DNA of 64,000 nt. Origin: Brevundimonas sp. GTDB lineage: Bacteria > Pseudomonadota > Alphaproteobacteria > Caulobacterales > Caulobacteraceae. Shown here piece by piece: positions 1 to 64,000 of this stretch. The stretch lies in contig NZ_JAUXQZ010000014.1 in assembly GCF_030682035.1 (NCBI RefSeq), positions 62,001-126,000 on the forward strand, read 5' to 3'. The notes beneath the pieces are model-generated. The model had not been told where the DNA came from. It ran no database searches and saw nothing but the letters and a program-made list of their open reading frames with translations. The position numbers were made by a program, and so were the translations under genes. Every line of letters starts with the position of its first letter. Positions within the stretch are counted from its first letter, which is position 1.

Positions 1-984
1 GCGGGCGTTCAGGGCGAGATCGAAGCCGCGGTTCGCGCCGCCGTGCGCGACATCGGCTATGAGCAGTCGGGCTTCCACTGGGAAAAATTCGAATTCATCA
101 ATCGGCTGCACGGCCAGTCGGCGGACATCGCCGTCGGAGTCGACGCCGCCGGGAACAAGGACGAGGGCGCGGGCGATCAGGGCATAATGTTCGGTTACGC
201 CTCGAACGAGACGCCGGAGCTCATGCCGGCGACTCTTCAGTACAGCCACAACATCCTGAAACGCCTCGCCGAGGTTCGCCACGGCGGCGACAAGCGGCTC
301 GAGCCCGACGCCAAGAGTCAGGTCACGATCCAGTACGAGGACGGCGTCCCGGTGCGCGCCACCTCGATCGTGCTGTCGACCCAGCACGCCGCCGGCCTGT
401 CCTCCGCCGACGTCGCGGACATCGTCAAACCGCATATTCTGGCGGTGCTTCCCGAAGGCTTCACCGACGAGAACACCGTCTGGCACATCAACCCGACCGG
501 CATCTTCGAGATCGGCGGGCCGGACGGCGACGCCGGCGTGACCGGGCGCAAGATCATCGTCGACACCTACGGCGGCGCGGCCCCGCACGGCGGCGGCGCC
601 TTCTCGGGCAAGGACCCGACCAAGGTCGACCGTTCGGCCGCCTACGCCTGCCGCTACCTCGCCAAAAACGTCGTCGCCGCCGGCCTGGCCGACCGCTGCA
701 CCATCCAGATTTCCTACGCCATCGGCGTGGCCAAGCCGCAATCCATCCACGTTGACCTGCATGGCACGGGCAAGGGCGCGATCAACGAAGCGGTGCTGGA
801 GGCGAACATCCTGGGCCTGATCGGCGGGGCGACGCCGCGCGCGATCCGCGAGCATCTGGGCTTGAACAAGCCGATCTACGCCCGCACCTCAGCCTACGGC
901 CATTTCGGCCGCGCGCCGGACGCCGACGGCGGCTTCAGCTGGGAGAAGACCGATCTGGTCGACCAGCTGAAAGCCCTGGCCTAG
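1..984 (+). CDS. metK: S-adenosylmethionine synthase, 5'-truncated by the window edge
   Basis: Makes S-adenosylmethionine from methionine and ATP in the cytoplasm. The frame is open from base 1, so the N-terminus is missing; about 328 codons remain of a usual ~385-400. Visible family signatures are [12 protein letters not shown] (the ATP-binding motif, about 60 residues in) and the glycine-rich [19 protein letters not shown] with its catalytic Lys and Asp. The C-terminal GHFGRAP is also typical. The downstream neighbours, a small membrane protein on the other strand and then trmB, fit a Caulobacterales chromosome. The stop codon overlaps the end of the convergent small gene by a few bases. 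Confidence 0.97.
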
Positions 985-1229
985 TCATCCAGTTCGGGCT
1001 CGCCGGTTTCGGGCGAGCCCTTCGGCGTTTCATCCTTGGCTTCCGCGACGTGGCGTTGCGGCGGGTCCAGAGCCGCGCCGAATCCGAACAGCATAGCCGC
1101 CATCATCTGCACGCCGCCGCCGCGACGCCTTGCGGCGGTCCGGCCGCCGGCGCCCGCCATGGCGACGGTGGCCCAGACGATCAGCCCGATCACAGCCAGA
1201 CCCAGGCCCCAGCCTATGATGTCCGCCAT
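981..1229 (-). CDS. Small single-span membrane protein, unknown function
   Basis: 82 residues, starting [19 protein letters not shown]. One hydrophobic N-terminal segment (about residues 4-25) is followed by a short Arg-rich stretch and a charged acidic C-terminus. The start at 1229 was chosen over an upstream in-frame ATG at 1256 because AAGGAG lies six to seven bases before it. It converges with metK and the two stop codons overlap. I recognise no family; it is most likely a lineage-specific inner-membrane protein. The reading frame, RBS and transmembrane segment support it being real, but nothing indicates a function. Confidence 0.6.
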
Positions 1230-1318
1230 GCCCTGCTCCTTGCGCCTGCCAAACATGGGGAGTCGGTGCGCGCTGTGAAGGACTCGCGCTGGCGGCGCGA
1301 CCCCCTATAAGGCCGCCC

Positions 1319-2017
1319 ATGTCCCCTTCCGACGATCTCGCCCACCGCCCGCTCCGCTCCTTCGGCCGCATCAAGTCGCGCGCCATCAAGCCGCGTCAGG
1401 CGGCCCTGTTCGACACCCTGCTGCCCGGTATCGCCCTGCCCGATCCGAAGGCCGGGCCGATCAATCCTGCGGCCCTGATGCCCGGGGCGGCCGCGGTCTG
1501 GCTGGAGATCGGATTCGGCGGCGGCGAGCACCTGGCCGGACAGGCGGCGCGCCATCCCGATACGCTGATGATAGGCTGCGAGCCCTTCCTGAACGGCGTC
1601 GGTTCGGCCCTGCGCCACGTCGACGAGCGCGGGCTGACCAACGTCCGGATCCACGCCGACGACGCCCGCGACGTGATGACGGCCCTGCCCGACGCCTCGC
1701 TGGACCGGGTGATGATCCTGTTTCCCGACCCGTGGCACAAGGCGCGGCACAACAAGCGCCGGCTGGTGCAGGACGAGACGGCGGCAGAGATTGCGCGGCT
1801 GCTGAAGCCCGGCGGCAGGCTGCGCTTCGTCACCGACTGGAAGGACTATGCCGACTGGGCGCTGGAGCGGTTCGAGCGCACCCCCGGTCTGGTCTGGCAG
1901 GCCGAGACCGCTGACGACTGGCGCATTGCCCCGGCCGACCATGTGGTCACCCGCTACGAGGAGAAGAAGCTGGGCGACACCCCGCCGATCTTTCTGGATT
2001 TCGTGCGCGAAGCGTAG
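1319..2017 (+). CDS. trmB: tRNA (guanine-N7-)-methyltransferase
   Basis: Methylates G46 in the variable loop of tRNAs using SAM. The 232-residue protein carries the SAM-binding motif EIGFGGGEHLAGQA (about residues 62-75), the acidic GCEPF that ends the next strand, and the TrmB signature LFPDPWHKARHNKRRL (about residues 137-152). It has the normal length for bacterial TrmB. It lies near metK, which supplies its co-substrate, a sensible though not obligatory neighbourhood. It is followed after 31 bases by a DUF1993 gene in the same direction. Confidence 0.97.
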   Translation: MSPSDDLAHRPLRSFGRIKSRAIKPRQAALFDTLLPGIALPDPKAGPINPAALMPGAAAVWLEIGFGGGEHLAGQAARHPDTLMIGCEPFLNGVGSALRHVDERGLTNVRIHADDARDVMTALPDASLDRVMILFPDPWHKARHNKRRLVQDETAAEIARLLKPGGRLRFVTDWKDYADWALERFERTPGLVWQAETADDWRIAPADHVVTRYEEKKLGDTPPIFLDFVREA

Positions 2018-2048
2018 CAGAAGGTTCGTCTGCAAAAAGGACTGACCG

Positions 2049-2552
2049 ATGAGCCTCGCCCTCGACGCCCTCTCGACCTCCATGTTCCTGCGCGGACTGA
2101 ACGTCCTGTCCGGCCTGATCGACCGGGCCGTCGAGGCGGGTCTGGACGAGGCGGTCCTGATGGAGGCCCGGCTGGCGCCGGACATGCGCCCCTTCCCCGA
2201 CCAGATCCGCATGGCGGCCTTCTCGGCCCGCAGCTGCGTCGCGCGCCTGACCGACCAGCCGTGGCCGAAGACCGACGACGCCGAGACCAGCCTGGCCGAA
2301 CTCAAGGCGACCGTCGCCCTGTCGATCGCCTTCGTCGAGGGCGTGGAAGCCGCGGCCTTCGCCGATGGCGAGACCCGCCGGATCGAGCTGCGCTTCCCGG
2401 GTATAGAGCTGAATTTCGAGGGAGCCGGCTATCTGACCAGCTTCGCCCTGCCGAATTTCTATTTCCACCTGTCGATGGCCTACGCGATCCTGCGGCAGGC
2501 GGGCGTCCCCTTGGGCAAGCGCGACTTCCTCGGTCAGATCGAGCTGATCTGA
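2049..2552 (+). CDS. DUF1993 family protein
   Basis: 167 residues beginning MSLALDALSTSMFLRGLNVL and containing the helical pattern of the DUF1993 family, a DinB-like four-helix fold of unknown role, with the conserved NFYFHLSMAYAILRQAGVPLGKRDF near the C-terminus (residues ~137-161). No signal peptide or membrane segment is evident, so it is presumably cytoplasmic. It is co-directional with trmB at a 31-base distance and may be co-transcribed with it. Family assignment is by motif recall; no catalytic role can be inferred. Confidence 0.8.
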   Translation: MSLALDALSTSMFLRGLNVLSGLIDRAVEAGLDEAVLMEARLAPDMRPFPDQIRMAAFSARSCVARLTDQPWPKTDDAETSLAELKATVALSIAFVEGVEAAAFADGETRRIELRFPGIELNFEGAGYLTSFALPNFYFHLSMAYAILRQAGVPLGKRDFLGQIELI

Positions 2553-2664
2553 GACGGACCTCGGATCGTTCCGATCAGGATGTGACGACGGGGGCTGACA
2601 AAGCCTCCCGTCGGCGCTATACGGCCTCCCACATCGTTAGACCGGCGTCCAACGGCGCCGTTTG

Positions 2665-2697
2665 AGCGGCGGCCCTGGATGGCCCGCCGCTTTTTTA
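2665..2697 (+). terminator. Intrinsic terminator / possible attenuator in the rimP-nusA-infB leader
   Basis: A GC-rich hairpin (agcggcggcc, loop ctggat, ggcccgccgct, with one bulged base) is followed directly by six T residues. It sits 16 bases upstream of the TTG proposed as the rimP start. A second stem, gacggggg/cctcccgtc, lies further upstream around 2586-2612. It may simply end transcription of the upstream DUF1993 gene. Alternatively it acts as an attenuator of the nusA operon, whose E. coli counterpart has regulated termination in its leader. Confidence 0.75.
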
Positions 2698-2712
2698 TTG
2701 GACCGAGCCCCA

Positions 2713-3255
2713 TTGAAGGCCAAGACCGTTGAAGACCGCGCTCTGCTGGAGCTGATCGAACCCGTGGCCGAGAGCCTGGGCCTCGACATCGTGCGCGTGC
2801 GTCTGATGGGCGGCACCCTGCGCCGGCGGCTGCAGATCATGGCCGAACGGCCCAGCGATCACGACATCGCCGTCGAGGAATGCGCCCGACTGAGCCGCGC
2901 CGTGTCGGAAATCTTCGACGCCGCCGACCCGATCGCGGGCGAATACCTGCTGGAAGTGTCGTCGCCGGGCGTCGACCGCCCGCTGACCCGCCTGTCGGAC
3001 TTTGACCTGTTCGAGGGCTATCAGGCGCGGCTGGAAAGCGACCGCATGATCGAGGGCCGCAAGCGGTTCAAGGGCATGATCGCCGGGACCGACGGCGACA
3101 GTATCGCCATAGACCTGGAGGGCGAGGAGGACACCGCCCTGATCCCGTTTGACTGGTTGGTCGACGCCAAACTGGTGCTGACCGACGAACTGATGAAGGC
3201 GGGCGCCGAGAAGCGCGCCGCCCGTAACGACAACTCTGTTGAGACCGAGGACTAG
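2713..3255 (+). CDS. rimP: Ribosome maturation factor RimP
   Basis: Assists assembly of the 30S ribosomal subunit. The N-terminal domain ([23 protein letters not shown]) and the signature [15 protein letters not shown] are typical; the C-terminal Sm-like domain covers roughly the last 80 residues. I place the start at TTG 2713 ([15 protein letters not shown]), giving 180 residues. An in-frame upstream start at 2662 would place the terminator hairpin inside the coding sequence and adds residues without family similarity. It is first gene of the rimP-nusA-ylxR-infB operon; only three bases separate its stop from the nusA ATG. Confidence 0.93.
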
Positions 3256-3258
3256 ACC

Positions 3259-5007
3259 ATGGCTGTAGCCGGCGTTTCCGCGAACCGTCTTGAACTGCTG
3301 CAGATCGCCGATGCGGTCGCGCGCGAAAAGAACATCGACAAGGAGGTCGTCGTCGAGGCGATCGAGGAGGCGATCCAGAAGGGCGCCAAGTCGCGCTACG
3401 GCGCCCACCACGACATCCGCGCCAAGATCGACATCAAGTCGGGCGAAATGGCCCTGACGCGTCACGTCACCATCGTCGCCGACGACTGGCAGCCGGAAGA
3501 CGAACTGGAAGAGTTCAATGACTCTGCCATGGTCCGCCTGACCGACGCCTCCAAGCGCGATCCGGAAGCCTTCGTCGGCAAGGAATACGTCGAGAACCTG
3601 CCGCCGTTCGAGTTCGGCCGGGTGCAGACCCAGATGGCCCGCCAGGTCGTCACCGGCAAGGTTCGCGACGCCGAGCGCGCCAACCAGTACGAAGAGTTCA
3701 AGGACCGCGTCGGCGAGATCGTCAACGGCACCGTCAAGCGCGTCGAATACGGCAATACCGTCGTCGACCTGGGCCGGGGCGAGGGCATCATGCGTCGCAA
3801 CGACTCCATCCCGCGCGAGGTGTTCAACATCGGCGACCGGATTCGCACCTACATCTATGACGTCCGCGCCGAGGCCAAGGGTCCGCAGGTCATGCTGTCG
3901 CGCTCGCATCCCGGCTTCATGGCCAAGCTGTTCGCCCAGGAAGTGCCGGAAGTTTACGACGGCGTGATCGAGATCCGCGCGGCCGCCCGCGACGCCGGCT
4001 CGCGCGCCAAGATGGCCGTGCTGTCCAACGACTCCTCCATCGATCCGGTCGGCGCCTGCGTCGGCATGCGCGGCTCGCGGGTTCAGGCGGTCGTCGCCGA
4101 ACTGCAGGGCGAGAAGATCGACATCATCCAGTGGAACAACGACGAGCCCACCTTCATCGTCAACGCCCTGGCCCCGGCCGAGGTCTCCAAGGTCGTGCTC
4201 GACGAAGAAGCCGACCGCGTTGAAGTCGTGGTGCCGGACGAGCAGTTGTCGCTGGCCATCGGCCGCCGCGGCCAGAACGTCCGCCTCGCCAGCCAGCTGA
4301 CCGGCTGGCAGATCGACATCATCACCGAAAGCCAGGATTCCGAGCGCCGCCAGCGCGAGTTCTCGGAACGCACCACCCTGTTCCAGGAAGCCCTGGACGT
4401 CGACGAAGTCATCGCCCAGCTGCTGGTCACCGAAGGCTTCGCCACGGTGGAAGACCTGGCCTTCGTCGAACCCTATGAAATCTCCGACATCGAAGGCTTC
4501 GACGAGGACACCGCCGAGGAACTGCAGGCCCGCGCCCGCGACTTCCTCGACCGTCAGGCCGCCATCCTCGATGCGAAACGCGTCGAACTGGGTGTGCTGG
4601 ACGAGGTGATGGCCGTACCGGGCGTCACCGGGGCCATCGCCGTCGCCCTGGGCGAGGGCGGCGTGAAGACGGTCGAGGATCTGGCTGATCTGGCGACCGA
4701 CGAAATCCGCGGCGGCTATGAGGTCAGGAACGGCGAACGGACCAAGGTTCCGGGCGTTCTGGAGAGCTTCAACCTGGCCCAGGAAGAGGCCGAAATGCTG
4801 ATCCTGCAGGCCCGGGTCGCCGCGGGCTGGATCGACGCCTCGGAACTGCCGCAACCGCCGGAGCCGGAATACGAGGAAGAACTGGCCGAGGGCGAATACG
4901 ACGCCGACGCCGTCTTCGCCGACGCGCCGGAAGGCGATGAGGGCGTGGCCGCCGACGACGACGCGGAGGTTCTCGCCGAGGACCCCGAACAAACCTCCGA
5001 CGCGTGA
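3259..5007 (+). CDS. nusA: Transcription termination/antitermination factor NusA
   Basis: Binds RNA polymerase and modulates pausing, termination and antitermination. In the 582 residues the order is: N-terminal RNAP-binding domain, S1 domain (about 135-200, [21 protein letters not shown]), two KH domains ([18 protein letters not shown] and then [19 protein letters not shown]), and an extended C-terminus with helix-hairpin-helix-like acidic repeats ([13 protein letters not shown], then [16 protein letters not shown]). The last ~40 residues are strongly acidic. It is second in the operon after rimP and is followed by ylxR after 18 bases, the usual bacterial arrangement. Confidence 0.97.
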
Positions 5008-5025
5008 TGGAAAGCCGGATCGTTC

Positions 5026-5694
5026 ATGAGTCTGCGCGAAGCGACGATCGATAGAGAGCGACGCGACCTGGTCACCCACCAGGTCATGGACGAATCTCGC
5101 CTGATCCGCTTCGTCGCCGCTCCGGACGGTTCGGTCGCCCCCGACCTGGCGCGCAAGCTGCCGGGCCGCGGCCTGTGGGTCGCCGCCGACCGCGCCTCCA
5201 TCGAGGCGGCGGTGAAGAAGAACCTGTTCTCGCGCGCGGCCAAGGCGCCGATGAAGCCGGCCACCGACCTGGCTGACACGGTCGAAAGCCTGCTGTTCCG
5301 ACGCTGTCTGGACCAGCTGGGGCTTGCCCGGCGCGAGGGCGTGCTCATCTCCGGCTTCGAAAAATCCCTCGCCAATGTGCGTTCGGGCAAGACCGCCTGG
5401 ATCATCGAGGCGGCGGACGGGTCCGCGGACGGCCGCGGCAAGCTGCTTTCGCTGGCGAAACACATGACGCCGCGCCCGAAAGTCTGCGGCGTCTTCACCG
5501 CGGACGATTTGAGTTTGGCCCTTGGGCTGGAAAATGCGATACACGCCGTCCTGCTTGAGGGCGGGCGGGCCGATCGCTGGACCATAGAGGTCGAACGACT
5601 GGCGGGATTTCGACCGCTTCTGCCCCCGGAGTGGGGCGTTGAGCCGGCTGAGATGCCGAACAAGGTTTTGGACGGGCGGGGTTCTGCTCCCTGA
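5026..5694 (+). CDS. YlxR (DUF448) fused to an L7Ae-like RNA-binding domain
   Basis: 222 residues between nusA and infB, the standard position of ylxR. The N-terminal ~90 residues are DUF448 (DESRLIRFVAAPDGSVAPDLARKLPGRGLWV). The remainder (from about DTVESLLFRRCLDQLGLARREG) looks like an L7Ae/L30e-type fold, a fusion common in Alphaproteobacteria. The usual Cys in the first DUF448 motif is replaced here (ERRDLVTHQ). It is presumably an RNA- or nucleoid-associated regulator, but the biochemical role is not settled. The assignment rests on position plus the GRGLWV signature. Confidence 0.88.
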   Translation: MSLREATIDRERRDLVTHQVMDESRLIRFVAAPDGSVAPDLARKLPGRGLWVAADRASIEAAVKKNLFSRAAKAPMKPATDLADTVESLLFRRCLDQLGLARREGVLISGFEKSLANVRSGKTAWIIEAADGSADGRGKLLSLAKHMTPRPKVCGVFTADDLSLALGLENAIHAVLLEGGRADRWTIEVERLAGFRPLLPPEWGVEPAEMPNKVLDGRGSAP

Positions 5695-5776
5695 TTTGGG
5701 GGCAGGGCGACGCGCGGCTTTTTGTGTTTGAACGAGACGACGGCGGATCACCCGCTGTCCCCAGTAAAGCGACCGG

Positions 5777-8700
5777 ATGACTGACGAGAGCGACAAGACC
5801 AACGACGGCGCAACGCAGGCGCCCACCGGAACCCCGTCCACGACGGGTCCGCGGGCGCCGCTGAGCCTGAAGCCCCGGCAGGCGGGGTCAGTTTCGACCG
5901 GCACCGTTCGCCAGAGCTTCAGCCACGGCCGCACCAAGACCGTGGTGGTCGAGACCAAGCGCCGCGCCGGCGCCGTGCCGGGCCATCAACGCCCGCAGGG
6001 CTTCGACGTCGCCGCACGTCCCCGCACCGATGCGCCCGCGCCCCAGGCGCCGCGTTCGGCCGCGCCGGCCGGCCCCGCCGGCGGCCGCCTGTCGAACGAG
6101 GAACAGGAAGCCCGCCGCCGCGCCATCGAAACGGCTACCCAGGCCCAGGCCCAGCGCGCCGAGACCGCCGCCGCCGAACAGGCGCGCCGCGACCAGGCCG
6201 CGCATGAACAGGCCGCCGCCACCGCCGAGGCAGCCAACGCCGCCCAGGCTGAGGCCGCCGCCGCCCGCGCCGCCGCCGAGGCCGCCCGCGCCGAGGCCGC
6301 CAAACTGACCGCCGCCGCGCCCGCTCCCGCCCCGACCAGGCGCGCACCCGCAGCCGCTGCGCCGACGCCTGCTCCGGTGGCGCCGGTCGCCCCGGCTCCG
6401 GCTCCGGTCGAGGCCGTCGCTCCGATCCCCGCGCCCGCCGCCCAGACTCCAGTTCCAGCCCGTCCGGCCCCGCCGGCCCGTCCGGTGGTCAATTTCGGTC
6501 AACGCGTACCCAAGGCCCCCAGCCCCTCTCGCGCGCCCGCCGGGCCCGCCTTCGGCGGCCGCTCGGCCCGCGAAGAAGCCATGGGCGGCGGCGAACGCGC
6601 CTATTCCGACCGCCCCGCGCCGGCCCGTCCGTCAGGCGCCGCCGGCCGGCCGGCCGAGCCGGTCCGCTATTCGGCCCTGACCCCGCGCCCCGCACCGGGC
6701 GCCGCCCGTCCGGGTCCGCGCACCGGCCCCGGCGGCCGTCCGACCCCGAACGCGCCCCCGGCCCAGGCCGAGGTCGCCCGTCCCAGCCGTGCACCCGGCG
6801 GCGGTTTCGCCCGCCCGCTGAAGCCCGAGGACGATCGCGACAAGCGCTTCTCGGACGCAGGCAAGGCTGTCAGCCGCACCCGCGGCGAACCCAAGCGCCG
6901 CGAAGGCCGCCTGACAATTCAGTCCGTCGCCGGTGATGGCGACACCGCCGAGCGGATGCGCTCGCTGGCTTCGGTCCGCCGGGCCCGTGAACGCGAGAAG
7001 GAAAAGCGCAAGGGCGGCTCCACCGATGCGCCGAACCGTCCGCGCGAAGTCATCATTCCGGACGTCATCACCGTGCAGGAGCTGTCCAACCGGATGGCCG
7101 TGCGTGGCGTCGACATCATCAAATTCCTGATGAAGCAGGGCCTGATGATGAAGATCAACGACGTCATCGACACCGATACGGCCGAGCTGGTCGCCGACGA
7201 ATTCGGCATGGCCGTGCGGCGCGTCTCGGAGTCCGACATCGAAACGGGCTTCCTGTCCGACGCGATCGACGACGAGGCGGTTACGCCACGCGCGCCGGTC
7301 GTGGCCATCATGGGCCACGTCGACCACGGCAAGACGTCTCTGCTCGACGCGCTTCGGACCACGGACGTTGCCGCGGGCGAGGCCGGCGGCATCACCCAGC
7401 ACATCGGCGCCTATCAGGTGAAGATGGCCGACGGTCTGGCCGTGACCTTCCTCGACACGCCCGGCCATGCGGCCTTCAGCGCCATGCGGACGCGCGGCGC
7501 CAATGTCACCGACATTGTCATCCTGGTGGTGGCGGCGGACGACGGCGTCATGCCCCAGACGATCGAAAGCATCCAGCACGCCAAGGCGGCCGGGGCCCCG
7601 ATCATCGTGGCGGTCAACAAGATCGACAAGCCGGACGCCGATCCGCAGAAGGTCGTCAACGAGCTGCTGCAGTACGAGATCATCGGCGAGGCCCTGGGTG
7701 GCGACACCCAGATCGTCGAGGTGTCGGCCAAGGCGCGCACCAATCTGGACGGCCTGCTTGAGGCCATCCTGCTACAGGCCGAGGTCATGGACCTGAAGGC
7801 CGATCCCGAACGCTCGGCGGAAGGCGTGGTCATCGAGGCCAAGCTGGACAAGGGCCGCGGCCCGGTCGCGACGGTTCTGGTCAAGCGCGGCACCCTGAAG
7901 CGGGGCGACATCGTCGTGGCCGGCTCGGCGTGGGGCAAGGTCCGCGCCCTGCTGAACGAGCGCAACGAACAACTGACCGAGGCCGGTCCGTCGGTTCCGG
8001 TCGAGATCCTCGGCCTGAACGAGGCCCCCAGCCCCGGCGAACCCCTCGCCGTGGTGGAATCCGAGGCTCGCGCCCGCGAGTTGACCGAATATCGTGATCG
8101 CATCAAGCGCGAGAAGGCCACGGGCGGCATCAACCAGGTCTCGCTGGTCGACATGATGTCCAAGCTGCAGTCCAAGAAGGTCTCGGAACTGCCGGTCATC
8201 ATCAAGGCCGACGTGCAGGGGTCGGCCGAGGCCATCGTCGGCTCGCTCGACAAGATGGGCAATGATGAGGTCCGCGCGCGCACCGTCATGTCCGGCGCCG
8301 GCGGCATCACCGAAAGCGACGTCCAGCTGGCCAAGTCGGCCGGCGCCCCGATCCTCGGCTTCAACGTCCGCGCCTCGAAACAGGCCCGCGACATGGCCGA
8401 GCGCGAGGGTGTCGAGATTCGGTACTACGCGATCATCTACGACCTGCTCGATGACATTAAGGGCGTGCTCTCGGGCATGCTGGCTCCGCTTCAGCGGGAA
8501 ACCTTCCTGGGCAATGCGGCGGTGCTGCAGGTGTTCGACATCTCCAAGACCGGCAAGATCGCCGGTTGCCGGGTGTCCGAAGGCGTGGTCCGCAAGGGCG
8601 CCAAGGTCCGGATCATCCGCGACGATGTCGTGGTTCTGGAACTGGGCACGCTCACCACGCTCAAACGCTTCAAGGACGAGGTCAACGAGGTCCCGTCGGG

Positions 8701-8800
8701 CCAGGAATGCGGCATGCATTTCCAGGGCTTCCAGGACATCAAGGCCGGCGACTACATCGAGTGCTTCACCGTCGAAGAGATCAAGCGCACGCTGGACTAG
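5777..8800 (+). CDS. infB: Translation initiation factor IF-2
   Basis: GTPase that delivers initiator fMet-tRNA to the 30S subunit. At 1007 residues it has the long Ala/Pro/Arg-rich, low-complexity N-terminal region (about residues 15-370) typical of alphaproteobacterial IF-2. This is followed by the IF2_N motif ([22 protein letters not shown]). The G domain then shows [14 protein letters not shown] (G1), DTPGHAAF (G3) and NKIDKPDAD (G4), and domains II-IV follow. The ATG overlaps a short 82-base spacer after ylxR. The extreme Ala/Pro N-terminus explains many spurious open frames on the opposite strand here. Confidence 0.98.
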
Positions 8801-8811
8801 GGCGACTGATT

Positions 8812-8960
8812 CTCCCTCCCCCGAAGTGGGGAGGGATGTCGGCGCACAGCGTCGACAGGGTGGGGAATTGCGAAGCCGGGCGGCACCGGTTCGGGACTGG
8901 CGTACCCCACCCCGGCTCGACTTCGCCTCGCCGTCCCTCCCCACGAAGGGGAGGGAGACG
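8812..8960. repeat. Paired palindromic intergenic repeat (BIME/REP-like), copy 1
   Basis: Both ends carry short palindromes of the ccctcccc...ggggaggg type, at ~8814-8834 and ~8934-8957. The interior is an imperfect inverted arrangement: agggtgggg reads one way near 8859 and the complementary ccccacccc lies near 8904. The same architecture recurs at 11,511-11,671 and 19,008-19,134. It fills the gap between infB and the next gene; there is no T-tract, so it is not a clear terminator. Confidence 0.7.
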
Positions 8961-9002
8961 CTCCGCCGCCGTTTCGCCTTATCCGTCGAGGATCAACGCA
9001 TC

Positions 9003-9515
9003 ATGCGTCCTTTCCTGATCTCCCTGCTCGCCTTCTCCGCCGTCGCCGGATCAGCCGCCGCCGAGACGCGCTATCTGGCCTATGACGCCTCGGACCGGGT
9101 CACCCAGGCCCTGACGCGCGGCATCACGCTGGAGGCCGACCGCGGCCTGTTCGGCGCCATCAGCGTGCGGCGCATTATCTCGACCTCCAACCGGGGCTCG
9201 GCCGATATCCGGCGCGGCGGTCCCGACGCTGTGCGGCAGGCCCTGCCCGCCGGTTCGCGCGAAACCTCTGTCTATACGATCACGCCGGAAGGCGGCGGCC
9301 GGGGTCTGAGCCGGGCCCTGTGCCCCGGCGCGGAAGAGGCCTGGATGGTGCTGGGCCGGGTCCGGCTGGGCCGGCCTATGACCGTGCATGCGGTCGGGCG
9401 CTGGGCGGACGGCGGCTACCGCCACTGTGTCCAGCTGTCCTACAACTGGCGCGGCGAATGGGCCATGCCGCCCGCGAGCGGTCCCGGCGATGACGCCCGC
9501 CTTCCCACTCCCTGA
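9003..9515 (+). CDS. Secreted protein of unknown function
   Basis: 170 residues starting MRPFLISLLAFSAVAGSAAAET, a clear Sec signal peptide with a likely cleavage after AAA (about residue 20). The mature part is mostly beta-prone, with two cysteines (in ALCPGAEEAW and RHCVQLSYNW) that could form a disulfide in the periplasm. I recognise no domain. The start was chosen at the ATG opening the signal peptide; the frame stays open far upstream but only as a shadow of infB. It is the first of three small co-directional unknown genes before rbfA. Confidence 0.75.
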   Translation: MRPFLISLLAFSAVAGSAAAETRYLAYDASDRVTQALTRGITLEADRGLFGAISVRRIISTSNRGSADIRRGGPDAVRQALPAGSRETSVYTITPEGGGRGLSRALCPGAEEAWMVLGRVRLGRPMTVHAVGRWADGGYRHCVQLSYNWRGEWAMPPASGPGDDARLPTP

Positions 9516-9573
9516 CGCACCTGTGGCGCGATAGTCATTCCCGCCGTCACACACCCCCGCTAGGGTTGCGGCT

Positions 9574-10257
9574 ATGACGGCCGCCGAAATTCGCAGCACC
9601 GCCCCGCGACAGACGGGCATGAAAGGCCTCGCCGGCGCGCTGGCCTTCCTGTGCCTGGTGCTGTTCCTGCTGGCTATCGAACAGAAACAGGCCGTGGCCG
9701 CCTGGCAGGCGATCCGCGACGACGCGGCGCCCGCCGCCGTGCGGGTGGCGGGCTGGGCGGGACGACTGCCCTCTGGCGAGGCGGACGGCCTGACCGGGCT
9801 AAGGGCCGTCCTCGCCGACGACGGGAACCCGATGGTCGCCGCATCGACCGACGCGGTGCTGGCCGGCGAATTCGGACCGGCTGACGACGCCGCGCGCGCG
9901 GCCTTGGGCGGCGCCGCTTTCGCCGGCGCCATGGTGCGGTTCGATACGGGCGAAAGCTTCCGGACCACCCCATTGCGGATCGCCGCCGGACGCGAGCATT
10001 TCGTCTTCGGCCAGACGTTCGCCGACCGACTGGAGGCGCCCGCCGACGCCCAGATCGAACTGCGCCGCGTCATCTCCGTTACTCGCGGCGACCCCGCCAA
10101 GTCCTCGGCCCTGTGCGGCGGCGAGACGCCGGGCCTGATCGCCCTGCTGCATCGCCGTGACCGTGTCGACCTGATGCTGTTCCGCGCCGCGGCCCGGCCG
10201 GGACCGGATGCGCCGGTCGCGGCCCTGTGCGGCGCATGGCGGCTCAAGGCTCGATGA
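9574..10257 (+). CDS. Membrane-anchored protein of unknown function
   Basis: 227 residues with one N-terminal membrane segment (GLAGALAFLCLVLFLLAIEQ, about residues 18-37) and a probable periplasmic remainder. The middle part is Ala/Gly-rich; the C-terminal half contains two Cys residues (SALCGGETPG, ALCGAWRLKAR). No family is recognised. Its TGA stop overlaps the ATG of the next gene (ATGA), so the two are probably translationally coupled and functionally linked. Confidence 0.7.
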   Translation: MTAAEIRSTAPRQTGMKGLAGALAFLCLVLFLLAIEQKQAVAAWQAIRDDAAPAAVRVAGWAGRLPSGEADGLTGLRAVLADDGNPMVAASTDAVLAGEFGPADDAARAALGGAAFAGAMVRFDTGESFRTTPLRIAAGREHFVFGQTFADRLEAPADAQIELRRVISVTRGDPAKSSALCGGETPGLIALLHRRDRVDLMLFRAAARPGPDAPVAALCGAWRLKAR

Positions 10258-10964
10258 AGCGCCGGTCGAAGGGATACGGCCTCGGGCCTCTGGTCGCCGC
10301 CGTGGCCCTCGGCGCGCTCGCCGCCCTGTGGACCTGGACCGCGCCTGGCGATCCGGCCCTGTGGCCCGCTTCCGCGACGGACGCGGGGGTTCAGGTGCAT
10401 GTGCTGGACAACGGCTTCCACACCGACCTGGCCGTGCCACGCGCGGCGCTTGAGGCGCGGACAGGACCGCTGGCCGAGGCCGTGCGCGGCCTGCCGGCCG
10501 GCGACTGGGTCCTGATCGGCTGGGGCGACGCCAGATTCTATGTCGACCAGAGCCCAATCGGCGACCGCCTTCCCGACGGGGCGCGCGCCTTCTTCCGGCC
10601 CGGCAACGCCTCGGTGATTATGCTCGACCCTGCACAGGCCGATCCTAAAACTCTGGTCGCTGCGGATCGCCGCCGGTCGCTCCGCCTCTCCGCGGCGGGC
10701 TTTGAGGCAATGGCCGACCATATCGAGGCCTCGCTGGAACTCGAGGACGGTCGCGCCAGCATCGCCGCCGCCCGCGCCGACGACGACGCCCGCTTCTTCG
10801 CCAGCCACGAGCATTTCTGGATCGGACGACTTTGCAACCACTGGAGCGCGGGTGTGCTCAACGCCGCGGGCCTGCCGGCGCGACCGCTCAGGTCGATCAC
10901 CTCGTCCGAGGTCATGGCCACGATCGAGCGGGCGCAATTGGACAGGACGGCCCCGCGGGACTAG
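10254..10964 (+). CDS. DUF2459 family protein
   Basis: 236 residues beginning MKRRSKGYGLGPLVAAVALGALAAL, with an N-terminal membrane anchor or signal. The body has DUF2459 hallmarks: VHVLDNGFHTDLAVP, the GDWVLIGWGDARFY segment and a C-terminal CNHWSAGVLNAAGLP. The family is known only as a conserved protein sometimes near urease genes; its activity is unknown to me. I preferred the ATG at 10254, which overlaps the upstream stop as ATGA and has aagg just before it, over an in-frame start 27 bases upstream. Confidence 0.82.
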   Translation: MKRRSKGYGLGPLVAAVALGALAALWTWTAPGDPALWPASATDAGVQVHVLDNGFHTDLAVPRAALEARTGPLAEAVRGLPAGDWVLIGWGDARFYVDQSPIGDRLPDGARAFFRPGNASVIMLDPAQADPKTLVAADRRRSLRLSAAGFEAMADHIEASLELEDGRASIAAARADDDARFFASHEHFWIGRLCNHWSAGVLNAAGLPARPLRSITSSEVMATIERAQLDRTAPRD

Positions 10965-11023
10965 ACCCCGCCCCTTCGCTTTTCCAGACCGGGTCCGATC
11001 CCCGGCGGGCGACAGGAGTTCCC

Positions 11024-11494
11024 ATGAGCAACCGCAAACCCGGGAAGCCCGCCGCCAAGGCCGGCACGGTCAGCCAGCGCCAGCTGCGGGCCTCGGAAAT
11101 GATCCGCCACGCCCTGGTCGAGGTCATGCGCGAGAACGAAATCCGCGACGACGCCCTCGTCGGCGTATCCGTCACCGTCACCGAGGTGCGGCTGTCGCCC
11201 GACCTGAAACACGCCACCTGTTTCGTCGAACCGCTCGGCGCCGGCGTCGAGACCGCGCCGGTCGCCGGCCAGATCGACGAGATCGTCAAGGCGCTGAACG
11301 TCCACGCCAAATTCCTTCGCGGCGCGCTGGGGCGGCATATCGACATGCGCTTTACGCCCGACCTGCGCTTCCGCCACGACGAGAGCTTCGCCGCCGCCGA
11401 GCGGCTGAACCGGCTGCTCGACGACCCCCGCGTCCGCGCTGATGTCTATGTGTCGCCGTTCGAGGACGACGACGCGGAAGGGGAAGAGAAGTGA
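11024..11494 (+). CDS. rbfA: Ribosome-binding factor A
   Basis: 156 residues; needed for maturation of 16S rRNA and the 30S subunit, especially in the cold. It shows the RbfA KH-like fold pattern, QRQLRASEMIRHALVEVM followed by VSVTVTEVRLSPDLKHATCFVEPLG, and the end LRFRHDESFAAAERLNRLL. The ATG has gacaggag seven bases upstream. It belongs to the rbfA-truB-rpsO-pnp translation cluster; infB is three genes upstream, separated by the small unknown genes and a repeat. Confidence 0.95.
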   Translation: MSNRKPGKPAAKAGTVSQRQLRASEMIRHALVEVMRENEIRDDALVGVSVTVTEVRLSPDLKHATCFVEPLGAGVETAPVAGQIDEIVKALNVHAKFLRGALGRHIDMRFTPDLRFRHDESFAAAERLNRLLDDPRVRADVYVSPFEDDDAEGEEK

Positions 11495-11510
11495 CGGCCG
11501 TTTCTCCCGG

Positions 11511-11671
11511 TCCTTCCCCCCTTGCGGGGGAAGGTGGGCCGCGAAGCGGGTCGGATGGGGGGGCTGTTTCCATCGCCAGGCTGTCAAAAAATTCCTCTAA
11601 CCGGACAGGGCGGCGTCTCACCCCCCATCCGTCAGGCTTCGCCTGCCACCTTCCCCCGCAAGGGGGGAAGG
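11511..11671. repeat. Paired palindromic intergenic repeat (BIME/REP-like), copy 2
   Basis: The ends are complementary: ccttccccccttgcggggga at the left and the reverse-complement version ending ggggggaagga at the right. The inner parts also match in inverted order (gcgggtcggatgggg versus ccccccatccg). It occupies nearly the whole rbfA-truB spacer, so the transcript there can fold into a long hairpin. It has the same architecture as the copies at 8,812 and 19,008. Confidence 0.75.
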
Positions 11672-11681
11672 AGTTCGTGTA

Positions 11682-12611
11682 GTGGGCCGCCGCAAGAAGG
11701 GCGAGCTCGTCAACGGCTGGGTCTGTCTCGACAAGCCGTTCGGCATGGGCTCGACCGAAGCCGTCTCCAAGGTCCGCCGCCTGTTCGACGCGCAGAAGGC
11801 GGGCCACGCCGGCACCCTCGATCCGCTGGCGTCCGGCATCCTGCCCATCGCCCTCGGCGAGGCCACAAAGACGGTCGCGTTCATGATGGAGGCGGAGAAG
11901 GTCTATCGCTTCACCATCAACTGGGGCGTTTCAACGGACAGCCTCGACCGCGAGGGCGAGATCACCGCCCGTTCCGACGTCCGCCCCGATGTAGAGGCGG
12001 TGCGCGCGGCCCTGCCGACCTTCGTCGGCGAGATCGATCAGGTCCCGCCGCAGTTCTCAGCCATCAAGGTCGACGGCCAGCGCGCCTATGACCTGGCCCG
12101 CGAGGGCGCCGAGTTCGAACTGGCCAGCCGCCGGGTGATGATCCACGAGGCCGCGGTCTCCGACAGCCCCGACGCGGACCATATCGAGCTGACCATCCGC
12201 ACCGGCAAGGGCGTCTATGTGCGCTCACTGGCGCGCGATCTGGCCGCCGTGCTCGGAACCGAAGGGCACGTTTCGGCCCTGCGGCGCGAGCGGGTCGGAC
12301 CGTTCTCGACGGAAAACGCCGTGTCGCTGGATTTCCTGACCGATCTGGTGCATAGGGACGCCGCCTCGGAAGGCTTGCTTCCCGTTGCGACCGCCCTGGA
12401 CGACATCCCGGAGCTGGCCGTGACGGAACAGGACGCCTTCTCGCTTCGTCAGGGACGACCGATCGTTCTGCTCCCCCGACAGGTCGAAACGCTCAAGGGC
12501 CGCCTTCGGGACGGCTCGAGAACCGTTTCAGCCTTCCAGGGACAGACCCTCGTCGCTCTCGGTCAGTTGCGGGCCGGCCGGCTGGAACCCGACCGCGTTT
12601 TTAACCTCTAG
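11682..12611 (+). CDS. truB: tRNA pseudouridine(55) synthase
   Basis: Converts U55 of the T-loop to pseudouridine. The 309 residues contain the catalytic segment [24 protein letters not shown] with the Asp nucleophile (about residue 47), the motif [18 protein letters not shown] and the [14 protein letters not shown] helix. The start is GTG 11682, with ggggggaaggag a dozen bases before it, donated by the end of the upstream palindromic repeat. The C-terminal extension (from ~residue 240) is the short alphaproteobacterial type. rpsO follows after 49 bases. Confidence 0.96.
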
Positions 12612-12660
12612 CCTGCCCTCAAGTAGCGCGAAGCGCGGTAGGGCAAGGAAAGGACTCCCG

Positions 12661-12930
12661 ATGTCGATTACGGCCCAACGCAAGAACGAAGTCATCGCCG
12701 ACAACGCCCGCACCGAAGGCGACACCGGCTCGGCCGAGGTCCAGGTCGCGATCCTTTCGGAACGCATCGCCAACCTCACCGACCACTTCAAGACCCACAA
12801 GAAGGACAACCACTCGCGCCGCGGACTGCTCAAGATGGTCTCGCAGCGTCGTCGCCTTCTTGACCACCTGTCGAAGGTCGATCGCGAGCGCTACACGGCG
12901 CTGATCGGCAAGCTGAACCTGCGCCGCTAG
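12661..12930 (+). CDS. rpsO: 30S ribosomal protein S15
   Basis: 89 residues, the exact usual size. It includes [17 protein letters not shown] and the RNA-contacting [26 protein letters not shown] region with the conserved His/Asp/Ser. S15 nucleates assembly of the 30S platform. It sits between truB and pnp as in most proteobacteria, with aaggaaagga as a good ribosome-binding site. S15 often represses its own mRNA in other bacteria; I do not see a clear mimic structure here. Confidence 0.98.
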
Positions 12931-12952
12931 GCGCAGATCGCGGAACAGTTTC

Positions 12953-13165
12953 GAGGCGCGGGCCACGCCCGCGCCTCTTTCCGCATCCAGAGACCGGCGC
13001 GCCGCCGGATGTATCGGCGCATGACGCGAGGGCCATACCGGTCCTCTTCTCCCGGGCTTCCGCGATGGCGCGGCGGCCCATGGACCGAAGGACTGAACGC
13101 CCGACGCTCCACCCACTGATGGGACCCAAATTTTTGGGAGCCTGGGCGGAATCCGCCCCCAGGAT
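12953..13165 (+). promoter_or_regulatory. Structured rpsO-pnp spacer (pnp leader)
   Basis: Three hairpins can be drawn. The first is 12953-12977 (gaggcgcgggc/gcccgcgcctc, loop cac), followed by ttt. The second is a short cccaaa/tttggg palindrome near 13125-13138. The third is a stem near 13139-13164 (cctgggcgg/ccgcccccagg) 15 bases before the pnp ATG. In E. coli the pnp leader is cut by RNase III and then autorepressed by PNPase. These stems are suitable substrates, but that role is inference. No gene is seen in the 249-base spacer. Confidence 0.5.
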
Positions 13166-13179
13166 ACGAAAGACGAAAC

Positions 13180-15411
13180 ATGTTCGATATCAAACGCAAG
13201 ACGATCGACTGGGCCGGCCGCCCGCTGACCCTGGAAACGGGCCGCATCGCCCGTCAGGCTGACGGCGCTGTTCTGGCCACCTACGGCGAGACCGTCGTCC
13301 TCGCCACCGTCGTCTACGGCCGCGCGCCCAAGCCCGGCCTGGATTTCTTCCCGCTGACCGTCAACTACCAGGAAAAGACTTTCGCCGCCGGCAAGATCCC
13401 GGGCGGCTATTTCAAGCGTGAAGGCCGTCCGACCGAGAAGGAGACCCTGGTCTCCCGTCTGATCGACCGCCCGATCCGCCCGTTGTTCGTCAAGGGCTTC
13501 AAGAACGAGACCCAGGTCGTCGTCACCGTGTTGCAGCACGACATGGAGAACGACCCGGACGTGGTCGGCCTGGTCGCCGCCTCGGCCGCCCTGACCATCT
13601 CGGGCGTGCCGTTCATGGGCCCGATCGGCGCCGCGCGCGTCGGCTATATCGACGGCGAGTTCGTGCTGAACCCGACCCTCGACCAGATGCCTGACAGCCG
13701 GCTCGACCTCGTCGTCGCCGGCACCCAGGACGCCCTGATGATGGTCGAATCCGAAGCGAAAGAGCTGTCGGAAGACATCATGCTCAACGCCCTGATGTTC
13801 GCGCATCGCGGCATGCAGCCGGTGATCGAGGCCATCATCGAAATGGCCGAGCACGCCGCCAAGGAGCCCTTCGACTTCCAGGCCGAGGATCACTCGGACG
13901 TCGTCACCGCGATCCAGAAGCTGGTCGGCGAGGACATCAAGGCCGCCTACACCCACGCCGGCAAATACGAGCGCCGCACGGGCGTCGATGTGGCCAAGAA
14001 GGCCGCCGCCGCCAAGCTGGTCAAGACCGACGACAACCCCGACGGCGTCGAGTCCGCCAAGTTCGGCGCGGCCTTCAAGGAATGTGAAGCCCACGTCCTG
14101 CGTCGCGACATCATCGACAACGGCCACCGCGTCGACGGCCGCGCCCTCGACAAGGTCCGCGACATCGTCTCGGAAGTCGGCGTCTTCCCGCGCACCCACG
14201 GCTCGGCCCTGTTCACCCGCGGTGCAACGCACGCCATCGTGGTCGCCACCCTCGGCACCGGCGAGGACGAGCAATACGTCGACGCCCTGAGCGGCACCTA
14301 CAAAGAGAAGTTCCTGCTGCACTACAACTTCCCTCCCTATTCGGTCGGCGAGACCGGTCGGATGGGCGGCGCGGGCCGTCGGGAAATCGGTCACGGCAAG
14401 CTGGCCTGGCGGGCGATCCGCCCCATGCTGCCGTCGTCGGAAGACTTCCCCTACACCATCCGTCTGGTGTCGGAGATCACCGAGTCCAACGGTTCGTCCT
14501 CGATGGCCACGGTCTGTGGTTCGTCGCTGGCGCTGATGGACGCGGGCGTGCCGCTGGTTCGCCCCGTCTCGGGCATCGCCATGGGCCTGATCCTCGAGCC
14601 CTCGGGCGAGTTCGCCATCCTGTCCGACATCCTGGGTGACGAAGATCACCTCGGCGACATGGACTTCAAGGTGGCCGGCACGCGCGAAGGCATCACCTCG
14701 CTGCAGATGGACATCAAGGTCGCGGGCATCACCGAAGAGATCATGCGCAAGGCGATCGCCCAGGCTTCGGCCGGCCGCCTGCACATCCTCGACGAGATGG
14801 ACAAGGCCATCGACGGCGCCCGCAGCGAGCTGGGCGAGTACGCGCCCAAGATCGAGTCGATCAAGGTTCCGACCGACAAGATCCGCGACATCATCGGCAC
14901 CGGCGGCAAGATCATCCGCGAGATCGTTGAAAAGACCGGCGCCAAGATCAACATTGACGACGACGGCACGGTCAAGATCGCCGCCTCGGACCAGGAGAAG
15001 ATCGACGCGGCCAAGGCCTGGATCCAGTCCATCGTGTCCGAGCCCGAGCCCGGCATGATCTATTCGGGCAAGGTCGTGAAGGTCGTCGATTTCGGCGCCT
15101 TCGTGAACTTCTTCGGCGCCAAGGACGGCCTGGTGCACGTGTCCCAGATTTCGCTGGAACGCGTCGCCAACCCGGCCGACGTCTTGAGCGAAGGCCAGGA
15201 AGTCAAAGTGAAGTTCCTCGGCATGGACGATCGCGGCAAGACCAAGCTGTCGATGAAGGTCGTCGACCAGACCACCGGCGAGGACATCACCGACAAGATC
15301 AACGCCGAACGCGCCGAACGCGGCGAGCCGGCCCTGTCGGACGACACCGGCGGCCGTCCCAAGCGTGAAGGCGGCGGTGGCGATCGCGACCGCGGCCGCA
15401 GCCGTCGTTAA
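13180..15411 (+). CDS. pnp: Polyribonucleotide nucleotidyltransferase (PNPase)
   Basis: 3'-5' phosphorolytic exoribonuclease of the RNA degradosome. The 743 residues show two RNase PH domains. The second carries the active-site region [16 protein letters not shown] and [20 protein letters not shown], with the catalytic [24 protein letters not shown] domain follows ([20 protein letters not shown]), then an S1 domain ([28 protein letters not shown]). The end is an Arg/Gly/Asp-rich tail (about residues 715-743), as in other alphaproteobacterial PNPases. A strong terminator ends the unit. Confidence 0.98.
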
Positions 15412-15439
15412 GACGCGGCGTCACGTCTGAACTGAAGGA

Positions 15440-15471
15440 GGCCCCGGTGGAGACACCGGGGCCTTTTTTTC
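15440..15471 (+). terminator. Rho-independent terminator of the rpsO-pnp unit
   Basis: Perfect ten-base stem ggccccggtg / caccggggcc with a four-base loop (gaga) followed by seven T residues, 28 bases after the pnp stop. Confidence 0.93.
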
Positions 15472-15481
15472 TTGTGAGCGC

Positions 15482-15757
15482 TTAGCCCGGCGGCCCGCTA
15501 TGGCGATACGCGACGATGATAACGCCCACGAAGACGATGAACATCAAGGCGATGCCGGCGAGCCCAATGAGCGGCAGCACCAAGCCTGCCAGACCATCCA
15601 GAGAATCTGCCTTCATTAGCCAATTACCGCCAAAGCCAAGGCCAAGCTCCACCGCGAGCCCGCCCAAAAGAAGCGTGAAGCCTTCGATCGTAGACGGATA
15701 GAATCCGCCGCCGAAGTACCGCCTGAACCAGATTGATCGGCCTGATTTGTTCTTCAT
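15482..15757 (-). CDS. Small two-span membrane protein, unknown function
   Basis: 91 residues from MKNKSGRSIWFRRYFGGGF. There are two hydrophobic segments, about 22-40 (TLLLGGLAVELGLGFGGNW) and 55-80 (GLVLPLIGLAGIALMFIVFV), and a short basic C-terminal tail. The frame remains open further upstream, but that part lies in intergenic repeat sequence, so I start at the ATG at 15757. It converges with pnp across the terminator. No family is recognised. Its GC content looks a little lower than that of its neighbours. Confidence 0.55.
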   Translation of the reverse strand: MKNKSGRSIWFRRYFGGGFYPSTIEGFTLLLGGLAVELGLGFGGNWLMKADSLDGLAGLVLPLIGLAGIALMFIVFVGVIIVAYRHSGPPG

Positions 15758-15911
15758 GACGTCGCCAAGACGGTGGCTCGGTTGCCCTTGTGCAACGTCG
15801 CACTGACGCCTCAGGCGCGCAACGGGTCGCCAGGTTCCATCGACATCCAACCCGCTCGACCGCTCAGACGACAGATGACCATAGGGCCCCTCGGGGTGCG
15901 GGTTTTGCGCA

Positions 15912-16121
15912 CTTGTCATCCCGGCCGAAGCGGAGCGGAGAGCCGGGACGAACACGCGGTGCTCCATGTGGCTCCGGGAAGCGCCAGCTTACCCGGAGCA
16001 CGGGTGGGTCCGAGACGGGAACGGTCAGGCCTTCGCCCGGCTCGGCCACGGCCGTCCGGGCGGTGGGCATCGTGGGCCGAGTCGTCGCGGCTCTCCGCTC
16101 CGCTTCGGCCGGGATGACAAG
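15912..16121. repeat. 34-bp inverted repeat pair in a 412-base spacer
   Basis: The segment 15912-15945 (starting cttgtcatcccggccgaag) is exactly repeated in inverted orientation at 16088-16121, with 142 bases between. The half-site resembles the dispersed 'gtcatcccggccgaagcggagc' intergenic repeats I associate with alphaproteobacterial genomes. The spacer holds no convincing gene; open frames there are translations of the repeat. It could form a long stem-loop between the convergent-looking ends, but there is no T-tract. Confidence 0.75.
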
Positions 16122-16169
16122 CGTCTGGGCGGGTAAATGCGCGACCCCGATTTCGACCTCGTTCTACCC

Positions 16170-16724
16170 CTACCGCGGCGCCCGCTTGGCCAGGATCCGC
16201 TGCAACGTCCGCCGGTGCATGCCCAGCCGCCGCGCCGTCTCCGAGACATTGTGGTCGCACAGCTCATAGACCCGCTGGATATGTTCCCAGCGCACCCGGT
16301 CGGCGCTCATCGGATTGTCGGGCGGCTCGGGGGCCTCGCCGGTGGCCAGCAGGGCCTTGACGACGTCGTCGGCGTCGGCGGGCTTTTGCAGGTAGTCGAC
16401 CGCCCCGGCCTTGACCGCCGCGACGGCCGTGGCGATGGCGCCATAGCCGGTCAGCATGACGATACGGGCGTCCTCGCGACGGTCACGGATGGCCTCGACC
16501 ACCTTCAGCCCGTTGCCGTCCTCCAGCCGCATGTCCAGCACGGCAAAGGCGGGAACCGAGGTCTTCAGCGCCTCGAAGGCCTCGGCCAGCGAGGCGGCGA
16601 GGGTGACGGTGAACCCCCGGCTCTCCAGCGCGCGGCCCAGCCGGGTGCGCAGGGCGTTGTCGTCGTCGAGCACCAGCAGGGTCTTGTCCGCAAGGGCGGC
16701 GATCCGGTCTTCAGCGTCGGGCAT
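16170..16724 (-). CDS. regA: Redox response regulator, RegA/PrrA/ActR family
   Basis: 184 residues: a receiver domain followed by a Fis-type HTH, the RegA architecture. The acidic pocket LLVLDDDNALRTRLG, the phospho-acceptor FAVLDMRLEDGNGL (Asp about residue 63), the switch Thr in MLTGYGAIATAV and the Lys in DYLQKPADADD are all present. The C-terminus NVSETARRLGMHRRTLQRILAKRAPR is the near-invariant RegA DNA-binding helix. It is encoded next to its kinase RegB and a SCO1 protein, the classic reg/prr cluster. This system controls respiratory and redox genes in Alphaproteobacteria. Confidence 0.95.
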   Translation of the reverse strand: MPDAEDRIAALADKTLLVLDDDNALRTRLGRALESRGFTVTLAASLAEAFEALKTSVPAFAVLDMRLEDGNGLKVVEAIRDRREDARIVMLTGYGAIATAVAAVKAGAVDYLQKPADADDVVKALLATGEAPEPPDNPMSADRVRWEHIQRVYELCDHNVSETARRLGMHRRTLQRILAKRAPR

Positions 16725-16794
16725 CGGCGTTCTCCTGCAGGCTCAAGTCGGTAACGGCGGGCCTGCGGTCAAGGTTCACGACGGGGGTGCGACA

Positions 16795-18324
16795 TCAAGA
16801 CGACACCTCCAGCGCGGGTCGGGGCCAGCGCACGGCGACCCGCGCGCCTTTCGGCGATCCCTTTACAGCCGTCTGGCCCTTGGCCGGCGTTTGCCCGCCG
16901 TCGCCGGGTCCGACAAAGACCTTGCCGCCGGTCCGCTCCAGCAGGGTGCGGGCGATGAAGAAACCCAGCCCCATGCCGCCCTGGCTGGGGGCGATGGTTT
17001 CCGGCGCGGGCTGGGACTTCGTCGCCTTCTTGCCCTTGCGGCCCGGCGTGGCGGCGGCGACCGAGGCGGCGATCTGGGCGGACAAGGCCCGTCGCGCCTT
17101 GCCCTGGGGCCGGCTGGTCACATAGGGCTCGCCCAGACGGGGCAGGATGTCGGCGGGGAAGCCGGGACCGTCGTCCACAACCTCGATCTCGATGAAGCCG
17201 GCGTCGACGATGGCCCGCACCCGCACCTTCGTCGCGGCGAAGTCGGCGGCGTTCTCGACCAGGGTCGACAGGCCGTGGATCACCTCCGGCAGGCGGCGCA
17301 CGCGCGGCGCGGGTTCGCCGGAGCCGGTGCGGACGGACACCTCGAATTCCAGATCGAAACCGCGATGCGGCTCCACCACCTCTTCCAGAAGGGCCTTCAA
17401 GCCCACCTCGGCGAAGGCCGACTCGCCCTCCTCGGGCTGTTGCGACAGGCGTTTGAGGATGTCGCGGCAGCGTTCGGCCTGTTGCAGGATCAGGGCGGCG
17501 TCCTCCGCGGCCGGACCGTCCCTGGGCGAGGCGCGCAGCAGTTCCTTGGCCACGACCTGGATGGTCGCCAGCGGCGTGCCCAGCTCATGCGCCGCCGCCG
17601 CCGCCAGCCCGCCCAACGCCGCCAGCCGCTGCTCGCGCTGCAGCACGTCCTGGGTCGTGGCCAGGGCCAGTTCCAGCTTCTCGGCGTCCGCGGCCACCCG
17701 CCAGGCATAGGCCGATGTAAAGATCACCCCGGTGACCAGCGCCAGTCCGATGCCGAACTTGTAGAGGGGCGGCAGGTTCAGCTCGGTCCCCGCCTGCCAC
17801 GGCAGCGGCAGGGATACGAAGAACAGGCTGACTGTCGCGGCCAGCACGAGCAGCCCCATCAGCGCCGCCTGCCGCCCCGGCAGCGAGGCTGCCGCCACCG
17901 TCACCGGCGCGACCAGCAGCAGGCAGAACGGATTCTGCAATCCGCCCGTCAGCCCCAGCAGAACCGACAACTGCAGAATGTCAAAGCCGAGGTGGGCCGC
18001 TGTCAGCCCCCCGTCGGGCAGGGAGCCGTCGGTCCGCTTCAACCGCTCCGTGGCGTTCAGGTTCATCGCCACGCTGGCGGCGATGGCGGCCAGACAGCCC
18101 CACAGCGGCAGGTCAAAATGGAAATAGAGGGTCGCGACCCCGATGGTGGCGCTCTGCCCCGCTATGGCCATCCAGCGCAGGATGACGAGGGTGCGCAGGG
18201 ACAGGCCCCGGCTCCGGCGCGGCAGATTGCGCCAGCCGGGGAAGCGGCCCGGTTCGTCCGGCGCAAACTGCGACGGGGACTGCGGCGCCAGCTGCGGCTT
18301 TTGGGGCTCTTGGGACAGGCTCAC
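16795..18324 (-). CDS. regB: Redox sensor histidine kinase, RegB/PrrB/ActS family
   Basis: Membrane kinase partner of RegA. From GTG 18324 (VSLSQEPQKPQ) it has 509 residues. There are about six transmembrane helices (~residues 45-210) and the RegB quinone-sensing heptapeptide GGLQNPF between helices. The H-box AAAAHELGTPLATIQVVAKEL carries the phospho-His, and ERCRDILKRL has a Cys in the position of the redox-active Cys of RegB. The kinase domain shows N-box LVENAADFA and G-boxes VVDDGPGFP and GGMGLGFFIA. A Lys/Pro-rich insertion (ATPGRKGKKATKSQ) lies before the last G-box. A longer start is excluded because it would run into the divergent SCO gene. Confidence 0.94.
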   Translation of the reverse strand: MSLSQEPQKPQLAPQSPSQFAPDEPGRFPGWRNLPRRSRGLSLRTLVILRWMAIAGQSATIGVATLYFHFDLPLWGCLAAIAASVAMNLNATERLKRTDGSLPDGGLTAAHLGFDILQLSVLLGLTGGLQNPFCLLLVAPVTVAAASLPGRQAALMGLLVLAATVSLFFVSLPLPWQAGTELNLPPLYKFGIGLALVTGVIFTSAYAWRVAADAEKLELALATTQDVLQREQRLAALGGLAAAAAHELGTPLATIQVVAKELLRASPRDGPAAEDAALILQQAERCRDILKRLSQQPEEGESAFAEVGLKALLEEVVEPHRGFDLEFEVSVRTGSGEPAPRVRRLPEVIHGLSTLVENAADFAATKVRVRAIVDAGFIEIEVVDDGPGFPADILPRLGEPYVTSRPQGKARRALSAQIAASVAAATPGRKGKKATKSQPAPETIAPSQGGMGLGFFIARTLLERTGGKVFVGPGDGGQTPAKGQTAVKGSPKGARVAVRWPRPALEVSS

Positions 18325-18379
18325 GCCTCTTCTATAGACTGGACGCGCGCGGGCGTGCGCGTTTTCGAGGGGGGCCAAG

Positions 18380-19006
18380 ATGCCGCGCCGATCCATCCTG
18401 ATGTTCGCCGGCGCCTGTATCGCCATCGCCGCCCTGCTGGCCGTAATCACCATCGTGGTGGTCAACGGCCGCGGCGAGACCAACCCCGCCTCGCGCCAGA
18501 TCGCCTCCACCGGTCAGCCCGACGTCGGCGGTCCGTTCCAGCTGGTCAACCAGGACGGTCAGGCCGTCGACCAGACCTTGCTGAACGGCCAATGGTCTCT
18601 GGTCTTCTTCGGCTTCACATATTGCCCCGACTATTGCCCCACCACCCTGGGCATGCTTGAGGCGACCAAGCAGGCGCTGGGCGACCGGGCGGACGATGTC
18701 CAGATCGTCTTCATCTCCGTCGATCCCGAACGCGATACGCCCCGGGCGCTGAAGGACTATCTGTCCTCGGACGGCTTCCCGGCGGGGGTCATCGGCCTGA
18801 CCGGCACGCCCGCCCAGGTCCGGGCCGCCGCCGACGCCTATCGCGCTGTGTACGAAAAGGTCGGCGAGGGCGAGGCCTATACGATGAACCACTCCCTGAC
18901 GATCTATCTGATGGGCCCAGACGGCCGGTTCCGCAGCGCGCTGGGCCACGATCTGGGGCCCGAGAGGTCGGCCCGGCTCATCGAACAGGCCATGGCGCGG
19001 GGGTAG
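18380..19006 (+). CDS. SCO1/SenC/PrrC-type copper protein
   Basis: 208 residues with an N-terminal membrane anchor (LMFAGACIAIAALLAVITIVVV) and a thioredoxin-like periplasmic domain. The copper-binding motif FTYCPDYCP (two Cys, about residue 80) and the distant His in YTMNHSLTIYL are present. SCO proteins assist CuA-centre assembly of cytochrome oxidase and redox signalling. It is divergent from regB across a 55-base promoter region, matching the prrB-prrC arrangement of Alphaproteobacteria, so the three genes likely act together in respiratory control. Confidence 0.95.
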   Translation: MPRRSILMFAGACIAIAALLAVITIVVVNGRGETNPASRQIASTGQPDVGGPFQLVNQDGQAVDQTLLNGQWSLVFFGFTYCPDYCPTTLGMLEATKQALGDRADDVQIVFISVDPERDTPRALKDYLSSDGFPAGVIGLTGTPAQVRAAADAYRAVYEKVGEGEAYTMNHSLTIYLMGPDGRFRSALGHDLGPERSARLIEQAMARG

Positions 19007-19007
19007 T

Positions 19008-19134
19008 TCTCCCCCATCGGGGGAGGGGGACCGCGTAGCCGTGGAGGGGCCGCCTTGCGCACCGGCGTTTGCCGCAAGCCCCTCCACCACGCTGCGCGCG
19101 GTCCCCCTCCCCCTTTCGCTTCGCTTGGGGGAGG
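19008..19134. repeat. Paired palindromic intergenic repeat (BIME/REP-like), copy 3
   Basis: The left end (ctcccccatcgggggag) and right end (cccccttt...gggggag) are palindromic. The interior is inverted: ggggaccgcgtagccgtgga at the left is mirrored by ccaccacgctgcgcgcggtc at the right with a few mismatches. It lies directly after the SCO gene stop and before phaZ. Confidence 0.7.
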
Positions 19135-19207
19135 ATTAAATCTTTTTGCAGCGCGGTGTGTTTTATGGTGCTCTGCCGCATACGGCGGGGGCCGCTTCAA
19201 GGATTCC

Positions 19208-20503
19208 ATGCTCTATTCGCTTCATGAGCTCGCCTATCATTCGGCGACGCCATTCCGGTTCGGGGCCCAGATGGCCCGGCAGTTCTGGAGTTCTCCGTTC
19301 AACCCGGCTTCGGACACCGCCCTCGGCCGCACGGCCTTCGCCTCGGCCGGTTTGTTCGAGAGCGTGACGCGCCGCTACGGCAAGCCTCCCTGGGGTCTGG
19401 AGACCATCGACATCGGCGGCAAGGACGTGCGGACCACGGAACAGGTGATCTGGTCCTCGCCCTGGTGCCGGCTGGTGCGGTTCGCGCGTCATCCCGACGA
19501 TCTGAAGCGGGCCGGCAAGCCGACCACGGCGCCGGCCGTGCTGATCGTGGCGCCCCTGTCGGGCCACTACGCCACCCTGCTGCGCGGTACAGTCGAAGGT
19601 TTCCTGCAGGACCACGACGTCTATGTCACCGACTGGGTCAACGCCCGTCAGGTGCCGATGCTGGAAGGCCGCTTCGACTTCTTCGACTACATCGACCACG
19701 TCCGCACCATGCTGGGCGTGATCGGCCCGCGCGCCCATGTCGTCGGCGTCTGCCAGCCCGGACCGCCGGTGCTGGCCGCCTGCGCCCTGATGGCCGAGGA
19801 CAATGATCCGAACCGCCCGGCGTCCATGACCTTCATGGGCTCGCCGATCGACGCCCGGCTGTCGCCGACGGTGACCAACCAGCTGGCCGAGGCCAAGCCC
19901 TTCACCTGGTTCAAGTCGAACATGATTCACACCGTGCCCTGGCCCTATCCGGGCTTCGGGCGGCGGGTCTATCCGGGCTTCGTCCAGCTCTACAGCTTCA
20001 TGTCTATGAACGAGGACAAGCACGTCGACGCCCATCGCCGCTATTTCGACGACCTGGTCTCGGGCGACGGCGACGGGGCCAGCAAGCACGAGGAGTTCTA
20101 TGACGAGTATCTGTCGGTGCTGGACCTGAGCGAGGAATTCTACCTCCAGACCATCGACATCGTCTTCCAGCAGCATCTGCTGGCGCGCGGCCTGCTGGAG
20201 CATCGCGGGCGCAAGGTCGATCTGACGAAGATCACCGACATCGGCCTGATGACGGTCGAGGGCGCCAGGGACGACATCTCGGGCGTGGGCCAGACCCAGG
20301 CGGCGCATACGTTGTGCACGAGCCTGAAGGATGACCACCGGGTGCTGTATGTTCATCCCGAGGTCGGCCACTATGGCGTCTTCAACGGGCGGCGGTTCCG
20401 CGACGACATTTATCCGCGGGTGCGCGACTTCATCGCGAAGAACGAGGCCCTAGAAAACGGGGATTGGCGTGCAATACCGGAACGGGCAGCGGCTGCCGCT
20501 TGA
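19208..20503 (+). CDS. phaZ: Intracellular polyhydroxybutyrate depolymerase
   Basis: Degrades stored poly(3-hydroxybutyrate) granules in the cytoplasm. The 431 residues start MLYSLHELAYHSATPFRFGA, typical for the family. They contain the alpha/beta-hydrolase elbow VVGVCQPGPPVLA, where Cys replaces the serine nucleophile, as known for intracellular PhaZ. The C-terminal catalytic His is in VHPEVGHYGVFNGRRFR. The ATG at 19208 follows a repeat-filled spacer. The last 35 bases overlap the start of the next gene. A 3-hydroxybutyryl-CoA dehydrogenase is encoded at 34.4 kb, consistent with PHB metabolism. Confidence 0.94.
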   Translation: MLYSLHELAYHSATPFRFGAQMARQFWSSPFNPASDTALGRTAFASAGLFESVTRRYGKPPWGLETIDIGGKDVRTTEQVIWSSPWCRLVRFARHPDDLKRAGKPTTAPAVLIVAPLSGHYATLLRGTVEGFLQDHDVYVTDWVNARQVPMLEGRFDFFDYIDHVRTMLGVIGPRAHVVGVCQPGPPVLAACALMAEDNDPNRPASMTFMGSPIDARLSPTVTNQLAEAKPFTWFKSNMIHTVPWPYPGFGRRVYPGFVQLYSFMSMNEDKHVDAHRRYFDDLVSGDGDGASKHEEFYDEYLSVLDLSEEFYLQTIDIVFQQHLLARGLLEHRGRKVDLTKITDIGLMTVEGARDDISGVGQTQAAHTLCTSLKDDHRVLYVHPEVGHYGVFNGRRFRDDIYPRVRDFIAKNEALENGDWRAIPERAAAAA

Positions 20504-21191
20504 GGGTCTGACAGCCCGGCTGTCGGTCAATCCGCGCGCCCGCCGGCTGTCGATCCGCATCGACGCCCGCGCCGGCGAGGCGGTGCTGATCGCGCCGTCC
20601 GAGCGCAAACTGGCCGACGTCGTCGCCTTCGCCCGGACCAAGGCCTCCTGGATGCGCGAGCGGCTGGCCGAGCGGCCGCACGGGACGCCGCTGGAGCCCG
20701 GAGCCACAATCGACCTGTTCGGCAAGCCGACCCGGCTGACGGCCACCGGCGGCGCGGGGGCGGCGCGGCTGACCGAAGACGCCGACGGGCCCCTGATCAC
20801 TTCGGGCGGCGAGGGCGAGGCCTATGCCCGGCGGGTAGAAAACCTGTTCAAAAGGGTGGCGAGAGAAACGCTTCAGACCCGAACCGATGTCCATCTTCGC
20901 ACCCTGGGCCAGGATGCGGGTCGGGGCCCGGTGAAGATGTCGATCGCCGATCCGAAATCCCGCTGGGGCTCGTGCAGCCCGCACAATCGCTCGATCCGCT
21001 ACAGCTGGCGCGTGATCATGGCCCCGCCGGCGGTGATCGACTATCTGGCTGCGCATGAAGTCGCCCATCTGGTCCACGCCGATCACAGTCCGGCCTATTG
21101 GGCCGTGGTCCAGCGACTGATCGGCGACCACCGCCCGCATCGCAAATGGCTGCGCGAAAACGGCCCGGCGCTACACGCCGTGGGGCGCTAG
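20469..21191 (+). CDS. YgjP/M48-like zinc metallopeptidase
   Basis: 240 residues with the YgjP (DUF45) pattern: basic, beta-rich N-terminal half (LSVNPRARRLSIRIDARAGEAVLIAP), then the SRWGSCSPHNRSIRYSWRVIMAPP signature. The zinc motif HEVAHLVHADHSPAYW (HExxH plus a downstream His) follows at about residues 196-211. No signal peptide, so cytoplasmic. The start is GTG 20469, inside the 3' end of phaZ; this overlap suggests co-expression. Its substrate is unknown; some family members accompany restriction systems, which is not the case here. Confidence 0.87.
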   Translation: MQYRNGQRLPLEGLTARLSVNPRARRLSIRIDARAGEAVLIAPSERKLADVVAFARTKASWMRERLAERPHGTPLEPGATIDLFGKPTRLTATGGAGAARLTEDADGPLITSGGEGEAYARRVENLFKRVARETLQTRTDVHLRTLGQDAGRGPVKMSIADPKSRWGSCSPHNRSIRYSWRVIMAPPAVIDYLAAHEVAHLVHADHSPAYWAVVQRLIGDHRPHRKWLRENGPALHAVGR

Positions 21192-23308
21192 AAGAACAAC
21201 GGCTCGGCCTTCTTCTCCGGCGGCGGGACCGGTTCAGGCCGTTGGTCCGGCGGATCGCGCTGCGGTTGGGGCGCGGTTGGGCGCACGATGGCCGGTACGG
21301 GCTCGTTCCTGCGCGGCGGAGCCGGCTGGCGCGGAAGCGGCTCCAGCAGGGATTGGTCCAGCGGATCGACCTCGGAGGGAGGACTGTCGCCGAACAGGTC
21401 GCCGATGCGGCCGATCAGGCTCTCGACGGGGTTCGGCGGCTGCCAGCCTTCGGGCATGGCCGGGCCGTTGGGGATGGCCGGGGCGTTCAGGCGCGGCAGG
21501 GCCGCCTCCATGAAGCCGCGCCAGATGGCCGCCGGCGACGAACCGCCGGTGACGCCGCGCATCGCGCTGTTGTCGTCCTTGCCGACCCAGACGGCGGTGA
21601 CGAAGCCGCCGGTATAGCCGACGAACCAGGCGTCCTTATAGTCCGAAGTGGTGCCGGTCTTGCCCGCCACGTCCCGCCCGGCGATGGCTGCCGAACGGCC
21701 GGTCCCCGAGGTCATGACGCCGCGCAGCATCTGGTTCTGGTAGTAGAGATAGGGGTTGGAGATGGCCTGGATCGGCCCGTCGGCCCGCGAGGCGCGCTGG
21801 TAGATCACCCGGCCCTGCGGCGTGCGGATGCGGCTGATGCCATAGGCGGTGACCCGCTTTCCGCCGTTGGCGAAGGCGTCGAAGGCCTGGGCCATTTCCA
21901 GCGGCGAGACCTCGACGGCCCCCAGCGCCATCGCCGGCTCCAGCCCGATCCGGCTGGTGATGCCGAGACGACGGGCGGTGCGGGCGACATTGTCGCGGCC
22001 GATTTGATCGGCAATGCCGGCGGCGATGGTGTTGGTCGACTGGGCCACGGCCTGGGCCATGGTCATCTCGCCCGCGAACGAACCCGAATAGTTGCGCGGC
22101 GACCAGTTGCCGATGCGGATCGGCGCGTCATTGACCCGCGTCTCGGGCGTGTAGCCGCTTTCAAGCGCCGTCAGATAGACGAACGGCTTGAAGGCGGACC
22201 CTGCCTGACGGCGCGCGTCGGTGGCCCGGTTGAACTGGCTGTCGGCGTATGAGGCGCCGCCGATCATGGCGCGGACCCGGCCCTCGCCATCCAGGGCCAC
22301 CAACGCCGCCTGCTGCACGCCCTTGGAGCGGTCGCGGTCGAGAATGCGGCGGACCGACCGCTCGGCGTGGGTCTGCAGGGTCAGATCGAGCGTGGTCTCA
22401 ACGACCATGTCCTCGGTCGGCTCGCCGACCAGTTCGCGGATCTGCTTGTCCAGCCAGTCGATGAAATACTGGGCGTGCTGGGTGGCCAGGGTGCGCGAGA
22501 CGCGGACCGGCTCGGTCACGGCGGCGGCGCGCTGCTCGGGGGTGATGACGCCCGCATCGACCATTTCGTTCAGCACGACAGTGGCGCGAGTGGCGGCGCG
22601 TTCGCTTTCGGACACCGGTGAATAGCGCGACGGCGCCTTCAGCAGCCCTGCCAGCAGAGCCGCCTCACCGACGGTCAGCTGGCGCGCGCTCTTGTCGAAA
22701 TAGCGTTGCGACGCCGCCTCGATGCCGTAGGCGCCGGCGCCGAAATAGACGCGGTTCAGATACAGGGCGAGGATTTCCTGCTTGGAGAATTTCATCTCCA
22801 GCCAGACCGCCAGCATCAGTTCCTGGACCTTGCGCTTCATGTTCTGGTCGGGGCTCAGAAACAGGTTCTTGGCCAGTTGCTGGGTCAACGTCGAGCCGCC
22901 TTGGACCACCCGGCCCGCCCGCATGTTGGCGGCCATGGCGCGGGTCATGCCGACGGGGTCGAAGCCCGGATGGTGGTAGAAGCGGCGGTCCTCGATGGCG
23001 ATGAAGGCGGCCGGTACATAGTCAGGCAGAGCGTCCAGATCGGCCGGCGGGGCCTGTTGGGTGCCGCGCACCGCGATCAGGGCGCCGTTGCGGTCCAGAT
23101 AGGTGATCGAGGGCTGGCGATCGATATTGTACAGGGTCGATGTGTCGGGCAGGTCGCGCGCGAAGACGGCGAAGAAGACGACCAGGAAGATCAGGCCCCA
23201 GACGCCCAGAACGGCGCTCCAGTACATGACGCGCTGCAACGGCGTGCGCGCGGATTTCGGGCCCGCGCCGCCGCCACGTCCGAAGTTGGAGCCGGAACCC
23301 GCCATCAA
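21188..23308 (-). CDS. Bifunctional penicillin-binding protein 1A
   Basis: Inner-membrane peptidoglycan polymerase and crosslinker, 706 residues. One membrane anchor (about 28-50) is followed by the GT51 transglycosylase (EDRRFYHHPGFDPVG with the catalytic Glu, then GGSTLTQQLAKNLFL) and the transpeptidase. The transpeptidase has SxxK in GSAFKPFVY, SxN in AQSTNTIAAG and KTGTT. The C-terminal ~70 residues are Pro/Arg-rich and probably disordered. It lacks the long OB insertion of E. coli PBP1a, hence the shorter length. Its stop overlaps the end of the convergent metallopeptidase gene. Confidence 0.94.
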   Translation of the reverse strand: MMAGSGSNFGRGGGAGPKSARTPLQRVMYWSAVLGVWGLIFLVVFFAVFARDLPDTSTLYNIDRQPSITYLDRNGALIAVRGTQQAPPADLDALPDYVPAAFIAIEDRRFYHHPGFDPVGMTRAMAANMRAGRVVQGGSTLTQQLAKNLFLSPDQNMKRKVQELMLAVWLEMKFSKQEILALYLNRVYFGAGAYGIEAASQRYFDKSARQLTVGEAALLAGLLKAPSRYSPVSESERAATRATVVLNEMVDAGVITPEQRAAAVTEPVRVSRTLATQHAQYFIDWLDKQIRELVGEPTEDMVVETTLDLTLQTHAERSVRRILDRDRSKGVQQAALVALDGEGRVRAMIGGASYADSQFNRATDARRQAGSAFKPFVYLTALESGYTPETRVNDAPIRIGNWSPRNYSGSFAGEMTMAQAVAQSTNTIAAGIADQIGRDNVARTARRLGITSRIGLEPAMALGAVEVSPLEMAQAFDAFANGGKRVTAYGISRIRTPQGRVIYQRASRADGPIQAISNPYLYYQNQMLRGVMTSGTGRSAAIAGRDVAGKTGTTSDYKDAWFVGYTGGFVTAVWVGKDDNSAMRGVTGGSSPAAIWRGFMEAALPRLNAPAIPNGPAMPEGWQPPNPVESLIGRIGDLFGDSPPSEVDPLDQSLLEPLPRQPAPPRRNEPVPAIVRPTAPQPQRDPPDQRPEPVPPPEKKAEPLFF

Positions 23309-23422
23309 ACCCTCACCAATCCGATCCCGGTCTTAGCCGGTCACGGAACGTACGGAAACGCCCCTGCGATCTTCACGAGACTGTGAGGAACGTTTCCGCC
23401 GAAACCATGACGCTTCGGACGC

Positions 23423-24388
23423 CTAATCTAAAAACGCGTTCACCTCGGCGGCGAACCGCGCGGGCTGGTCCAGCATGATGAAGTGGGCGCTGTCGTCGAT
23501 CCGGGTCAGGGTCGCGCCTGGCAGGGTGGCGAACGAGGCCCGATAGATGCCGTCGACCATGTCGTTGGTCATCCGCGGGTCGTTGAACCTGACATAGAGC
23601 ACGCTAGTTGGCGCGGTGATCCGGCCCAGTTCGGGCCGCAGGTCGGTGACGATCAGCTCGCGGAACGCGGCAGCGGACACCTTCTGGTCACTGGTCCGGC
23701 TGTCCTCCAGCGGACCCGCGCGAAGGGACTCGGTGTTGACCATGGCGACGATCTGGGCGTCCGCCTGCTGCTGGTACTGTTCGCGCGGCGAGGTGGACAT
23801 GCCTTGGTAGATGCCGTCGGCCATCGGCGTGACGCTCTCGGCGGTGGCACCGGGCGCGCCGAACATCGCGCCCATGAAGGGCACCATATCGACCACCATC
23901 AGCTTGCCGACGCTGTCGGGGTGACGGGCGGCCAGCATCATGCCGATGGTCCCGCCCATGGAGTGGCCGATCACGGCGGGCCTGTTCAGCCCTTGTTCGG
24001 CGATGTAGCGGGCCAGGTCCTCAGCGACGGGGGCGGAAACATTGCCCGTGGTGTTGTCCTCTGCCGGCGCGCCGGCGAAGCCCTGCACATGGATGCGGTG
24101 CACCCGGTAGCGGCCCTTCAGCGCGTCCGTCAGCCCGTCCCAGACCTCGGGCGACGAGGACAGGCCGGGGATCAGGATGACATCGCCGATGGGATGCTCA
24201 GGTCCATCGACGCGGACATGAAACCGGCCCGACTCGAAATCGGCGTGGGCATGACCATGACCCGCGGTCGCGGCGGGGAACTGTCGGTGGGGCTGGCCAT
24301 GGTCGCCGTGCGCCTGAGCAAAGGCAGGCGCCGCGGCGGCGAACGAAAGAGCTCCCGCGAGGGCGGCGAGGGCGGTCATGGTCTTCAT
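23423..24388 (-). CDS. Secreted alpha/beta hydrolase
   Basis: 321 residues with a signal peptide (MKTMTALAALAGALSFAAAAPAFAQ, cleavage near residue 25) and a His-rich start of the mature part. The nucleophile elbow is GHSMGGTIGMMLAARHP, the oxyanion region is VILIPGLSSSPEVWDGL, and the catalytic His lies in IDDSAHFIMLDQP. The substrate is unknown. I chose the ATG at 24388, which opens the signal peptide, over a longer frame whose N-terminus is not signal-like. It is divergent from the Rieske oxygenase gene. Confidence 0.85.
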   Translation of the reverse strand: MKTMTALAALAGALSFAAAAPAFAQAHGDHGQPHRQFPAATAGHGHAHADFESGRFHVRVDGPEHPIGDVILIPGLSSSPEVWDGLTDALKGRYRVHRIHVQGFAGAPAEDNTTGNVSAPVAEDLARYIAEQGLNRPAVIGHSMGGTIGMMLAARHPDSVGKLMVVDMVPFMGAMFGAPGATAESVTPMADGIYQGMSTSPREQYQQQADAQIVAMVNTESLRAGPLEDSRTSDQKVSAAAFRELIVTDLRPELGRITAPTSVLYVRFNDPRMTNDMVDGIYRASFATLPGATLTRIDDSAHFIMLDQPARFAAEVNAFLD

Positions 24389-24505
24389 GGTCTGTGATCC
24401 CGATGGGCGGGCGAAACGCCCGCTTCTGTCCCTTGGTCGTCGCAGAGGGCGCGAACGGATGCAGCCGGTCAAGACTTCACCGCTACAGCCCGCTAAACTG
24501 TGTCC

Positions 24506-25627
24506 ATGAGCCCAGCCGACAGCGCCCCCTTTTCCGCGAAATCACCCGAGGCCAAGGCCCCCTCGACGGCTTTCGGCAAGGGATTCGTGCTGGACGCCTG
24601 GTATTTCGTCGCCCTGTCGCGCGACGTCGCCCCCGCCTCGCTGAAGCGTCATGAATTGCTCGGCGAGCCGGTCCTTGTCGGCCGGACCCGCGCGGGTCAG
24701 GTCTATGCCATGCGCGACATCTGCCCCCACCGCGCCGCGCCATTGTCAGCCGGGCGACTGGTCGAAAAGCCCGGCGAGGGCGAGACCATCGAGTGCTGCT
24801 ACCACGGCTGGCGGTTCCGGCCCGATGGGGTCTGCGCCGCCATCCCTTCCCTCGTCGAAGACCAGCCCTATGAGGCCGACCGCATCCGCGTGCGATCCTA
24901 TCCCGTCCGCGAAAGTCAGGGGATGGTCTTTGTCTGGATGGCCTCGGACCCGCGCACCGCGTCCGATCCGGACCACGAACCGCCGCTGTTCCCGGGCGTC
25001 GTCGGTGGCGGGGCGAAGATGGTCGAATGGATGGATTTCGACGCCCATGTCGACCATGCCGTCGTCGGCCTGATGGACCCGGCCCACGGACCGTATGTGC
25101 ATCAGCAATGGTGGTGGCGGTCCGCACATTCGATGCACGAAAAGGCCAAGGCCTTCGAACCACGCGAACACGGCTTCGCCATGGTGCGCCACGCCCCCTC
25201 GTCGAACAGCCGGGCCTACAAAATTCTCGGAGGCGCGCCCGCGACCGAGATCACCTTCCGCCTGCCCGGCTATCGCTGGGAGCATATCCAGGTCGGACCG
25301 AAACAGGTGCTGGCCCTGACCTGCCTGACCCCCATCAACGAGACCAAGACCCGGATCACCCAGATCTTCTGGTCCGACCACTGGGTGTTCGGGATCGCCA
25401 AACCCTTCCTGCGGATGGGCGTCATCGCCTTCCTGAAACAGGACGGCGGCATGGTGAACCTGCAGAACGAGGGCCTGCGCTATGACCCGGCGCTGATCTG
25501 GATCGACGACGCCGACAAACAGGCGAAATGGTACCAGCAGCTCAAGCGCGAGTGGATCAAGTCTCGCGCCGAGTGCCGGCCGTTCGCTAACCCGTTGAAG
25601 CCAACGACATTGCGCTGGAAGAGCTGA
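24506..25627 (+). CDS. Rieske [2Fe-2S] aromatic-ring-type oxygenase, alpha subunit-like
   Basis: 373 residues. The N-terminal Rieske domain has CPHRAAPLSAG and CCYHGWRF (about residues 73-108), which bind the 2Fe-2S cluster. The downstream part keeps acidic and His residues suited to a mononuclear iron site (DFDAHVDHAVVGLMDPAHGPYVH), as in Rieske monooxygenases of the vanillate demethylase/PaO type. An electron-transfer reductase must be supplied from elsewhere. No catabolic neighbours identify a substrate. A TetR regulator follows on the opposite strand and might respond to it. Confidence 0.87.
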   Translation: MSPADSAPFSAKSPEAKAPSTAFGKGFVLDAWYFVALSRDVAPASLKRHELLGEPVLVGRTRAGQVYAMRDICPHRAAPLSAGRLVEKPGEGETIECCYHGWRFRPDGVCAAIPSLVEDQPYEADRIRVRSYPVRESQGMVFVWMASDPRTASDPDHEPPLFPGVVGGGAKMVEWMDFDAHVDHAVVGLMDPAHGPYVHQQWWWRSAHSMHEKAKAFEPREHGFAMVRHAPSSNSRAYKILGGAPATEITFRLPGYRWEHIQVGPKQVLALTCLTPINETKTRITQIFWSDHWVFGIAKPFLRMGVIAFLKQDGGMVNLQNEGLRYDPALIWIDDADKQAKWYQQLKREWIKSRAECRPFANPLKPTTLRWKS

Positions 25628-25679
25628 AGGCCGCGACGGGTGTCGCGGCCTTCGAAGCATTTGGTTGGACCAGCCGGGC

Positions 25680-26342
25680 CTATTGCCGCGAAATTTGGCC
25701 CCCCAGGATCACGTCGACCTGTTTGCCGATCTGGGTCGTCAACTGCTGCATGGTCCAGCCGTCGTAGGCCGCGCGGCGGTAGTTGGACAGATAGGCGTCA
25801 TAGATCAGGTCGCTGAGCAGACGCACATCCGCGTCCTGACGCAGTTCGCCTTCACGCACCCCGGCCTGCAGGGCGTCACAGACGACCATGACCAGCGGCT
25901 TGATGGCGGTGCGGGTGCGCATCTCGGCGGCGATCGGCTGGAACCACGACCGGGCGACGACCGCCTGAACCAGCGGCAGCTGCTCCAGCGAGCCATGATA
26001 GCCGGCGGTCAGGGCAGCCAGCAGACGCGCGCGCAACGAGGTCTCGGCGGCGGCGGCGGCCTTCAGGGTCTCGGCCAGTTTCGCCAGGTCTTCCGACAGG
26101 ACGGCCTCGAACAGTTCGGCCTTGTCCTGGAAGTTGGCGAAGACGGCGCCCGTCGACATGCCGGCGCCCTTGGCGATGTCGCGAATGGTGGCGGGCTCAT
26201 AGCCGCGCTCGGCGAACAGGGCGCGCGCGGCGTCCAGCACCTTCTGGCGGGTGCGGACCTTGGCGGCCTGGCGGCGGTTCAGCCGAGGGGTCTCGCTGGT
26301 GGCGTCGTTGGTCTTGGAGGGGGTCAAGGCGATATCTCGCAT
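25680..26342 (-). CDS. TetR/AcrR family regulator
   Basis: 220 residues from MRDIALTPSKTNDATSET. The TetR HTH is at about residues 25-72 (RQKVLDAARALFAERGYEPATIRDIAKGAG, then MSTGAVFANFQDKAELF). The C-terminal ligand domain is helical. The start at 26342 is preferred because the longer frame gives only an Arg/Pro-rich extension. It is convergent with the Rieske oxygenase gene, ending 52 bases from it, and a Kef-type antiporter lies upstream in the same direction. Target and inducer are not evident. Confidence 0.9.
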   Translation of the reverse strand: MRDIALTPSKTNDATSETPRLNRRQAAKVRTRQKVLDAARALFAERGYEPATIRDIAKGAGMSTGAVFANFQDKAELFEAVLSEDLAKLAETLKAAAAAETSLRARLLAALTAGYHGSLEQLPLVQAVVARSWFQPIAAEMRTRTAIKPLVMVVCDALQAGVREGELRQDADVRLLSDLIYDAYLSNYRRAAYDGWTMQQLTTQIGKQVDVILGGQISRQ

Positions 26343-26560
26343 AAAACTGGTACTCACTGGGCGGCGGCTATGGACCGTCGTGGGAACTGGACGCCGAAGC
26401 GATGGAAAATCAGGGCGGGCGCGAAGGCACGCAGACACACCGCCCGTCAGGCGAGAACGGGGCAATCATCACGTAACGATGACCAAAATGGGGTAGCGGG
26501 ATTAATAGTCGGGATAGTCATGCGGTTAACGTGCGAGCGTCTCATGTCCGTCGGTGCGGC

Positions 26561-28396
26561 TCAGCGACGCAGGGTGGAGCGGAGGGCGCGCGGGCTGCGG
26601 CCGGCGTCGCTGCCCGGCATGGCCTCCTGAAACAGCTTGCGGAACCGGTCGCGACGCTCGTGAATCGACGCCAGCACCAGACCCATGGGCACCCCCAGAT
26701 CGACCAGCGTGTTCTCGGCCAGTTGCAGGCTGGCCTCGGTGGTTTCGGGCACGGCGTCGGTGACGCCGAGGGCGTACAGACGCGCGGCGTGTTTGTGATC
26801 ACGGGCCCGGGCGATCAGGATCAGGTCGGGCCGCAGTGAGCGCGTGGCGACCACCACCTCATCGACCTTGATCGGCGCATCCATGGTCACTACCACGGCC
26901 CGCGCCGTGTCGATGCCGCAGCGCTCCAGCATCTCGGTCCGTCCGGCGTCGCCATAGAAGACATTGGCGCCCTCGGCCCGACCCTTGGCCACGGTCGTGG
27001 GGTTGGCGTCGATGGCCAGAAAAGCCTGACCGTGTTCGGTCAGCATCTCGCCGACCAGCCTTCCGACCCGACCGAAGCCGACAATCAGCACCTGCCCCGA
27101 CGTCGCCGACGGCGGCTCCAGCGCTTCAGGCGGGAGGTCGGGAACGGCCGGAGCCGTGTGTTTGAGCACCCGGTCGGCGATCGCCGCCATGAGTGGGATG
27201 GTGAAGATGCTGATCGTCGCGGCGATCAGTACCGTCTGGGTGAATACGGGCGAAGCGATTCCCTCGACCAGACCGGCCCCCAGAATGACGAAGGCGAACT
27301 CCCCGGCAGGTCCCAGGACCAGGGCGGTCTCGACGGCTGACCGATGGTTCAGGCCCCACAGACGGGCTGCGGCGAAGATCAGGCCCGCCTTCAGAAGCGT
27401 CAGCATGGCGGCCAGACCAAACACGGCGACCGGATCGGCGGCCACCGCATCAAGGTCGAGGCTGATGCCGACCCCCACGAAGAAGACCCCGAGCAACAGG
27501 CCCTTGAACGGTTCGATCGAGATCTCGACTTCGCGGCGGAACTCGGTCTCGGCCAGCAACAGGCCGGCGATCAGGGCGCCGAGGCTCATAGACAGGCCGG
27601 CGGCCTGGGCGCCCAGTCCGGCGCCGACAACGACCAGCAGGCTGGCGGCGACGAACATCTCCTGCCCCTGCCCCTTGGCCTTGGCCCGGGCGACCGAGCG
27701 GAACATGGGCCGCAGCACCAACCGGCCCAGCACGACCAGCAGCGCCAGACCGATGGCGGCCGGGATCAGGGTGAACAGCGCCGGCTTCAGAACGGCGGGA
27801 TCGAAATCGACACTCCCCACCCCGCTCTGGGCGAGCGCCGCCAAAACGGTGACGGTGATCAGGATCGGCGCAACGGCCAGATCCTGAGCCAGCAGGATGG
27901 AGAAGGTCGCGCGTCCTGCTGTCGTCTTGATCCGGCCGCGCTCGGCCATCACCGGCATCACCACCGCGGTCGAAGACAGGGCCAGCCCCATGCCCAGCAC
28001 AGCCGCCGAGACGAGTGGCTGTCCCATGAAGACGAACACCGCCGCCAGCGCCACCGTGCAGACCGCCACCTGGGTCAGGCCCAGGCCGAACACCAGTTTG
28101 CGCATGGCCCGCAGCCGCTCCCACGACAGCTCCAGCCCGATCATGAACAGCAGGAAGGCGACGCCGAGTTCGGACAGGGACCGGATCTGGGTTGCATCCG
28201 AGATCGTCAGCCATGACAGCCAGGGCGCTGTGTTCGCGAACCGCGCCAATCCGTCCGGACCCAACAGCACGCCCGCGGCGAGGAAACCCAGGACCGGACT
28301 GATCTTCAGGCGGTTGAACAGCGGCACGATCACGCCCGCCGCAGCCAGAAAGACCACAAGATCCTTGTATTCGCCGCCGCCGCCCTGAGTCGCCAT
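26561..28396 (-). CDS. Monovalent cation:proton antiporter-2 (KefB/C-like) with TrkA-N domain
   Basis: 611 residues. The first ~390 are a CPA2 transporter with about 12 membrane segments, including the core LGFLAAGVLLGPDGLARF and the conserved FLLFMIGLEL. A RCK/TrkA-N nucleotide-binding domain follows (VLIVGFGRVGRLVGEML, about residues 440-456, Rossmann GxGxxG), then NVFYGDAGRTEMLERCGI. Probably K+/H+ exchange for stress or pH homeostasis. The start at 28396 has ggagg a few bases ahead. The longer frame (to 28459) lacks support. Confidence 0.9.
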   Translation of the reverse strand: MATQGGGGEYKDLVVFLAAAGVIVPLFNRLKISPVLGFLAAGVLLGPDGLARFANTAPWLSWLTISDATQIRSLSELGVAFLLFMIGLELSWERLRAMRKLVFGLGLTQVAVCTVALAAVFVFMGQPLVSAAVLGMGLALSSTAVVMPVMAERGRIKTTAGRATFSILLAQDLAVAPILITVTVLAALAQSGVGSVDFDPAVLKPALFTLIPAAIGLALLVVLGRLVLRPMFRSVARAKAKGQGQEMFVAASLLVVVGAGLGAQAAGLSMSLGALIAGLLLAETEFRREVEISIEPFKGLLLGVFFVGVGISLDLDAVAADPVAVFGLAAMLTLLKAGLIFAAARLWGLNHRSAVETALVLGPAGEFAFVILGAGLVEGIASPVFTQTVLIAATISIFTIPLMAAIADRVLKHTAPAVPDLPPEALEPPSATSGQVLIVGFGRVGRLVGEMLTEHGQAFLAIDANPTTVAKGRAEGANVFYGDAGRTEMLERCGIDTARAVVVTMDAPIKVDEVVVATRSLRPDLILIARARDHKHAARLYALGVTDAVPETTEASLQLAENTLVDLGVPMGLVLASIHERRDRFRKLFQEAMPGSDAGRSPRALRSTLRR

Positions 28397-28549
28397 TCGT
28401 CCTCCGTCGAGGGTCAGCCTACAGGCTGAAACGCCACCCTGCCTGGGTTTCCGTCGCACATGACAAATAATTCAGGCGACAGGGCGAACCCGGGGCGTAG
28501 GGTCGCCGCCGACGCTGTCCGAGAGAGAAGCGAAGTCGAGGAAACCCCC

Positions 28550-30688
28550 ATGAAGAAACTGCTTATCGGCGCCGCGCTCGGCGCCCTGCTCTTGCCCGCG
28601 TCCGTCGCGGTCGCCCAGGTCGGCGGCGAGGATCACGGCCACGCCTGTATCGACGAAAGCTGCACCGTATTCGAACTGTTCCAGACTCCGGCCGACGGCG
28701 CTACGGTGCTGGGTTATCAGGGAACGGTTGCGCCGAGATACGGGACCTGGGGCTTTGACCTGAACGGTCGCGACACCTCTGTTGAGCCCGGCGAGAGCTT
28801 CATGCGCTACGCCAACGGCGCGGCCCTTGACCGGATGCAGATCCCCTCCGATCGCACCTCCTACGGCTCGTTCAACCTGTTGCGCGAACTGTCGGACAAT
28901 CGCGTCAAGGTGATGATCGACGCCCTTGTGGCCCGCACCGACCTGGCGCCCGGCACCGACGAGCAGAAGATCGCCGACGCCTATCGCTCCTATATGAACA
29001 CCGCGCGGATTGAAGCGCTCGACGCCCGGCCGCTGCAGCCCTATCTGGCCGCCATCCGCGCCGCTGACACCCATGATCTCGCCGCCGTTTACATGGGCCA
29101 GACGCAAGGGCGGCTCGGCGCCTCAATCTTCGGAACCGGCATCACCACCGACCAGAAGCATCCCGACCGCTACGTCGTCTCGACGGGTCAGTCTGGTCTG
29201 GGCCTGCCGAATCGCGACTACTATCTGGAGGAGCGGTGGGCCGCCAAGAAGGCGCTCTACATCACCTATGTGGGCCGCATGCTGGCCATGGCGGGCTGGG
29301 ACCGTCCCTTCAGCACCGCCGCAGAGATCGTCGAGTTCGAGACCCGAATCGCCGAGGCGCATTGGACCCCGATCCAGAACCGGAACCGCGACGAGACCTA
29401 TAACGAATACACCATCGGCCGCCTCGCCCGCGAGGCGCGCGGCTTCCCGTGGCAGGCCTATTACGACGCCGTCGGCGTGGGCGAGGTCCCGCGCCTGATT
29501 GTCCGTCAGGATACGGCCATGCCGAAGATCACCGCCGTCTATCGCTCGACCCCGATCGAGACGATCCAGGCCTGGCAGGCCTTCCACACCATTGACGAGG
29601 CCGCCGAGCGCCTGTCCGACCGTTTCGCCGACGCCAAATGGGAGTTCCGTTCGCGGGACCTGAACGGCCAGCCGATGCAGCGCCCCCGTGACAAGCGCGG
29701 CATCAGCTTCGCCGAGGGCATGCTGGGCGAGGCCGTCGGTCGCCAGTACGTCGCCGAATACTTCCCCGCCGAGTCGAAGGCTCAGATGGAGCAGCTGGTC
29801 GCCAACCTGCGCACCGCCCTGGGCAACCGCATCCGCAACTACAGCTGGATGAGCGCCGAGACCCGCGCGGCCGCGCAGGAAAAGCTGGACAAGTTCACAG
29901 TCAAGATCGGCTATCCGAACAAATGGCGTGACTATTCGGCGTTGGAAATCCGCCCGGACGATCTGTTCGGCAATGCCGAGCGCGCCGGCCTGTTCCGCTG
30001 GAACTACGAGCTGAACCGCCTCAACCAGCCGGTCGACAAGGACGAATGGGGCATGACGCCCCAGACGGTGAACGCCTACTACAACTCGACCAACAACGAG
30101 ATCGTCTTCCCCGCCGCCATCCTGCAGCCGCCCTTCTTCGATCCGCAGGCCGATCCGGCGGTCAACTACGGCGGCATCGGCGGCGTCATCGGCCACGAGA
30201 TCGGCCACGGCTTCGACGACCAGGGCTCCAAGTCCGACGGCGACGGCGTGCTGCGCAGCTGGTGGACCCCCGCGGACCGGGCCAATTTCGACGCCCTGAC
30301 CGCGCGCCTCGGCGCCCAGTACGACGCCTTCGAGCCGCTGCCGGGCTTCCACGTCCAGGGCGGATTGACGATGGGCGAGAACATCGGCGACGCCGCCGGC
30401 GTGGCGGTGGGTCTGGAGGCCTATCACCTGTCGCTGAACGGCCGGCCTTCGCCGGTCCTCGACGGCATCACCGGCGACCAGCGCTTCTTCTTCGGCTGGG
30501 CCCAGGTCTGGCAGTCGAAATACCGCGACGACGCCCTGCGCACCCAGATCGCCACCGATCCGCACAGCCCCGCCGAGTTCCGCGTCATCGGTCCGCTGCG
30601 CAACCTCGACGCCTGGTACGAGGCCTTCGGCGTCCAGCCCGACGACAAATACTACCTCGCCCCGGAAGACCGGGTCCGCATCTGGTAG
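28550..30688 (+). CDS. M13 family (neprilysin-like) zinc metallopeptidase
   Basis: 712 residues with a signal peptide (MKKLLIGAALGALLLPASVAVAQ). The zinc site is GGVIGHEIGHGFDDQGSKSDGDG (HExxH) with the third ligand in ENIGDAAGVAVGLEA, and the substrate-binding NAYYNSTNNEIVFPAAILQPPF lies just before. It is a periplasmic or secreted oligopeptidase (PepO type). The start is the ATG opening the signal peptide; the frame is open upstream but unrelated. Transcription ends in a bidirectional terminator shared with hisS. Confidence 0.94.
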   Translation: MKKLLIGAALGALLLPASVAVAQVGGEDHGHACIDESCTVFELFQTPADGATVLGYQGTVAPRYGTWGFDLNGRDTSVEPGESFMRYANGAALDRMQIPSDRTSYGSFNLLRELSDNRVKVMIDALVARTDLAPGTDEQKIADAYRSYMNTARIEALDARPLQPYLAAIRAADTHDLAAVYMGQTQGRLGASIFGTGITTDQKHPDRYVVSTGQSGLGLPNRDYYLEERWAAKKALYITYVGRMLAMAGWDRPFSTAAEIVEFETRIAEAHWTPIQNRNRDETYNEYTIGRLAREARGFPWQAYYDAVGVGEVPRLIVRQDTAMPKITAVYRSTPIETIQAWQAFHTIDEAAERLSDRFADAKWEFRSRDLNGQPMQRPRDKRGISFAEGMLGEAVGRQYVAEYFPAESKAQMEQLVANLRTALGNRIRNYSWMSAETRAAAQEKLDKFTVKIGYPNKWRDYSALEIRPDDLFGNAERAGLFRWNYELNRLNQPVDKDEWGMTPQTVNAYYNSTNNEIVFPAAILQPPFFDPQADPAVNYGGIGGVIGHEIGHGFDDQGSKSDGDGVLRSWWTPADRANFDALTARLGAQYDAFEPLPGFHVQGGLTMGENIGDAAGVAVGLEAYHLSLNGRPSPVLDGITGDQRFFFGWAQVWQSKYRDDALRTQIATDPHSPAEFRVIGPLRNLDAWYEAFGVQPDDKYYLAPEDRVRIW

Positions 30689-30696
30689 GAAATCAC

Positions 30697-30727
30697 GCTC
30701 TCCCTCCCCTTCATGGGGAGGGAGAGC
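30697..30727. repeat. Perfect 13-bp palindrome (REP-like)
   Basis: gctctccctcccc, loop ttcat, ggggagggagagc. It is a single copy of the motif that forms the ends of the paired repeats at 8,812 and elsewhere. It lies just after the M13 peptidase stop. Confidence 0.75.
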
Positions 30728-30751
30728 GCGCGCTTCCTGGGCTCCAGATGC

Positions 30752-30795
30752 AAAAAAGCCCGCCGCGGGGGATACATCGCGGCGGGCTTTCTTTC
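30752..30795. terminator. Bidirectional intrinsic terminator between convergent genes
   Basis: Ten-base stem gcccgccgcg / cgcggcgggc, with a six-A tract on its left and a T-rich tract (tttcttt) on its right. It can therefore terminate the M13 peptidase transcript (+) and the hisS transcript (-), which converge here. Confidence 0.88.
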
Positions 30796-30955
30796 GCTCT
30801 TTGACGAGCGGACGTTTCCTCCCCGAAACGCCTCCGGGCCGCTGCTGCGCCGAAACGCTGCGCTTCCCGAGTGCGTCAGAATGACGACATTTACCGTCTC
30901 AAGTCAATGAACCGGCGGGCGAAACCGGGGTTCTTCAAGACTTATCAGTGATAAA

Positions 30956-32452
30956 TCACGAAGCTGTGCGCGCCTGCGCGACGATCCCGGCGACTGTGGC
31001 GACCAGCCCGGCCCGGGGCACGATTTGTTGCCCCGGCCGTTCGGATTTCCAGGCCTCATTGTCGCTGACGCCGACGGCGAGGGCCCGACCCGCGTCCAGA
31101 TCCTTGACCGTCACCTGGCCGGCCGCGATCTCGTCGCCGCCGAGGATGACAGCCGCCGGCGCGCCGCGGCGGTCGGCGTATTTCATCTGCGCCTTCATGC
31201 CCGCCCGGCCCAGGTACAGTTCGGCGGCGATGCCGGCGTTGCGCAGCTCGGACACGGCGTCGAGATAGTGCTGCATGTCGGCGTCCGAGAAGACGATGAC
31301 CACCACGGGCCCGCGCACCGCGTCCTCGTCGCCCCGTCCGGCGGCGCGCAGGGCCGAGGCCAGACGCGAGACCCCGAATGAGAAGCCGGTCGCCGGCAGA
31401 CACTCGCCCGTGAACCGCGCAACCAGATCGTCGTAGCGCCCGCCCCCGCCGATCGAGCCGAAGCGCACCGCCCGGCCCTTGTCGTCTACGGTATCGAGCA
31501 GCAGCTCGGCCTCGAACACGGCCCCGGTGTAATATTCCAGCCCCCGCACGATGGTCGGGTCGAAGCGGACGGCGTCCTGGCTGACCTTCATGGCGTTGAG
31601 GGCGGCGTCAATGGCGGCGAGTTCCGTCAGCGCCGCCTCGCCGATCTCGCCCAACCCGCCGACCCGCGCGACGGCGTCGAGCGTTTCGGCGCGACTCAGA
31701 CCCTCAGCCGCGACCGACGACAGAAAGCCCTCGATGGTGGCGATCACGCCGGCGGGCAGACGCGCGCCCTTGGTGTAGTCACCGGACTCGTCGAGACGGC
31801 CCTCGCCCAACAGGGCGGCCACGCCTTCCCAGCCCAGCCGGTCGAATTTGTCGATGGCCCGCAGGGCGGTCAGTCGCTGGCCCGCATCCTCGATCCCGCC
31901 TGCCTGGAACAGGCCGTCGAACAACTTCCGATTTGAAACGCGCACCACGGCCTGACCGGTGTCGAGCCCCGCGGCGCGCAGCCCCTCGCAGGCCATGGCG
32001 ATGATCTCGGCGTCGGCCTCAGGCCGATCCGAACCGACGGTGTCGGCGTCGCACTGGACGAATTCGCGGAAGCGGCCGGGGCCGGGCTTCTCATTGCGCC
32101 ACACCGGGCCGAAGGCGTAGCGGCGGAACGGCTTGGGCAGGGTCTCCCACCCTTGCGCCGCGAACCGGGCCAGCGGCGCGGTCAGGTCATAGCGCAGCGC
32201 CATCCACTGCTCGTCGTCGTCCTGCAGCGCGAAGACACCCTCGTTGGGACGGTCGGCGTCCGGCAGGAATTTGCCCAGGGCGTCGGCGTATTCAAACGCC
32301 CCCGTCTCGAGCGGCTCGAACCCCCAGCGCTCATAGACCTCGGACACCCGCTGGACGAGACGGCGCTCGGCGATCAGGTCGCGGCCGCGACGGTCGGCGA
32401 ACCCCCGCGGACTACGGGCTTCGGGGCGGGCGGGAACGACGGCGTCAGTCAT
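30956..32452 (-). CDS. hisS: Histidyl-tRNA synthetase
   Basis: Charges tRNA-His. The 498 residues contain class II motif 2 (FRRYAFGPVWRNEKPGPGRFREF) and the HisRS signatures LEYYTGAVFEAELL and GGGGRYDDLVARF. The C-terminal anticodon-binding domain is present (VVVIVFSDADMQHYLDAV). It belongs to the divergent alphaproteobacterial HisRS group; in Caulobacter this enzyme is known to use tRNA-His lacking the extra G-1 nucleotide. I start at the ATG at 32452 (MTDAVVPARPEARS). Confidence 0.93.
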   Translation of the reverse strand: MTDAVVPARPEARSPRGFADRRGRDLIAERRLVQRVSEVYERWGFEPLETGAFEYADALGKFLPDADRPNEGVFALQDDDEQWMALRYDLTAPLARFAAQGWETLPKPFRRYAFGPVWRNEKPGPGRFREFVQCDADTVGSDRPEADAEIIAMACEGLRAAGLDTGQAVVRVSNRKLFDGLFQAGGIEDAGQRLTALRAIDKFDRLGWEGVAALLGEGRLDESGDYTKGARLPAGVIATIEGFLSSVAAEGLSRAETLDAVARVGGLGEIGEAALTELAAIDAALNAMKVSQDAVRFDPTIVRGLEYYTGAVFEAELLLDTVDDKGRAVRFGSIGGGGRYDDLVARFTGECLPATGFSFGVSRLASALRAAGRGDEDAVRGPVVVIVFSDADMQHYLDAVSELRNAGIAAELYLGRAGMKAQMKYADRRGAPAAVILGGDEIAAGQVTVKDLDAGRALAVGVSDNEAWKSERPGQQIVPRAGLVATVAGIVAQARTAS

Positions 32453-32503
32453 GCCCGCGCGCTTAAGCCATCGCCCGGTCCCCGGCAACGATTCAAGCAG
32501 GGC

Positions 32504-33775
32504 TCAGAGAGCGACCGATGCGGCGGCGGGCTTGCGGATCGCCACCATCCGCCCATAGGTCAGACAGCGCCACAGCCACTCCAGCGGCCCCATGCTGAAC
32601 ACCGACAGCCAAAGCGGCGACCAGATCAGCTGTGCGATCCAGACCGCGCCGACGACGCCCCACAGCTGCCCCGGCCCCATGGTTCCCATCCAGCCCGGTC
32701 CCCACGGCAGGTAGAACAGGCTGGCCATGATCAGGGACTGCGTCAGATAGTTGGTGAAGGCCATCCGCCCGACCGGCGCGAGCACGCTGGTCGCCGCCCT
32801 CAGGCCGAACCGCGTCATCAGGATCAGCAGGCTGGCGTAGCCGAGGGTCACCAGCGGCGCCAGGCCGGCGGCGGCGGAGGCGAGCCCGCCCGTCGGATCG
32901 GCGTCGGGCCCGGCCAGGACCTCGGCCCAGGCGTTGGTGGCGAAGGTCCAGAGATTGGCGGCGGCGGCGGCGGCGAGGAGAAGATAAACCCACACCGGCG
33001 ATCGACCGGCGAGAAAGCCGGACTTGAACAGCCCCAGCCCGAGCATCATCAGGGGTATGGTGACCGGAATGAGGAACAGGCTGAAGCCCTGCACCATCAG
33101 CCAGGCCTTGGCGTTCTCGATCCACGGGCTGAGTCCGCCGGCGCGATAGGCATCGACGGTGGCGAGGATGTCCTTGACGGTGACGCCGACCTGTCCGGCC
33201 TCGACCTCGGCCATAATGTCGACCGGCGCCGCGTTCATCGCCAGCGGCCCCGCGGTCGCCAGCAGCATCCACATCAGGGTGACTCCGCCGCCGATCCAGA
33301 TCAGCTTGCCGGCCTTCATGGACCGCATCACCATCATGATCAGGCCGCAGTAGGCGTAGTGCAGCAGGATGTCGCCGCACCAGAGCGCGAGACCGTGAAC
33401 CAGGCCGAAAACAGCCAACCAGAACAGGCGGCTGCGCAACAGCAGACCGCGGGCCTCATCGAAACGCTCGCCGCCGACCAGATAGATCGAGACGCCGAAA
33501 AGCATCGTGAACAGCGTGCGGAATTTGTCCTCGAAAAAGACGTCCGTGACCCAGTGCCCCCAGGCGTCGGCGCCGGTCAGGGCATAAGGGCGCGAGGCCT
33601 CGCTCATCCCGGCCGCGATCGGCCAGGCGAAGGTGATGGCGTTGACGGCGAGAATCCCGAGGATCGCCCAGCCGCGCAGCATGTCGAGATTGAAGATGCG
33701 GTCGCCGGGCGCGACCGGCGCCAGTCTGGCGGCGGGCTTGGGCGCCTCCGCGTGAATCGTTTCGGCAGCGGCCAT
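32504..33775 (-). CDS. DUF418-type multispanning membrane protein
   Basis: 423 residues with about ten hydrophobic helices. The N-terminal segment DRIFNLDMLRGWAILGILAVN is the HGSNAT/DUF1624-like start, and the C-terminal half has the DUF418 motif PVGRMAFTNYLTQSLIM. Such proteins are presumed inner-membrane acyltransferase-like or transporter-like; the function is unknown. The ATG at 33775 has gggggga six bases upstream, which decides the start against an upstream ATG at 33790. Confidence 0.87.
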   Translation of the reverse strand: MAAAETIHAEAPKPAARLAPVAPGDRIFNLDMLRGWAILGILAVNAITFAWPIAAGMSEASRPYALTGADAWGHWVTDVFFEDKFRTLFTMLFGVSIYLVGGERFDEARGLLLRSRLFWLAVFGLVHGLALWCGDILLHYAYCGLIMMVMRSMKAGKLIWIGGGVTLMWMLLATAGPLAMNAAPVDIMAEVEAGQVGVTVKDILATVDAYRAGGLSPWIENAKAWLMVQGFSLFLIPVTIPLMMLGLGLFKSGFLAGRSPVWVYLLLAAAAAANLWTFATNAWAEVLAGPDADPTGGLASAAAGLAPLVTLGYASLLILMTRFGLRAATSVLAPVGRMAFTNYLTQSLIMASLFYLPWGPGWMGTMGPGQLWGVVGAVWIAQLIWSPLWLSVFSMGPLEWLWRCLTYGRMVAIRKPAAASVAL

Positions 33776-33866
33776 GACATTTCCCCCCATCCGGCGGACG
33801 CAAGCTTGGCCGAAGCCGGGGCGGCTTGAAACCGAATTCTGCCTCAGCGGTCGGGGCGCCGGATGG

Positions 33867-34436
33867 TCAGATGTCGTCGCGGTCGCCCAGCACGCCCAGC
33901 CGGTCCCGGACCTCGGGCTGGGGCATGAAGGCGATGAAGGCGGCGCACAGGCCCGCCCACAGGGCATAGCTGACCCCGACCATGACGGCGACGGGCAGCA
34001 GTCCGACGCCATAGATCAGCAGGGTGGTCTCCGTGGCGCCCGCGGCCTGGGCGATGCCGCCCGCCTCGAACCAGCCGAATATGCACAGGATGAGGGCGAA
34101 CAGCGCCTGAAGCGCCGCGGCCAGCAGACCGCCATAGAACATGAACCGCCAGACCACGCCCAGCCGCGTCGAGGGCCGTCCGGTCCGCTCGCGCTCCCGC
34201 CGCAACAGCCACAGGCCCGCCGGCACAGCCATCAGTCCGATGACCAGGGCCACCAGCCGCGGGTCGATCTCCATGGAAGGCGCCCAGTTGTTCGGCGGCC
34301 AGATCAGCAGGGTGATCGGGATCGGCGGCCACAGGGCCCCGGCTATCGAAGCCAGCACCAGCCGGTGGGGCTCGCGCCGCCAGGCCACCCGCTGCTGCCC
34401 GGGAAAGTCCTCGGCTTTTTCCGGTATCGGGATCAT
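33867..34436 (-). CDS. Membrane protein of unknown function, about four helices
   Basis: 189 residues beginning MIPIPEKAEDFPGQQR. Hydrophobic stretches are at about 30-47, 58-76, 95-115 and 130-165. No family is recognised. The ATG at 34436 starts only ten bases after the stop of the upstream gene on the same strand (3-hydroxybutyryl-CoA dehydrogenase), so co-transcription is likely. A longer frame reaches into that gene and is rejected. Confidence 0.68.
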   Translation of the reverse strand: MIPIPEKAEDFPGQQRVAWRREPHRLVLASIAGALWPPIPITLLIWPPNNWAPSMEIDPRLVALVIGLMAVPAGLWLLRRERERTGRPSTRLGVVWRFMFYGGLLAAALQALFALILCIFGWFEAGGIAQAAGATETTLLIYGVGLLPVAVMVGVSYALWAGLCAAFIAFMPQPEVRDRLGVLGDRDDI

Positions 34437-34446
34437 CGCGCCAGTC

Positions 34447-35325
34447 TCACCGCGTCGGCGCCGGCGTCTCGCCGGAATAGTCATAGAAGCCACGCCCGGA
34501 CTTGCGTCCCAGCCAGCCGGCCTCGACATATTTCACCAGCAGGGGACAGGGCCGGTATTTGCTGTCGGCCAGACCTTCATGGAGCACGTTCATGATCGCC
34601 AGCACGACGTCCAGCCCCATGAAGTCCGCCAGTTCCAGCGGTCCCATCGGATGGTTGGCGCCCAGCTTCAACGCCTTGTCGATCGAGGTGACGTTCCCGA
34701 CGCCCTCGTACAGGGTGTAGATCGCCTCGTTTATCATCGGCACCAGAATGCGGTTGACGATGAAGGCGGGGAAGTCCTCGGCGTTGGTCGTGGTCTTGCC
34801 CAGCGACTCGGCGAAGGCCACCGCCGTCTCATAGGTGTCGGCCGAGGTGGCGATGCCGCGCACGATCTCGACCAGTTTCATCACCGGCGCGGGCTTCATG
34901 AAATGCAGGCCGATGAAACGGTCGGGTCGGTCGGTGACCGAGGCCAGTCGGGTGATCGAGATGGAGGACGTGTTCGACGCCAGCAGTGTGTGGGCGCCCA
35001 AATGCGGGACCAGTTCGCTCAGAATCGCCTTCTTGACCGCCTCGTCCTCGACCGCCGCCTCGATCACCAGATCGGCTTTGGCCGCGGCGGCCAGCGAGGA
35101 TGCGGCCGTGATGCGCGACAGGGCGGCGTCGGCCGAGGCCTGATCGGTCAGGCCGCGCTCGACCTGGCGGGCCAGGCTGGCGGCGATGGCGGCCTGCGCC
35201 TGAGGCGCGCGGTCGGCGTCGGAGTCGTACAGCAGCACCTGATAGCCGCCCGCGGCCACGGCCTGGGCGATGCCTGCGCCCATCTGGCCTGCGCCGACGA
35301 TGGCGACGGATCGGATCGTGGTCAT
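34447..35325 (-). CDS. 3-hydroxybutyryl-CoA dehydrogenase
   Basis: 292 residues; NAD(P)-dependent oxidation or reduction of 3-hydroxyacyl-CoA. The Rossmann start is VAIVGAGQMGAGIAQAVAAGGYQVLLYD. The 3HCDH signature region is GLHFMKPAPVMKLVEIV with the catalytic His, and the C-terminal domain has DFPAFIVNRILVPMINEA and NHPMGPLELADFMGLD. It ends with YDYSGE, the usual Hbd/PaaH C-terminus. It links to PHB or butyrate metabolism (phaZ lies at 19.2 kb). The start at the ATG at 35325 is the only sensible one for the nucleotide fold. Confidence 0.94.
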   Translation of the reverse strand: MTTIRSVAIVGAGQMGAGIAQAVAAGGYQVLLYDSDADRAPQAQAAIAASLARQVERGLTDQASADAALSRITAASSLAAAAKADLVIEAAVEDEAVKKAILSELVPHLGAHTLLASNTSSISITRLASVTDRPDRFIGLHFMKPAPVMKLVEIVRGIATSADTYETAVAFAESLGKTTTNAEDFPAFIVNRILVPMINEAIYTLYEGVGNVTSIDKALKLGANHPMGPLELADFMGLDVVLAIMNVLHEGLADSKYRPCPLLVKYVEAGWLGRKSGRGFYDYSGETPAPTR

Positions 35326-35458
35326 GGAGTCCGGATAGCTGGCAGGCGGAAAGCCCGGTCGGATCGGCACCTTAGGACCCTCGCCGGGCGGTGCAAGGCC
35401 GGAACGCGGCGCGCGTCCCGAACCCGCCGTCCCGTGGCGCCCCGGTCGCGCATGATCT

Positions 35459-35764
35459 CTAACCCAGGATCGAGATCAAATAGGGCGCGCTCATCCGGTT
35501 GAAGAGAATCCGCGCGAAATTGATCAGCAGCAGGACCACGATCGGCGAGATGTCCATGCCGCCCAGCGGCGGGATGATCCGGCGAAACGGCTCCAGAATC
35601 GGCGCCGTGACTCTGTCGAGGAAGTCGGCGACCTGGTTTACGAACCGGTTGCGGCGGTTGATGACGTCGAAGGCGAACAGCCAGCTGATGATGGCCGACA
35701 GGATGATCGACCAGGTCAGGATCGAAAGGATCGTATTGACCAGCCAGACGATGGCATAACCCAT
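35459..35764 (-). CDS. YggT family membrane protein
   Basis: 101 residues with two hydrophobic segments (IVWLVNTILSILTWSIILSAIISWL, and ISPIVVLLLINFARILF). Between them is the YggT signature NQVADFLDRVTAPILEPFRRIIPPLGGMD. This family is often linked to cell-shape, division or osmotic functions, but its activity is not established. Its start lies close to a tRNA-Ala gene transcribed the other way. Confidence 0.93.
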   Translation of the reverse strand: MGYAIVWLVNTILSILTWSIILSAIISWLFAFDVINRRNRFVNQVADFLDRVTAPILEPFRRIIPPLGGMDISPIVVLLLINFARILFNRMSAPYLISILG

Positions 35765-35960
35765 GAAGGGGCTCCAGAAACGAAATCAGTCCTGCTTCTA
35801 GCGTGACCGCGTCCCGCGTCCAAGGATTCCGGCGTCCAACTTTTTTGGCGTCGCAGACCCCGGCGCCGCAGCTTCGGGCGACGCCAACCCCGTTGACACT
35901 CCCGCCCCGCCCCTCGTATGTCGCGCCCTCGCCTGCGCCCCATTATCCAACGGGGTAAGG

Positions 35961-36035
<75 letters not shown>

Positions 36036-36036
<1 letters not shown>

Positions 36037-36091
36037 TCCTGCTTCGCGCTAACGCGCTTCGCAGGACAGGTCCGATAGCGCGAAGCAGGAT
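36036..36091. repeat. 15-bp inverted repeat between tRNA-Ala and trhO
   Basis: atcctgcttcgcgct (36036-36050) is exactly complementary to agcgcgaagcaggat (36077-36091), with 26 bases between. It may stop or process the tRNA transcript, or fold in the trhO leader. There is no T-tract. Confidence 0.7.
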
Positions 36092-36099
36092 GCCCTTCG

Positions 36100-37050
36100 G
36101 TGGCCCCAGACCCATCCCCCCTCCGGGTCGCCGCCCTCTACCGGTTCGCGGCCATCGCCGACTGCGAGGCCGTGCGCGACCGGCTCGACGCCCTGTGCCG
36201 CCCGGACGTGCGGGGAACCCTGCTGGTCGCCCATGAAGGGCTGAACGGCACGATCGCCGGGCCAGAAGCCTCCATCGAACGGGTGCTGGCCGGCATCCGC
36301 GCCCTGCCGGGTTTCGCCGACCTCGACGTGAAATTCGCCGAAGCCGCCGCCATGCCGTTCCATCGCCTGAAGGTGCGGATCAAGCCCGAGATCGTGACCA
36401 TGGGCCAGCCGGACCTCGACCCCGCGCTCAACGCCGGGACCTATGTGGCGCCCGCCGACTGGAACGCCCTGATCCGCGAGCCGGACGTGGTCGTGATCGA
36501 CACCCGCAACGACTATGAGGCCGCCGTCGGCGCCTTCGAGGGCGCGGTCCAGCCCGATACGCGGGCTTTTCGCGACTTCCCGGACTGGTTCCGGGCCGAA
36601 GGCCGCTCCCTCCTGGACGGGCCGACGCCGCCAAAGGTCGCCATGTACTGCACCGGCGGCATCCGCTGCGAAAAGGCCACGGCCTTCCTCAAGTCCGAGG
36701 GCGTGCAGGACGTCTTCCATCTGGAGGGCGGCATCCTGCGCTATCTGGAAACGACGCCCGAGGCCGACAGCCTGTGGCGGGGCGAGTGCTTCGTCTTCGA
36801 CGAGCGGGTGGCCGTCGGCCATGGCCTGACGCCGGGCAGCCACAGCCTTTGCCGGGGCTGCCGCATGCCGGTCAGCGAGGCGGGGCGGGCGTCCCACCGA
36901 TACATCGAGGGCGTCTGCTGCGACCGCTGCGCCGACAGCCGGACCGAGGCGGACCGCGCCCGCTATCTCGAACGGGCGAAACAGGTGGAGATCGCCGCGC
37001 GCCGCGGCCTCGCCCACATCGGGGCGGTTCAGACGCCGTCCGAAGACTGA
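36100..37050 (+). CDS. trhO: tRNA uridine(34) hydroxylase (rhodanese domain)
   Basis: Oxygen-dependent 5-hydroxylation of U34 in tRNA (the former YceA). The 316 residues contain an N-terminal UPF0176 domain ([19 protein letters not shown]), a rhodanese domain with [16 protein letters not shown] and the active-site loop [14 protein letters not shown]-terminal Cys-rich part follows ([16 protein letters not shown], then CCDRC), possibly metal-binding. GTG 36100 is used because no in-frame ATG precedes the conserved domain. Confidence 0.94.
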
Positions 37051-37338
37051 CTACTGGTCCTCGTCGAACCTGCGTCCGACCAGTTCGGCCAGGGCGTCGA
37101 CCGCCTGCTGGGCCTCAGCGCCCTCGGCGGTGATCTCGATGCCGCAGCCGTTGCCGGCGCCCAGCATCAGCAGGCCCATGATCGACAGGGCGTTCACCGT
37201 GACGCCGTCGCGGGTGACGTGGACCTCGGCGTCGAAGGTCGAGGCCAGTTTGACGAATTTGGCCGAGGCGCGGGCGTGCAGGCCGCGCGTGTTGCAGATG
37301 TTCGCGGTCGCCTGCGCGGGGGGGTTCGGCGCCGTCAT
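37051..37338 (-). CDS. HPr-type phosphocarrier protein
   Basis: 95 residues; carries phosphate from PTS enzyme I to EIIA proteins. The phospho-His is in NTRGLHARASAKFVKLAS (His about residue 21), and the regulatory Ser environment VNALSIMGLLMLGAG is kept. It is the last gene of the chvI-chvG-hprK-EIIA-HPr cluster; its start overlaps the EIIA stop by four bases. Because no sugar EIIB/EIIC genes are nearby, this is a regulatory (nitrogen/envelope type) PTS. Its stop abuts that of trhO. Confidence 0.95.
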   Translation of the reverse strand: MTAPNPPAQATANICNTRGLHARASAKFVKLASTFDAEVHVTRDGVTVNALSIMGLLMLGAGNGCGIEITAEGAEAQQAVDALAELVGRRFDEDQ

Positions 37339-37739
37339 TTCTCGCCCTGAAGCACCCAGCTGGCGACGGAGATGTATTTGCGTCCGGCGTCCTGGGCATG
37401 GGCGACGCAGGCCTCCAGCGGCTCGCGGCCGCGCACGCTGGCCAGTTTGATCAGCATGGGCAGGTTCAGCCCGGCGATAACCTCGGCCCGGGTCTCTTCC
37501 ATCACCGATATGGCCAGGTTTGACGGAGTGCCGCCGAACATGTCGGTCAGCAGAATGACGCCGGCGCCGTCGTTGACGGCTGCGGCGGCGTCGACGATGT
37601 CGCGACGGCGCCGCTCCATGTCGTCCTCGGGCCCGATGCAGATGGCCGCGACCCCGCGCTGGGGTCCCACCACATGCTCCATGGCCGCGAGAAATTCGGA
37701 GGCCAGCCCCCCGTGGGTGACAATCACCAGCCCGATCAT
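37335..37739 (-). CDS. PTS EIIA component, mannose family
   Basis: 134 residues starting MIGLVIVTHGGLASEFLAAME, with the phospho-acceptor His in THGG (residue 9 or so) and the family segment ILLTDMFGGTPSNLAISVME. In Alphaproteobacteria this stand-alone EIIA-Man sits with hprK and HPr and is thought to have regulatory rather than sugar-transport roles. The ATG at 37739 is chosen because the residues before it do not match the family. Confidence 0.94.
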   Translation of the reverse strand: MIGLVIVTHGGLASEFLAAMEHVVGPQRGVAAICIGPEDDMERRRRDIVDAAAAVNDGAGVILLTDMFGGTPSNLAISVMEETRAEVIAGLNLPMLIKLASVRGREPLEACVAHAQDAGRKYISVASWVLQGEK

Positions 37740-37842
37740 GAAGGCATTACCAAAAGCTCGCCCCCCAAAAGTTCGCGCCACGCGTCCCGGCCGCAGTCGA
37801 GGCGACCGCCAGCCGGGCGGAATAGCCCAAGTCCGCGTCGGG

Positions 37843-38274
37843 TTAAAGCGGGGCGATCGCTGACGCGACTTTTTCGACCGCCGACGCCTCGAATCCGGCC
37901 AGCCGGAGCAGGGGCACTGAGCGGCCCGCGAGGCGCCGCGTTTCCGGGTCCGGCAGCCGTTCCGGAGTCGATTCGGTCAGATCCACGGCCAGAACCAGCC
38001 GCACCACCCCGCGCAGGCAGGCGCAGATAACCCCGACGCCGCGAGCCTCCATCCGTCCCCGGATCGTGTCCGGCGCGGTGGTGTACAACGCCTCTCCCGA
38101 GGCGAAGACATGGACATAGTCATCGGCCACCAGCCGCCACCCACGTCCGATCAGCCGCAATGCCAGGTCGCTCTTGCCCGCGCCCGAAGGTCCACTGATC
38201 AGGATGGCGCGCCAGCCGATCCCCGGCCCCCATTGCGCCACGGCGGTGGCATGAACCGGCTGGACGGCGGTCAC
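37843..38274 (-). CDS. hprK: Short HPr kinase/phosphorylase
   Basis: 143 residues corresponding to only the C-terminal catalytic domain of HprK, the usual short alphaproteobacterial form. The P-loop GPSGAGKSDLALRL and the following LVADDYVHVF (catalytic Asp) are intact. It should phosphorylate HPr on its regulatory Ser. Its start overlaps the chvG stop by four bases, so translation is coupled to the sensor kinase upstream. Confidence 0.94.
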   Translation of the reverse strand: MTAVQPVHATAVAQWGPGIGWRAILISGPSGAGKSDLALRLIGRGWRLVADDYVHVFASGEALYTTAPDTIRGRMEARGVGVICACLRGVVRLVLAVDLTESTPERLPDPETRRLAGRSVPLLRLAGFEASAVEKVASAIAPL

Positions 38275-39911
38275 GCTCGCCGGCCCGACGCCGGCGCCGG
38301 AGGCAGGGCGACCTCGAACCGGGCGCCTGCGACGCCGCCCGTTGCGTCCGTGCGGTTGGCGGCCCGGACCTGGCCACCATGGGCCTCAACGATCTGGCGC
38401 ACGATCGACAAACCCAGCCCCGAATTGGCCCCGAACGCCGTGCCTCTCGGGCGGGCGGTGTAGAAACGCTCGAACACCGTCTCGAGGTTTTCCGGCGGGA
38501 TGCCGGGGCCGTCGTCGTCGATCCGCACGCGAATCGGCCGGTTCGGGTCGATATCGTCGCGGCCCAGCGACAACCGCACCGTGCCGCCGAGCGGGCTGAA
38601 CGAGCGGGCGTTGTCGATCAGATTGCGGAACACCTGACCCAGAGGCCCGTCGCGACCCATGATCTGAACATGATCCCCCGTCGCCGCCTCGAAGGTCACA
38701 TGCGCCTCCCCCGGCTTCAGCCCCGACACATAGACGCCGACGATCTCGGTCAGCAGCTGGGTCAGGTCGATGGCGCGTGGCCGGTCTCGGTTCAGCTCGG
38801 CGTCCAGCCGCGAGGCGTTGGAGATGTCGGTGATCAGCCGGTCCAGACGGCGCACATCCTGTTGCAGCAGGTTGGTCAGCTTCTCCCGCTGGGCCGCCGT
38901 CTTGACCAGCGGCAGGGTCTCCAGCGCCGAGCGGATCGAGGTCAGGGGGTTCTTGATTTCATGTGACACGTCGGCGGCGAAGGCCTCAATGGCGTCCATC
39001 CGGTCCGACAGGGTCTCGGTCATGGTCTCCAGCGACCGGGCCAGGTCGCCAATCTCGTCCTTGCGGCCCTCAAGGTCAGGCAGGGAGATGGCCCGGGCGC
39101 GTTGCAGCCGCACCTCATCGGCCGCCGCCGACAGCCGCATCACCGGCCGGGCCACAAACAGATGCATCAGTAGCGACCCCAGCAGGTTCACCGCCAACGC
39201 CACGAGGGCGAAGGGCATCAGAGCGCGGCGCTGGGCGTCCAGTGTCTCGTCCACATTGCCAGCTTCCAGTGTGAGCACGCCCAGAACCTGGCGCACATGG
39301 CGCACGGGAATCGACACTGACACCACTCGATCGCCGCTCTCCGAGCGCCTTACGCTGGCCTGCGGCTCGCCGTCGAGGGCCTGCTCGACCTCGGCCGCCA
39401 AGGCCAGTCGGGCCTGTTCCAGATTGTCGTCGTCGCGACGCTCCCCCACCGGATCGGGCGCGGGCGCCGGCGTGCCGGCGGGCCGGGCCGGCGGCAGGGG
39501 CTGGCCGGGGATCGCCTCGCTGACGGCGTAGCTGTCAGCGACCAGCAGGCCATCGAGATCAAACAGACGGGCCCGCTGACCCTCCGGAATGAAGTCATCA
39601 ACCAGTTGCCGCGACGCCTCCACCGGGTCGAAGGCGGGCGTGGGTTCGCCGGTGGTGATGCTCAACTTGCTGAGCACATTGGACAGGAGTTCGGCCTGGG
39701 CCGTCAGCGTCTCCTGCCGCGCCTGAATCAGTCCCCGGCTCCACTCGTTCAGCAACAGGGCGCCGACGAACAGGATCAGCAGACTGAGCAGGTTCAACGC
39801 GAGAATCAGTCCGCCCAGCCGCGACCCGCTGAAATGTTTCAGGCGACGGCGGGGTTCAGCCTCTCCCGGCGGGAGCGGATCAGCTTTCGCGATAGCGGTA
39901 TCCAACGCCAT
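38271..39911 (-). CDS. chvG: Envelope-stress sensor histidine kinase, ChvG family
   Basis: 546 residues: a first membrane helix (~30-52), a periplasmic domain with a Pro/Ala-rich insertion ([15 protein letters not shown]), a second helix near 225-245 and a HAMP region. The HisKA domain ([21 protein letters not shown]) and HATPase boxes ([34 protein letters not shown]) follow. ChvG/ChvI responds to acid and cell-envelope stress in Alphaproteobacteria. The start at ATG 39911 overlaps the end of chvI by 32 bases. Confidence 0.95.
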
Positions 39912-40584
39912 ACAGGGTCTCGATGGCGTCGAACTCGGGGTCGACCACCCGGAATTTCTTCCGCATGCGTTTGACGTGGCTGTCGATGGTGCGGTCGTCG
40001 ACATAGACCTGATCGTCATAGGCGGCGTCCATCAGGTTGTCGCGGCTCTTCACGAAACCGGGCCGCTGGGCCAGGGCCTGCAGGAGCAGGAACTCCGTCA
40101 CGGTCAGCTTGACCGGCTTGCCCTCCCAGGTGCTCTCATGGCGGGCCGGATCCATGGACAGCTTGCCGCGCTTGATCGCCTTGGTCGAACCCTCCGCCGA
40201 AGGCTCGGGCTCGGCCCCGTCTGCGCCGGTGCGGCGCAGCAGGGCCTTGACCCGCTCGATCAGCAAACGCTGGCTGAACGGCTTGTGGATATAATCGTCG
40301 GCTCCGAGGTTGAAGCCGAGGATTTCGTCGATCTCCTCGTCCTTGGACGTCAGCATGATGACCGGGATCTGCGAGGTCTGACGCAGGCGGCGCAGCACCT
40401 CCATCCCGTCCATGCGCGGCATCTTCACATCGAGGATGGCCAGATCGGGCGGGCTGGCTTCCAGCGCTTCGAGGCCGGCAGCGCCGTCGTGGAAGGCCGT
40501 GACCTTGTGGCCATGGCTTTCCAGCGCCAGCGAGACGGACGCGACGATGTTCTCGTCGTCGTCGACCAGTGTGATGTTGGCCAA
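39880..40584 (-). CDS. chvI: OmpR-type response regulator, ChvI family
   Basis: 234 residues: receiver domain ([18 protein letters not shown]; phospho-Asp in [17 protein letters not shown]; Lys in [10 protein letters not shown]) and winged-helix output ([30 protein letters not shown], ending [10 protein letters not shown]). The start is TTG 40584 ([10 protein letters not shown]), decided by AAGGAG six bases upstream; no ATG suits the receiver domain. It leads the cluster with chvG, hprK, EIIA and HPr, tying envelope stress to PTS regulation. Confidence 0.95.
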
Positions 40585-40757
40585 GTCAGCTCCTTGCAGT
40601 CGGATCGTTCGCCATCTCAACGCGCGGCAAGCGGTACCGTTCTAAAACATCGTGGAGAGATTACGGCGCAAAACATGGGCTGCGCCGCCTCAATGCGCAA
40701 CGAAACCTGACCTTAAAGCCTTGGCGTCATACTGGCGGCTCACAGCGTGAGCGTTTC

Positions 40758-42476
40758 ATGTCCGGCCCCGTCCACTACGAAATCTATGCTCGCAAGACTG
40801 CGCTGGCCCCCTGGAGCCTCCAGATGGCGACAGAGGACCGCGCCTGCGCCGTCCAGACCGCCGAGGACATGCTCTCCGACGACCGCGCGGCCGCCGTGCG
40901 CGTGACCAAGGAGACGCTCGACCCGGACACCATGGAATTCAACAGCGTCACCGTGCTCACGCGCGGGGCGCCGGAGGTCCAGAAGAAACGTATCGTGCCC
41001 GACGATCGGGCCGGGCCGCGCTGCTCGGCGCCGCACGATTTCTATACGCCCCATGCCCGCGAGACGATCAGCCGGGTGCTGGAGGACTGGCTGGCGCGCC
41101 ACGGCGTCACCGCCTTCGAACTGCTGCACCGCCCCGATCTGGCCGAAAAGCTGGAGGCCTCCGGCGTGGAGCTTCAGCACGCCATCCAGAAGATCGCTGT
41201 GCCCGAGAGTCAGGACGTGGGCCAGCCAGTCCATGATCTGATGCGCCACTACCAGAAACTGTCCGACCAGGCCGTGGGGCGCGTCGTCGCGGCCGGGCGG
41301 CGCGACCTCTTCCCCAGCCTCGAAGACTGTTCGATCGCCGACATCGCCCATCGCATGGCCGGCAAGCCGGACCGCGCCTTCATCATGGGCGGGGTTGTGT
41401 GCGGCGCCCTGAAGGGCCTGCGCGGCGGCCGGCCGCGCCTCGACCGGTTGATGGAACTGGCCGACCGCGCGCCTATGGACGGCCCGCCCCGCGCCATGGT
41501 CATGGTGCCGATTGAACAACTGCTGTGCGAGATGCTGGGGGCCCGGACCAGCCTGACTGACGTGCTGGGGCCGTCTTTGGATCAAGGCGCCTCGCTGGCC
41601 GCCGTGGTCCGCATGGTCGCGCCACGCGAGATCAACGCCCTGATCGCTCAGGATCCCAAGCTGGCGTTGCAGGTGCCGGCCGTCGATGGCCCCGCCGCCC
41701 GCCTCGGCGCCCGGCTCGAGACGGGGGAATTCCCCCTGCTTTCCGCCGCCCTGGCCCGGATGGTCCTGCGCGAACTGATGAGCCCGCGCCGTCTGCGTCC
41801 CAACGACGCCGCGGGCGAGATCGATATCCTGCGCACCCTGGCGATGACCCTCACCGTTACGGCGGGGCGGCTGCTGACTCTTGACGAGGTGCAGACGGCC
41901 TTCAACGAGCGCTCCAAGGCCATTGTCACCGCGGATTTCGTCGCCGCCTACGTCAAACCCTGCACCACCGTCCTGTGCGAGGCCGAGGCCCTGACCCGTC
42001 TGTGCGAAAACGTCACCGGCACAGGCAACAAGCGTTCCGCGGCCCGCTGGCTGTCGGCCTGCGTCGGCTCACTGCGTTTCGAGAGCGAGATGCGGGCTGC
42101 CTCCGCCACCCAGACCGCGGCGCAGAAGTTGGGCCTGTTGGCCGGGCTTCAACGCGCGGTGCGGTCCTGCGGCCTGACGGAACGGGACGATGGGGAAATC
42201 AGCGCAGCCATCGGCACGGTAGGGGGAGCGGTCGAGGCCGAGGCCCGGATCGTCATGATGCTGGCCCGCTCGCCCGCCCCGCTGGTGCAGAAGCTGTCGG
42301 TGCTGTTGCGCCTCGCCGCCGGGGAGACCGCGCCGCTCGGCCCCGCCGCCGACCGCGCCAAGGCCGAGGCCGTTAAAATGTTCCGCGCACCCGAATCCCG
42401 CGCCGTCCTGTCGGCCGCGCCGGAAACCCTGGCCCCCCTTAGGGGGCTGATGCAGGCCGCCGGTCTGGCCGCCTAG
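40758..42476 (+). CDS. Large unrecognised protein, probably cytoplasmic
   Basis: 572 residues from MSGPVHYEIYARKTALAPWSLQ; no signal peptide or membrane segment. The first ~85 residues look like a small alpha/beta domain (YEIYARK...RACAVQTAEDMLSD). The rest is almost entirely helical and Ala/Leu/Arg-rich. I recognise no catalytic motif. It is divergent from chvI across a 173-base gap and would be next to recA if the IS and the 14-kb element were absent. The stop codon TAG lies in the CTAG at the left IS junction, so the native end may have been altered at the last codons. Confidence 0.75.
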   Translation: MSGPVHYEIYARKTALAPWSLQMATEDRACAVQTAEDMLSDDRAAAVRVTKETLDPDTMEFNSVTVLTRGAPEVQKKRIVPDDRAGPRCSAPHDFYTPHARETISRVLEDWLARHGVTAFELLHRPDLAEKLEASGVELQHAIQKIAVPESQDVGQPVHDLMRHYQKLSDQAVGRVVAAGRRDLFPSLEDCSIADIAHRMAGKPDRAFIMGGVVCGALKGLRGGRPRLDRLMELADRAPMDGPPRAMVMVPIEQLLCEMLGARTSLTDVLGPSLDQGASLAAVVRMVAPREINALIAQDPKLALQVPAVDGPAARLGARLETGEFPLLSAALARMVLRELMSPRRLRPNDAAGEIDILRTLAMTLTVTAGRLLTLDEVQTAFNERSKAIVTADFVAAYVKPCTTVLCEAEALTRLCENVTGTGNKRSAARWLSACVGSLRFESEMRAASATQTAAQKLGLLAGLQRAVRSCGLTERDDGEISAAIGTVGGAVEAEARIVMMLARSPAPLVQKLSVLLRLAAGETAPLGPAADRAKAEAVKMFRAPESRAVLSAAPETLAPLRGLMQAAGLAA

Positions 42477-42551
42477 GTCCAATCGACATTCAGGGATTCC
42501 CGGATCGCCGGATGCGTGATTCATAGGTCTCCGCTTTGGCGGAGGTCTGAG

Positions 42552-42941
42552 ATGGGTGTGAAGCGATACGAACTGGACGAGGCGCAGTGGGCTCGTATCG
42601 AGCCGCTATTGCCGGGGAAGGCTTCGGACCCCGGGCGGACGGGCTCGGACAACCGGCTGTTCGTGAACGGGGTGCTCTGGGTGCTGCGATCGGGCGCCCA
42701 CTGGCAGGACCTTCCCGAGCGCTATGGCAAGTGGAAGACGGCGCACAAACGCTTCAGCCGCTGGGCGGCGGCCGGGGTGTGGGAGAAGGTGTTCGATGAT
42801 CTTATCAAGGACCGGGACAACCAGTACCTGATGCTGGATTCGACCCTTGTGCGGGCTCACCAGCAGGCGACGACCGGCCGGGGCAGCGGCCGAAAAAAGG
42901 GGGCCTCGACCCGGCTGTGGGGCGTTCCAGAGGGGGACTGA
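42552..42941 (+). CDS. IS5-family transposase, first frame (orfA)
   Basis: 129 residues (MGVKRYELDEAQWARIEPLLPG...). It carries the DUF4096-type N-terminal domain and the first catalytic Asp of the DDE triad in NQYLMLDSTLVRAHQQ. Near its end (about 42890-42900) the sequence cgaaaaaagggg forms an A AAA AAG slippery heptamer. A -1 ribosomal shift there would join this frame to orfB and yield the full transposase, the mechanism known for the IS427 group. Confidence 0.9.
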   Translation: MGVKRYELDEAQWARIEPLLPGKASDPGRTGSDNRLFVNGVLWVLRSGAHWQDLPERYGKWKTAHKRFSRWAAAGVWEKVFDDLIKDRDNQYLMLDSTLVRAHQQATTGRGSGRKKGASTRLWGVPEGD

Positions 42942-43324
42942 CCACCAAGGTCCACATGGCCTGCGACAGCCTGGGCCGACCCGTCCGCTTCCTCATCGCA
43001 CCGGGCCAGAGCCACGATATCCTGGCCGTGCCCGCACTGCTCGAAGGCCATCGGCCCGCCGCCGTTCTCGCCGACCGCGCCTATGACGCCAACAGCCTTC
43101 GCCGCCATCTGGACCAGATCGGAGCCGAGGCCGTCATCCCCTCGACCCGCTCCCGCACGGTCCCGATCCCACACGATCGTCTGGTCTACCGGCTCCGCAA
43201 CCGCATCGAGCGCTGCTTCAACAGGCTCAAGCACTTCCGCCGCTTCGCAACACGCTTCGACCGGCTAGCCAGCCACTACCTGGCCTTCATCCACATCGCC
43301 GCCTCCATGCTCTGGATGCGCTGA
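42917..43324 (+). CDS. IS5-family transposase, second frame (orfB)
   Basis: About 135 residues in the -1 frame relative to orfA. It contains GRSRGGLTTKVHMACDSLGRPV, the second catalytic Asp in VLADRAYDANSLRR and the Y-(2)-R-(3)-E region RNRIERCFNRLKHFRR with the catalytic Glu. It is expressed mainly as a fusion with orfA after frameshifting; 42917 is just the first start-like codon. No internal stop, so the element may be active. Confidence 0.9.
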   Translation: MGRSRGGLTTKVHMACDSLGRPVRFLIAPGQSHDILAVPALLEGHRPAAVLADRAYDANSLRRHLDQIGAEAVIPSTRSRTVPIPHDRLVYRLRNRIERCFNRLKHFRRFATRFDRLASHYLAFIHIAASMLWMR

Positions 43325-43457
43325 ATGTCGATTCGTCCTAGCCGACACCGAGGAAGTCCGCTTGCGAGCCGCTGGCCGTAGCGTCAGGGTCTGCCGTCGC
43401 GTCTCTGCTGCGGGGACGCTCGGCTACGTCAATAACGGTCGCACACCTGAGCCCATA

Positions 43458-43467
43458 AGGCGTTCCC
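43458..43467. repeat. Left target-site duplication of the casposon
   Basis: aggcgttccc, repeated in the same orientation at 57582-57591 just outside the other terminal repeat. The match extends to 15 bases (aggcgttcccgcgaa) if the gcgaa shared by the element end and the original target is counted. Confidence 0.85.
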
Positions 43468-43516
43468 GCGAAGGGATAGAGCTACCGGCCCGATGAGCCG
43501 CACTCTAGGCACTAGG
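43468..43516 (+). repeat. Left terminal inverted repeat of the casposon
   Basis: 49 bases beginning gcgaagggatagagctaccg and ending gcactagg. It is complementary to 57533-57581 with a single mismatch (43507 a against the complement g). The end of the minus-strand helicase gene lies 113 bases inside. Confidence 0.93.
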
Positions 43517-43628
43517 GGGTTTTGTCCGGCTTCGGGTCGGATCAAATCACCTAGCGTCACAGACGGAGGTTGGGTGTGAAGCGCAACGTCGACATTGTGC
43601 TGGCTGTCAATTGCCCGTGAAGCGCGCC

Positions 43629-45581
43629 CTAAGCCAGATCAGCCTGATTGTGGATTGCGTTGGCTGGAAATAGGTCGCCCCCACGGAGTTTACGCTCCGC
43701 TGCAATAGGGTCTGCGGTGAACAGCACTACGGCAAGATCTTTGAGTGCCCTTGTGCAGTTTACGTAGAAGAGCCGTCTCGTCCTATCCAACGTGGACTCC
43801 TTGCCCTCGGCGATATTTTTTCGGTCCGCATCAGAAAGGTCTCTGATCTCGAGGTACTTTTCGTACGAAAACTGATTGTGCGTGCCCTCATCATCATCCA
43901 GCACCACAAGTACGCGTTCAAACTCTGCCCCTTTGATACCCTGCTGGGTCCAGAATGGCGACTTCTCCGAGATGTAGGTCTCGTACGGTCTGAACTGTTT
44001 AGCGGGAGCCGCCAAGAATGCGTCCATTGAGGCGATCTCCTTAGTTAGGTCTTCCCCATCATCCTCATCCTCTTCGTTGGCGTCGGGGTCCGGCTCGACT
44101 GGCTTGGCCATAGCGGGGTCGAGATACGCTTGGAGTCGAGGGTCGAGGACTAGAAGTCCGGCACCTTGAATGAGCCTCAGCACGTCCCCGTTGGTAGCCC
44201 TCGAATCGTCTCCGAGAGCTGCCGCGACTTGCAGCACGGTCTTTCGAAGTTCCTTTAGGCGGCCAGCAACGTCGAAGCCCGGGGCAGCCATCTCGCCTTT
44301 GTCGAGTAAGGGGGAGTGTGAGCGGAGCACCTGCATGACTTCCAGTTCTCGGTTAGCCTGCACCGCATGGAAAATTGGCAGAACGAACGAAACGAATGGC
44401 CGCAATGGCCAAGCGGTCCCTTCGAGGAACCCGGTCTTGAACGTCTCAGGTGCCTTGTCATTCAAGGCAGCGTAGAGGTCGCCGAATCCCAAACGCTTCG
44501 CCGCCATCCGATGAACGATCACAAGGACTTTGACCCCAGCGGTGTTTCCGTCGCCCTCGCTGTCGAGCCACGCCTCGTCGTTGGACATTTGAGACATCCA
44601 TTGTCTCACTCGAAGCAGATTGGCATCTCGGGTATTGTCTGCCGGCAGGATGAACAGTTCGGCTGTCCCTTCCGGCGTGGCAATCAGCCCGTTTGCACCT
44701 AAGCGTTCGCCAGCAACCTGCACGAGGTTATCGCCATCTCGACGGATGCGATTGGCGAGGTTCAAAACTTGAGTGGAGCAACGAAAGTTCTCTGGCTTTG
44801 GGATGTCGGCCCACGCCTCCGGCGCTTCGATCGCGCCGATGCCGGTTGCATAGATTTTCTGCATGGGATCGCCGAAGAAGCCGAGACAGATCGGGGAGGC
44901 AACATCCCCTTCCACGGTCTTGAAAGCAGTCACAACGTCGGTTGTCGTGTCTTGACTTTCATCGACAAAAACAAACGGAAACTGCCGAGCGAGCAGCGTC
45001 CTAAAGAGTGGCCGTTCTGCGATTAGGAACGGCACGAGTTTAAGAATGTCGTCGTGACCTAGCACTCCCTTGGGATAGTCGCTGCCTGTCCCATAGCGGA
45101 AAGACGGCACTGCGGAAATTTGGCCAACTTGACGGTTTAACCGCACCAGATCACGAGCCGTCTTGTCACGCGTCCGTTGCTGCACCCGAGGGCCGTACCC
45201 CGCTTGGGCTGCCGTCAAGGTCTCGATTTTTTCCTGTAATCGCGCGCCGACCCACTCTCGGATGTCGTTTTGGAACGGCTTGGACACCAGCCACATAAAG
45301 CTATGGATTGTAGATACATGCACGAGCGGGTCGTTTCCGACGTCGCGCCAAATCTCGCCCGCCGCCACGTCGGTATAGGTGATGCATGCGACGCGCTGAC
45401 GAGTTTTCCGTAGCTTCACGCCATGCGCCTCCACGACGGACGACAACGCTTTGATGAGAGAGGTCGTCTTACCCGAGCCCGCTCCGGCTTTCATTATGAA
45501 GCTGACTGGCGGAGCCGCCTGAATGCAGTTCCGCAAATCAATATCGGCCTGTGTGTCAGGCTTGTTGGCACGACTACTCAC
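43629..45581 (-). CDS. UvrD/Rep-type superfamily 1 helicase (GajB-like)
   Basis: 650 residues, all SF1 helicase motifs present: I MKAGAGSGKTTS (about 31-42), Ia/Ib (VACITYTDVAAGEI), II FVFVDESQDTT, III GFFGDPMQKIY, IV NFRCSTQVLNLANR, V QGIKGAEFERVLVV and VI LFYVNCTRAL. A very acidic insertion (DPDANEEDEDDGED) precedes motif V. The start is GTG 45581, overlapping the stop of the OLD nuclease gene (GTGAGTAG), which implies translational coupling. OLD nuclease plus adjacent UvrD is the Gabija / class 2 OLD arrangement, an anti-phage system. Both proteins are somewhat larger than the reference GajA/GajB. Confidence 0.9.
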   Translation of the reverse strand: MSSRANKPDTQADIDLRNCIQAAPPVSFIMKAGAGSGKTTSLIKALSSVVEAHGVKLRKTRQRVACITYTDVAAGEIWRDVGNDPLVHVSTIHSFMWLVSKPFQNDIREWVGARLQEKIETLTAAQAGYGPRVQQRTRDKTARDLVRLNRQVGQISAVPSFRYGTGSDYPKGVLGHDDILKLVPFLIAERPLFRTLLARQFPFVFVDESQDTTTDVVTAFKTVEGDVASPICLGFFGDPMQKIYATGIGAIEAPEAWADIPKPENFRCSTQVLNLANRIRRDGDNLVQVAGERLGANGLIATPEGTAELFILPADNTRDANLLRVRQWMSQMSNDEAWLDSEGDGNTAGVKVLVIVHRMAAKRLGFGDLYAALNDKAPETFKTGFLEGTAWPLRPFVSFVLPIFHAVQANRELEVMQVLRSHSPLLDKGEMAAPGFDVAGRLKELRKTVLQVAAALGDDSRATNGDVLRLIQGAGLLVLDPRLQAYLDPAMAKPVEPDPDANEEDEDDGEDLTKEIASMDAFLAAPAKQFRPYETYISEKSPFWTQQGIKGAEFERVLVVLDDDEGTHNQFSYEKYLEIRDLSDADRKNIAEGKESTLDRTRRLFYVNCTRALKDLAVVLFTADPIAAERKLRGGDLFPANAIHNQADLA

Positions 45582-47901
45582 CGGCCACCTCAACGTCGAC
45601 ACCCGCAGCGGCGGCGAGTTCGGCCACAATCGGCACGTCGGCTTCGACAGCGACTTGCTCCTTTAACCAGCCGAGTCCGGTCGAGATGTAGGCCGGCACA
45701 TTCCAAGAAGTGACCTCTTCGGTCATCACGCCTAGAGCGAACCTCGTCTTATCGAATGACTTGGAGCCCACTCGCTTATGCAGACCTTCAGCCAGCGCGG
45801 TCGGCGTCGCCGGAACGGTTCTGAGCACGAGTCCGATTTGCTTTCTGGCAGGAACTTGAGACCATTGGGGGTTCTCAAGGCCGAAGTCTTCTTCGAGCGT
45901 TCGCCCGCAGAGCTCTTCGATCGCGCCGTTCCACGTGATGGCTCTGCGCGTCTGATAAGCGACGCGCACCTTAGCACCGTCGTCCATCTCGTGCGTTTTC
46001 TCTGGATCGGTCGCGTTTTGCAGCTCGTCGATTGTGAGCTTCTGAGGAAGCCATTTAATCAGCGTCTGGTTTGAGGTCGCCGCTCCCGCTTCATTAGGCA
46101 GACAGGCTTTTCCATACTTCTTTTTGGTGAGCGACGGAGCCACTGCGCCAGCGTCAGCTTCATCTACGGCAGCTACCTCGTCATTGGGCACGTCGAATTC
46201 TTCAACTTCGTCAGCGTCCCCATCTTCGACAACCGGAGCGCCGCCGCCTCCTGCCGGCACGATCAGCGCCACGCTGTCGATGTCTGTGATTATCAGCGTC
46301 GTCAGGCCGAGAAACTCGATCAACGACTGGAATCGGTGCCCGAATGCGCCGCCCACCTCCAAGATGCAGAGACAGGACGATCGGAGTGACTTGGCCACCT
46401 TCTCAATCATTATCGGGAGAAGAAGTCGCTCAACGTTCCCTTCGACGAGGATCGCAGCATCTGAAAAGAACAGGTCGCAATGCGTGAGCTTGAGATACTT
46501 CTGAAGGAAATCGCGGTCGTCTGGTTGTGCCTCGTAGAAGGCGGAGAGGTTCAGAACTTCTGTCAGTTGCTCTGACCCGGATTTTCGCCTCCGGAAGTAG
46601 CGGATTGGTTTGAACCCTCGCTCGTACAGTATGTGAGGAGAATGGGTCGTGATGACCATTTGGCTAGAAAAAATGCTGCCGTCGTCATCATCGAGCTTGA
46701 GAAGCTCTAAGACATTTCGAATGAACACCTGTTGTAGTTGCGCGTGTAGATGCGCTTCAGGTTCCTCGACAAAAATTAGATGGAGCGGCGGTCGGTTTTC
46801 TTTGATGGATTGCCAGTTCGCCTGAGCGTCGAGGATTTCGACTACCATGTAGATCAGGTTCTTATAACCAAGACCGTTGTTGCTATCAGGGAGAGTGACT
46901 GCGTCCTCGCCTTGGCCCATCACATAGTGGACCTTCGCGTCTTGGCTCATGACGTGCGCGGGATCGAGGGCCGACATGATCTTGAGTTCCGGATTGTTCA
47001 GCCCGGGATATCCAAGTTTCGCCAATCTATCCAAGGTCGGTTTGAACACGCCGTCCAAGTGGAGATTGAGTGCCTTTTCCGAGTCCGAGAGCGCTTTCAG
47101 CGCGGAATGATCGTCCTGTCTCTGATCCAGATTCCTCTTGTAGAACCGGCTCAAACGCTTCGACAAATCCTCAGCGCGTCCGCCCGCTTCTCCGCTAGGG
47201 TCAGCGAGATGGCGCTGAGCGCCCAAGTTGTCGACCTTCAGAAGAGACTTGATAATGGTGGCTCCGCCGGGGTCTCCGCCTAGTTCATCGGGCACATAAC
47301 CGCCGACCTCTTTGAACGCGTCGTCAAAGCCGTTTCGGTCGAGAATTGAGTACCGAAATTCGAACTCTGTTCGGAGCTCCCTCTGCAAATAGTCAGTCAA
47401 TGATTTAGGCCAAGGCTCATATTCGGCCCCTTCCGGTAGCTCGCCAGCCAGTTCCAGACCCTTCGCCTTGGCAGCCTGATAGGACTTGATGAGCTCAACG
47501 GGATTTCGAGCCGTGAATGAGATACGCATCCCAACTTTCGTGCCTTGCCAAGCAGTGCTGGGTAGCAGCGGGATAACGAGATATAGGTCTTGGGCGGCGA
47601 CATCGAACCAGAGGTCGAGGCTTATGCTCGGCAGGTTCAGATCATCTGGAGAGCCGTTCGTTAGATCGAGGTCGCCAGCCTCATTGAACGCTTTCCACGT
47701 CGAAGAACTAAAATCGTAAAGGCTAAATCGGTCCTTATTAGCCGACACAAAATTCTGAAGAGCCTGTGTAGCGGATGTTTTACCGCTGTTATTCGATCCG
47801 ACGAATATCGATATATCCGGCGCAAGTTCGATATGCGCATCTTTAAGCCGCCGAAAATTTTTAAGTCGATACGAGTAAAGATGCACGGAGCCCCCAAGCA
47901 T
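45574..47901 (-). CDS. Class 2 OLD-family ATPase/TOPRIM nuclease (GajA-like)
   Basis: 775 residues. The ABC-type ATPase has Walker A VGSNNSGKTSA (about 34-44), signature NNGLGYKNLIYM (~341), Walker B FVEEPEAHLHAQ (~377) and switch His in TTHSPHIL (~418). The TOPRIM nuclease has its Glu in ILVEGNVERLLLP (Glu ~487) and DxD in IITDIDSV (~540/542). A Gly/acidic low-complexity insertion (~550-590) follows the DxD strand. In Gabija, GajA cuts DNA when nucleotide levels fall and GajB is its helicase partner. An in-frame GTG at 47886 (VHLYSYRLKNF) is an equally plausible start. 155 bases separate it from polB. Confidence 0.9.
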   Translation of the reverse strand: MLGGSVHLYSYRLKNFRRLKDAHIELAPDISIFVGSNNSGKTSATQALQNFVSANKDRFSLYDFSSSTWKAFNEAGDLDLTNGSPDDLNLPSISLDLWFDVAAQDLYLVIPLLPSTAWQGTKVGMRISFTARNPVELIKSYQAAKAKGLELAGELPEGAEYEPWPKSLTDYLQRELRTEFEFRYSILDRNGFDDAFKEVGGYVPDELGGDPGGATIIKSLLKVDNLGAQRHLADPSGEAGGRAEDLSKRLSRFYKRNLDQRQDDHSALKALSDSEKALNLHLDGVFKPTLDRLAKLGYPGLNNPELKIMSALDPAHVMSQDAKVHYVMGQGEDAVTLPDSNNGLGYKNLIYMVVEILDAQANWQSIKENRPPLHLIFVEEPEAHLHAQLQQVFIRNVLELLKLDDDDGSIFSSQMVITTHSPHILYERGFKPIRYFRRRKSGSEQLTEVLNLSAFYEAQPDDRDFLQKYLKLTHCDLFFSDAAILVEGNVERLLLPIMIEKVAKSLRSSCLCILEVGGAFGHRFQSLIEFLGLTTLIITDIDSVALIVPAGGGGAPVVEDGDADEVEEFDVPNDEVAAVDEADAGAVAPSLTKKKYGKACLPNEAGAATSNQTLIKWLPQKLTIDELQNATDPEKTHEMDDGAKVRVAYQTRRAITWNGAIEELCGRTLEEDFGLENPQWSQVPARKQIGLVLRTVPATPTALAEGLHKRVGSKSFDKTRFALGVMTEEVTSWNVPAYISTGLGWLKEQVAVEADVPIVAELAAAAGVDVEVAGE

Positions 47902-48056
47902 TGCCTATTTTGTGAGAAGCTACGTCAACCTTAGCGGGAAGTCGAGGCGTGCTCATGCCAAGGCCGAGATGCATTGACTGCGTTTCGAGAACGAGCCCCG
48001 CGCCGGAAACTCGACTAGTTTCTAGGTCGAGGGCAGCCCGGACCGCCGGTGAGACA

Positions 48057-51000
48057 TCACCCAACACGCCGACCGGTACGGTGCAATTTCGCGATCAGTC
48101 CGCCGGTGAGTGGCTTATCGCCGTTCAGAACCCTGTGCATATAGGGCCTGCTAACCTCCAACTGGTCTGCCAATTTGTTTCCGCTTCCGAGCTCGTCGCG
48201 ACGCCTTCGGGCGACCTCAAGCCACCTTTGCTGATCTCCTGCCACCGCCAATTGCGCTCGACGAATTCCCTCTAGCGCGCACACGACCGCGAACATCGAA
48301 CGCATCGTCACGCGCCCGCCGTTCTGCAATGCCGTGAGGGTGTGGTGGGACACCCTAGCCAGCAAAGTTATCTGCCGGTCACTGATCCTGAATTCTGCCT
48401 GCAATGCTTTCAGGTCGGTGATGAGCTTCTGCCGATCCTCTATGGTGACGCCATAGAGGATCGGATCGTCGCCGTCGCCGAACGTCTCCCGTTCGTCAAG
48501 ATTGTCGGCTTCCTTGCCGATCGCCGACGCGGCCCAAGCCTCGACATGGCGTCGCGACAACGTCCCGTGCTCCGCATCTTCGCCGCCCCGGAACTTGGAC
48601 TCTGAGTGCAGATGATGTCGCGACAGAGTGCGGCGATAGGAGCGCAGATGCTCCCACCCGATGACCTCACCGGTCTGCCGATCAAACACGTCGGGTCGAT
48701 CGAAAGTCAGGTCGGACGAATATCGGGACGCCGGTTTGGGAGATCGCTTGCGCCACAGGAAAGAGCTCAACGCCTCGGGATCAACCGCCGCCATCTCCAA
48801 ACGGGATTTGGCTTGGTAGGTCAGCAGGAAGTTGAACGGCCAAACCCGGTCCCGCTCATCAACGCCGGCATTGTAGCCCTTGAACCAGTTCAGGAGCGTT
48901 TGATTGGTAACCCCGTAACGCGTTGCCGCGGCTTCATCGATCCCAAGCAATTGATCGAGGTCCGGGCGATCGGGCCGGCCCGCGTCATGGGCGCGAATGA
49001 TCTCCGTCCAAAGGTCCGACTGCCAAAGCTGAACGCCGATCCGACCGGTTCGCGTGGGGTCCGGGTCTTTGTACGGCGCGATCAGATGCCCAAGGCCATG
49101 CCGAGACGCCTTGCGGATCACGGGCTCGCCGGCCTCGTCGCGATCAAACAGCACATAGCGTTTGGCGGAGGTCGCGAGACAGTTCACCGGGCGCAGCGTG
49201 TCAGGTTCTTTGTGCCGCCCTATCGGGAAGTTCACCTTTTCAAGCTGAAGGATCGATCCTTTCACGTCGTAAGGGTTGAGCGGTTCGAACCATTGCAGAA
49301 CCGCTTCAACGCGCGATCTGAACTCATCGCTTGGCAGGCCAGCGACGTTTGCGATGGCGAGACTGTCCGTATCGCAGAACGCCCATCCCAGCCCTTGATC
49401 CAGAGCGTTTTGCTCTGCCAGCGCCAGCATGAGGCGCGCGCCACCGGTGATGAGTGCGCCTAGCAGTGGATGGAAATATCGCCCCGGCTCTTCGATCTTC
49501 GAAGTGGTGATCCGACGCCCCTTGCCCCGATGGTCATAGCAAGTGACGGCGCGAGGGCGATCAAGCGACTGGACGTTGAGTTCCGCGAAGATGCCGTAGC
49601 TCGTAGAGTTCGCGAGGATTTTGAGTCCCTGCTGATTGGCCTCTAGCTGATCCCATTCCGCGCCGGTGGCGTCGTTCTGACGAGCCTGAACCTCGCGACG
49701 CATATTGATGATGGATGCGTAAAAATCGCCGGTGACCGGATTGAGCTCCGCACCTGCGAGGGTGACGGTCTTGAGCCGTGTTTGGGGCTGGCGCGGCGAG
49801 AACCGGACCGCAGAGATAATCTCTGGCGTCTTATGGCCCAAGAGCTTGGCGGCGATCACATCGGCCAAGGTGAACCATAGCGGCTCACCGCTCGTCAGCC
49901 GGTTCACGCCAATGGTTGCCGGCTGATCGGGTTCGTAGTGTGCGCGCACCGGAAACACGTCATCGCTGGCGCGCACCTGAACGATCATGTGCAAGCGCCG
50001 CCACGTCGCCGGATCGCGTAACTTGACGAGGTCGCTAGCCTCGACGAACGCCCGGCATTCGTCGGTCGCATCCGCCCAGTCCATGCCTTCGGCAATGACG
50101 AATTTCCACAGCCCCATGAGGGTGCAGACCGTCGGATACATCGACATGAAATCGCAGTGGATCACGGAGGTGATCTCGCGCCGGATATGCACCTCGGCGC
50201 GCCCGCCGAAATAGGAGCTCATGATCTGCCCGATGAGCTCGGGCGGGAAGTCGGGCTGCGCTTCCGTCCAAGGCTGGACGCCCATGGCTTGAAGGTACGC
50301 CTTGCCCAAGCTGGCTTCGCTGTAGAGTTCGTTCAAGCCGGTCTGTGACAGCCCCAAGGCCTGATAGCGCTTGGCCAGAAGGTCGAAGCATTCCCACGTC
50401 ACCTGCACATCATTCAGGCAGTAGGTAACCATCTCTGGCGTCAGTCGGCCTTCGTAGGAGTCGAGCGGGCTCTTCGGCGTGGTCTTCAGCAGGGCTGACA
50501 GGCTGGCGAGTGAATGGGATTGGCCCAAGAGCGACGCAGCAAGCGTCTTCACGTCGACAAAGAAACCGCGATCCGGCGATACGTCGGCGCTGCCCTTGCC
50601 GGCGAAGTTGATGAAGGCGGCGCGCTGCGACAGGTGCTTGACCCTGATGTTCGGACGCTTGTCGGCGAAGGTGAAGCTGAACCCGCCCTTCATCGATCCT
50701 TTGCCGTAGGTGTGGGAGGTCGCGAGGCGCGATAGATCGAAGGGCAAATTGAAGCCGACGATCAATGCGCCAACCTCCTGACCCCAACCGAACAAGACGT
50801 GGTCGATGAATTCCGTGCGCGAGATGAACTCCAGTTGCTCGCCATCATCGCTCGGGCGCAGTGCTCGAAAGGCCGCCTTGAGATCGGCACGGTCCTCTTT
50901 CGGAGCATCGTCGGCGTGGAATAGCCCACGCGCGATCAGACTGCCGCGATCTCTGATCTGGTATGCGCCGAAGCGCAGTCGCTGAGATGGATCGGTCGTG

Positions 51001-51152
51001 GTTTCGGTATCGAAGACGATACAGATGCCGGATGTCCAAGCGGACCGTCTACCGCGCTGCCCGCGCCGGCGCGGGCTCGCCACGTAGGCGCGCAGTTGAA
51101 TGATGAGCCGATCGATCGGATCTTCGATCGATGCCCGACTTTCTGGGATCAT
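48057..51152 (-). CDS. Family B DNA polymerase with proofreading domain and C-terminal HTH repeats
   Basis: 1031 residues. The 3'-5' exonuclease motifs are ExoI IVFDTETTTD (Asp48/Glu50), ExoII GFNLPFD (~133-139) and ExoIII YCLND (244-248). The polymerase motifs are A HCDFMSMYPT (Asp334), B KILANSTSYG (511-520), C FCDTDSLA (Asp594/Asp596) and KRY (664-666). All catalytic residues are kept, so the enzyme should replicate DNA; in casposons PolB is thought to copy the element. Two XRE-like helix-turn-helix segments at about 920-960 and 985-1025 form a tail unusual for a polymerase. It follows the HNH gene by six bases and is likely coupled to it. Whether priming is by protein or RNA cannot be told by eye. 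Confidence 0.93.
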   Translation of the reverse strand: MIPESRASIEDPIDRLIIQLRAYVASPRRRGQRGRRSAWTSGICIVFDTETTTDPSQRLRFGAYQIRDRGSLIARGLFHADDAPKEDRADLKAAFRALRPSDDGEQLEFISRTEFIDHVLFGWGQEVGALIVGFNLPFDLSRLATSHTYGKGSMKGGFSFTFADKRPNIRVKHLSQRAAFINFAGKGSADVSPDRGFFVDVKTLAASLLGQSHSLASLSALLKTTPKSPLDSYEGRLTPEMVTYCLNDVQVTWECFDLLAKRYQALGLSQTGLNELYSEASLGKAYLQAMGVQPWTEAQPDFPPELIGQIMSSYFGGRAEVHIRREITSVIHCDFMSMYPTVCTLMGLWKFVIAEGMDWADATDECRAFVEASDLVKLRDPATWRRLHMIVQVRASDDVFPVRAHYEPDQPATIGVNRLTSGEPLWFTLADVIAAKLLGHKTPEIISAVRFSPRQPQTRLKTVTLAGAELNPVTGDFYASIINMRREVQARQNDATGAEWDQLEANQQGLKILANSTSYGIFAELNVQSLDRPRAVTCYDHRGKGRRITTSKIEEPGRYFHPLLGALITGGARLMLALAEQNALDQGLGWAFCDTDSLAIANVAGLPSDEFRSRVEAVLQWFEPLNPYDVKGSILQLEKVNFPIGRHKEPDTLRPVNCLATSAKRYVLFDRDEAGEPVIRKASRHGLGHLIAPYKDPDPTRTGRIGVQLWQSDLWTEIIRAHDAGRPDRPDLDQLLGIDEAAATRYGVTNQTLLNWFKGYNAGVDERDRVWPFNFLLTYQAKSRLEMAAVDPEALSSFLWRKRSPKPASRYSSDLTFDRPDVFDRQTGEVIGWEHLRSYRRTLSRHHLHSESKFRGGEDAEHGTLSRRHVEAWAASAIGKEADNLDERETFGDGDDPILYGVTIEDRQKLITDLKALQAEFRISDRQITLLARVSHHTLTALQNGGRVTMRSMFAVVCALEGIRRAQLAVAGDQQRWLEVARRRRDELGSGNKLADQLEVSRPYMHRVLNGDKPLTGGLIAKLHRTGRRVG

Positions 51153-51158
51153 TTGGCA

Positions 51159-51527
51159 TCAATCGTCCGACGATCCGGTCTTGGCCGCAAGCCTGAACAT
51201 GAGTTCGGCCGACGTGTCCAAATGGCCCGCTATGAAGGTGAGATAGTCGCGCACACCTAGCAGCAGATGACCTTGGCGCTCCAATGGATCGCCGGGCGAA
51301 AAGCCGACCTTCGGATGCTCGGACTCCGCCCGCGCACTGCGTTTACGATGGCAGTTTACGCAGATGCCCCAGCACGCATCGTCCAAATCGCGTCGATAGA
51401 TGTGGTCAGCCTCGAAACACATCGGGTCGGTTTCGCCACAGATGCAGCGGACGTTTGGGACGCCAAGCCGCCGCAGGCTTCGATGGCGAACCGCGAGACG
51501 GCGGCGATAGGACTCGCTCTCGGTCAT
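51159..51527 (-). CDS. HNH nuclease
   Basis: 122 residues. The pattern is CICGETDPMCFEADHIYRR...WGICVNCHRKRSAR: Cys pairs flank the core Asp-His and the final Asn/His of an HNH (zinc-stabilised beta-beta-alpha metal) fold. An HNH gene is a recurrent casposon component; a role in excision or strand processing is inferred, not shown. The ATG overlaps the stop of the upstream HTH gene (TGATG), so HTH-HNH-PolB is one translationally coupled operon. Confidence 0.85.
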   Translation of the reverse strand: MTESESYRRRLAVRHRSLRRLGVPNVRCICGETDPMCFEADHIYRRDLDDACWGICVNCHRKRSARAESEHPKVGFSPGDPLERQGHLLLGVRDYLTFIAGHLDTSAELMFRLAAKTGSSDD

Positions 51528-52105
51528 CACTGCACGTCCGCGTAGATTTCGATGAAATTCAGATCATCGACCGCTTCCATTTTCCGCAGCACGTTTGGGC
51601 GCGTCTCGTAGGGGTGATAGCGCCCCTTCACGTCATAGAGCCCGTCCCCTTCGAACGGGAAAAGGTGTTCGTCATCGTTGGTTTCGAGGAAGCGATTGAC
51701 CGCTCGCCAATAGGAGCTGAGCAGGCTGCCCTCGTCATTCGTCAGGGTGACGGCGACTACCTTGCCTTGCGAGGCGATCCAGAACGACTGCGGTCGCAGA
51801 TCGAAGATCACCCATCGCCGCCCCTCTCGCAGCGATTGGGTATGCAAGAGGCGATGGCGTCGGAGCGCTTCGACGGAAACACCGGACACCTTGGCAGCTG
51901 CGGATTGCGATAGGCCCCGCCGCATGTGACCGAGGGCACGCTCCACCGCAGCGGTCCGATCGATCGAACTGGGTTCCGGCTTGGGCAGGTCAGCGGCGCG
52001 GGGGTGGCCGCGTGCCGCTGACCTGCTCTTGCCTGTCGCCAAGGCCCGTGAAATCCGGCGCTGATACTCCGCCCGGTAGTCCCGCTGTTTTCTGGTTTTC
52101 GGCAC
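51527..52105 (-). CDS. HTH DNA-binding protein, first gene of the polymerase operon
   Basis: 192 residues from GTG 52105 (VPKTRKQRDYRAEYQRRI), chosen for AAGGAG seven bases upstream; the frame continues 22 codons further without support. The N-terminal KTRKQRDYRAEYQRRISRAL is a basic motif seen in small phage/plasmid proteins. A helix-turn-helix lies around QSAAAKVSGVSVEALRRHR (~85-103). The C-terminal half has no recognised domain. It is probably a regulator or end-binding protein of the element. It is divergent from the next gene across 65 bases, which must hold both promoters. Confidence 0.7.
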   Translation of the reverse strand: MPKTRKQRDYRAEYQRRISRALATGKSRSAARGHPRAADLPKPEPSSIDRTAAVERALGHMRRGLSQSAAAKVSGVSVEALRRHRLLHTQSLREGRRWVIFDLRPQSFWIASQGKVVAVTLTNDEGSLLSSYWRAVNRFLETNDDEHLFPFEGDGLYDVKGRYHPYETRPNVLRKMEAVDDLNFIEIYADVQ

Positions 52106-52170
52106 CTGACTCTCCTTGGAGACGAGGCAGACCGAATTAGGCAGGCGCGCTGTTAACTCACGCCAAAACA

Positions 52171-53175
52171 ATGGGAGACATAAACTCCGAAATGTTGTTC
52201 AGGGATTTCTTTCCCCGGCTCCAAGCTCGCGCGCTGGCGCGTTACGGGGTGAGCCTGTCAGAACGGCAGTTCACCAACTGGCGGGAGAAGGGCTTAATTC
52301 CCGGACCCGCTCACCCCCGAGGTCGGGGGCGCGGGCTTTCGCCGGAACGCCATTGGCCGATGCAGGCCTATCGCCGAGCGCTGCGGATTTGCTGGTACAA
52401 GCAGCGCGGCATCGACCGCATCCCGGCTTGGTGGATACTGTTTTGGCTTGCCGGCGACGATGTCTCGCTCGACGTTCTGCGCAGGTCATTGCAGCGGGAA
52501 CTGAAGCGAGTTCGGCGACAATCGCGGTATCTGGCTGATAGCGGATACATACGATCCGACGGCTCTACGACCTTTGAGAAAGCGCCATCCGGAGCCAAGA
52601 ATAGTCCGTTCTCGTTGCTCCTAGACGAGCTCATCGAGACGCAGCACTTGGGCATTTCGCCGGAGCTCTATCGGGATTTCCTGAAGCTTGGGTTCGATGA
52701 GGAAAGCTCCTCCGAGACCGGCCGAATTTTTCAGGCGTTGGTCAAACCACTTATGGGGCACGGCATCACCCCCGAAGAGGTTGGCGTTTCGCTATCTGCC
52801 GTTTGGCGTCCGGGGCACTTGAGCGACACGGCCCATGACTACGTTGGCAGGTGCTCACAAGGTGATCTGGTTCTAGCCCGACAGATTCTGTGGGAGCAGT
52901 TGCGGCTGACGAGCCGGCTCGCGCCATTCGCCCATTTGTTGGGCGCCTCCAGACCAGCTTCGATTTTGTTCGTGGTCGCGTTTGCCATGGCCAATCGGAG
53001 AACTGGAAACCAACGGCTGATCAGCGACTTGCTTCAGCTGTTGTATCAAATCGCGGACGACACGCGGCACAACCTTGATCCCACCCGCCGCCTGAATTTC
53101 ATACTGAAACGTCTTCAAATGATGGAAGGCGATGACGTTGAGCTTGGATCACGCGGACCTGACACAGCCATCTGA
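52171..53175 (+). CDS. Unknown element protein with N-terminal winged-HTH-like segment
   Basis: 334 residues. The start MGDINSEMLFRDFFPRLQ may instead be the second Met at 52192, for which ggagac lies upstream. The N-terminal ~70 residues (VSLSERQFTNWREKGLIPGPAHP, then HWPMQAYRRALRICWYKQRG) resemble a MerR-type DNA-binding helix. The rest is helical with no motif I recognise. It starts the rightward half of the casposon, upstream of cas1, and could be a regulator, a terminal-repeat binding protein or a terminal-protein-like primer; none is proven. Confidence 0.65.
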   Translation: MGDINSEMLFRDFFPRLQARALARYGVSLSERQFTNWREKGLIPGPAHPRGRGRGLSPERHWPMQAYRRALRICWYKQRGIDRIPAWWILFWLAGDDVSLDVLRRSLQRELKRVRRQSRYLADSGYIRSDGSTTFEKAPSGAKNSPFSLLLDELIETQHLGISPELYRDFLKLGFDEESSSETGRIFQALVKPLMGHGITPEEVGVSLSAVWRPGHLSDTAHDYVGRCSQGDLVLARQILWEQLRLTSRLAPFAHLLGASRPASILFVVAFAMANRRTGNQRLISDLLQLLYQIADDTRHNLDPTRRLNFILKRLQMMEGDDVELGSRGPDTAI

Positions 53176-53248
53176 GCGCGTGCGATTTAGACCCTTCCAC
53201 GCGGCAGCTCATTGAGCTTTTAGCCGACCCTTTTCTGGGCCGTTAGGC

Positions 53249-53458
53249 ATGAGTTCGGATTCCGTTTGCCGTCGAAATTTGCTAGGAGAATTGGCGAGCC
53301 ACGAGTTCGCTAAGCGCGAGTTTCGACCGTGGGATCAGTGGCGGAAATCAGCGGGCAAGACGATGTCGCTTGGGCTGCTCGCAATGAGTATTGGAGCGCA
53401 CGAAACGATCGCCCTCGACGACCTCGTGGGAAGCATGAGCGAGCCCGCGAACCGCTGA
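53249..53458 (+). other. Small open frame overlapping the cas1 start region
   Basis: 69 codons (MSSDSVCRRNLLGELASHEF... ending MSEPANR). In the overlap, this frame looks more protein-like (MSLGLLAMSIGAHETIALDDL) than the cas1 frame above it, which reads as Arg-rich shadow. Its TGA falls where the recognisable Cas1 sequence begins (LILCGHGVSL) one frame back. Either this is a short leader protein coupled to cas1, or a -1 shift joins the two, or a sequencing indel split the natural Cas1 N-terminus (MSEPxxLILCGHG). Confidence 0.45.
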
Positions 53459-54408
53459 TCCTGTGTGGTCATGGCGTCTCCCTGAAGATCGACAAAGGGA
53501 CGCTTCTGATTCGCGACGGCTTCACGCATTGGCCACAGGAACGCCGGGAACTTCGCCTCTTCAAAGGGGCTCGCGATCTGCCACCCCGGATCATCATGTT
53601 GGACGGCAGCGGCTCGCTTTCATTCGACGTGGTGAGCTGGTTGTCGGAACAAGGCCTGCCTCTTGTCCGCGTGAACTATCAAGGCGACGTGGCCAGCGTG
53701 ATCGGCGGAGCGGGCTTCGCAATGTGTCCTGACAAGGTCCGATGGCAGATCGAAACCCGCGACGACCCGGAAAAGCGGTTGGCATTCTCATGCGATCTGA
53801 TCGGACGAAAACTGGAAAGCAGCCTCGAAACCCTGCGCCTCGCCATCCCCGCCAAGGCCGCTGCGCCGGCGATCACCCGGATCGAAGCAGCGCTCGGGAA
53901 GGTCGGCGGCGGTTCGGTGGCCAGCATCGACGAACTGCGCATGATCGAAGCGGTGGCGGCAGGGGCGTACTTCGCATCTTGGCAGGGATTGCAGTTGGAA
54001 TGGCGGTCCCGTCGTCGCCATCCGATTCCCGATGCATGGCTGACGATCAATGGCCGCAACTCCATCGGGGGAAGCCGGTCCCTGTCCAACCGGAACGCTA
54101 AACACCCGCTGAACGCGGTGCTGAACTACGCCTATGGACTGCTTTACAGTCAGGTCCAGATCGAACTGGTCGCCGAAGGCTACGATCCGCGCCGGGGGAT
54201 CATGCACCATGATCGAAAGGAAGCTGCCGCGCTCGCTTTCGTGTTTGACATGATCGAACCCCGCCGCGCCGGCATCGACGCGAAGGTGCTCAAGTTCATG
54301 CTGTCGTCAGTGTTCATGGGGGCGGATTTCGCAATCCGGGCGGACGGCGTCTGCCGGCTCTCTCCGCAGTTGGCGCGGCGCGTTTGCCATGTAGTCGCCG
54401 GCGAGTAA
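53329..54408 (+). CDS. cas1: Cas1-type integrase (casposase)
   Basis: The Cas1 fold is recognisable from LILCGHGVSLKIDKGTLLIRDG (residue 43 on) and RIIMLDGSGSLSFDVVSWLSEQGLPLVRV, the N-terminal beta domain. The helical catalytic domain has Glu207 in LRMIEAVAAGAYF, the segment KHPLNAVLNYAYGLLYSQ, His293/294 in GIMHHDRKE and Asp307/Glu310 in FVFDMIEPRR. These are the metal-binding residues of Cas1 integrases. The core is ~317 residues; the first ~42 codons from GTG 53329 look non-homologous, so the true start is unresolved. There is no cas2 or CRISPR array. With flanking terminal repeats and PolB, the role is transposon integration. Confidence 0.9.
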   Translation: MGSVAEISGQDDVAWAARNEYWSARNDRPRRPRGKHERAREPLILCGHGVSLKIDKGTLLIRDGFTHWPQERRELRLFKGARDLPPRIIMLDGSGSLSFDVVSWLSEQGLPLVRVNYQGDVASVIGGAGFAMCPDKVRWQIETRDDPEKRLAFSCDLIGRKLESSLETLRLAIPAKAAAPAITRIEAALGKVGGGSVASIDELRMIEAVAAGAYFASWQGLQLEWRSRRRHPIPDAWLTINGRNSIGGSRSLSNRNAKHPLNAVLNYAYGLLYSQVQIELVAEGYDPRRGIMHHDRKEAAALAFVFDMIEPRRAGIDAKVLKFMLSSVFMGADFAIRADGVCRLSPQLARRVCHVVAGE

Positions 54409-54509
54409 GCCATCGCCCGGCGCTGACATTTACGTCGGGATTGGGTCGCCCGCGTGGTGGCAGAGGGATCGCGGAAGGGCTAGCGTGCTCTCTATCGGAG
54501 GGCCAATCG

Positions 54510-57509
54510 TTGATTCCTGAATATCTCGAACGGGTAATAGCCCAGTTCAAAAGCGGTCAGGCCACCGAGCATAGCTATCGCCCCGCGCTCAACGACTTGT
54601 TTCAGAGCATTGACCCGTCTCTCACGGTCATCAACGAGCCGAAACAATCGGAGGGCGGTATGCCCGACTTCATGTTTCAGCGGGATGGCGTGCCGATCGG
54701 CTGGGCCGAAGCGAAGGACATCGACAAGGATGTCATCAAGCTAAAGGGCTATTCTGTTGACCAGCGTAAGCGTTACGAGGCGGCTTACCCGAACTTAATC
54801 TACACCAACGGAGTGGATTTCGAGTTCATCCGCGACGGTGAACCAGTCCATTTCGTCTCGATTGCCGACTTCCTGATGGGTCTTCAGCCCATCCCGGAAA
54901 AGTTTGATGAACTAGAACGCCAGCTCAAGCTTTTCGCCGAGCAGAAGCCCATCAGCATCCGTTCCGCCTCCAAGCTGGCGGCGATGATGGCGGCCAAGGC
55001 GGCGATCATCAAAGATGAAATTGCGCTGGCTTTACTTGAAGACCCCGAATTTCGCTCGGGCCTCGGCGGCCAGTTCAAAAGCTTCAAATCCAATCTGCTC
55101 CCGAACTTGGAGCCGGGCGAGTTTGCCGACATCTACGCCGAGACGATCACCTACGGCATGTTCGCTGCCCGCTTCCACGATGACGACCTCTCAACCTTCA
55201 GCCGCCAAGAGGCGATGGAGAAGCTCCCAGCGTCAAATCCGTTCTTGAAGGGCTTGTTCGAGTATGTCGCCGGCCCGGCCCTGCCGAAGCGGTTGACCTA
55301 CATCGTTGACGACCTGGTTGAAGTGATGCGAGCCAGCGATCCGCATTCTTTGTTCCGCGACTTCGGCAAGTTCACGGCCCGGAATGATCCCTTCATTCAC
55401 TTCTACGAAAACTTCTTGGCGGCCTATAATCCTAAGAAGCGTAAGAGCCGTGGTGTCTGGTATACCCCGGAGCCGGTGGTCGACTTCATCACCCGTGCCG
55501 TGGACGAGGTTCTGAAAACCGAGTTTCACCTGTCCGATGGCTTGGCCGATACGTCTAAGGTCACGGTGGACTGGGACACTGGCCAGAACCACGCCAAGAC
55601 GGGCAAGGCGGTAACCGAAAAGCGCCAAGTCCACAAAGTCCAGATTCTGGACCCCGCGACCGGCACTGGCACCTTCCTCGCCAAAGCCGTTCAGTTGATC
55701 TCAGATCGGGTCAAGTCCCGTGCGCCCGGCAAATGGTCGGGCTACGTAGAGCAAGACCTGCTGCCACGGCTTCATGGTTTTGAGCTGCTGATGGCCAGCT
55801 ACGCCATGTGCCACATGAAGCTGGACATGCAGCTGACCGAGAGCGGGTACAAGCCCAGCGCTAAGCCACCGCGTCTTTCCGTCTGGCTGACGAACGCGCT
55901 GGAGCCTGCGGAGCGGGATGTCCGGGACCTGTTCTTTCAGCCGTTGGCCGAAGAGGCTCGGGGAGCCAGTGAGGTTAAGAGACAGTCGCCCATCATGTGC
56001 ATCATGGGGAACCCACCCTATTCCGGAGAAAGCGCTAACAAGGGCGATCACATCACGAAACTGATGGAGGTGTACAAGAAGGAGCCGGGCGGCAAGCACC
56101 CTCTCGATGAGCGGAATTCGAAATGGCTCAATGATGACTATGTGAAGTTCATCCGTATGTCGGAGGACTTGATCGCTAAGAACGCGTCCGGAGGCGTCTT
56201 AGGGTTCATCTCTAATCACGGCTTCCTCAATAACCCGACGTTTCGAGGAATGCGGTGGCACCTTCTTAATTCGTTCGACAAAATTTGGGTGCTTGATCTT
56301 CACGGCAGCTCAAACAGAAAAGAACACGTTCCGGGTGGGGGCGCGGATAAGAACGTCTTTGACATCAAGCCGGGCGTTTCAATCATTATATGCGCTCGGG
56401 GTGCCAAGAAGAGCGACGAATTGGCGAGCGTTCAGCACGGGGACCTCTGGGGTACCCGAGCTGAGAAGGGTGCAGAACTCTTCTCGCTGAGCTTAACGGG
56501 CCCGAAATGGTCGGAGATCATTCCCGAGGCTCCGCACTACATGCTGCTTCCGTGGGACTATGTCGTGGACCGTGAGTTCCACCGTGGATTCTCGATCGAA
56601 CACGCACTGCCAATCCACTCGAATGGTATCGTTACGGGAGGCGACAAAACGTTCATCGCAGGCAGCGAGGCGGCTCTCCGGGAGCTTCACGGCGACGATG
56701 CTTCGATAAAACCGGTCTCTTATCGGCCGTTTGAGAAATCGTTCATCTTGGATGACGCGGAGAAACTCGAACGCGACCGATCGGACGTTATGGGCCACTA
56801 CCAAGTAAAATCGAATATCGGCCTCCTAGCCTCCAAGGCCTTCAACGATCTTGAGTTTGCCCATTCGTTCGTGACGACTCACCCGTCCGAAGCCATTTTT
56901 CTATCGGGAACCAGTGGCTCCAACGCGATGAACTTTCCTCTCTGGCTGTTCGAAGAGAGTAGTTTCGAAGAGCGTCGGACCAACTTGGATGCAAAACTGG
57001 TTCGCAAGCTTAAGGGCATTCTCGGTGAAGAACCGCAGCCGGAGGCCGTGTTCGATTACATCTATGGCGTCCTGCATGACCCGGCATACCGTTTGCGCTA
57101 CCGGCAAGCTCTCAGCATCGCCTACCCACATATCCCTTACCCATCCTCTCCAGAGATATTCCTGCGCATTTCTAAGATGGGGGAGGCACTACGCCGACTG
57201 CATCTCATGAACGCAGAAGCCATCGGCGATACGCCCTATCCCTACGAGGGCGAGGGGGATGACGTGGTTTTGCCGACCTATCCAACATTCGTTGAGGGTC
57301 GCGTGTATGTTAATCCGACCCAATATTTCGGGGGCGTACCCGCCGCCGCTTGGAGCTTCTTTATCGGCGGCTATCAGCCAGCTCAGAAATGGCTGAAAGA
57401 CCGGCGTCGCCGGAGCCTGTCATGGGACGAAATCGGCCAATATCAGAAGATCATAAAGATACTGGCTGAGACAAACCGGATCATGGGCGAGATTAAACTC
57501 CCTCTCTGA
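54510..57509 (+). CDS. Single-chain restriction-modification enzyme (type IIG / ISP-like)
   Basis: 999 residues from TTG 54510 (IPEYLERVIAQF), supported by GGAGGG seven bases upstream. A PD-(D/E)xK-like nuclease site is at MPDFMFQ...WAEAK (Asp53, Glu67, Lys69). A connecting helical region precedes the N6-adenine methyltransferase with motif I DPATGTGTFLAKA (~381-393) and motif IV MGNPPYSGES (NPPY ~501-504). The last ~350 residues should recognise the DNA target (for example FDYIYGVLHDPAYRLRYR). There is no helicase domain, hence type IIG-like rather than true ISP. It lies 101 bases after cas1 and 23 bases from the right terminal repeat. It may defend against phage and stabilise the element. 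Confidence 0.88.
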   Translation: MIPEYLERVIAQFKSGQATEHSYRPALNDLFQSIDPSLTVINEPKQSEGGMPDFMFQRDGVPIGWAEAKDIDKDVIKLKGYSVDQRKRYEAAYPNLIYTNGVDFEFIRDGEPVHFVSIADFLMGLQPIPEKFDELERQLKLFAEQKPISIRSASKLAAMMAAKAAIIKDEIALALLEDPEFRSGLGGQFKSFKSNLLPNLEPGEFADIYAETITYGMFAARFHDDDLSTFSRQEAMEKLPASNPFLKGLFEYVAGPALPKRLTYIVDDLVEVMRASDPHSLFRDFGKFTARNDPFIHFYENFLAAYNPKKRKSRGVWYTPEPVVDFITRAVDEVLKTEFHLSDGLADTSKVTVDWDTGQNHAKTGKAVTEKRQVHKVQILDPATGTGTFLAKAVQLISDRVKSRAPGKWSGYVEQDLLPRLHGFELLMASYAMCHMKLDMQLTESGYKPSAKPPRLSVWLTNALEPAERDVRDLFFQPLAEEARGASEVKRQSPIMCIMGNPPYSGESANKGDHITKLMEVYKKEPGGKHPLDERNSKWLNDDYVKFIRMSEDLIAKNASGGVLGFISNHGFLNNPTFRGMRWHLLNSFDKIWVLDLHGSSNRKEHVPGGGADKNVFDIKPGVSIIICARGAKKSDELASVQHGDLWGTRAEKGAELFSLSLTGPKWSEIIPEAPHYMLLPWDYVVDREFHRGFSIEHALPIHSNGIVTGGDKTFIAGSEAALRELHGDDASIKPVSYRPFEKSFILDDAEKLERDRSDVMGHYQVKSNIGLLASKAFNDLEFAHSFVTTHPSEAIFLSGTSGSNAMNFPLWLFEESSFEERRTNLDAKLVRKLKGILGEEPQPEAVFDYIYGVLHDPAYRLRYRQALSIAYPHIPYPSSPEIFLRISKMGEALRRLHLMNAEAIGDTPYPYEGEGDDVVLPTYPTFVEGRVYVNPTQYFGGVPAAAWSFFIGGYQPAQKWLKDRRRRSLSWDEIGQYQKIIKILAETNRIMGEIKLPL

Positions 57510-57532
57510 GCGACCGGCAGACGGAGCTCAGA

Positions 57533-57581
57533 CCTAGTGCCCAGAGTGCGGCTCATCGGGCCGGTAGCTCTATCCCTTCGC
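57533..57581 (-). repeat. Right terminal inverted repeat of the casposon
   Basis: 49 bases ending gctctatcccttcgc, the complement of the left repeat with one mismatch. The restriction-modification gene stops 23 bases inside. Confidence 0.93.
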
Positions 57582-57591
57582 AGGCGTTCCC
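57582..57591. repeat. Right target-site duplication of the casposon
   Basis: aggcgttccc, identical to 43458-43467. It continues gcgaaaagaac into the recA promoter region, which reconstructs the uninterrupted target. Confidence 0.85.
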
Positions 57592-57605
57592 GCGAAAAGA
57601 ACATA

Positions 57606-57633
57606 TTGGCAACCAGAACAAACCGTGTACTAA
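57606..57633 (+). promoter_or_regulatory. Putative recA promoter with LexA-like box
   Basis: ttggca (57606) and tactaa (57628) are spaced by 16 bases, a plausible -35/-10 pair, about 80 bases before the recA start. Overlapping the -10 is gaac-N7-gtac (57616-57630). This is one mismatch from gaacN7gaac, the complement of the direct-repeat SOS box gttcN7gttc of Alphaproteobacteria. The casposon end lies only 24 bases upstream. Confidence 0.6.
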
Positions 57634-57711
57634 CTGCACCTCAACAGGGAGCGGGTCCAGGCGGGTCTCTCCCGGAACCAGATGGGAATCATGGCAAGGG
57701 AGAGTGGCAAG

Positions 57712-58767
57712 GTGGCAGCTCAGGCGAATCTGAAATTGGTGGGCAAGGACGACGGCGACAAGCAGCGCGCGCTCGAGGCGGCGATCGCCCAGATCGACCG
57801 CGCCTTCGGCAAGGGCTCGGTGATGAAGCTGGGCAAGGGCGGGGTGGTCCAGGAGATCGCCTCGGTCTCGACCGGCTCGCTGGGTCTGGACATGGCGCTG
57901 GGTATCGGCGGCCTGCCGCGCGGCCGGGTGATCGAGGTGTTCGGGCCGGAAAGCTCGGGCAAGACGACCCTGGCCCTGCATACGGTGGCCGAGATCCAGA
58001 AGGCCGGCGGCACCGCCGCCTTCGTCGACGCCGAACACGCGCTCGATCCCGGTTACGCCCAGAAGCTGGGCGTCAACCTCGACGACCTGCTGGTGTCGCA
58101 ACCCGACACGGGCGAACAGGCGCTGGAAATCGTGGACACCCTGGTGCGTTCCGGCGCCGTGGACATCGTGGTTATCGACTCCGTCGCGGCGCTGACGCCC
58201 CGGGCCGAGATCGAGGGCGAGATGGGCGACAGCCTGCCCGGCCTGCAGGCCCGGCTCATGAGCCAGGCGCTGCGCAAGCTCACCGGCGGCATCAAGAAGA
58301 GCAACACCATGGTCATCTTCATCAACCAGATCCGCATGAAGATCGGCGTGATGTTCGGCAACCCCGAAACCACCACCGGCGGCAACGCGCTGAAGTTCTA
58401 CGCCTCGGTGCGGCTGGACATCCGCCGCACCGGCAGCATCAAGAAGGGCGAAGAAGTCATCGGCAGCGAGACCAAGGTCAAGGTCGTGAAGAACAAGGTC
58501 GCGCCGCCCTTCAAGACGGCCGAGTTCGACATCCTCTACGGCGAAGGCATCAGCCGCGAGGGCGAGATCATCGACATGGGAGTGGCCGCCCACATCCTCG
58601 ACAAGAGCGGCGCCTGGTACGCCTACAACGGCGAGAAGATCGGCCAGGGCAAGGACAACGCGCGCGAGTTCCTGCGCGAGAACCCCGAGATCTCGCGCGA
58701 GATCGAGAACAAGGTCCGCCAGTCGATGGGCATTCCGCTGCTCGGCGGCGAGGCTGCGGCCGCGTAA
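57712..58767 (+). CDS. recA: RecA recombinase, probably a chimera of two lineages
   Basis: 351 residues from GTG 57712, whose start [20 protein letters not shown] lines up with Caulobacterales RecA; GGGAG lies nine bases before. Walker A is [10 protein letters not shown]. The first half ([32 protein letters not shown]) reads as alphaproteobacterial. The second half ([75 protein letters not shown]) reads as betaproteobacterial. The switch is somewhere around residues 150-190 (58,150-58,290). The frame is intact and all motifs are present, so the product would be functional if real. Confidence 0.9.
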
Positions 58768-58802
58768 GGGCGGCCGCGCGGCAGGCGGCCAGCGGGCCGG
58801 GC

Positions 58803-59270
58803 ATGGGTTTCGGCGCGCTTTCGGTGAAGGGCCGGGCGCTGCGCTACCTGGCGCAGCGTGAGCATTCGCGCAGCGAACTCGAGCGCAAGCTGGCGCGCCA
58901 TGTCGAAGACTCGCCCACGGCCAGCGCCCAGGCGCAGATCGCCGCGGCGCTGGACGAACTCGCCGCCAAGGGCCTGCTCAGCGAAGCGCGGGTCGCCGAG
59001 TCGGTGCTTGCCGGCCAGGGCGCGCGCTACGGCGTGCGGCGGCTGAAGCAGACGCTGCTAGCCAAGGGCCTGGACGCCGAGCTCGTGGCCCGCACCCTGC
59101 AGCAAGCCCGCGGCACCGAGCTCGAGCGCGCGCGCGAGGTCTGGCGTCGCCGCTTCGGTACGCCACCGGCCGACGCCACTGAGCGCGCCCGGCAGATGCG
59201 CTTCCTGGCCGGCCGCGGTTTCGAGGGCGAGGTCATCCGCCGCATCGTGCGGGGTGCTGAAGACGACTGA
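58803..59270 (+). CDS. recX: RecA regulator RecX
   Basis: 155 residues, helical three-repeat RecX fold: [22 protein letters not shown], then [36 protein letters not shown] and [35 protein letters not shown]. It binds RecA filaments and limits their activity. It follows recA after 35 bases, the operon order usual in Betaproteobacteria; I would expect alaS after recA in Caulobacterales. Codon choice and neighbours belong to the beta-like part of the window. Confidence 0.94.
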
Positions 59271-59400
59271 ACCTGCCGGTCGGCGCAGGGCACTGCGGTT
59301 TGCGGTGGGTCAGTTTCTGCTGCGCAGCAGCATGCTAAATTCGCCCGCGCTTGAGCCTACCCACACCAGACCGAGAACGCTGTCCAGCGAGGAACCTCCG

Positions 59401-60561
<1,161 letters not shown>

Positions 60562-60571
60562 GGACGAGAGC

Positions 60572-61465
60572 ATGAGCATCCTGATCAACAAGGACACCAA
60601 GGTCATCACCCAGGGCATGACGGGCAAGACCGGGCAGTACCACACCATGGGCTGCCAGGCCTATGCCAACGGCAAGAACTGCTTCGTGGCCGGCGTGAAC
60701 CCGAAGAAGGCCGGCGAGACGCTCCTGGGCATTCCCATCCACGCCAGCGTGGCCGACGCCAAGGCCGCCACCGGCGCCACCGTGAGCGTGGTCTACGTTC
60801 CGCCCGCGGGCGCCGCCGACGCCATCTGGGAGGCGGTGCAAGCCGAACTCGATCTCGTCATCTGCATCACCGAAGGCATCCCCGTGAAGGACATGCTGAT
60901 GGTGCGCAACAAGATGCGGGTCCGGGAAGCCGCCGGGGGCAAGAAGACGCTGCTGCTGGGCCCCAACTGCCCCGGCCTGATCACGCCCGAGGAGATCAAG
61001 ATCGGCATCATGCCGGGCCACATCCACAAGAAGGGCCGCATCGGCGTGGTCAGCCGCTCCGGCACGCTGACCTACGAAGCGGTGGCCCAGCTCACCGAGA
61101 TCGGCCTCGGCCAGAGCTCGGCCGTGGGCATCGGCGGTGACCCGATCAACGGGCTCAAGCACATCGACATCATGCAGCTGTTCAACGACGACCCCGACAC
61201 CGACGCCGTGATCATGATCGGCGAGATCGGCGGCTCCGACGAGGCCGAGGCCGCGCGCTGGTGCAAGGCGCATATGAAGAAGCCCATCGTCGGCTTCATC
61301 GCCGGGGTCACCGCGCCAGCCGGCAAGCGCATGGGGCACGCCGGTGCGCTCATCAGCGGGGGCGCCGACACCGCCGACGCCAAGCTCGCCATCCTTGAGG
61401 AGTGCGGCTTCACCGTCACGCGCAATCCTTCGGAGATGGGCCGCCTGCTCAAGGCGTTGCTCTAG
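60572..61465 (+). CDS. sucD: Succinyl-CoA synthetase alpha subunit
   Basis: 297 residues: CoA-binding Rossmann domain ([22 protein letters not shown]) and the [14 protein letters not shown] segment, followed by [17 protein letters not shown]. The phospho-His loop is in [14 protein letters not shown] (about His 252). It forms the catalytic complex with SucC and is followed by a strong terminator, so recA-recX-sucC-sucD may end here as a unit. Confidence 0.96.
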
Positions 61466-61485
61466 GCTCCGTCGGGATTCGCCGT

Positions 61486-61519
61486 GGCAGGGCCGCTCAG
61501 GGCGGCCCTGCCCTTTTTC
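61486..61519 (+). terminator. Rho-independent terminator after sucD
   Basis: Stem ggcagggccgc / gcggccctgcc (eleven pairs) with a five-base loop, followed by cttttt. Located 21 bases after the sucD stop. Confidence 0.93.
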
Positions 61520-61577
61520 AGCGGGCCGGTGTCGCCGAGCCGGCCGGCGCCCGGGGCGGCAACCGCCGTGCCGCCGC

Positions 61578-62021
61578 CTACCGGCAGACGAGCACCGGGA
61601 CCTTGGCGTCCGTCAGCACCTTCTGGGTCTCGCTGCCCAGCAGCAGGCTGGTCAACCCGTGCCGGCCGTGCGAGGCCATCACGATGAGGTCGCACTTGTG
61701 GCTTGCGGCCAGCTTCACGATCGCCTCGGCCGGGTACTCGCCCGTGACCGTCACGCCCTCGAAGGCCACGCCGGCCTGCTGGGCAGCCTGCTCGATGGCG
61801 CCCAGGTGGCGCGCCGCGGCGCGCGCCGTGAGTGCCGCGTGCTCGTCGGGCTGCATATAGTCCACCGGCAGCAGGCCTTCGAAGACCAGCGGTGTGGGTG
61901 CCGGAGCGACGAACAGGCCCGTCACCTTGGCGCCGACGACCTTGGCCAGTTCGACCCCATGGGCCACCGCGTGCGCGGAGAACTTGGAACCGTCGGTCGG
62001 GATCAGGATGTGTTTGTACAT
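61578..62021 (-). CDS. Universal stress protein (UspA family)
   Basis: 147 residues starting MYKHILIPTDGSKFSAHAV. The ATP-binding motif of the UspA fold is at the end (MASHGRHGLTSLLLGSETQKVL), followed by the final VPVLVCR strand. It is cytoplasmic and presumably stress-related. I use the ATG at 62021; a TTG two codons upstream also exists. It follows the transporter gene on the same strand by 22 bases and is probably co-expressed with it. Confidence 0.94.
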   Translation of the reverse strand: MYKHILIPTDGSKFSAHAVAHGVELAKVVGAKVTGLFVAPAPTPLVFEGLLPVDYMQPDEHAALTARAAARHLGAIEQAAQQAGVAFEGVTVTGEYPAEAIVKLAASHKCDLIVMASHGRHGLTSLLLGSETQKVLTDAKVPVLVCR

Positions 62022-62043
62022 GGCCAACTCCAGTGTCTAGGCG

Positions 62044-63360
62044 TCACTTCACAAAGGGCAGGACCCAGATGAGCATGCCGAGCACGTAGCACACGGCCGC
62101 CGCAACCAGGGTGAAAGGCACGCTCCAGGACAAGAATTCGCGCAGCGAAACCTTGCGGTTTTCTTCGCGCTGGCAGATGTTGAGCGCGGCATACAGCGCC
62201 GGTGCGCCGGCCACCGTGAGGTTGCTGCCCAGAGTGCCAGACCACAGCAGCATCCACCACAGCGGCCAGGGTTCCACGCCATCGGCCTGCAGGTCCTTGA
62301 TGGTGCGCAGGAAGGTCAGGATGTAGGCGTCGTGCTCCACGATGCCGACGATGGGCACCGTCAGCCAGTACATCAACGTGGCCCCCAGCGCATAGCTCTC
62401 GGTGAAGATCGGCCGCAGCTTGTCCGCCAGCAGATCCAGCAGGTGCATGCGCTCCAGCCCGCCGACGAGCGCGAACAGGGCCACGTAGAAGAAGATCGCG
62501 CGCCAGTCGAGCTCGGCAAGGATCTCTTCGAAGTCGGGCGCCTTGACGCGGTCACCCAGCAACTCCAGCAGCAGCACCAGCGTCACGGCACCGGTCATGG
62601 CGATGAAACCCAGCTTGACGCCCAGCGTCTGGCGCATGGCCATGCCCAGCACGGTGAGCAGGAACCAGCCGACCACGATGGTGGCGAATAGCTTGTTCGG
62701 GATGCGGGTCTCTATGCCTATGCGCTCAATGTCCACCACCTGGCGCCCGTAGCCGCGAAAGCCGTAGGCATACATGGCCGCGAGGGTGATCACGAAGGTC
62801 ACCATGAGGATCGGAAACGACGACGGCCGCCCGTGCTGCCAGAAGAAGTCCATGAACTCGGCGCCCGCCACGCTGTGCAGCATCTGCGGCGGCAGGTCGC
62901 CCAGCAACATGGCCGAGCCCATGAAGTTGGCGGCGAAGCCGATCATCAGCACCAGCGGCGTCACCGGCAGCTTGAGTGCGCGGGCCAGTGGCAGCGCCAC
63001 CGGCGCCATCATCAGGATCACGACCACGTTGTCGACGAACATCGAGATCACCCCCGACAACACCGACAGGATCATCACCAGCAGGCCGGGCCGGCCACCC
63101 GACAGGCGCAACGCCTGCACGGAAAGCCAACTCGGCACGCCGGTCTTGCCGAAATACGAGGCGATGATCCAGACGCTGACCAGGATCGCCATCACGTTCC
63201 AGTCGACCAGCCCGAAGGCGTCGACGTCGGTCATGACGCCGATCCAGATCATGATGCTCACGCCGATCAGCGCGGCCACCGTACTGTCCACCACGTTGGT
63301 GATGACAACGATGATCGTGATTGCGAACACCGCAATCGTCAGCCATGCCATGGTGTCCAT
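62044..63360 (-). CDS. ArsB/NhaD/CitMHS-type ion transporter
   Basis: 438 residues, about 11-12 membrane helices. It opens with MDTMAWLTIAVFAITIIVVITN and has two repeated halves typical of the ion-transporter superfamily: FVDNVVVILMMAPVALPLARAL in the first and WSGTLGSNLTVAGAPALYAALN in the second. NhaD-type Na+/H+ exchange or arsenite/anion transport is possible; the specificity cannot be read. The start at 63360 has aagggg ahead. The frame's upstream extension lacks membrane character and is rejected. Confidence 0.88.
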   Translation of the reverse strand: MDTMAWLTIAVFAITIIVVITNVVDSTVAALIGVSIMIWIGVMTDVDAFGLVDWNVMAILVSVWIIASYFGKTGVPSWLSVQALRLSGGRPGLLVMILSVLSGVISMFVDNVVVILMMAPVALPLARALKLPVTPLVLMIGFAANFMGSAMLLGDLPPQMLHSVAGAEFMDFFWQHGRPSSFPILMVTFVITLAAMYAYGFRGYGRQVVDIERIGIETRIPNKLFATIVVGWFLLTVLGMAMRQTLGVKLGFIAMTGAVTLVLLLELLGDRVKAPDFEEILAELDWRAIFFYVALFALVGGLERMHLLDLLADKLRPIFTESYALGATLMYWLTVPIVGIVEHDAYILTFLRTIKDLQADGVEPWPLWWMLLWSGTLGSNLTVAGAPALYAALNICQREENRKVSLREFLSWSVPFTLVAAAVCYVLGMLIWVLPFVK

Positions 63361-63572
63361 GCATCCCCTTCTTTGTTTTCCTTGCTCCGCGCTGCGGAGC
63401 GCTCGCGCCGGCAGCGCGAAAACATTTTGTCCTGGCCCGACAACGAGTCCGCTACGCAGTTTTGCGGATGCCGCCCCGGTGGGATCCAACGGCGCGTCAC
63501 CTCAGCCGGGGGGTGAGGCCGCATGCTAAGGTTTGCCGTACGCGCATTCGTGGCCCGCCTGGAGATTGAGAA

Positions 63573-64000
63573 ATGACCGCTGCGGACGCAATGCTCGGCA
63601 ACTACCGCCTCCAGCGCGTCCTCGGTCAGGGAGCCAGCGCCACGGTCCATCTGGCGCAGGATCAGCGCAGCGGCCTGTGGGTGGCGCTCAAGGTGCTGTC
63701 AGGCGCCTCGGCAGCCGGCGGCCAGCCCGCCGAGTTGCGCTCGCGCTTCCTGCAGGAGGCGCAGATCGCGCGCCGCCTGCGGCACCCGGACATCGTGGCG
63801 ATTCATGCCGCCGGCGAAACCGCGGGCTCGTTGTGGCTGGCCATGGAGTTGGTGCCTGGGCACTCGCTGGAGCGCTATGTGCAGCCCAGGCTGCTCTTGC
63901 CGCCCGCGCTGGCCATAGGCATTTGCATCCGCGTGGCGCGGGCCCTCGCCCACGCCCACGCCTTGGGTGTGGTGCACCGCGATATCAAACCCTCCAACGT
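63573..64000 (+). CDS. Eukaryotic-type Ser/Thr protein kinase, 3'-truncated by the window
   Basis: 142 codons are visible from the ATG MTAADAMLGNYRLQRVLG. The glycine loop VLGQGASATVHLA, the ATP-binding Lys in VALKVLSG, the alphaC Glu in FLQEAQIARRLRHPDIV, and the catalytic loop HRDIKPSN are all present, so it is an active-type Hanks kinase. The rest of the kinase domain and any sensor region lie beyond base 64,000. It is divergent from the transporter gene. Confidence 0.92.
   Translation, partial: MTAADAMLGNYRLQRVLGQGASATVHLAQDQRSGLWVALKVLSGASAAGGQPAELRSRFLQEAQIARRLRHPDIVAIHAAGETAGSLWLAMELVPGHSLERYVQPRLLLPPALAIGICIRVARALAHAHALGVVHRDIKPSN

Follow-up and report, generated by a model that had tools for sequence, protein, structure and literature searches.

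Casposons are regarded as the origin of the enzymes of CRISPR adaptation. Adaptation by Cas1-Cas2 duplicates CRISPR repeats that are often palindromic, and relatives of the casposon described here likewise duplicate the core of a palindrome; our casposon differs in lacking Cas2 and an array, in that a whole element is inserted and in the length of the duplication, 14-17 nt among these elements. Another point of comparison is Tn7, whose integrase is unrelated to Cas1. As with Tn7 at attTn7, our casposon is inserted beside and not inside a conserved gene, Tn7 being located downstream of glmS and the casposon upstream of recA (PMC4046053).

The bacterial (family 3) casposons, for instance those of Henriciella marina, Nitrosomonas sp. 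AL212 and Streptomyces albulus, are described as combining Cas1, a family B DNA polymerase (PolB), an HNH nuclease and a conserved helix-turn-helix (HTH) protein with terminal repeats and a target duplication, and as having no other recombinase (Krupovic et al., 2014; PMC4046053). The casposon in the window (the whole 64,000-nt stretch of DNA analyzed, from a Caulobacteraceae host) shares all of these traits; the HNH and conserved HTH proteins beside PolB fit family 3, and its Cas1 is without an extra domain, like that of Henriciella (PMC4046053). Family 3 is described as intergenic (PMC6614799), whereas the target in the window is the promoter of recA. Cargo also differs, since HenMar-C1 is described as carrying a C5 methyltransferase, a kinase and a Cas4-helicase fusion and the window casposon carries a Gabija pair and a type IIG enzyme.

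Defined casposon targets have so far been mainly archaeal, namely tRNA genes and an elongation-factor gene, and the median target duplication is given as 15 nt (PMC4046053). The casposases of Aciduliprofundum boonei and Methanosarcina mazei resemble that of the window in integrase fold, in a 14-15-nt duplication and in having a conserved host gene adjoining the insertion, but they insert at the 3' ends of tRNA genes and not at recA; moreover, a C-terminal HTH is present in the M. mazei enzyme and missing from the 359-aa window Cas1 (PMC6614799; PMC6977970). An unpublished casposon survey is mentioned in PMC9966878.

Structure and boundaries of the casposon

The window casposon (14.1 kb) spans positions 43458-57596, just in front of recA. 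It very probably lies between two 15-nt copies of recA-promoter sequence, with Cas1 as the predicted integrase that joined its ends there. The features of the locus are as follows.

43425-43443, plus strand: left half of the sequence natively upstream of recA, TACGTCAATAACGGTCGCA, which the casposon separates from the gene
43458-43472, no strand: left copy of the target duplication AGGCGTTCCCGCGAA, 15 nt, perfect
43468-43516, plus strand: left terminal inverted repeat, 49 nt
43629-45629, minus strand: GajB, UvrD-like helicase of Gabija, 666 aa (PADLOC GajB, 1.5e-249, residues 18-662)
45574-47901, minus strand: GajA, ATPase-TOPRIM nuclease, 775 aa (PADLOC GajA, 5e-282, residues 7-760)
48057-51152, minus strand: PolB, family B DNA polymerase, 1031 aa (phrog_1907, 2e-13)
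51159-51530, minus strand: HNH endonuclease, 123 aa (PHROGs, phrog_338 HNH, 2.3e-4)
51527-52171, minus strand: HTH1, conserved casposon protein, 214 aa (HTH label from the sequence-only reading and the literature)
52171-53175, plus strand: HTH2, second putative HTH protein, 334 aa (without family match)
53329-54408, plus strand: Cas1-type casposase, 359 aa (Pfam Cas_Cas1, 1.5e-30)
54384-57509, plus strand: type IIG restriction-methylation enzyme, 1041 aa (PADLOC REase_MTase_IIG, 2.8e-246)
57533-57581, minus strand: right terminal inverted repeat, 49 nt
57582-57596, no strand: right copy of the target duplication AGGCGTTCCCGCGAA, 15 nt, perfect
57599-57613, plus strand: SOS-box-like site of the recA promoter, GAACATATTGGCAAC, 2 nt from the right duplication
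57682-58767, plus strand: recA, the neighboring host gene, genus-type to ~58277 and then of another lineage

GajB, GajA, PolB, HNH and HTH1 thus precede, all on the minus strand, HTH2, Cas1 and the type IIG enzyme on the plus strand. The sequence-only reading had proposed a complete casposon, and every testable defining feature of one was found: Cas1, PolB, terminal repeats and a target duplication, with no cas2 and no other recombinase (serine or tyrosine) or transposase among the eight element proteins scanned, and no CRISPR-like array at positions 38000-60000 of the window. A repeat search recovered the 49-nt inverted repeats with the one mismatch previously noted, and it also gave a 52-nt pair (43465-43516/57533-57584, 96%); the next-longest inverted pair in the region (31 nt, 81%) corresponds to the ends of an IS5-like element outside the casposon. 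The direct target duplication claimed earlier is real and its two copies are identical, the last 5 nt of the left one (GCGAA) being common to the terminal repeat. As the right copy ends at 57596, the right limit of the element has to be moved there from 57591.

The right repeat has five additional letters, TTCGC (57577-57581), beyond the GGG end of most relatives. Reverse-complemented, they equal the five letters that close the duplication, and they may be left over from an earlier insertion at a recA site.

The G+C content is 0.58 within the casposon, compared to 0.68 on its left and 0.67 on its right. A search for further copies of the terminal repeat returned only two in the whole genome, i.e., a single element, and a whole-genome search gave one Cas1 and no second. 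Recent and perhaps ongoing mobility had been suggested; given one genomic copy in one strain, recent movement rests on the near-identical ends, and 'ongoing mobility' needs toning down.

Casposon core genes

In Cas1, residues E207, H293, D307 and E310, which we take to be the catalytic ones pointed out by the sequence-only reading, are present and invariant in 35 aligned sequences. Both by profile and by predicted fold the best match is the casposase of M. mazei, and a tree sets the window protein apart from the pair of CRISPR Cas1 sequences included, each of which has a very long branch. By these comparisons the window Cas1 is closer to casposases than to CRISPR Cas1, as the casposon call implied.

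PolB carries three motifs that we presume to be those of the exonuclease and three that we presume to be those of the polymerase, consistent with a full enzyme. Its C-terminus has an HTH match (phrog_3642, 1.3e-4), Pfam DNA_pol_B_2 is matched below its cut-off only, and the protein is 38-45% identical to the PolB of the related loci L004 and L022. The HNH nuclease, as named earlier, is backed by its PHROGs match, and the HTH proteins keep that label without a family match; HNH, HTH1 and HTH2 had no Pfam match in the scan of element proteins. By tblastn, homologs of HNH were found in 16 and of HTH1, adjoining PolB, in 21 of the 26 fetched loci. As for HTH2, a stretch resembling the C-terminus of its homolog in L023 lies in another frame at 53249-53458 (interval 53175-53458), overlapping the start of cas1; judging from the reading frames, HTH2 may be broken or frameshifted, and sequencing error or decay could explain the out-of-frame stretch.

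Cargo genes of the window casposon and of related casposons

The Gabija pair and the type IIG enzyme, along with the recA site and the frequency of casposons in the host's order, had been overlooked by the sequence-only reading. GajA, GajB and the type IIG enzyme make up approximately half of the casposon length and all lie inside the repeats. GajB, whose listed start codon is TTG, has the Walker A motif GAGSGKT and DESQD, and GajA has an OLD-like TOPRIM domain (2.1e-16) with the motifs VEGNVE and TDID. As in known Gabija systems, both genes are full length, adjacent and on the same strand with their motifs present; the difference is that this pair is carried by a casposon. With GajA (ATPase and TOPRIM) adjoining GajB the pair is complete, and protection against phages is predicted. 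The type IIG enzyme (Type_ISP_C, 2.7e-58; motifs PDF...EAK, DPATGTG and NPPY) combines nuclease, N6-methylase and specificity domains in one chain, the nuclease part being recognized by motif only. A tRNA gene as target was also considered: ARAGORN called a tRNA-Gln within the type IIG gene (56414-56490), and this call is taken as false because Rfam gives no match at 43400-58300.

Cargo was further examined in 17 other casposons, from which 40 larger ORFs were chosen by hand and scanned with PADLOC at 1e-10, G816 and G465b being left out. Defence models were matched by 19 of the 40 ORFs, spread over 12 of the 17 elements. In the flanks, 1 or 2 of 51 ORFs (>=250 aa) matched, through two MotB-type models with one member each, and this control is weakened by the fact that some flank ORFs may be antisense frames. 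Matches above 200 bits were obtained in seven of the 17, namely PD-Lambda-4 (L087), type II restriction (L088), Cas9 (L093), OloA/OloB (L098), PDC-S54 (L099), LmuA/LmuB (L100) and PDC-M60 (L101); OloA/OloB and LmuA/LmuB presumably denote the systems Olokun and Lamassu. Weaker matches were Avs-like (L097, L102), mad3-like (L086, L098), RmrA-like (L022) and to a DUF4062 protein (L021), and the tested ORFs of L089, L090, L092, L094 and L103 gave no defence match. L021 has, at 5840-9116 and 17155-19620, at least one radical SAM gene and the 821-aa DUF4062 protein with a weak HEAT-repeat match.

The casposon of L093 (G612:C29, 5538-18841) contains at 12658-18514 a complete type II CRISPR-Cas locus with Cas9, type II Cas1, Cas2 and an array of 17 units of 66 nt. 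The same casposon has its own casposase, and its ends sit in the hairpin CCCCGCTTTCGCGGGG. Among the matches listed, in mainly open-access literature, no named defence system was reported as casposon cargo beyond the methyltransferases and a restriction endonuclease of PMC4046053.

The recA promoter as integration site

The right duplication is followed after 2 nt by the SOS-box-like site and, 85 nt past its end, by the listed start of the recA frame. The SOS-box form GAAC-N7-GAAC, which we take to reflect the LexA consensus, is found in L004, L006 and L048. The flanks of the casposon belong to the host genus, probably Brevundimonas, a named sequence of which is among the Cas1 homologs. The stretch right of the junction is matched in 130 of 131 genomes of the genus (own genome included, E up to 0.001), four of them weakly. 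When the flanks were joined by script, they aligned with 25 uninterrupted recA upstream regions of the 29 fetched. The motif TACGTCAA, stranded on the left of the casposon, occurs with near forms upstream of recA in 22 of these 25 genus relatives, and its distance to the GAAC of the SOS box after joining is 50 nt, the same as in four of the 22. The empty site that the sequence-only reading had proposed to look for therefore exists, related genomes having an uninterrupted recA upstream region at the repeats. The other outcome that the sequence-only reading had named as speaking against a casposon, a Cas1 grouping inside a CRISPR-Cas type with an array nearby, did not occur either in the tree with two CRISPR Cas1 proteins or in the array search at 38000-60000. 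A Cas1 search across the host's family matched 14 of 390 genomes, and the only genus members beyond the window's own genome were two weak matches (~2e-5).

A second recA casposon (L021/L004) was found in another genus, on a 435-kb contig, at the same nucleotide. Its Cas1 is 53% and its PolB 38% identical to those of the window; its repeats end GGGGTA(T/G)AGCGAAGG, and its 15-nt duplication GGCTTCAAGAAACAA is followed by AAGAACATATTG as in the window. In a third genus, the decayed L006 shares that repeat end, here at a distance of 16 nt from the SOS box of recA, its cas1 remnant being oriented the opposite way. Since two casposons coincide to the nucleotide and a third, decayed one adjoins recA, we regard the recA promoter as an integration site; the support comes from two elements delimited on both sides and from one remnant. 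The two complete elements belong to one Cas1 clade (13 rows, support 100/99), which has no known hairpin-site element among the 2 of 13 rows whose insertion sites are known. L022, of the same family and outside this clade, sits in a hairpin.

Control of the casposon by the SOS response was considered and found no support: exact GAAC-N7-GAAC occurs once inside the element (49287), and twice in the whole window versus 1.8 expected.

Hairpin targets of related casposons

Casposons are common in the host's order. The earlier impression that bacterial examples are few does not hold there, as a PolB profile matched 24 of 398 genomes, three of them (G031, G426 and G643) weakly or partially. The same profile matched 3 of 385 genomes in a sample of the class and 5 of 249 in a sample of the phylum, counts that include the window's genome and others already found before. 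A viral origin was not supported: PolB had no match among 50,697 phage records, and IMG/VR yielded no casposon Cas1 (36 pattern matches, none confirmed). A plasmid search gave one partial Cas1 match.

Both ends were set for 20 elements, the window casposon included, and palindromes were counted on these 20. The count excluded the decayed G677, the fragments L006, L023 and L024, the remnant or weak matches G426, G643 and G031, G1216 and G582 because their contigs are short, and G565 and G465a because neither end was located. Also excluded were L095 and G1336, each with a single end that on visual inspection adjoins a palindrome. Ends in GGTATAG were present on both sides in 16 of the 20 elements and on one side in one. 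In 16/20 (L022, L087-L090, L092, L093, L097-L103, G816 and G465b) the duplication is centered on a hairpin whose stem is perfect and at least 8 base pairs long and whose loop measures 3-7. As background, such hairpins were counted at 104 of 54,872 host positions of the same loci (0.19%), and at 23 of 2,851 outside ORFs (0.8%). Four elements depart from this pattern: the window casposon and L021, both at recA, L094 (imperfect hairpin by folding) and L086 (stem 6). With stems of only 3 and 2, the window casposon and L021 are not covered by the hairpin rule.

In the clearest cases (L090, L093, L098, L099 and L103) the 14-nt duplication coincides exactly with the center of the hairpin, a 4-nt loop and the five pairs that border it. 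The hairpin extends past the duplicated part; duplication of the whole palindrome was thus rejected, and the core alone is duplicated. A hint of a palindromic target motif has been given for archaeal family 2 casposons (PMC4150552) and a palindromic tRNA arm lies beside the A. boonei site (PMC9939771), so our finding extends observations already made in those papers. Among the matches listed, in mainly open-access literature, neither recA nor a hairpin was reported as a casposon target.

Lineage change and left flank

Right of ~58.28 kb, inside recA and outside the casposon, the contig belongs to another lineage. Compared with the genus relative L027, 20-nt blocks are 90-100% identical up to ~58.28 kb and 55-90% thereafter, and similarity to six relatives is gone by ~58.7 kb. 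The change lies ~680 nt past the casposon, and the 60-nt blocks in between are mostly 85-98% identical to genus recA (lowest 73%). Further right, sucC, of which the genome contains another copy, shows 67-76% identity to its best genus matches among those listed. A second, partial recA at the contig end (G000:C8:238444-239057) is closer there, at most ~95% in most blocks, and for that reason is not simply the other half of the window recA. An assembly chimera is a likely cause (the genome is rated 5.4% contaminated) and recombination a possible one. The stretch 43345-58277 is coherent and holds all features claimed here.

On the left, gene 40758-42476 is genus-like (88% in G151) and is not beside recA in G151 or G090. 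Between this gene and the casposon lies an IS5-like element (42470-43344) with two overlapping transposase frames and 31-nt ends 81% alike. It stops ~113 nt short of the casposon and could be the trace of a rearrangement or a misjoin.

Proposed mechanism and alternative explanations

PolB, together with the HNH and HTH proteins, may help to make or repair a DNA copy of the element. Cas1 would bind the terminal repeats and attack the target strands 15 nt apart (14-15 nt in relatives), in the window at a site adjoining the SOS box of recA, and the gap would then be filled by host repair, which would give rise to the duplication. Because the SOS box and promoter core remain downstream of the casposon, the insertion should be tolerated and recA should still work. 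The Gabija pair and the type IIG enzyme would guard the host from phages and thereby repay the upkeep of the element. In the hairpin class, cut points symmetric about the dyad suggest that the palindrome, or a cruciform extruded from it, is what is recognized. For the recA class, the sequence that stays constant adjoins the duplication, comparable to the sequence that the A. boonei enzyme needs beside its own duplication (PMC6614799).

That the casposon has been immobilized and is kept as a chromosomal defence island, its ends being relics and selection acting on the Gabija pair and the restriction enzyme, seems to us rather unlikely. It would agree with the single copy, the possibly frameshifted HTH2 and the decayed casposon pieces in the family (L006, L023), but the repeats differ at only 1 of 49 positions and the duplication is perfect, Cas1, PolB and HNH are uninterrupted with key residues present, and G+C is still well below that of the host. 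We give a smaller chance to the view that the defence cargo is unrelated to the element and built up by chance between its ends. Cargo does vary among the casposons examined, and five of the 17 have no defence match in the tested ORFs; against this stands the difference between 19 of 40 cargo ORFs and 1 or 2 of 51 flank ORFs matching defence models at 1e-10, a count whose weak points are the hand-chosen 40 and the possibly antisense flank ORFs.

Coincidence or an assembly artefact could be invoked for the proximity to recA, given that the contig switches lineage inside recA at ~58.28 kb and that the IS5-like element ends ~113 nt left of the casposon. Yet the change of lineage lies ~680 nt beyond the casposon with genus-like blocks in between, the casposon is bordered by the two halves of the native recA upstream region, and in a second genus an element occupies the identical nucleotide position on a contig of 435 kb, so this explanation was already disfavored and is highly improbable. 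The reading of the locus as a CRISPR-Cas remnant, or as a stand-alone Cas1 in a defence island, has practically no chance: although Pfam and NCBIfam call the protein Cas1, there is no array at 38000-60000 and no second Cas1 in the genome, the casposase ranks first by profile and fold, and PolB, repeats and duplication are present. The ends and the empty site had already refuted it. A casposon inserted in the recA promoter remains our preferred reading.

Implications for alphaproteobacterial casposons

Taking the related elements together, we think it probable that alphaproteobacterial casposons are mobile defence islands which choose their site by the shape of the DNA. They would mostly enter perfect hairpins in a symmetric way and duplicate the core of the palindrome, much as Cas1 duplicates palindromic CRISPR repeats, and the Cas1 clade of the window would have switched to the SOS promoter of recA. 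Such elements would carry from host to host systems such as Gabija, Lamassu, restriction, Olokun-type and STAND-like ones, and in one case a complete CRISPR-Cas9 locus is on board, which brings both branches of the Cas1 family into one element.

Two defined targets are added here, the recA promoter and hairpins with a duplicated core. A site-specific integrase inserting next to recA while leaving the gene intact might find use as a tool. The hairpin class offers a direct and testable link from the target duplication of a transposon to the palindromic repeats of CRISPR, and the defence cargo, including CRISPR-Cas9 in one case, fits the idea that casposons were among defence genes when CRISPR arose.
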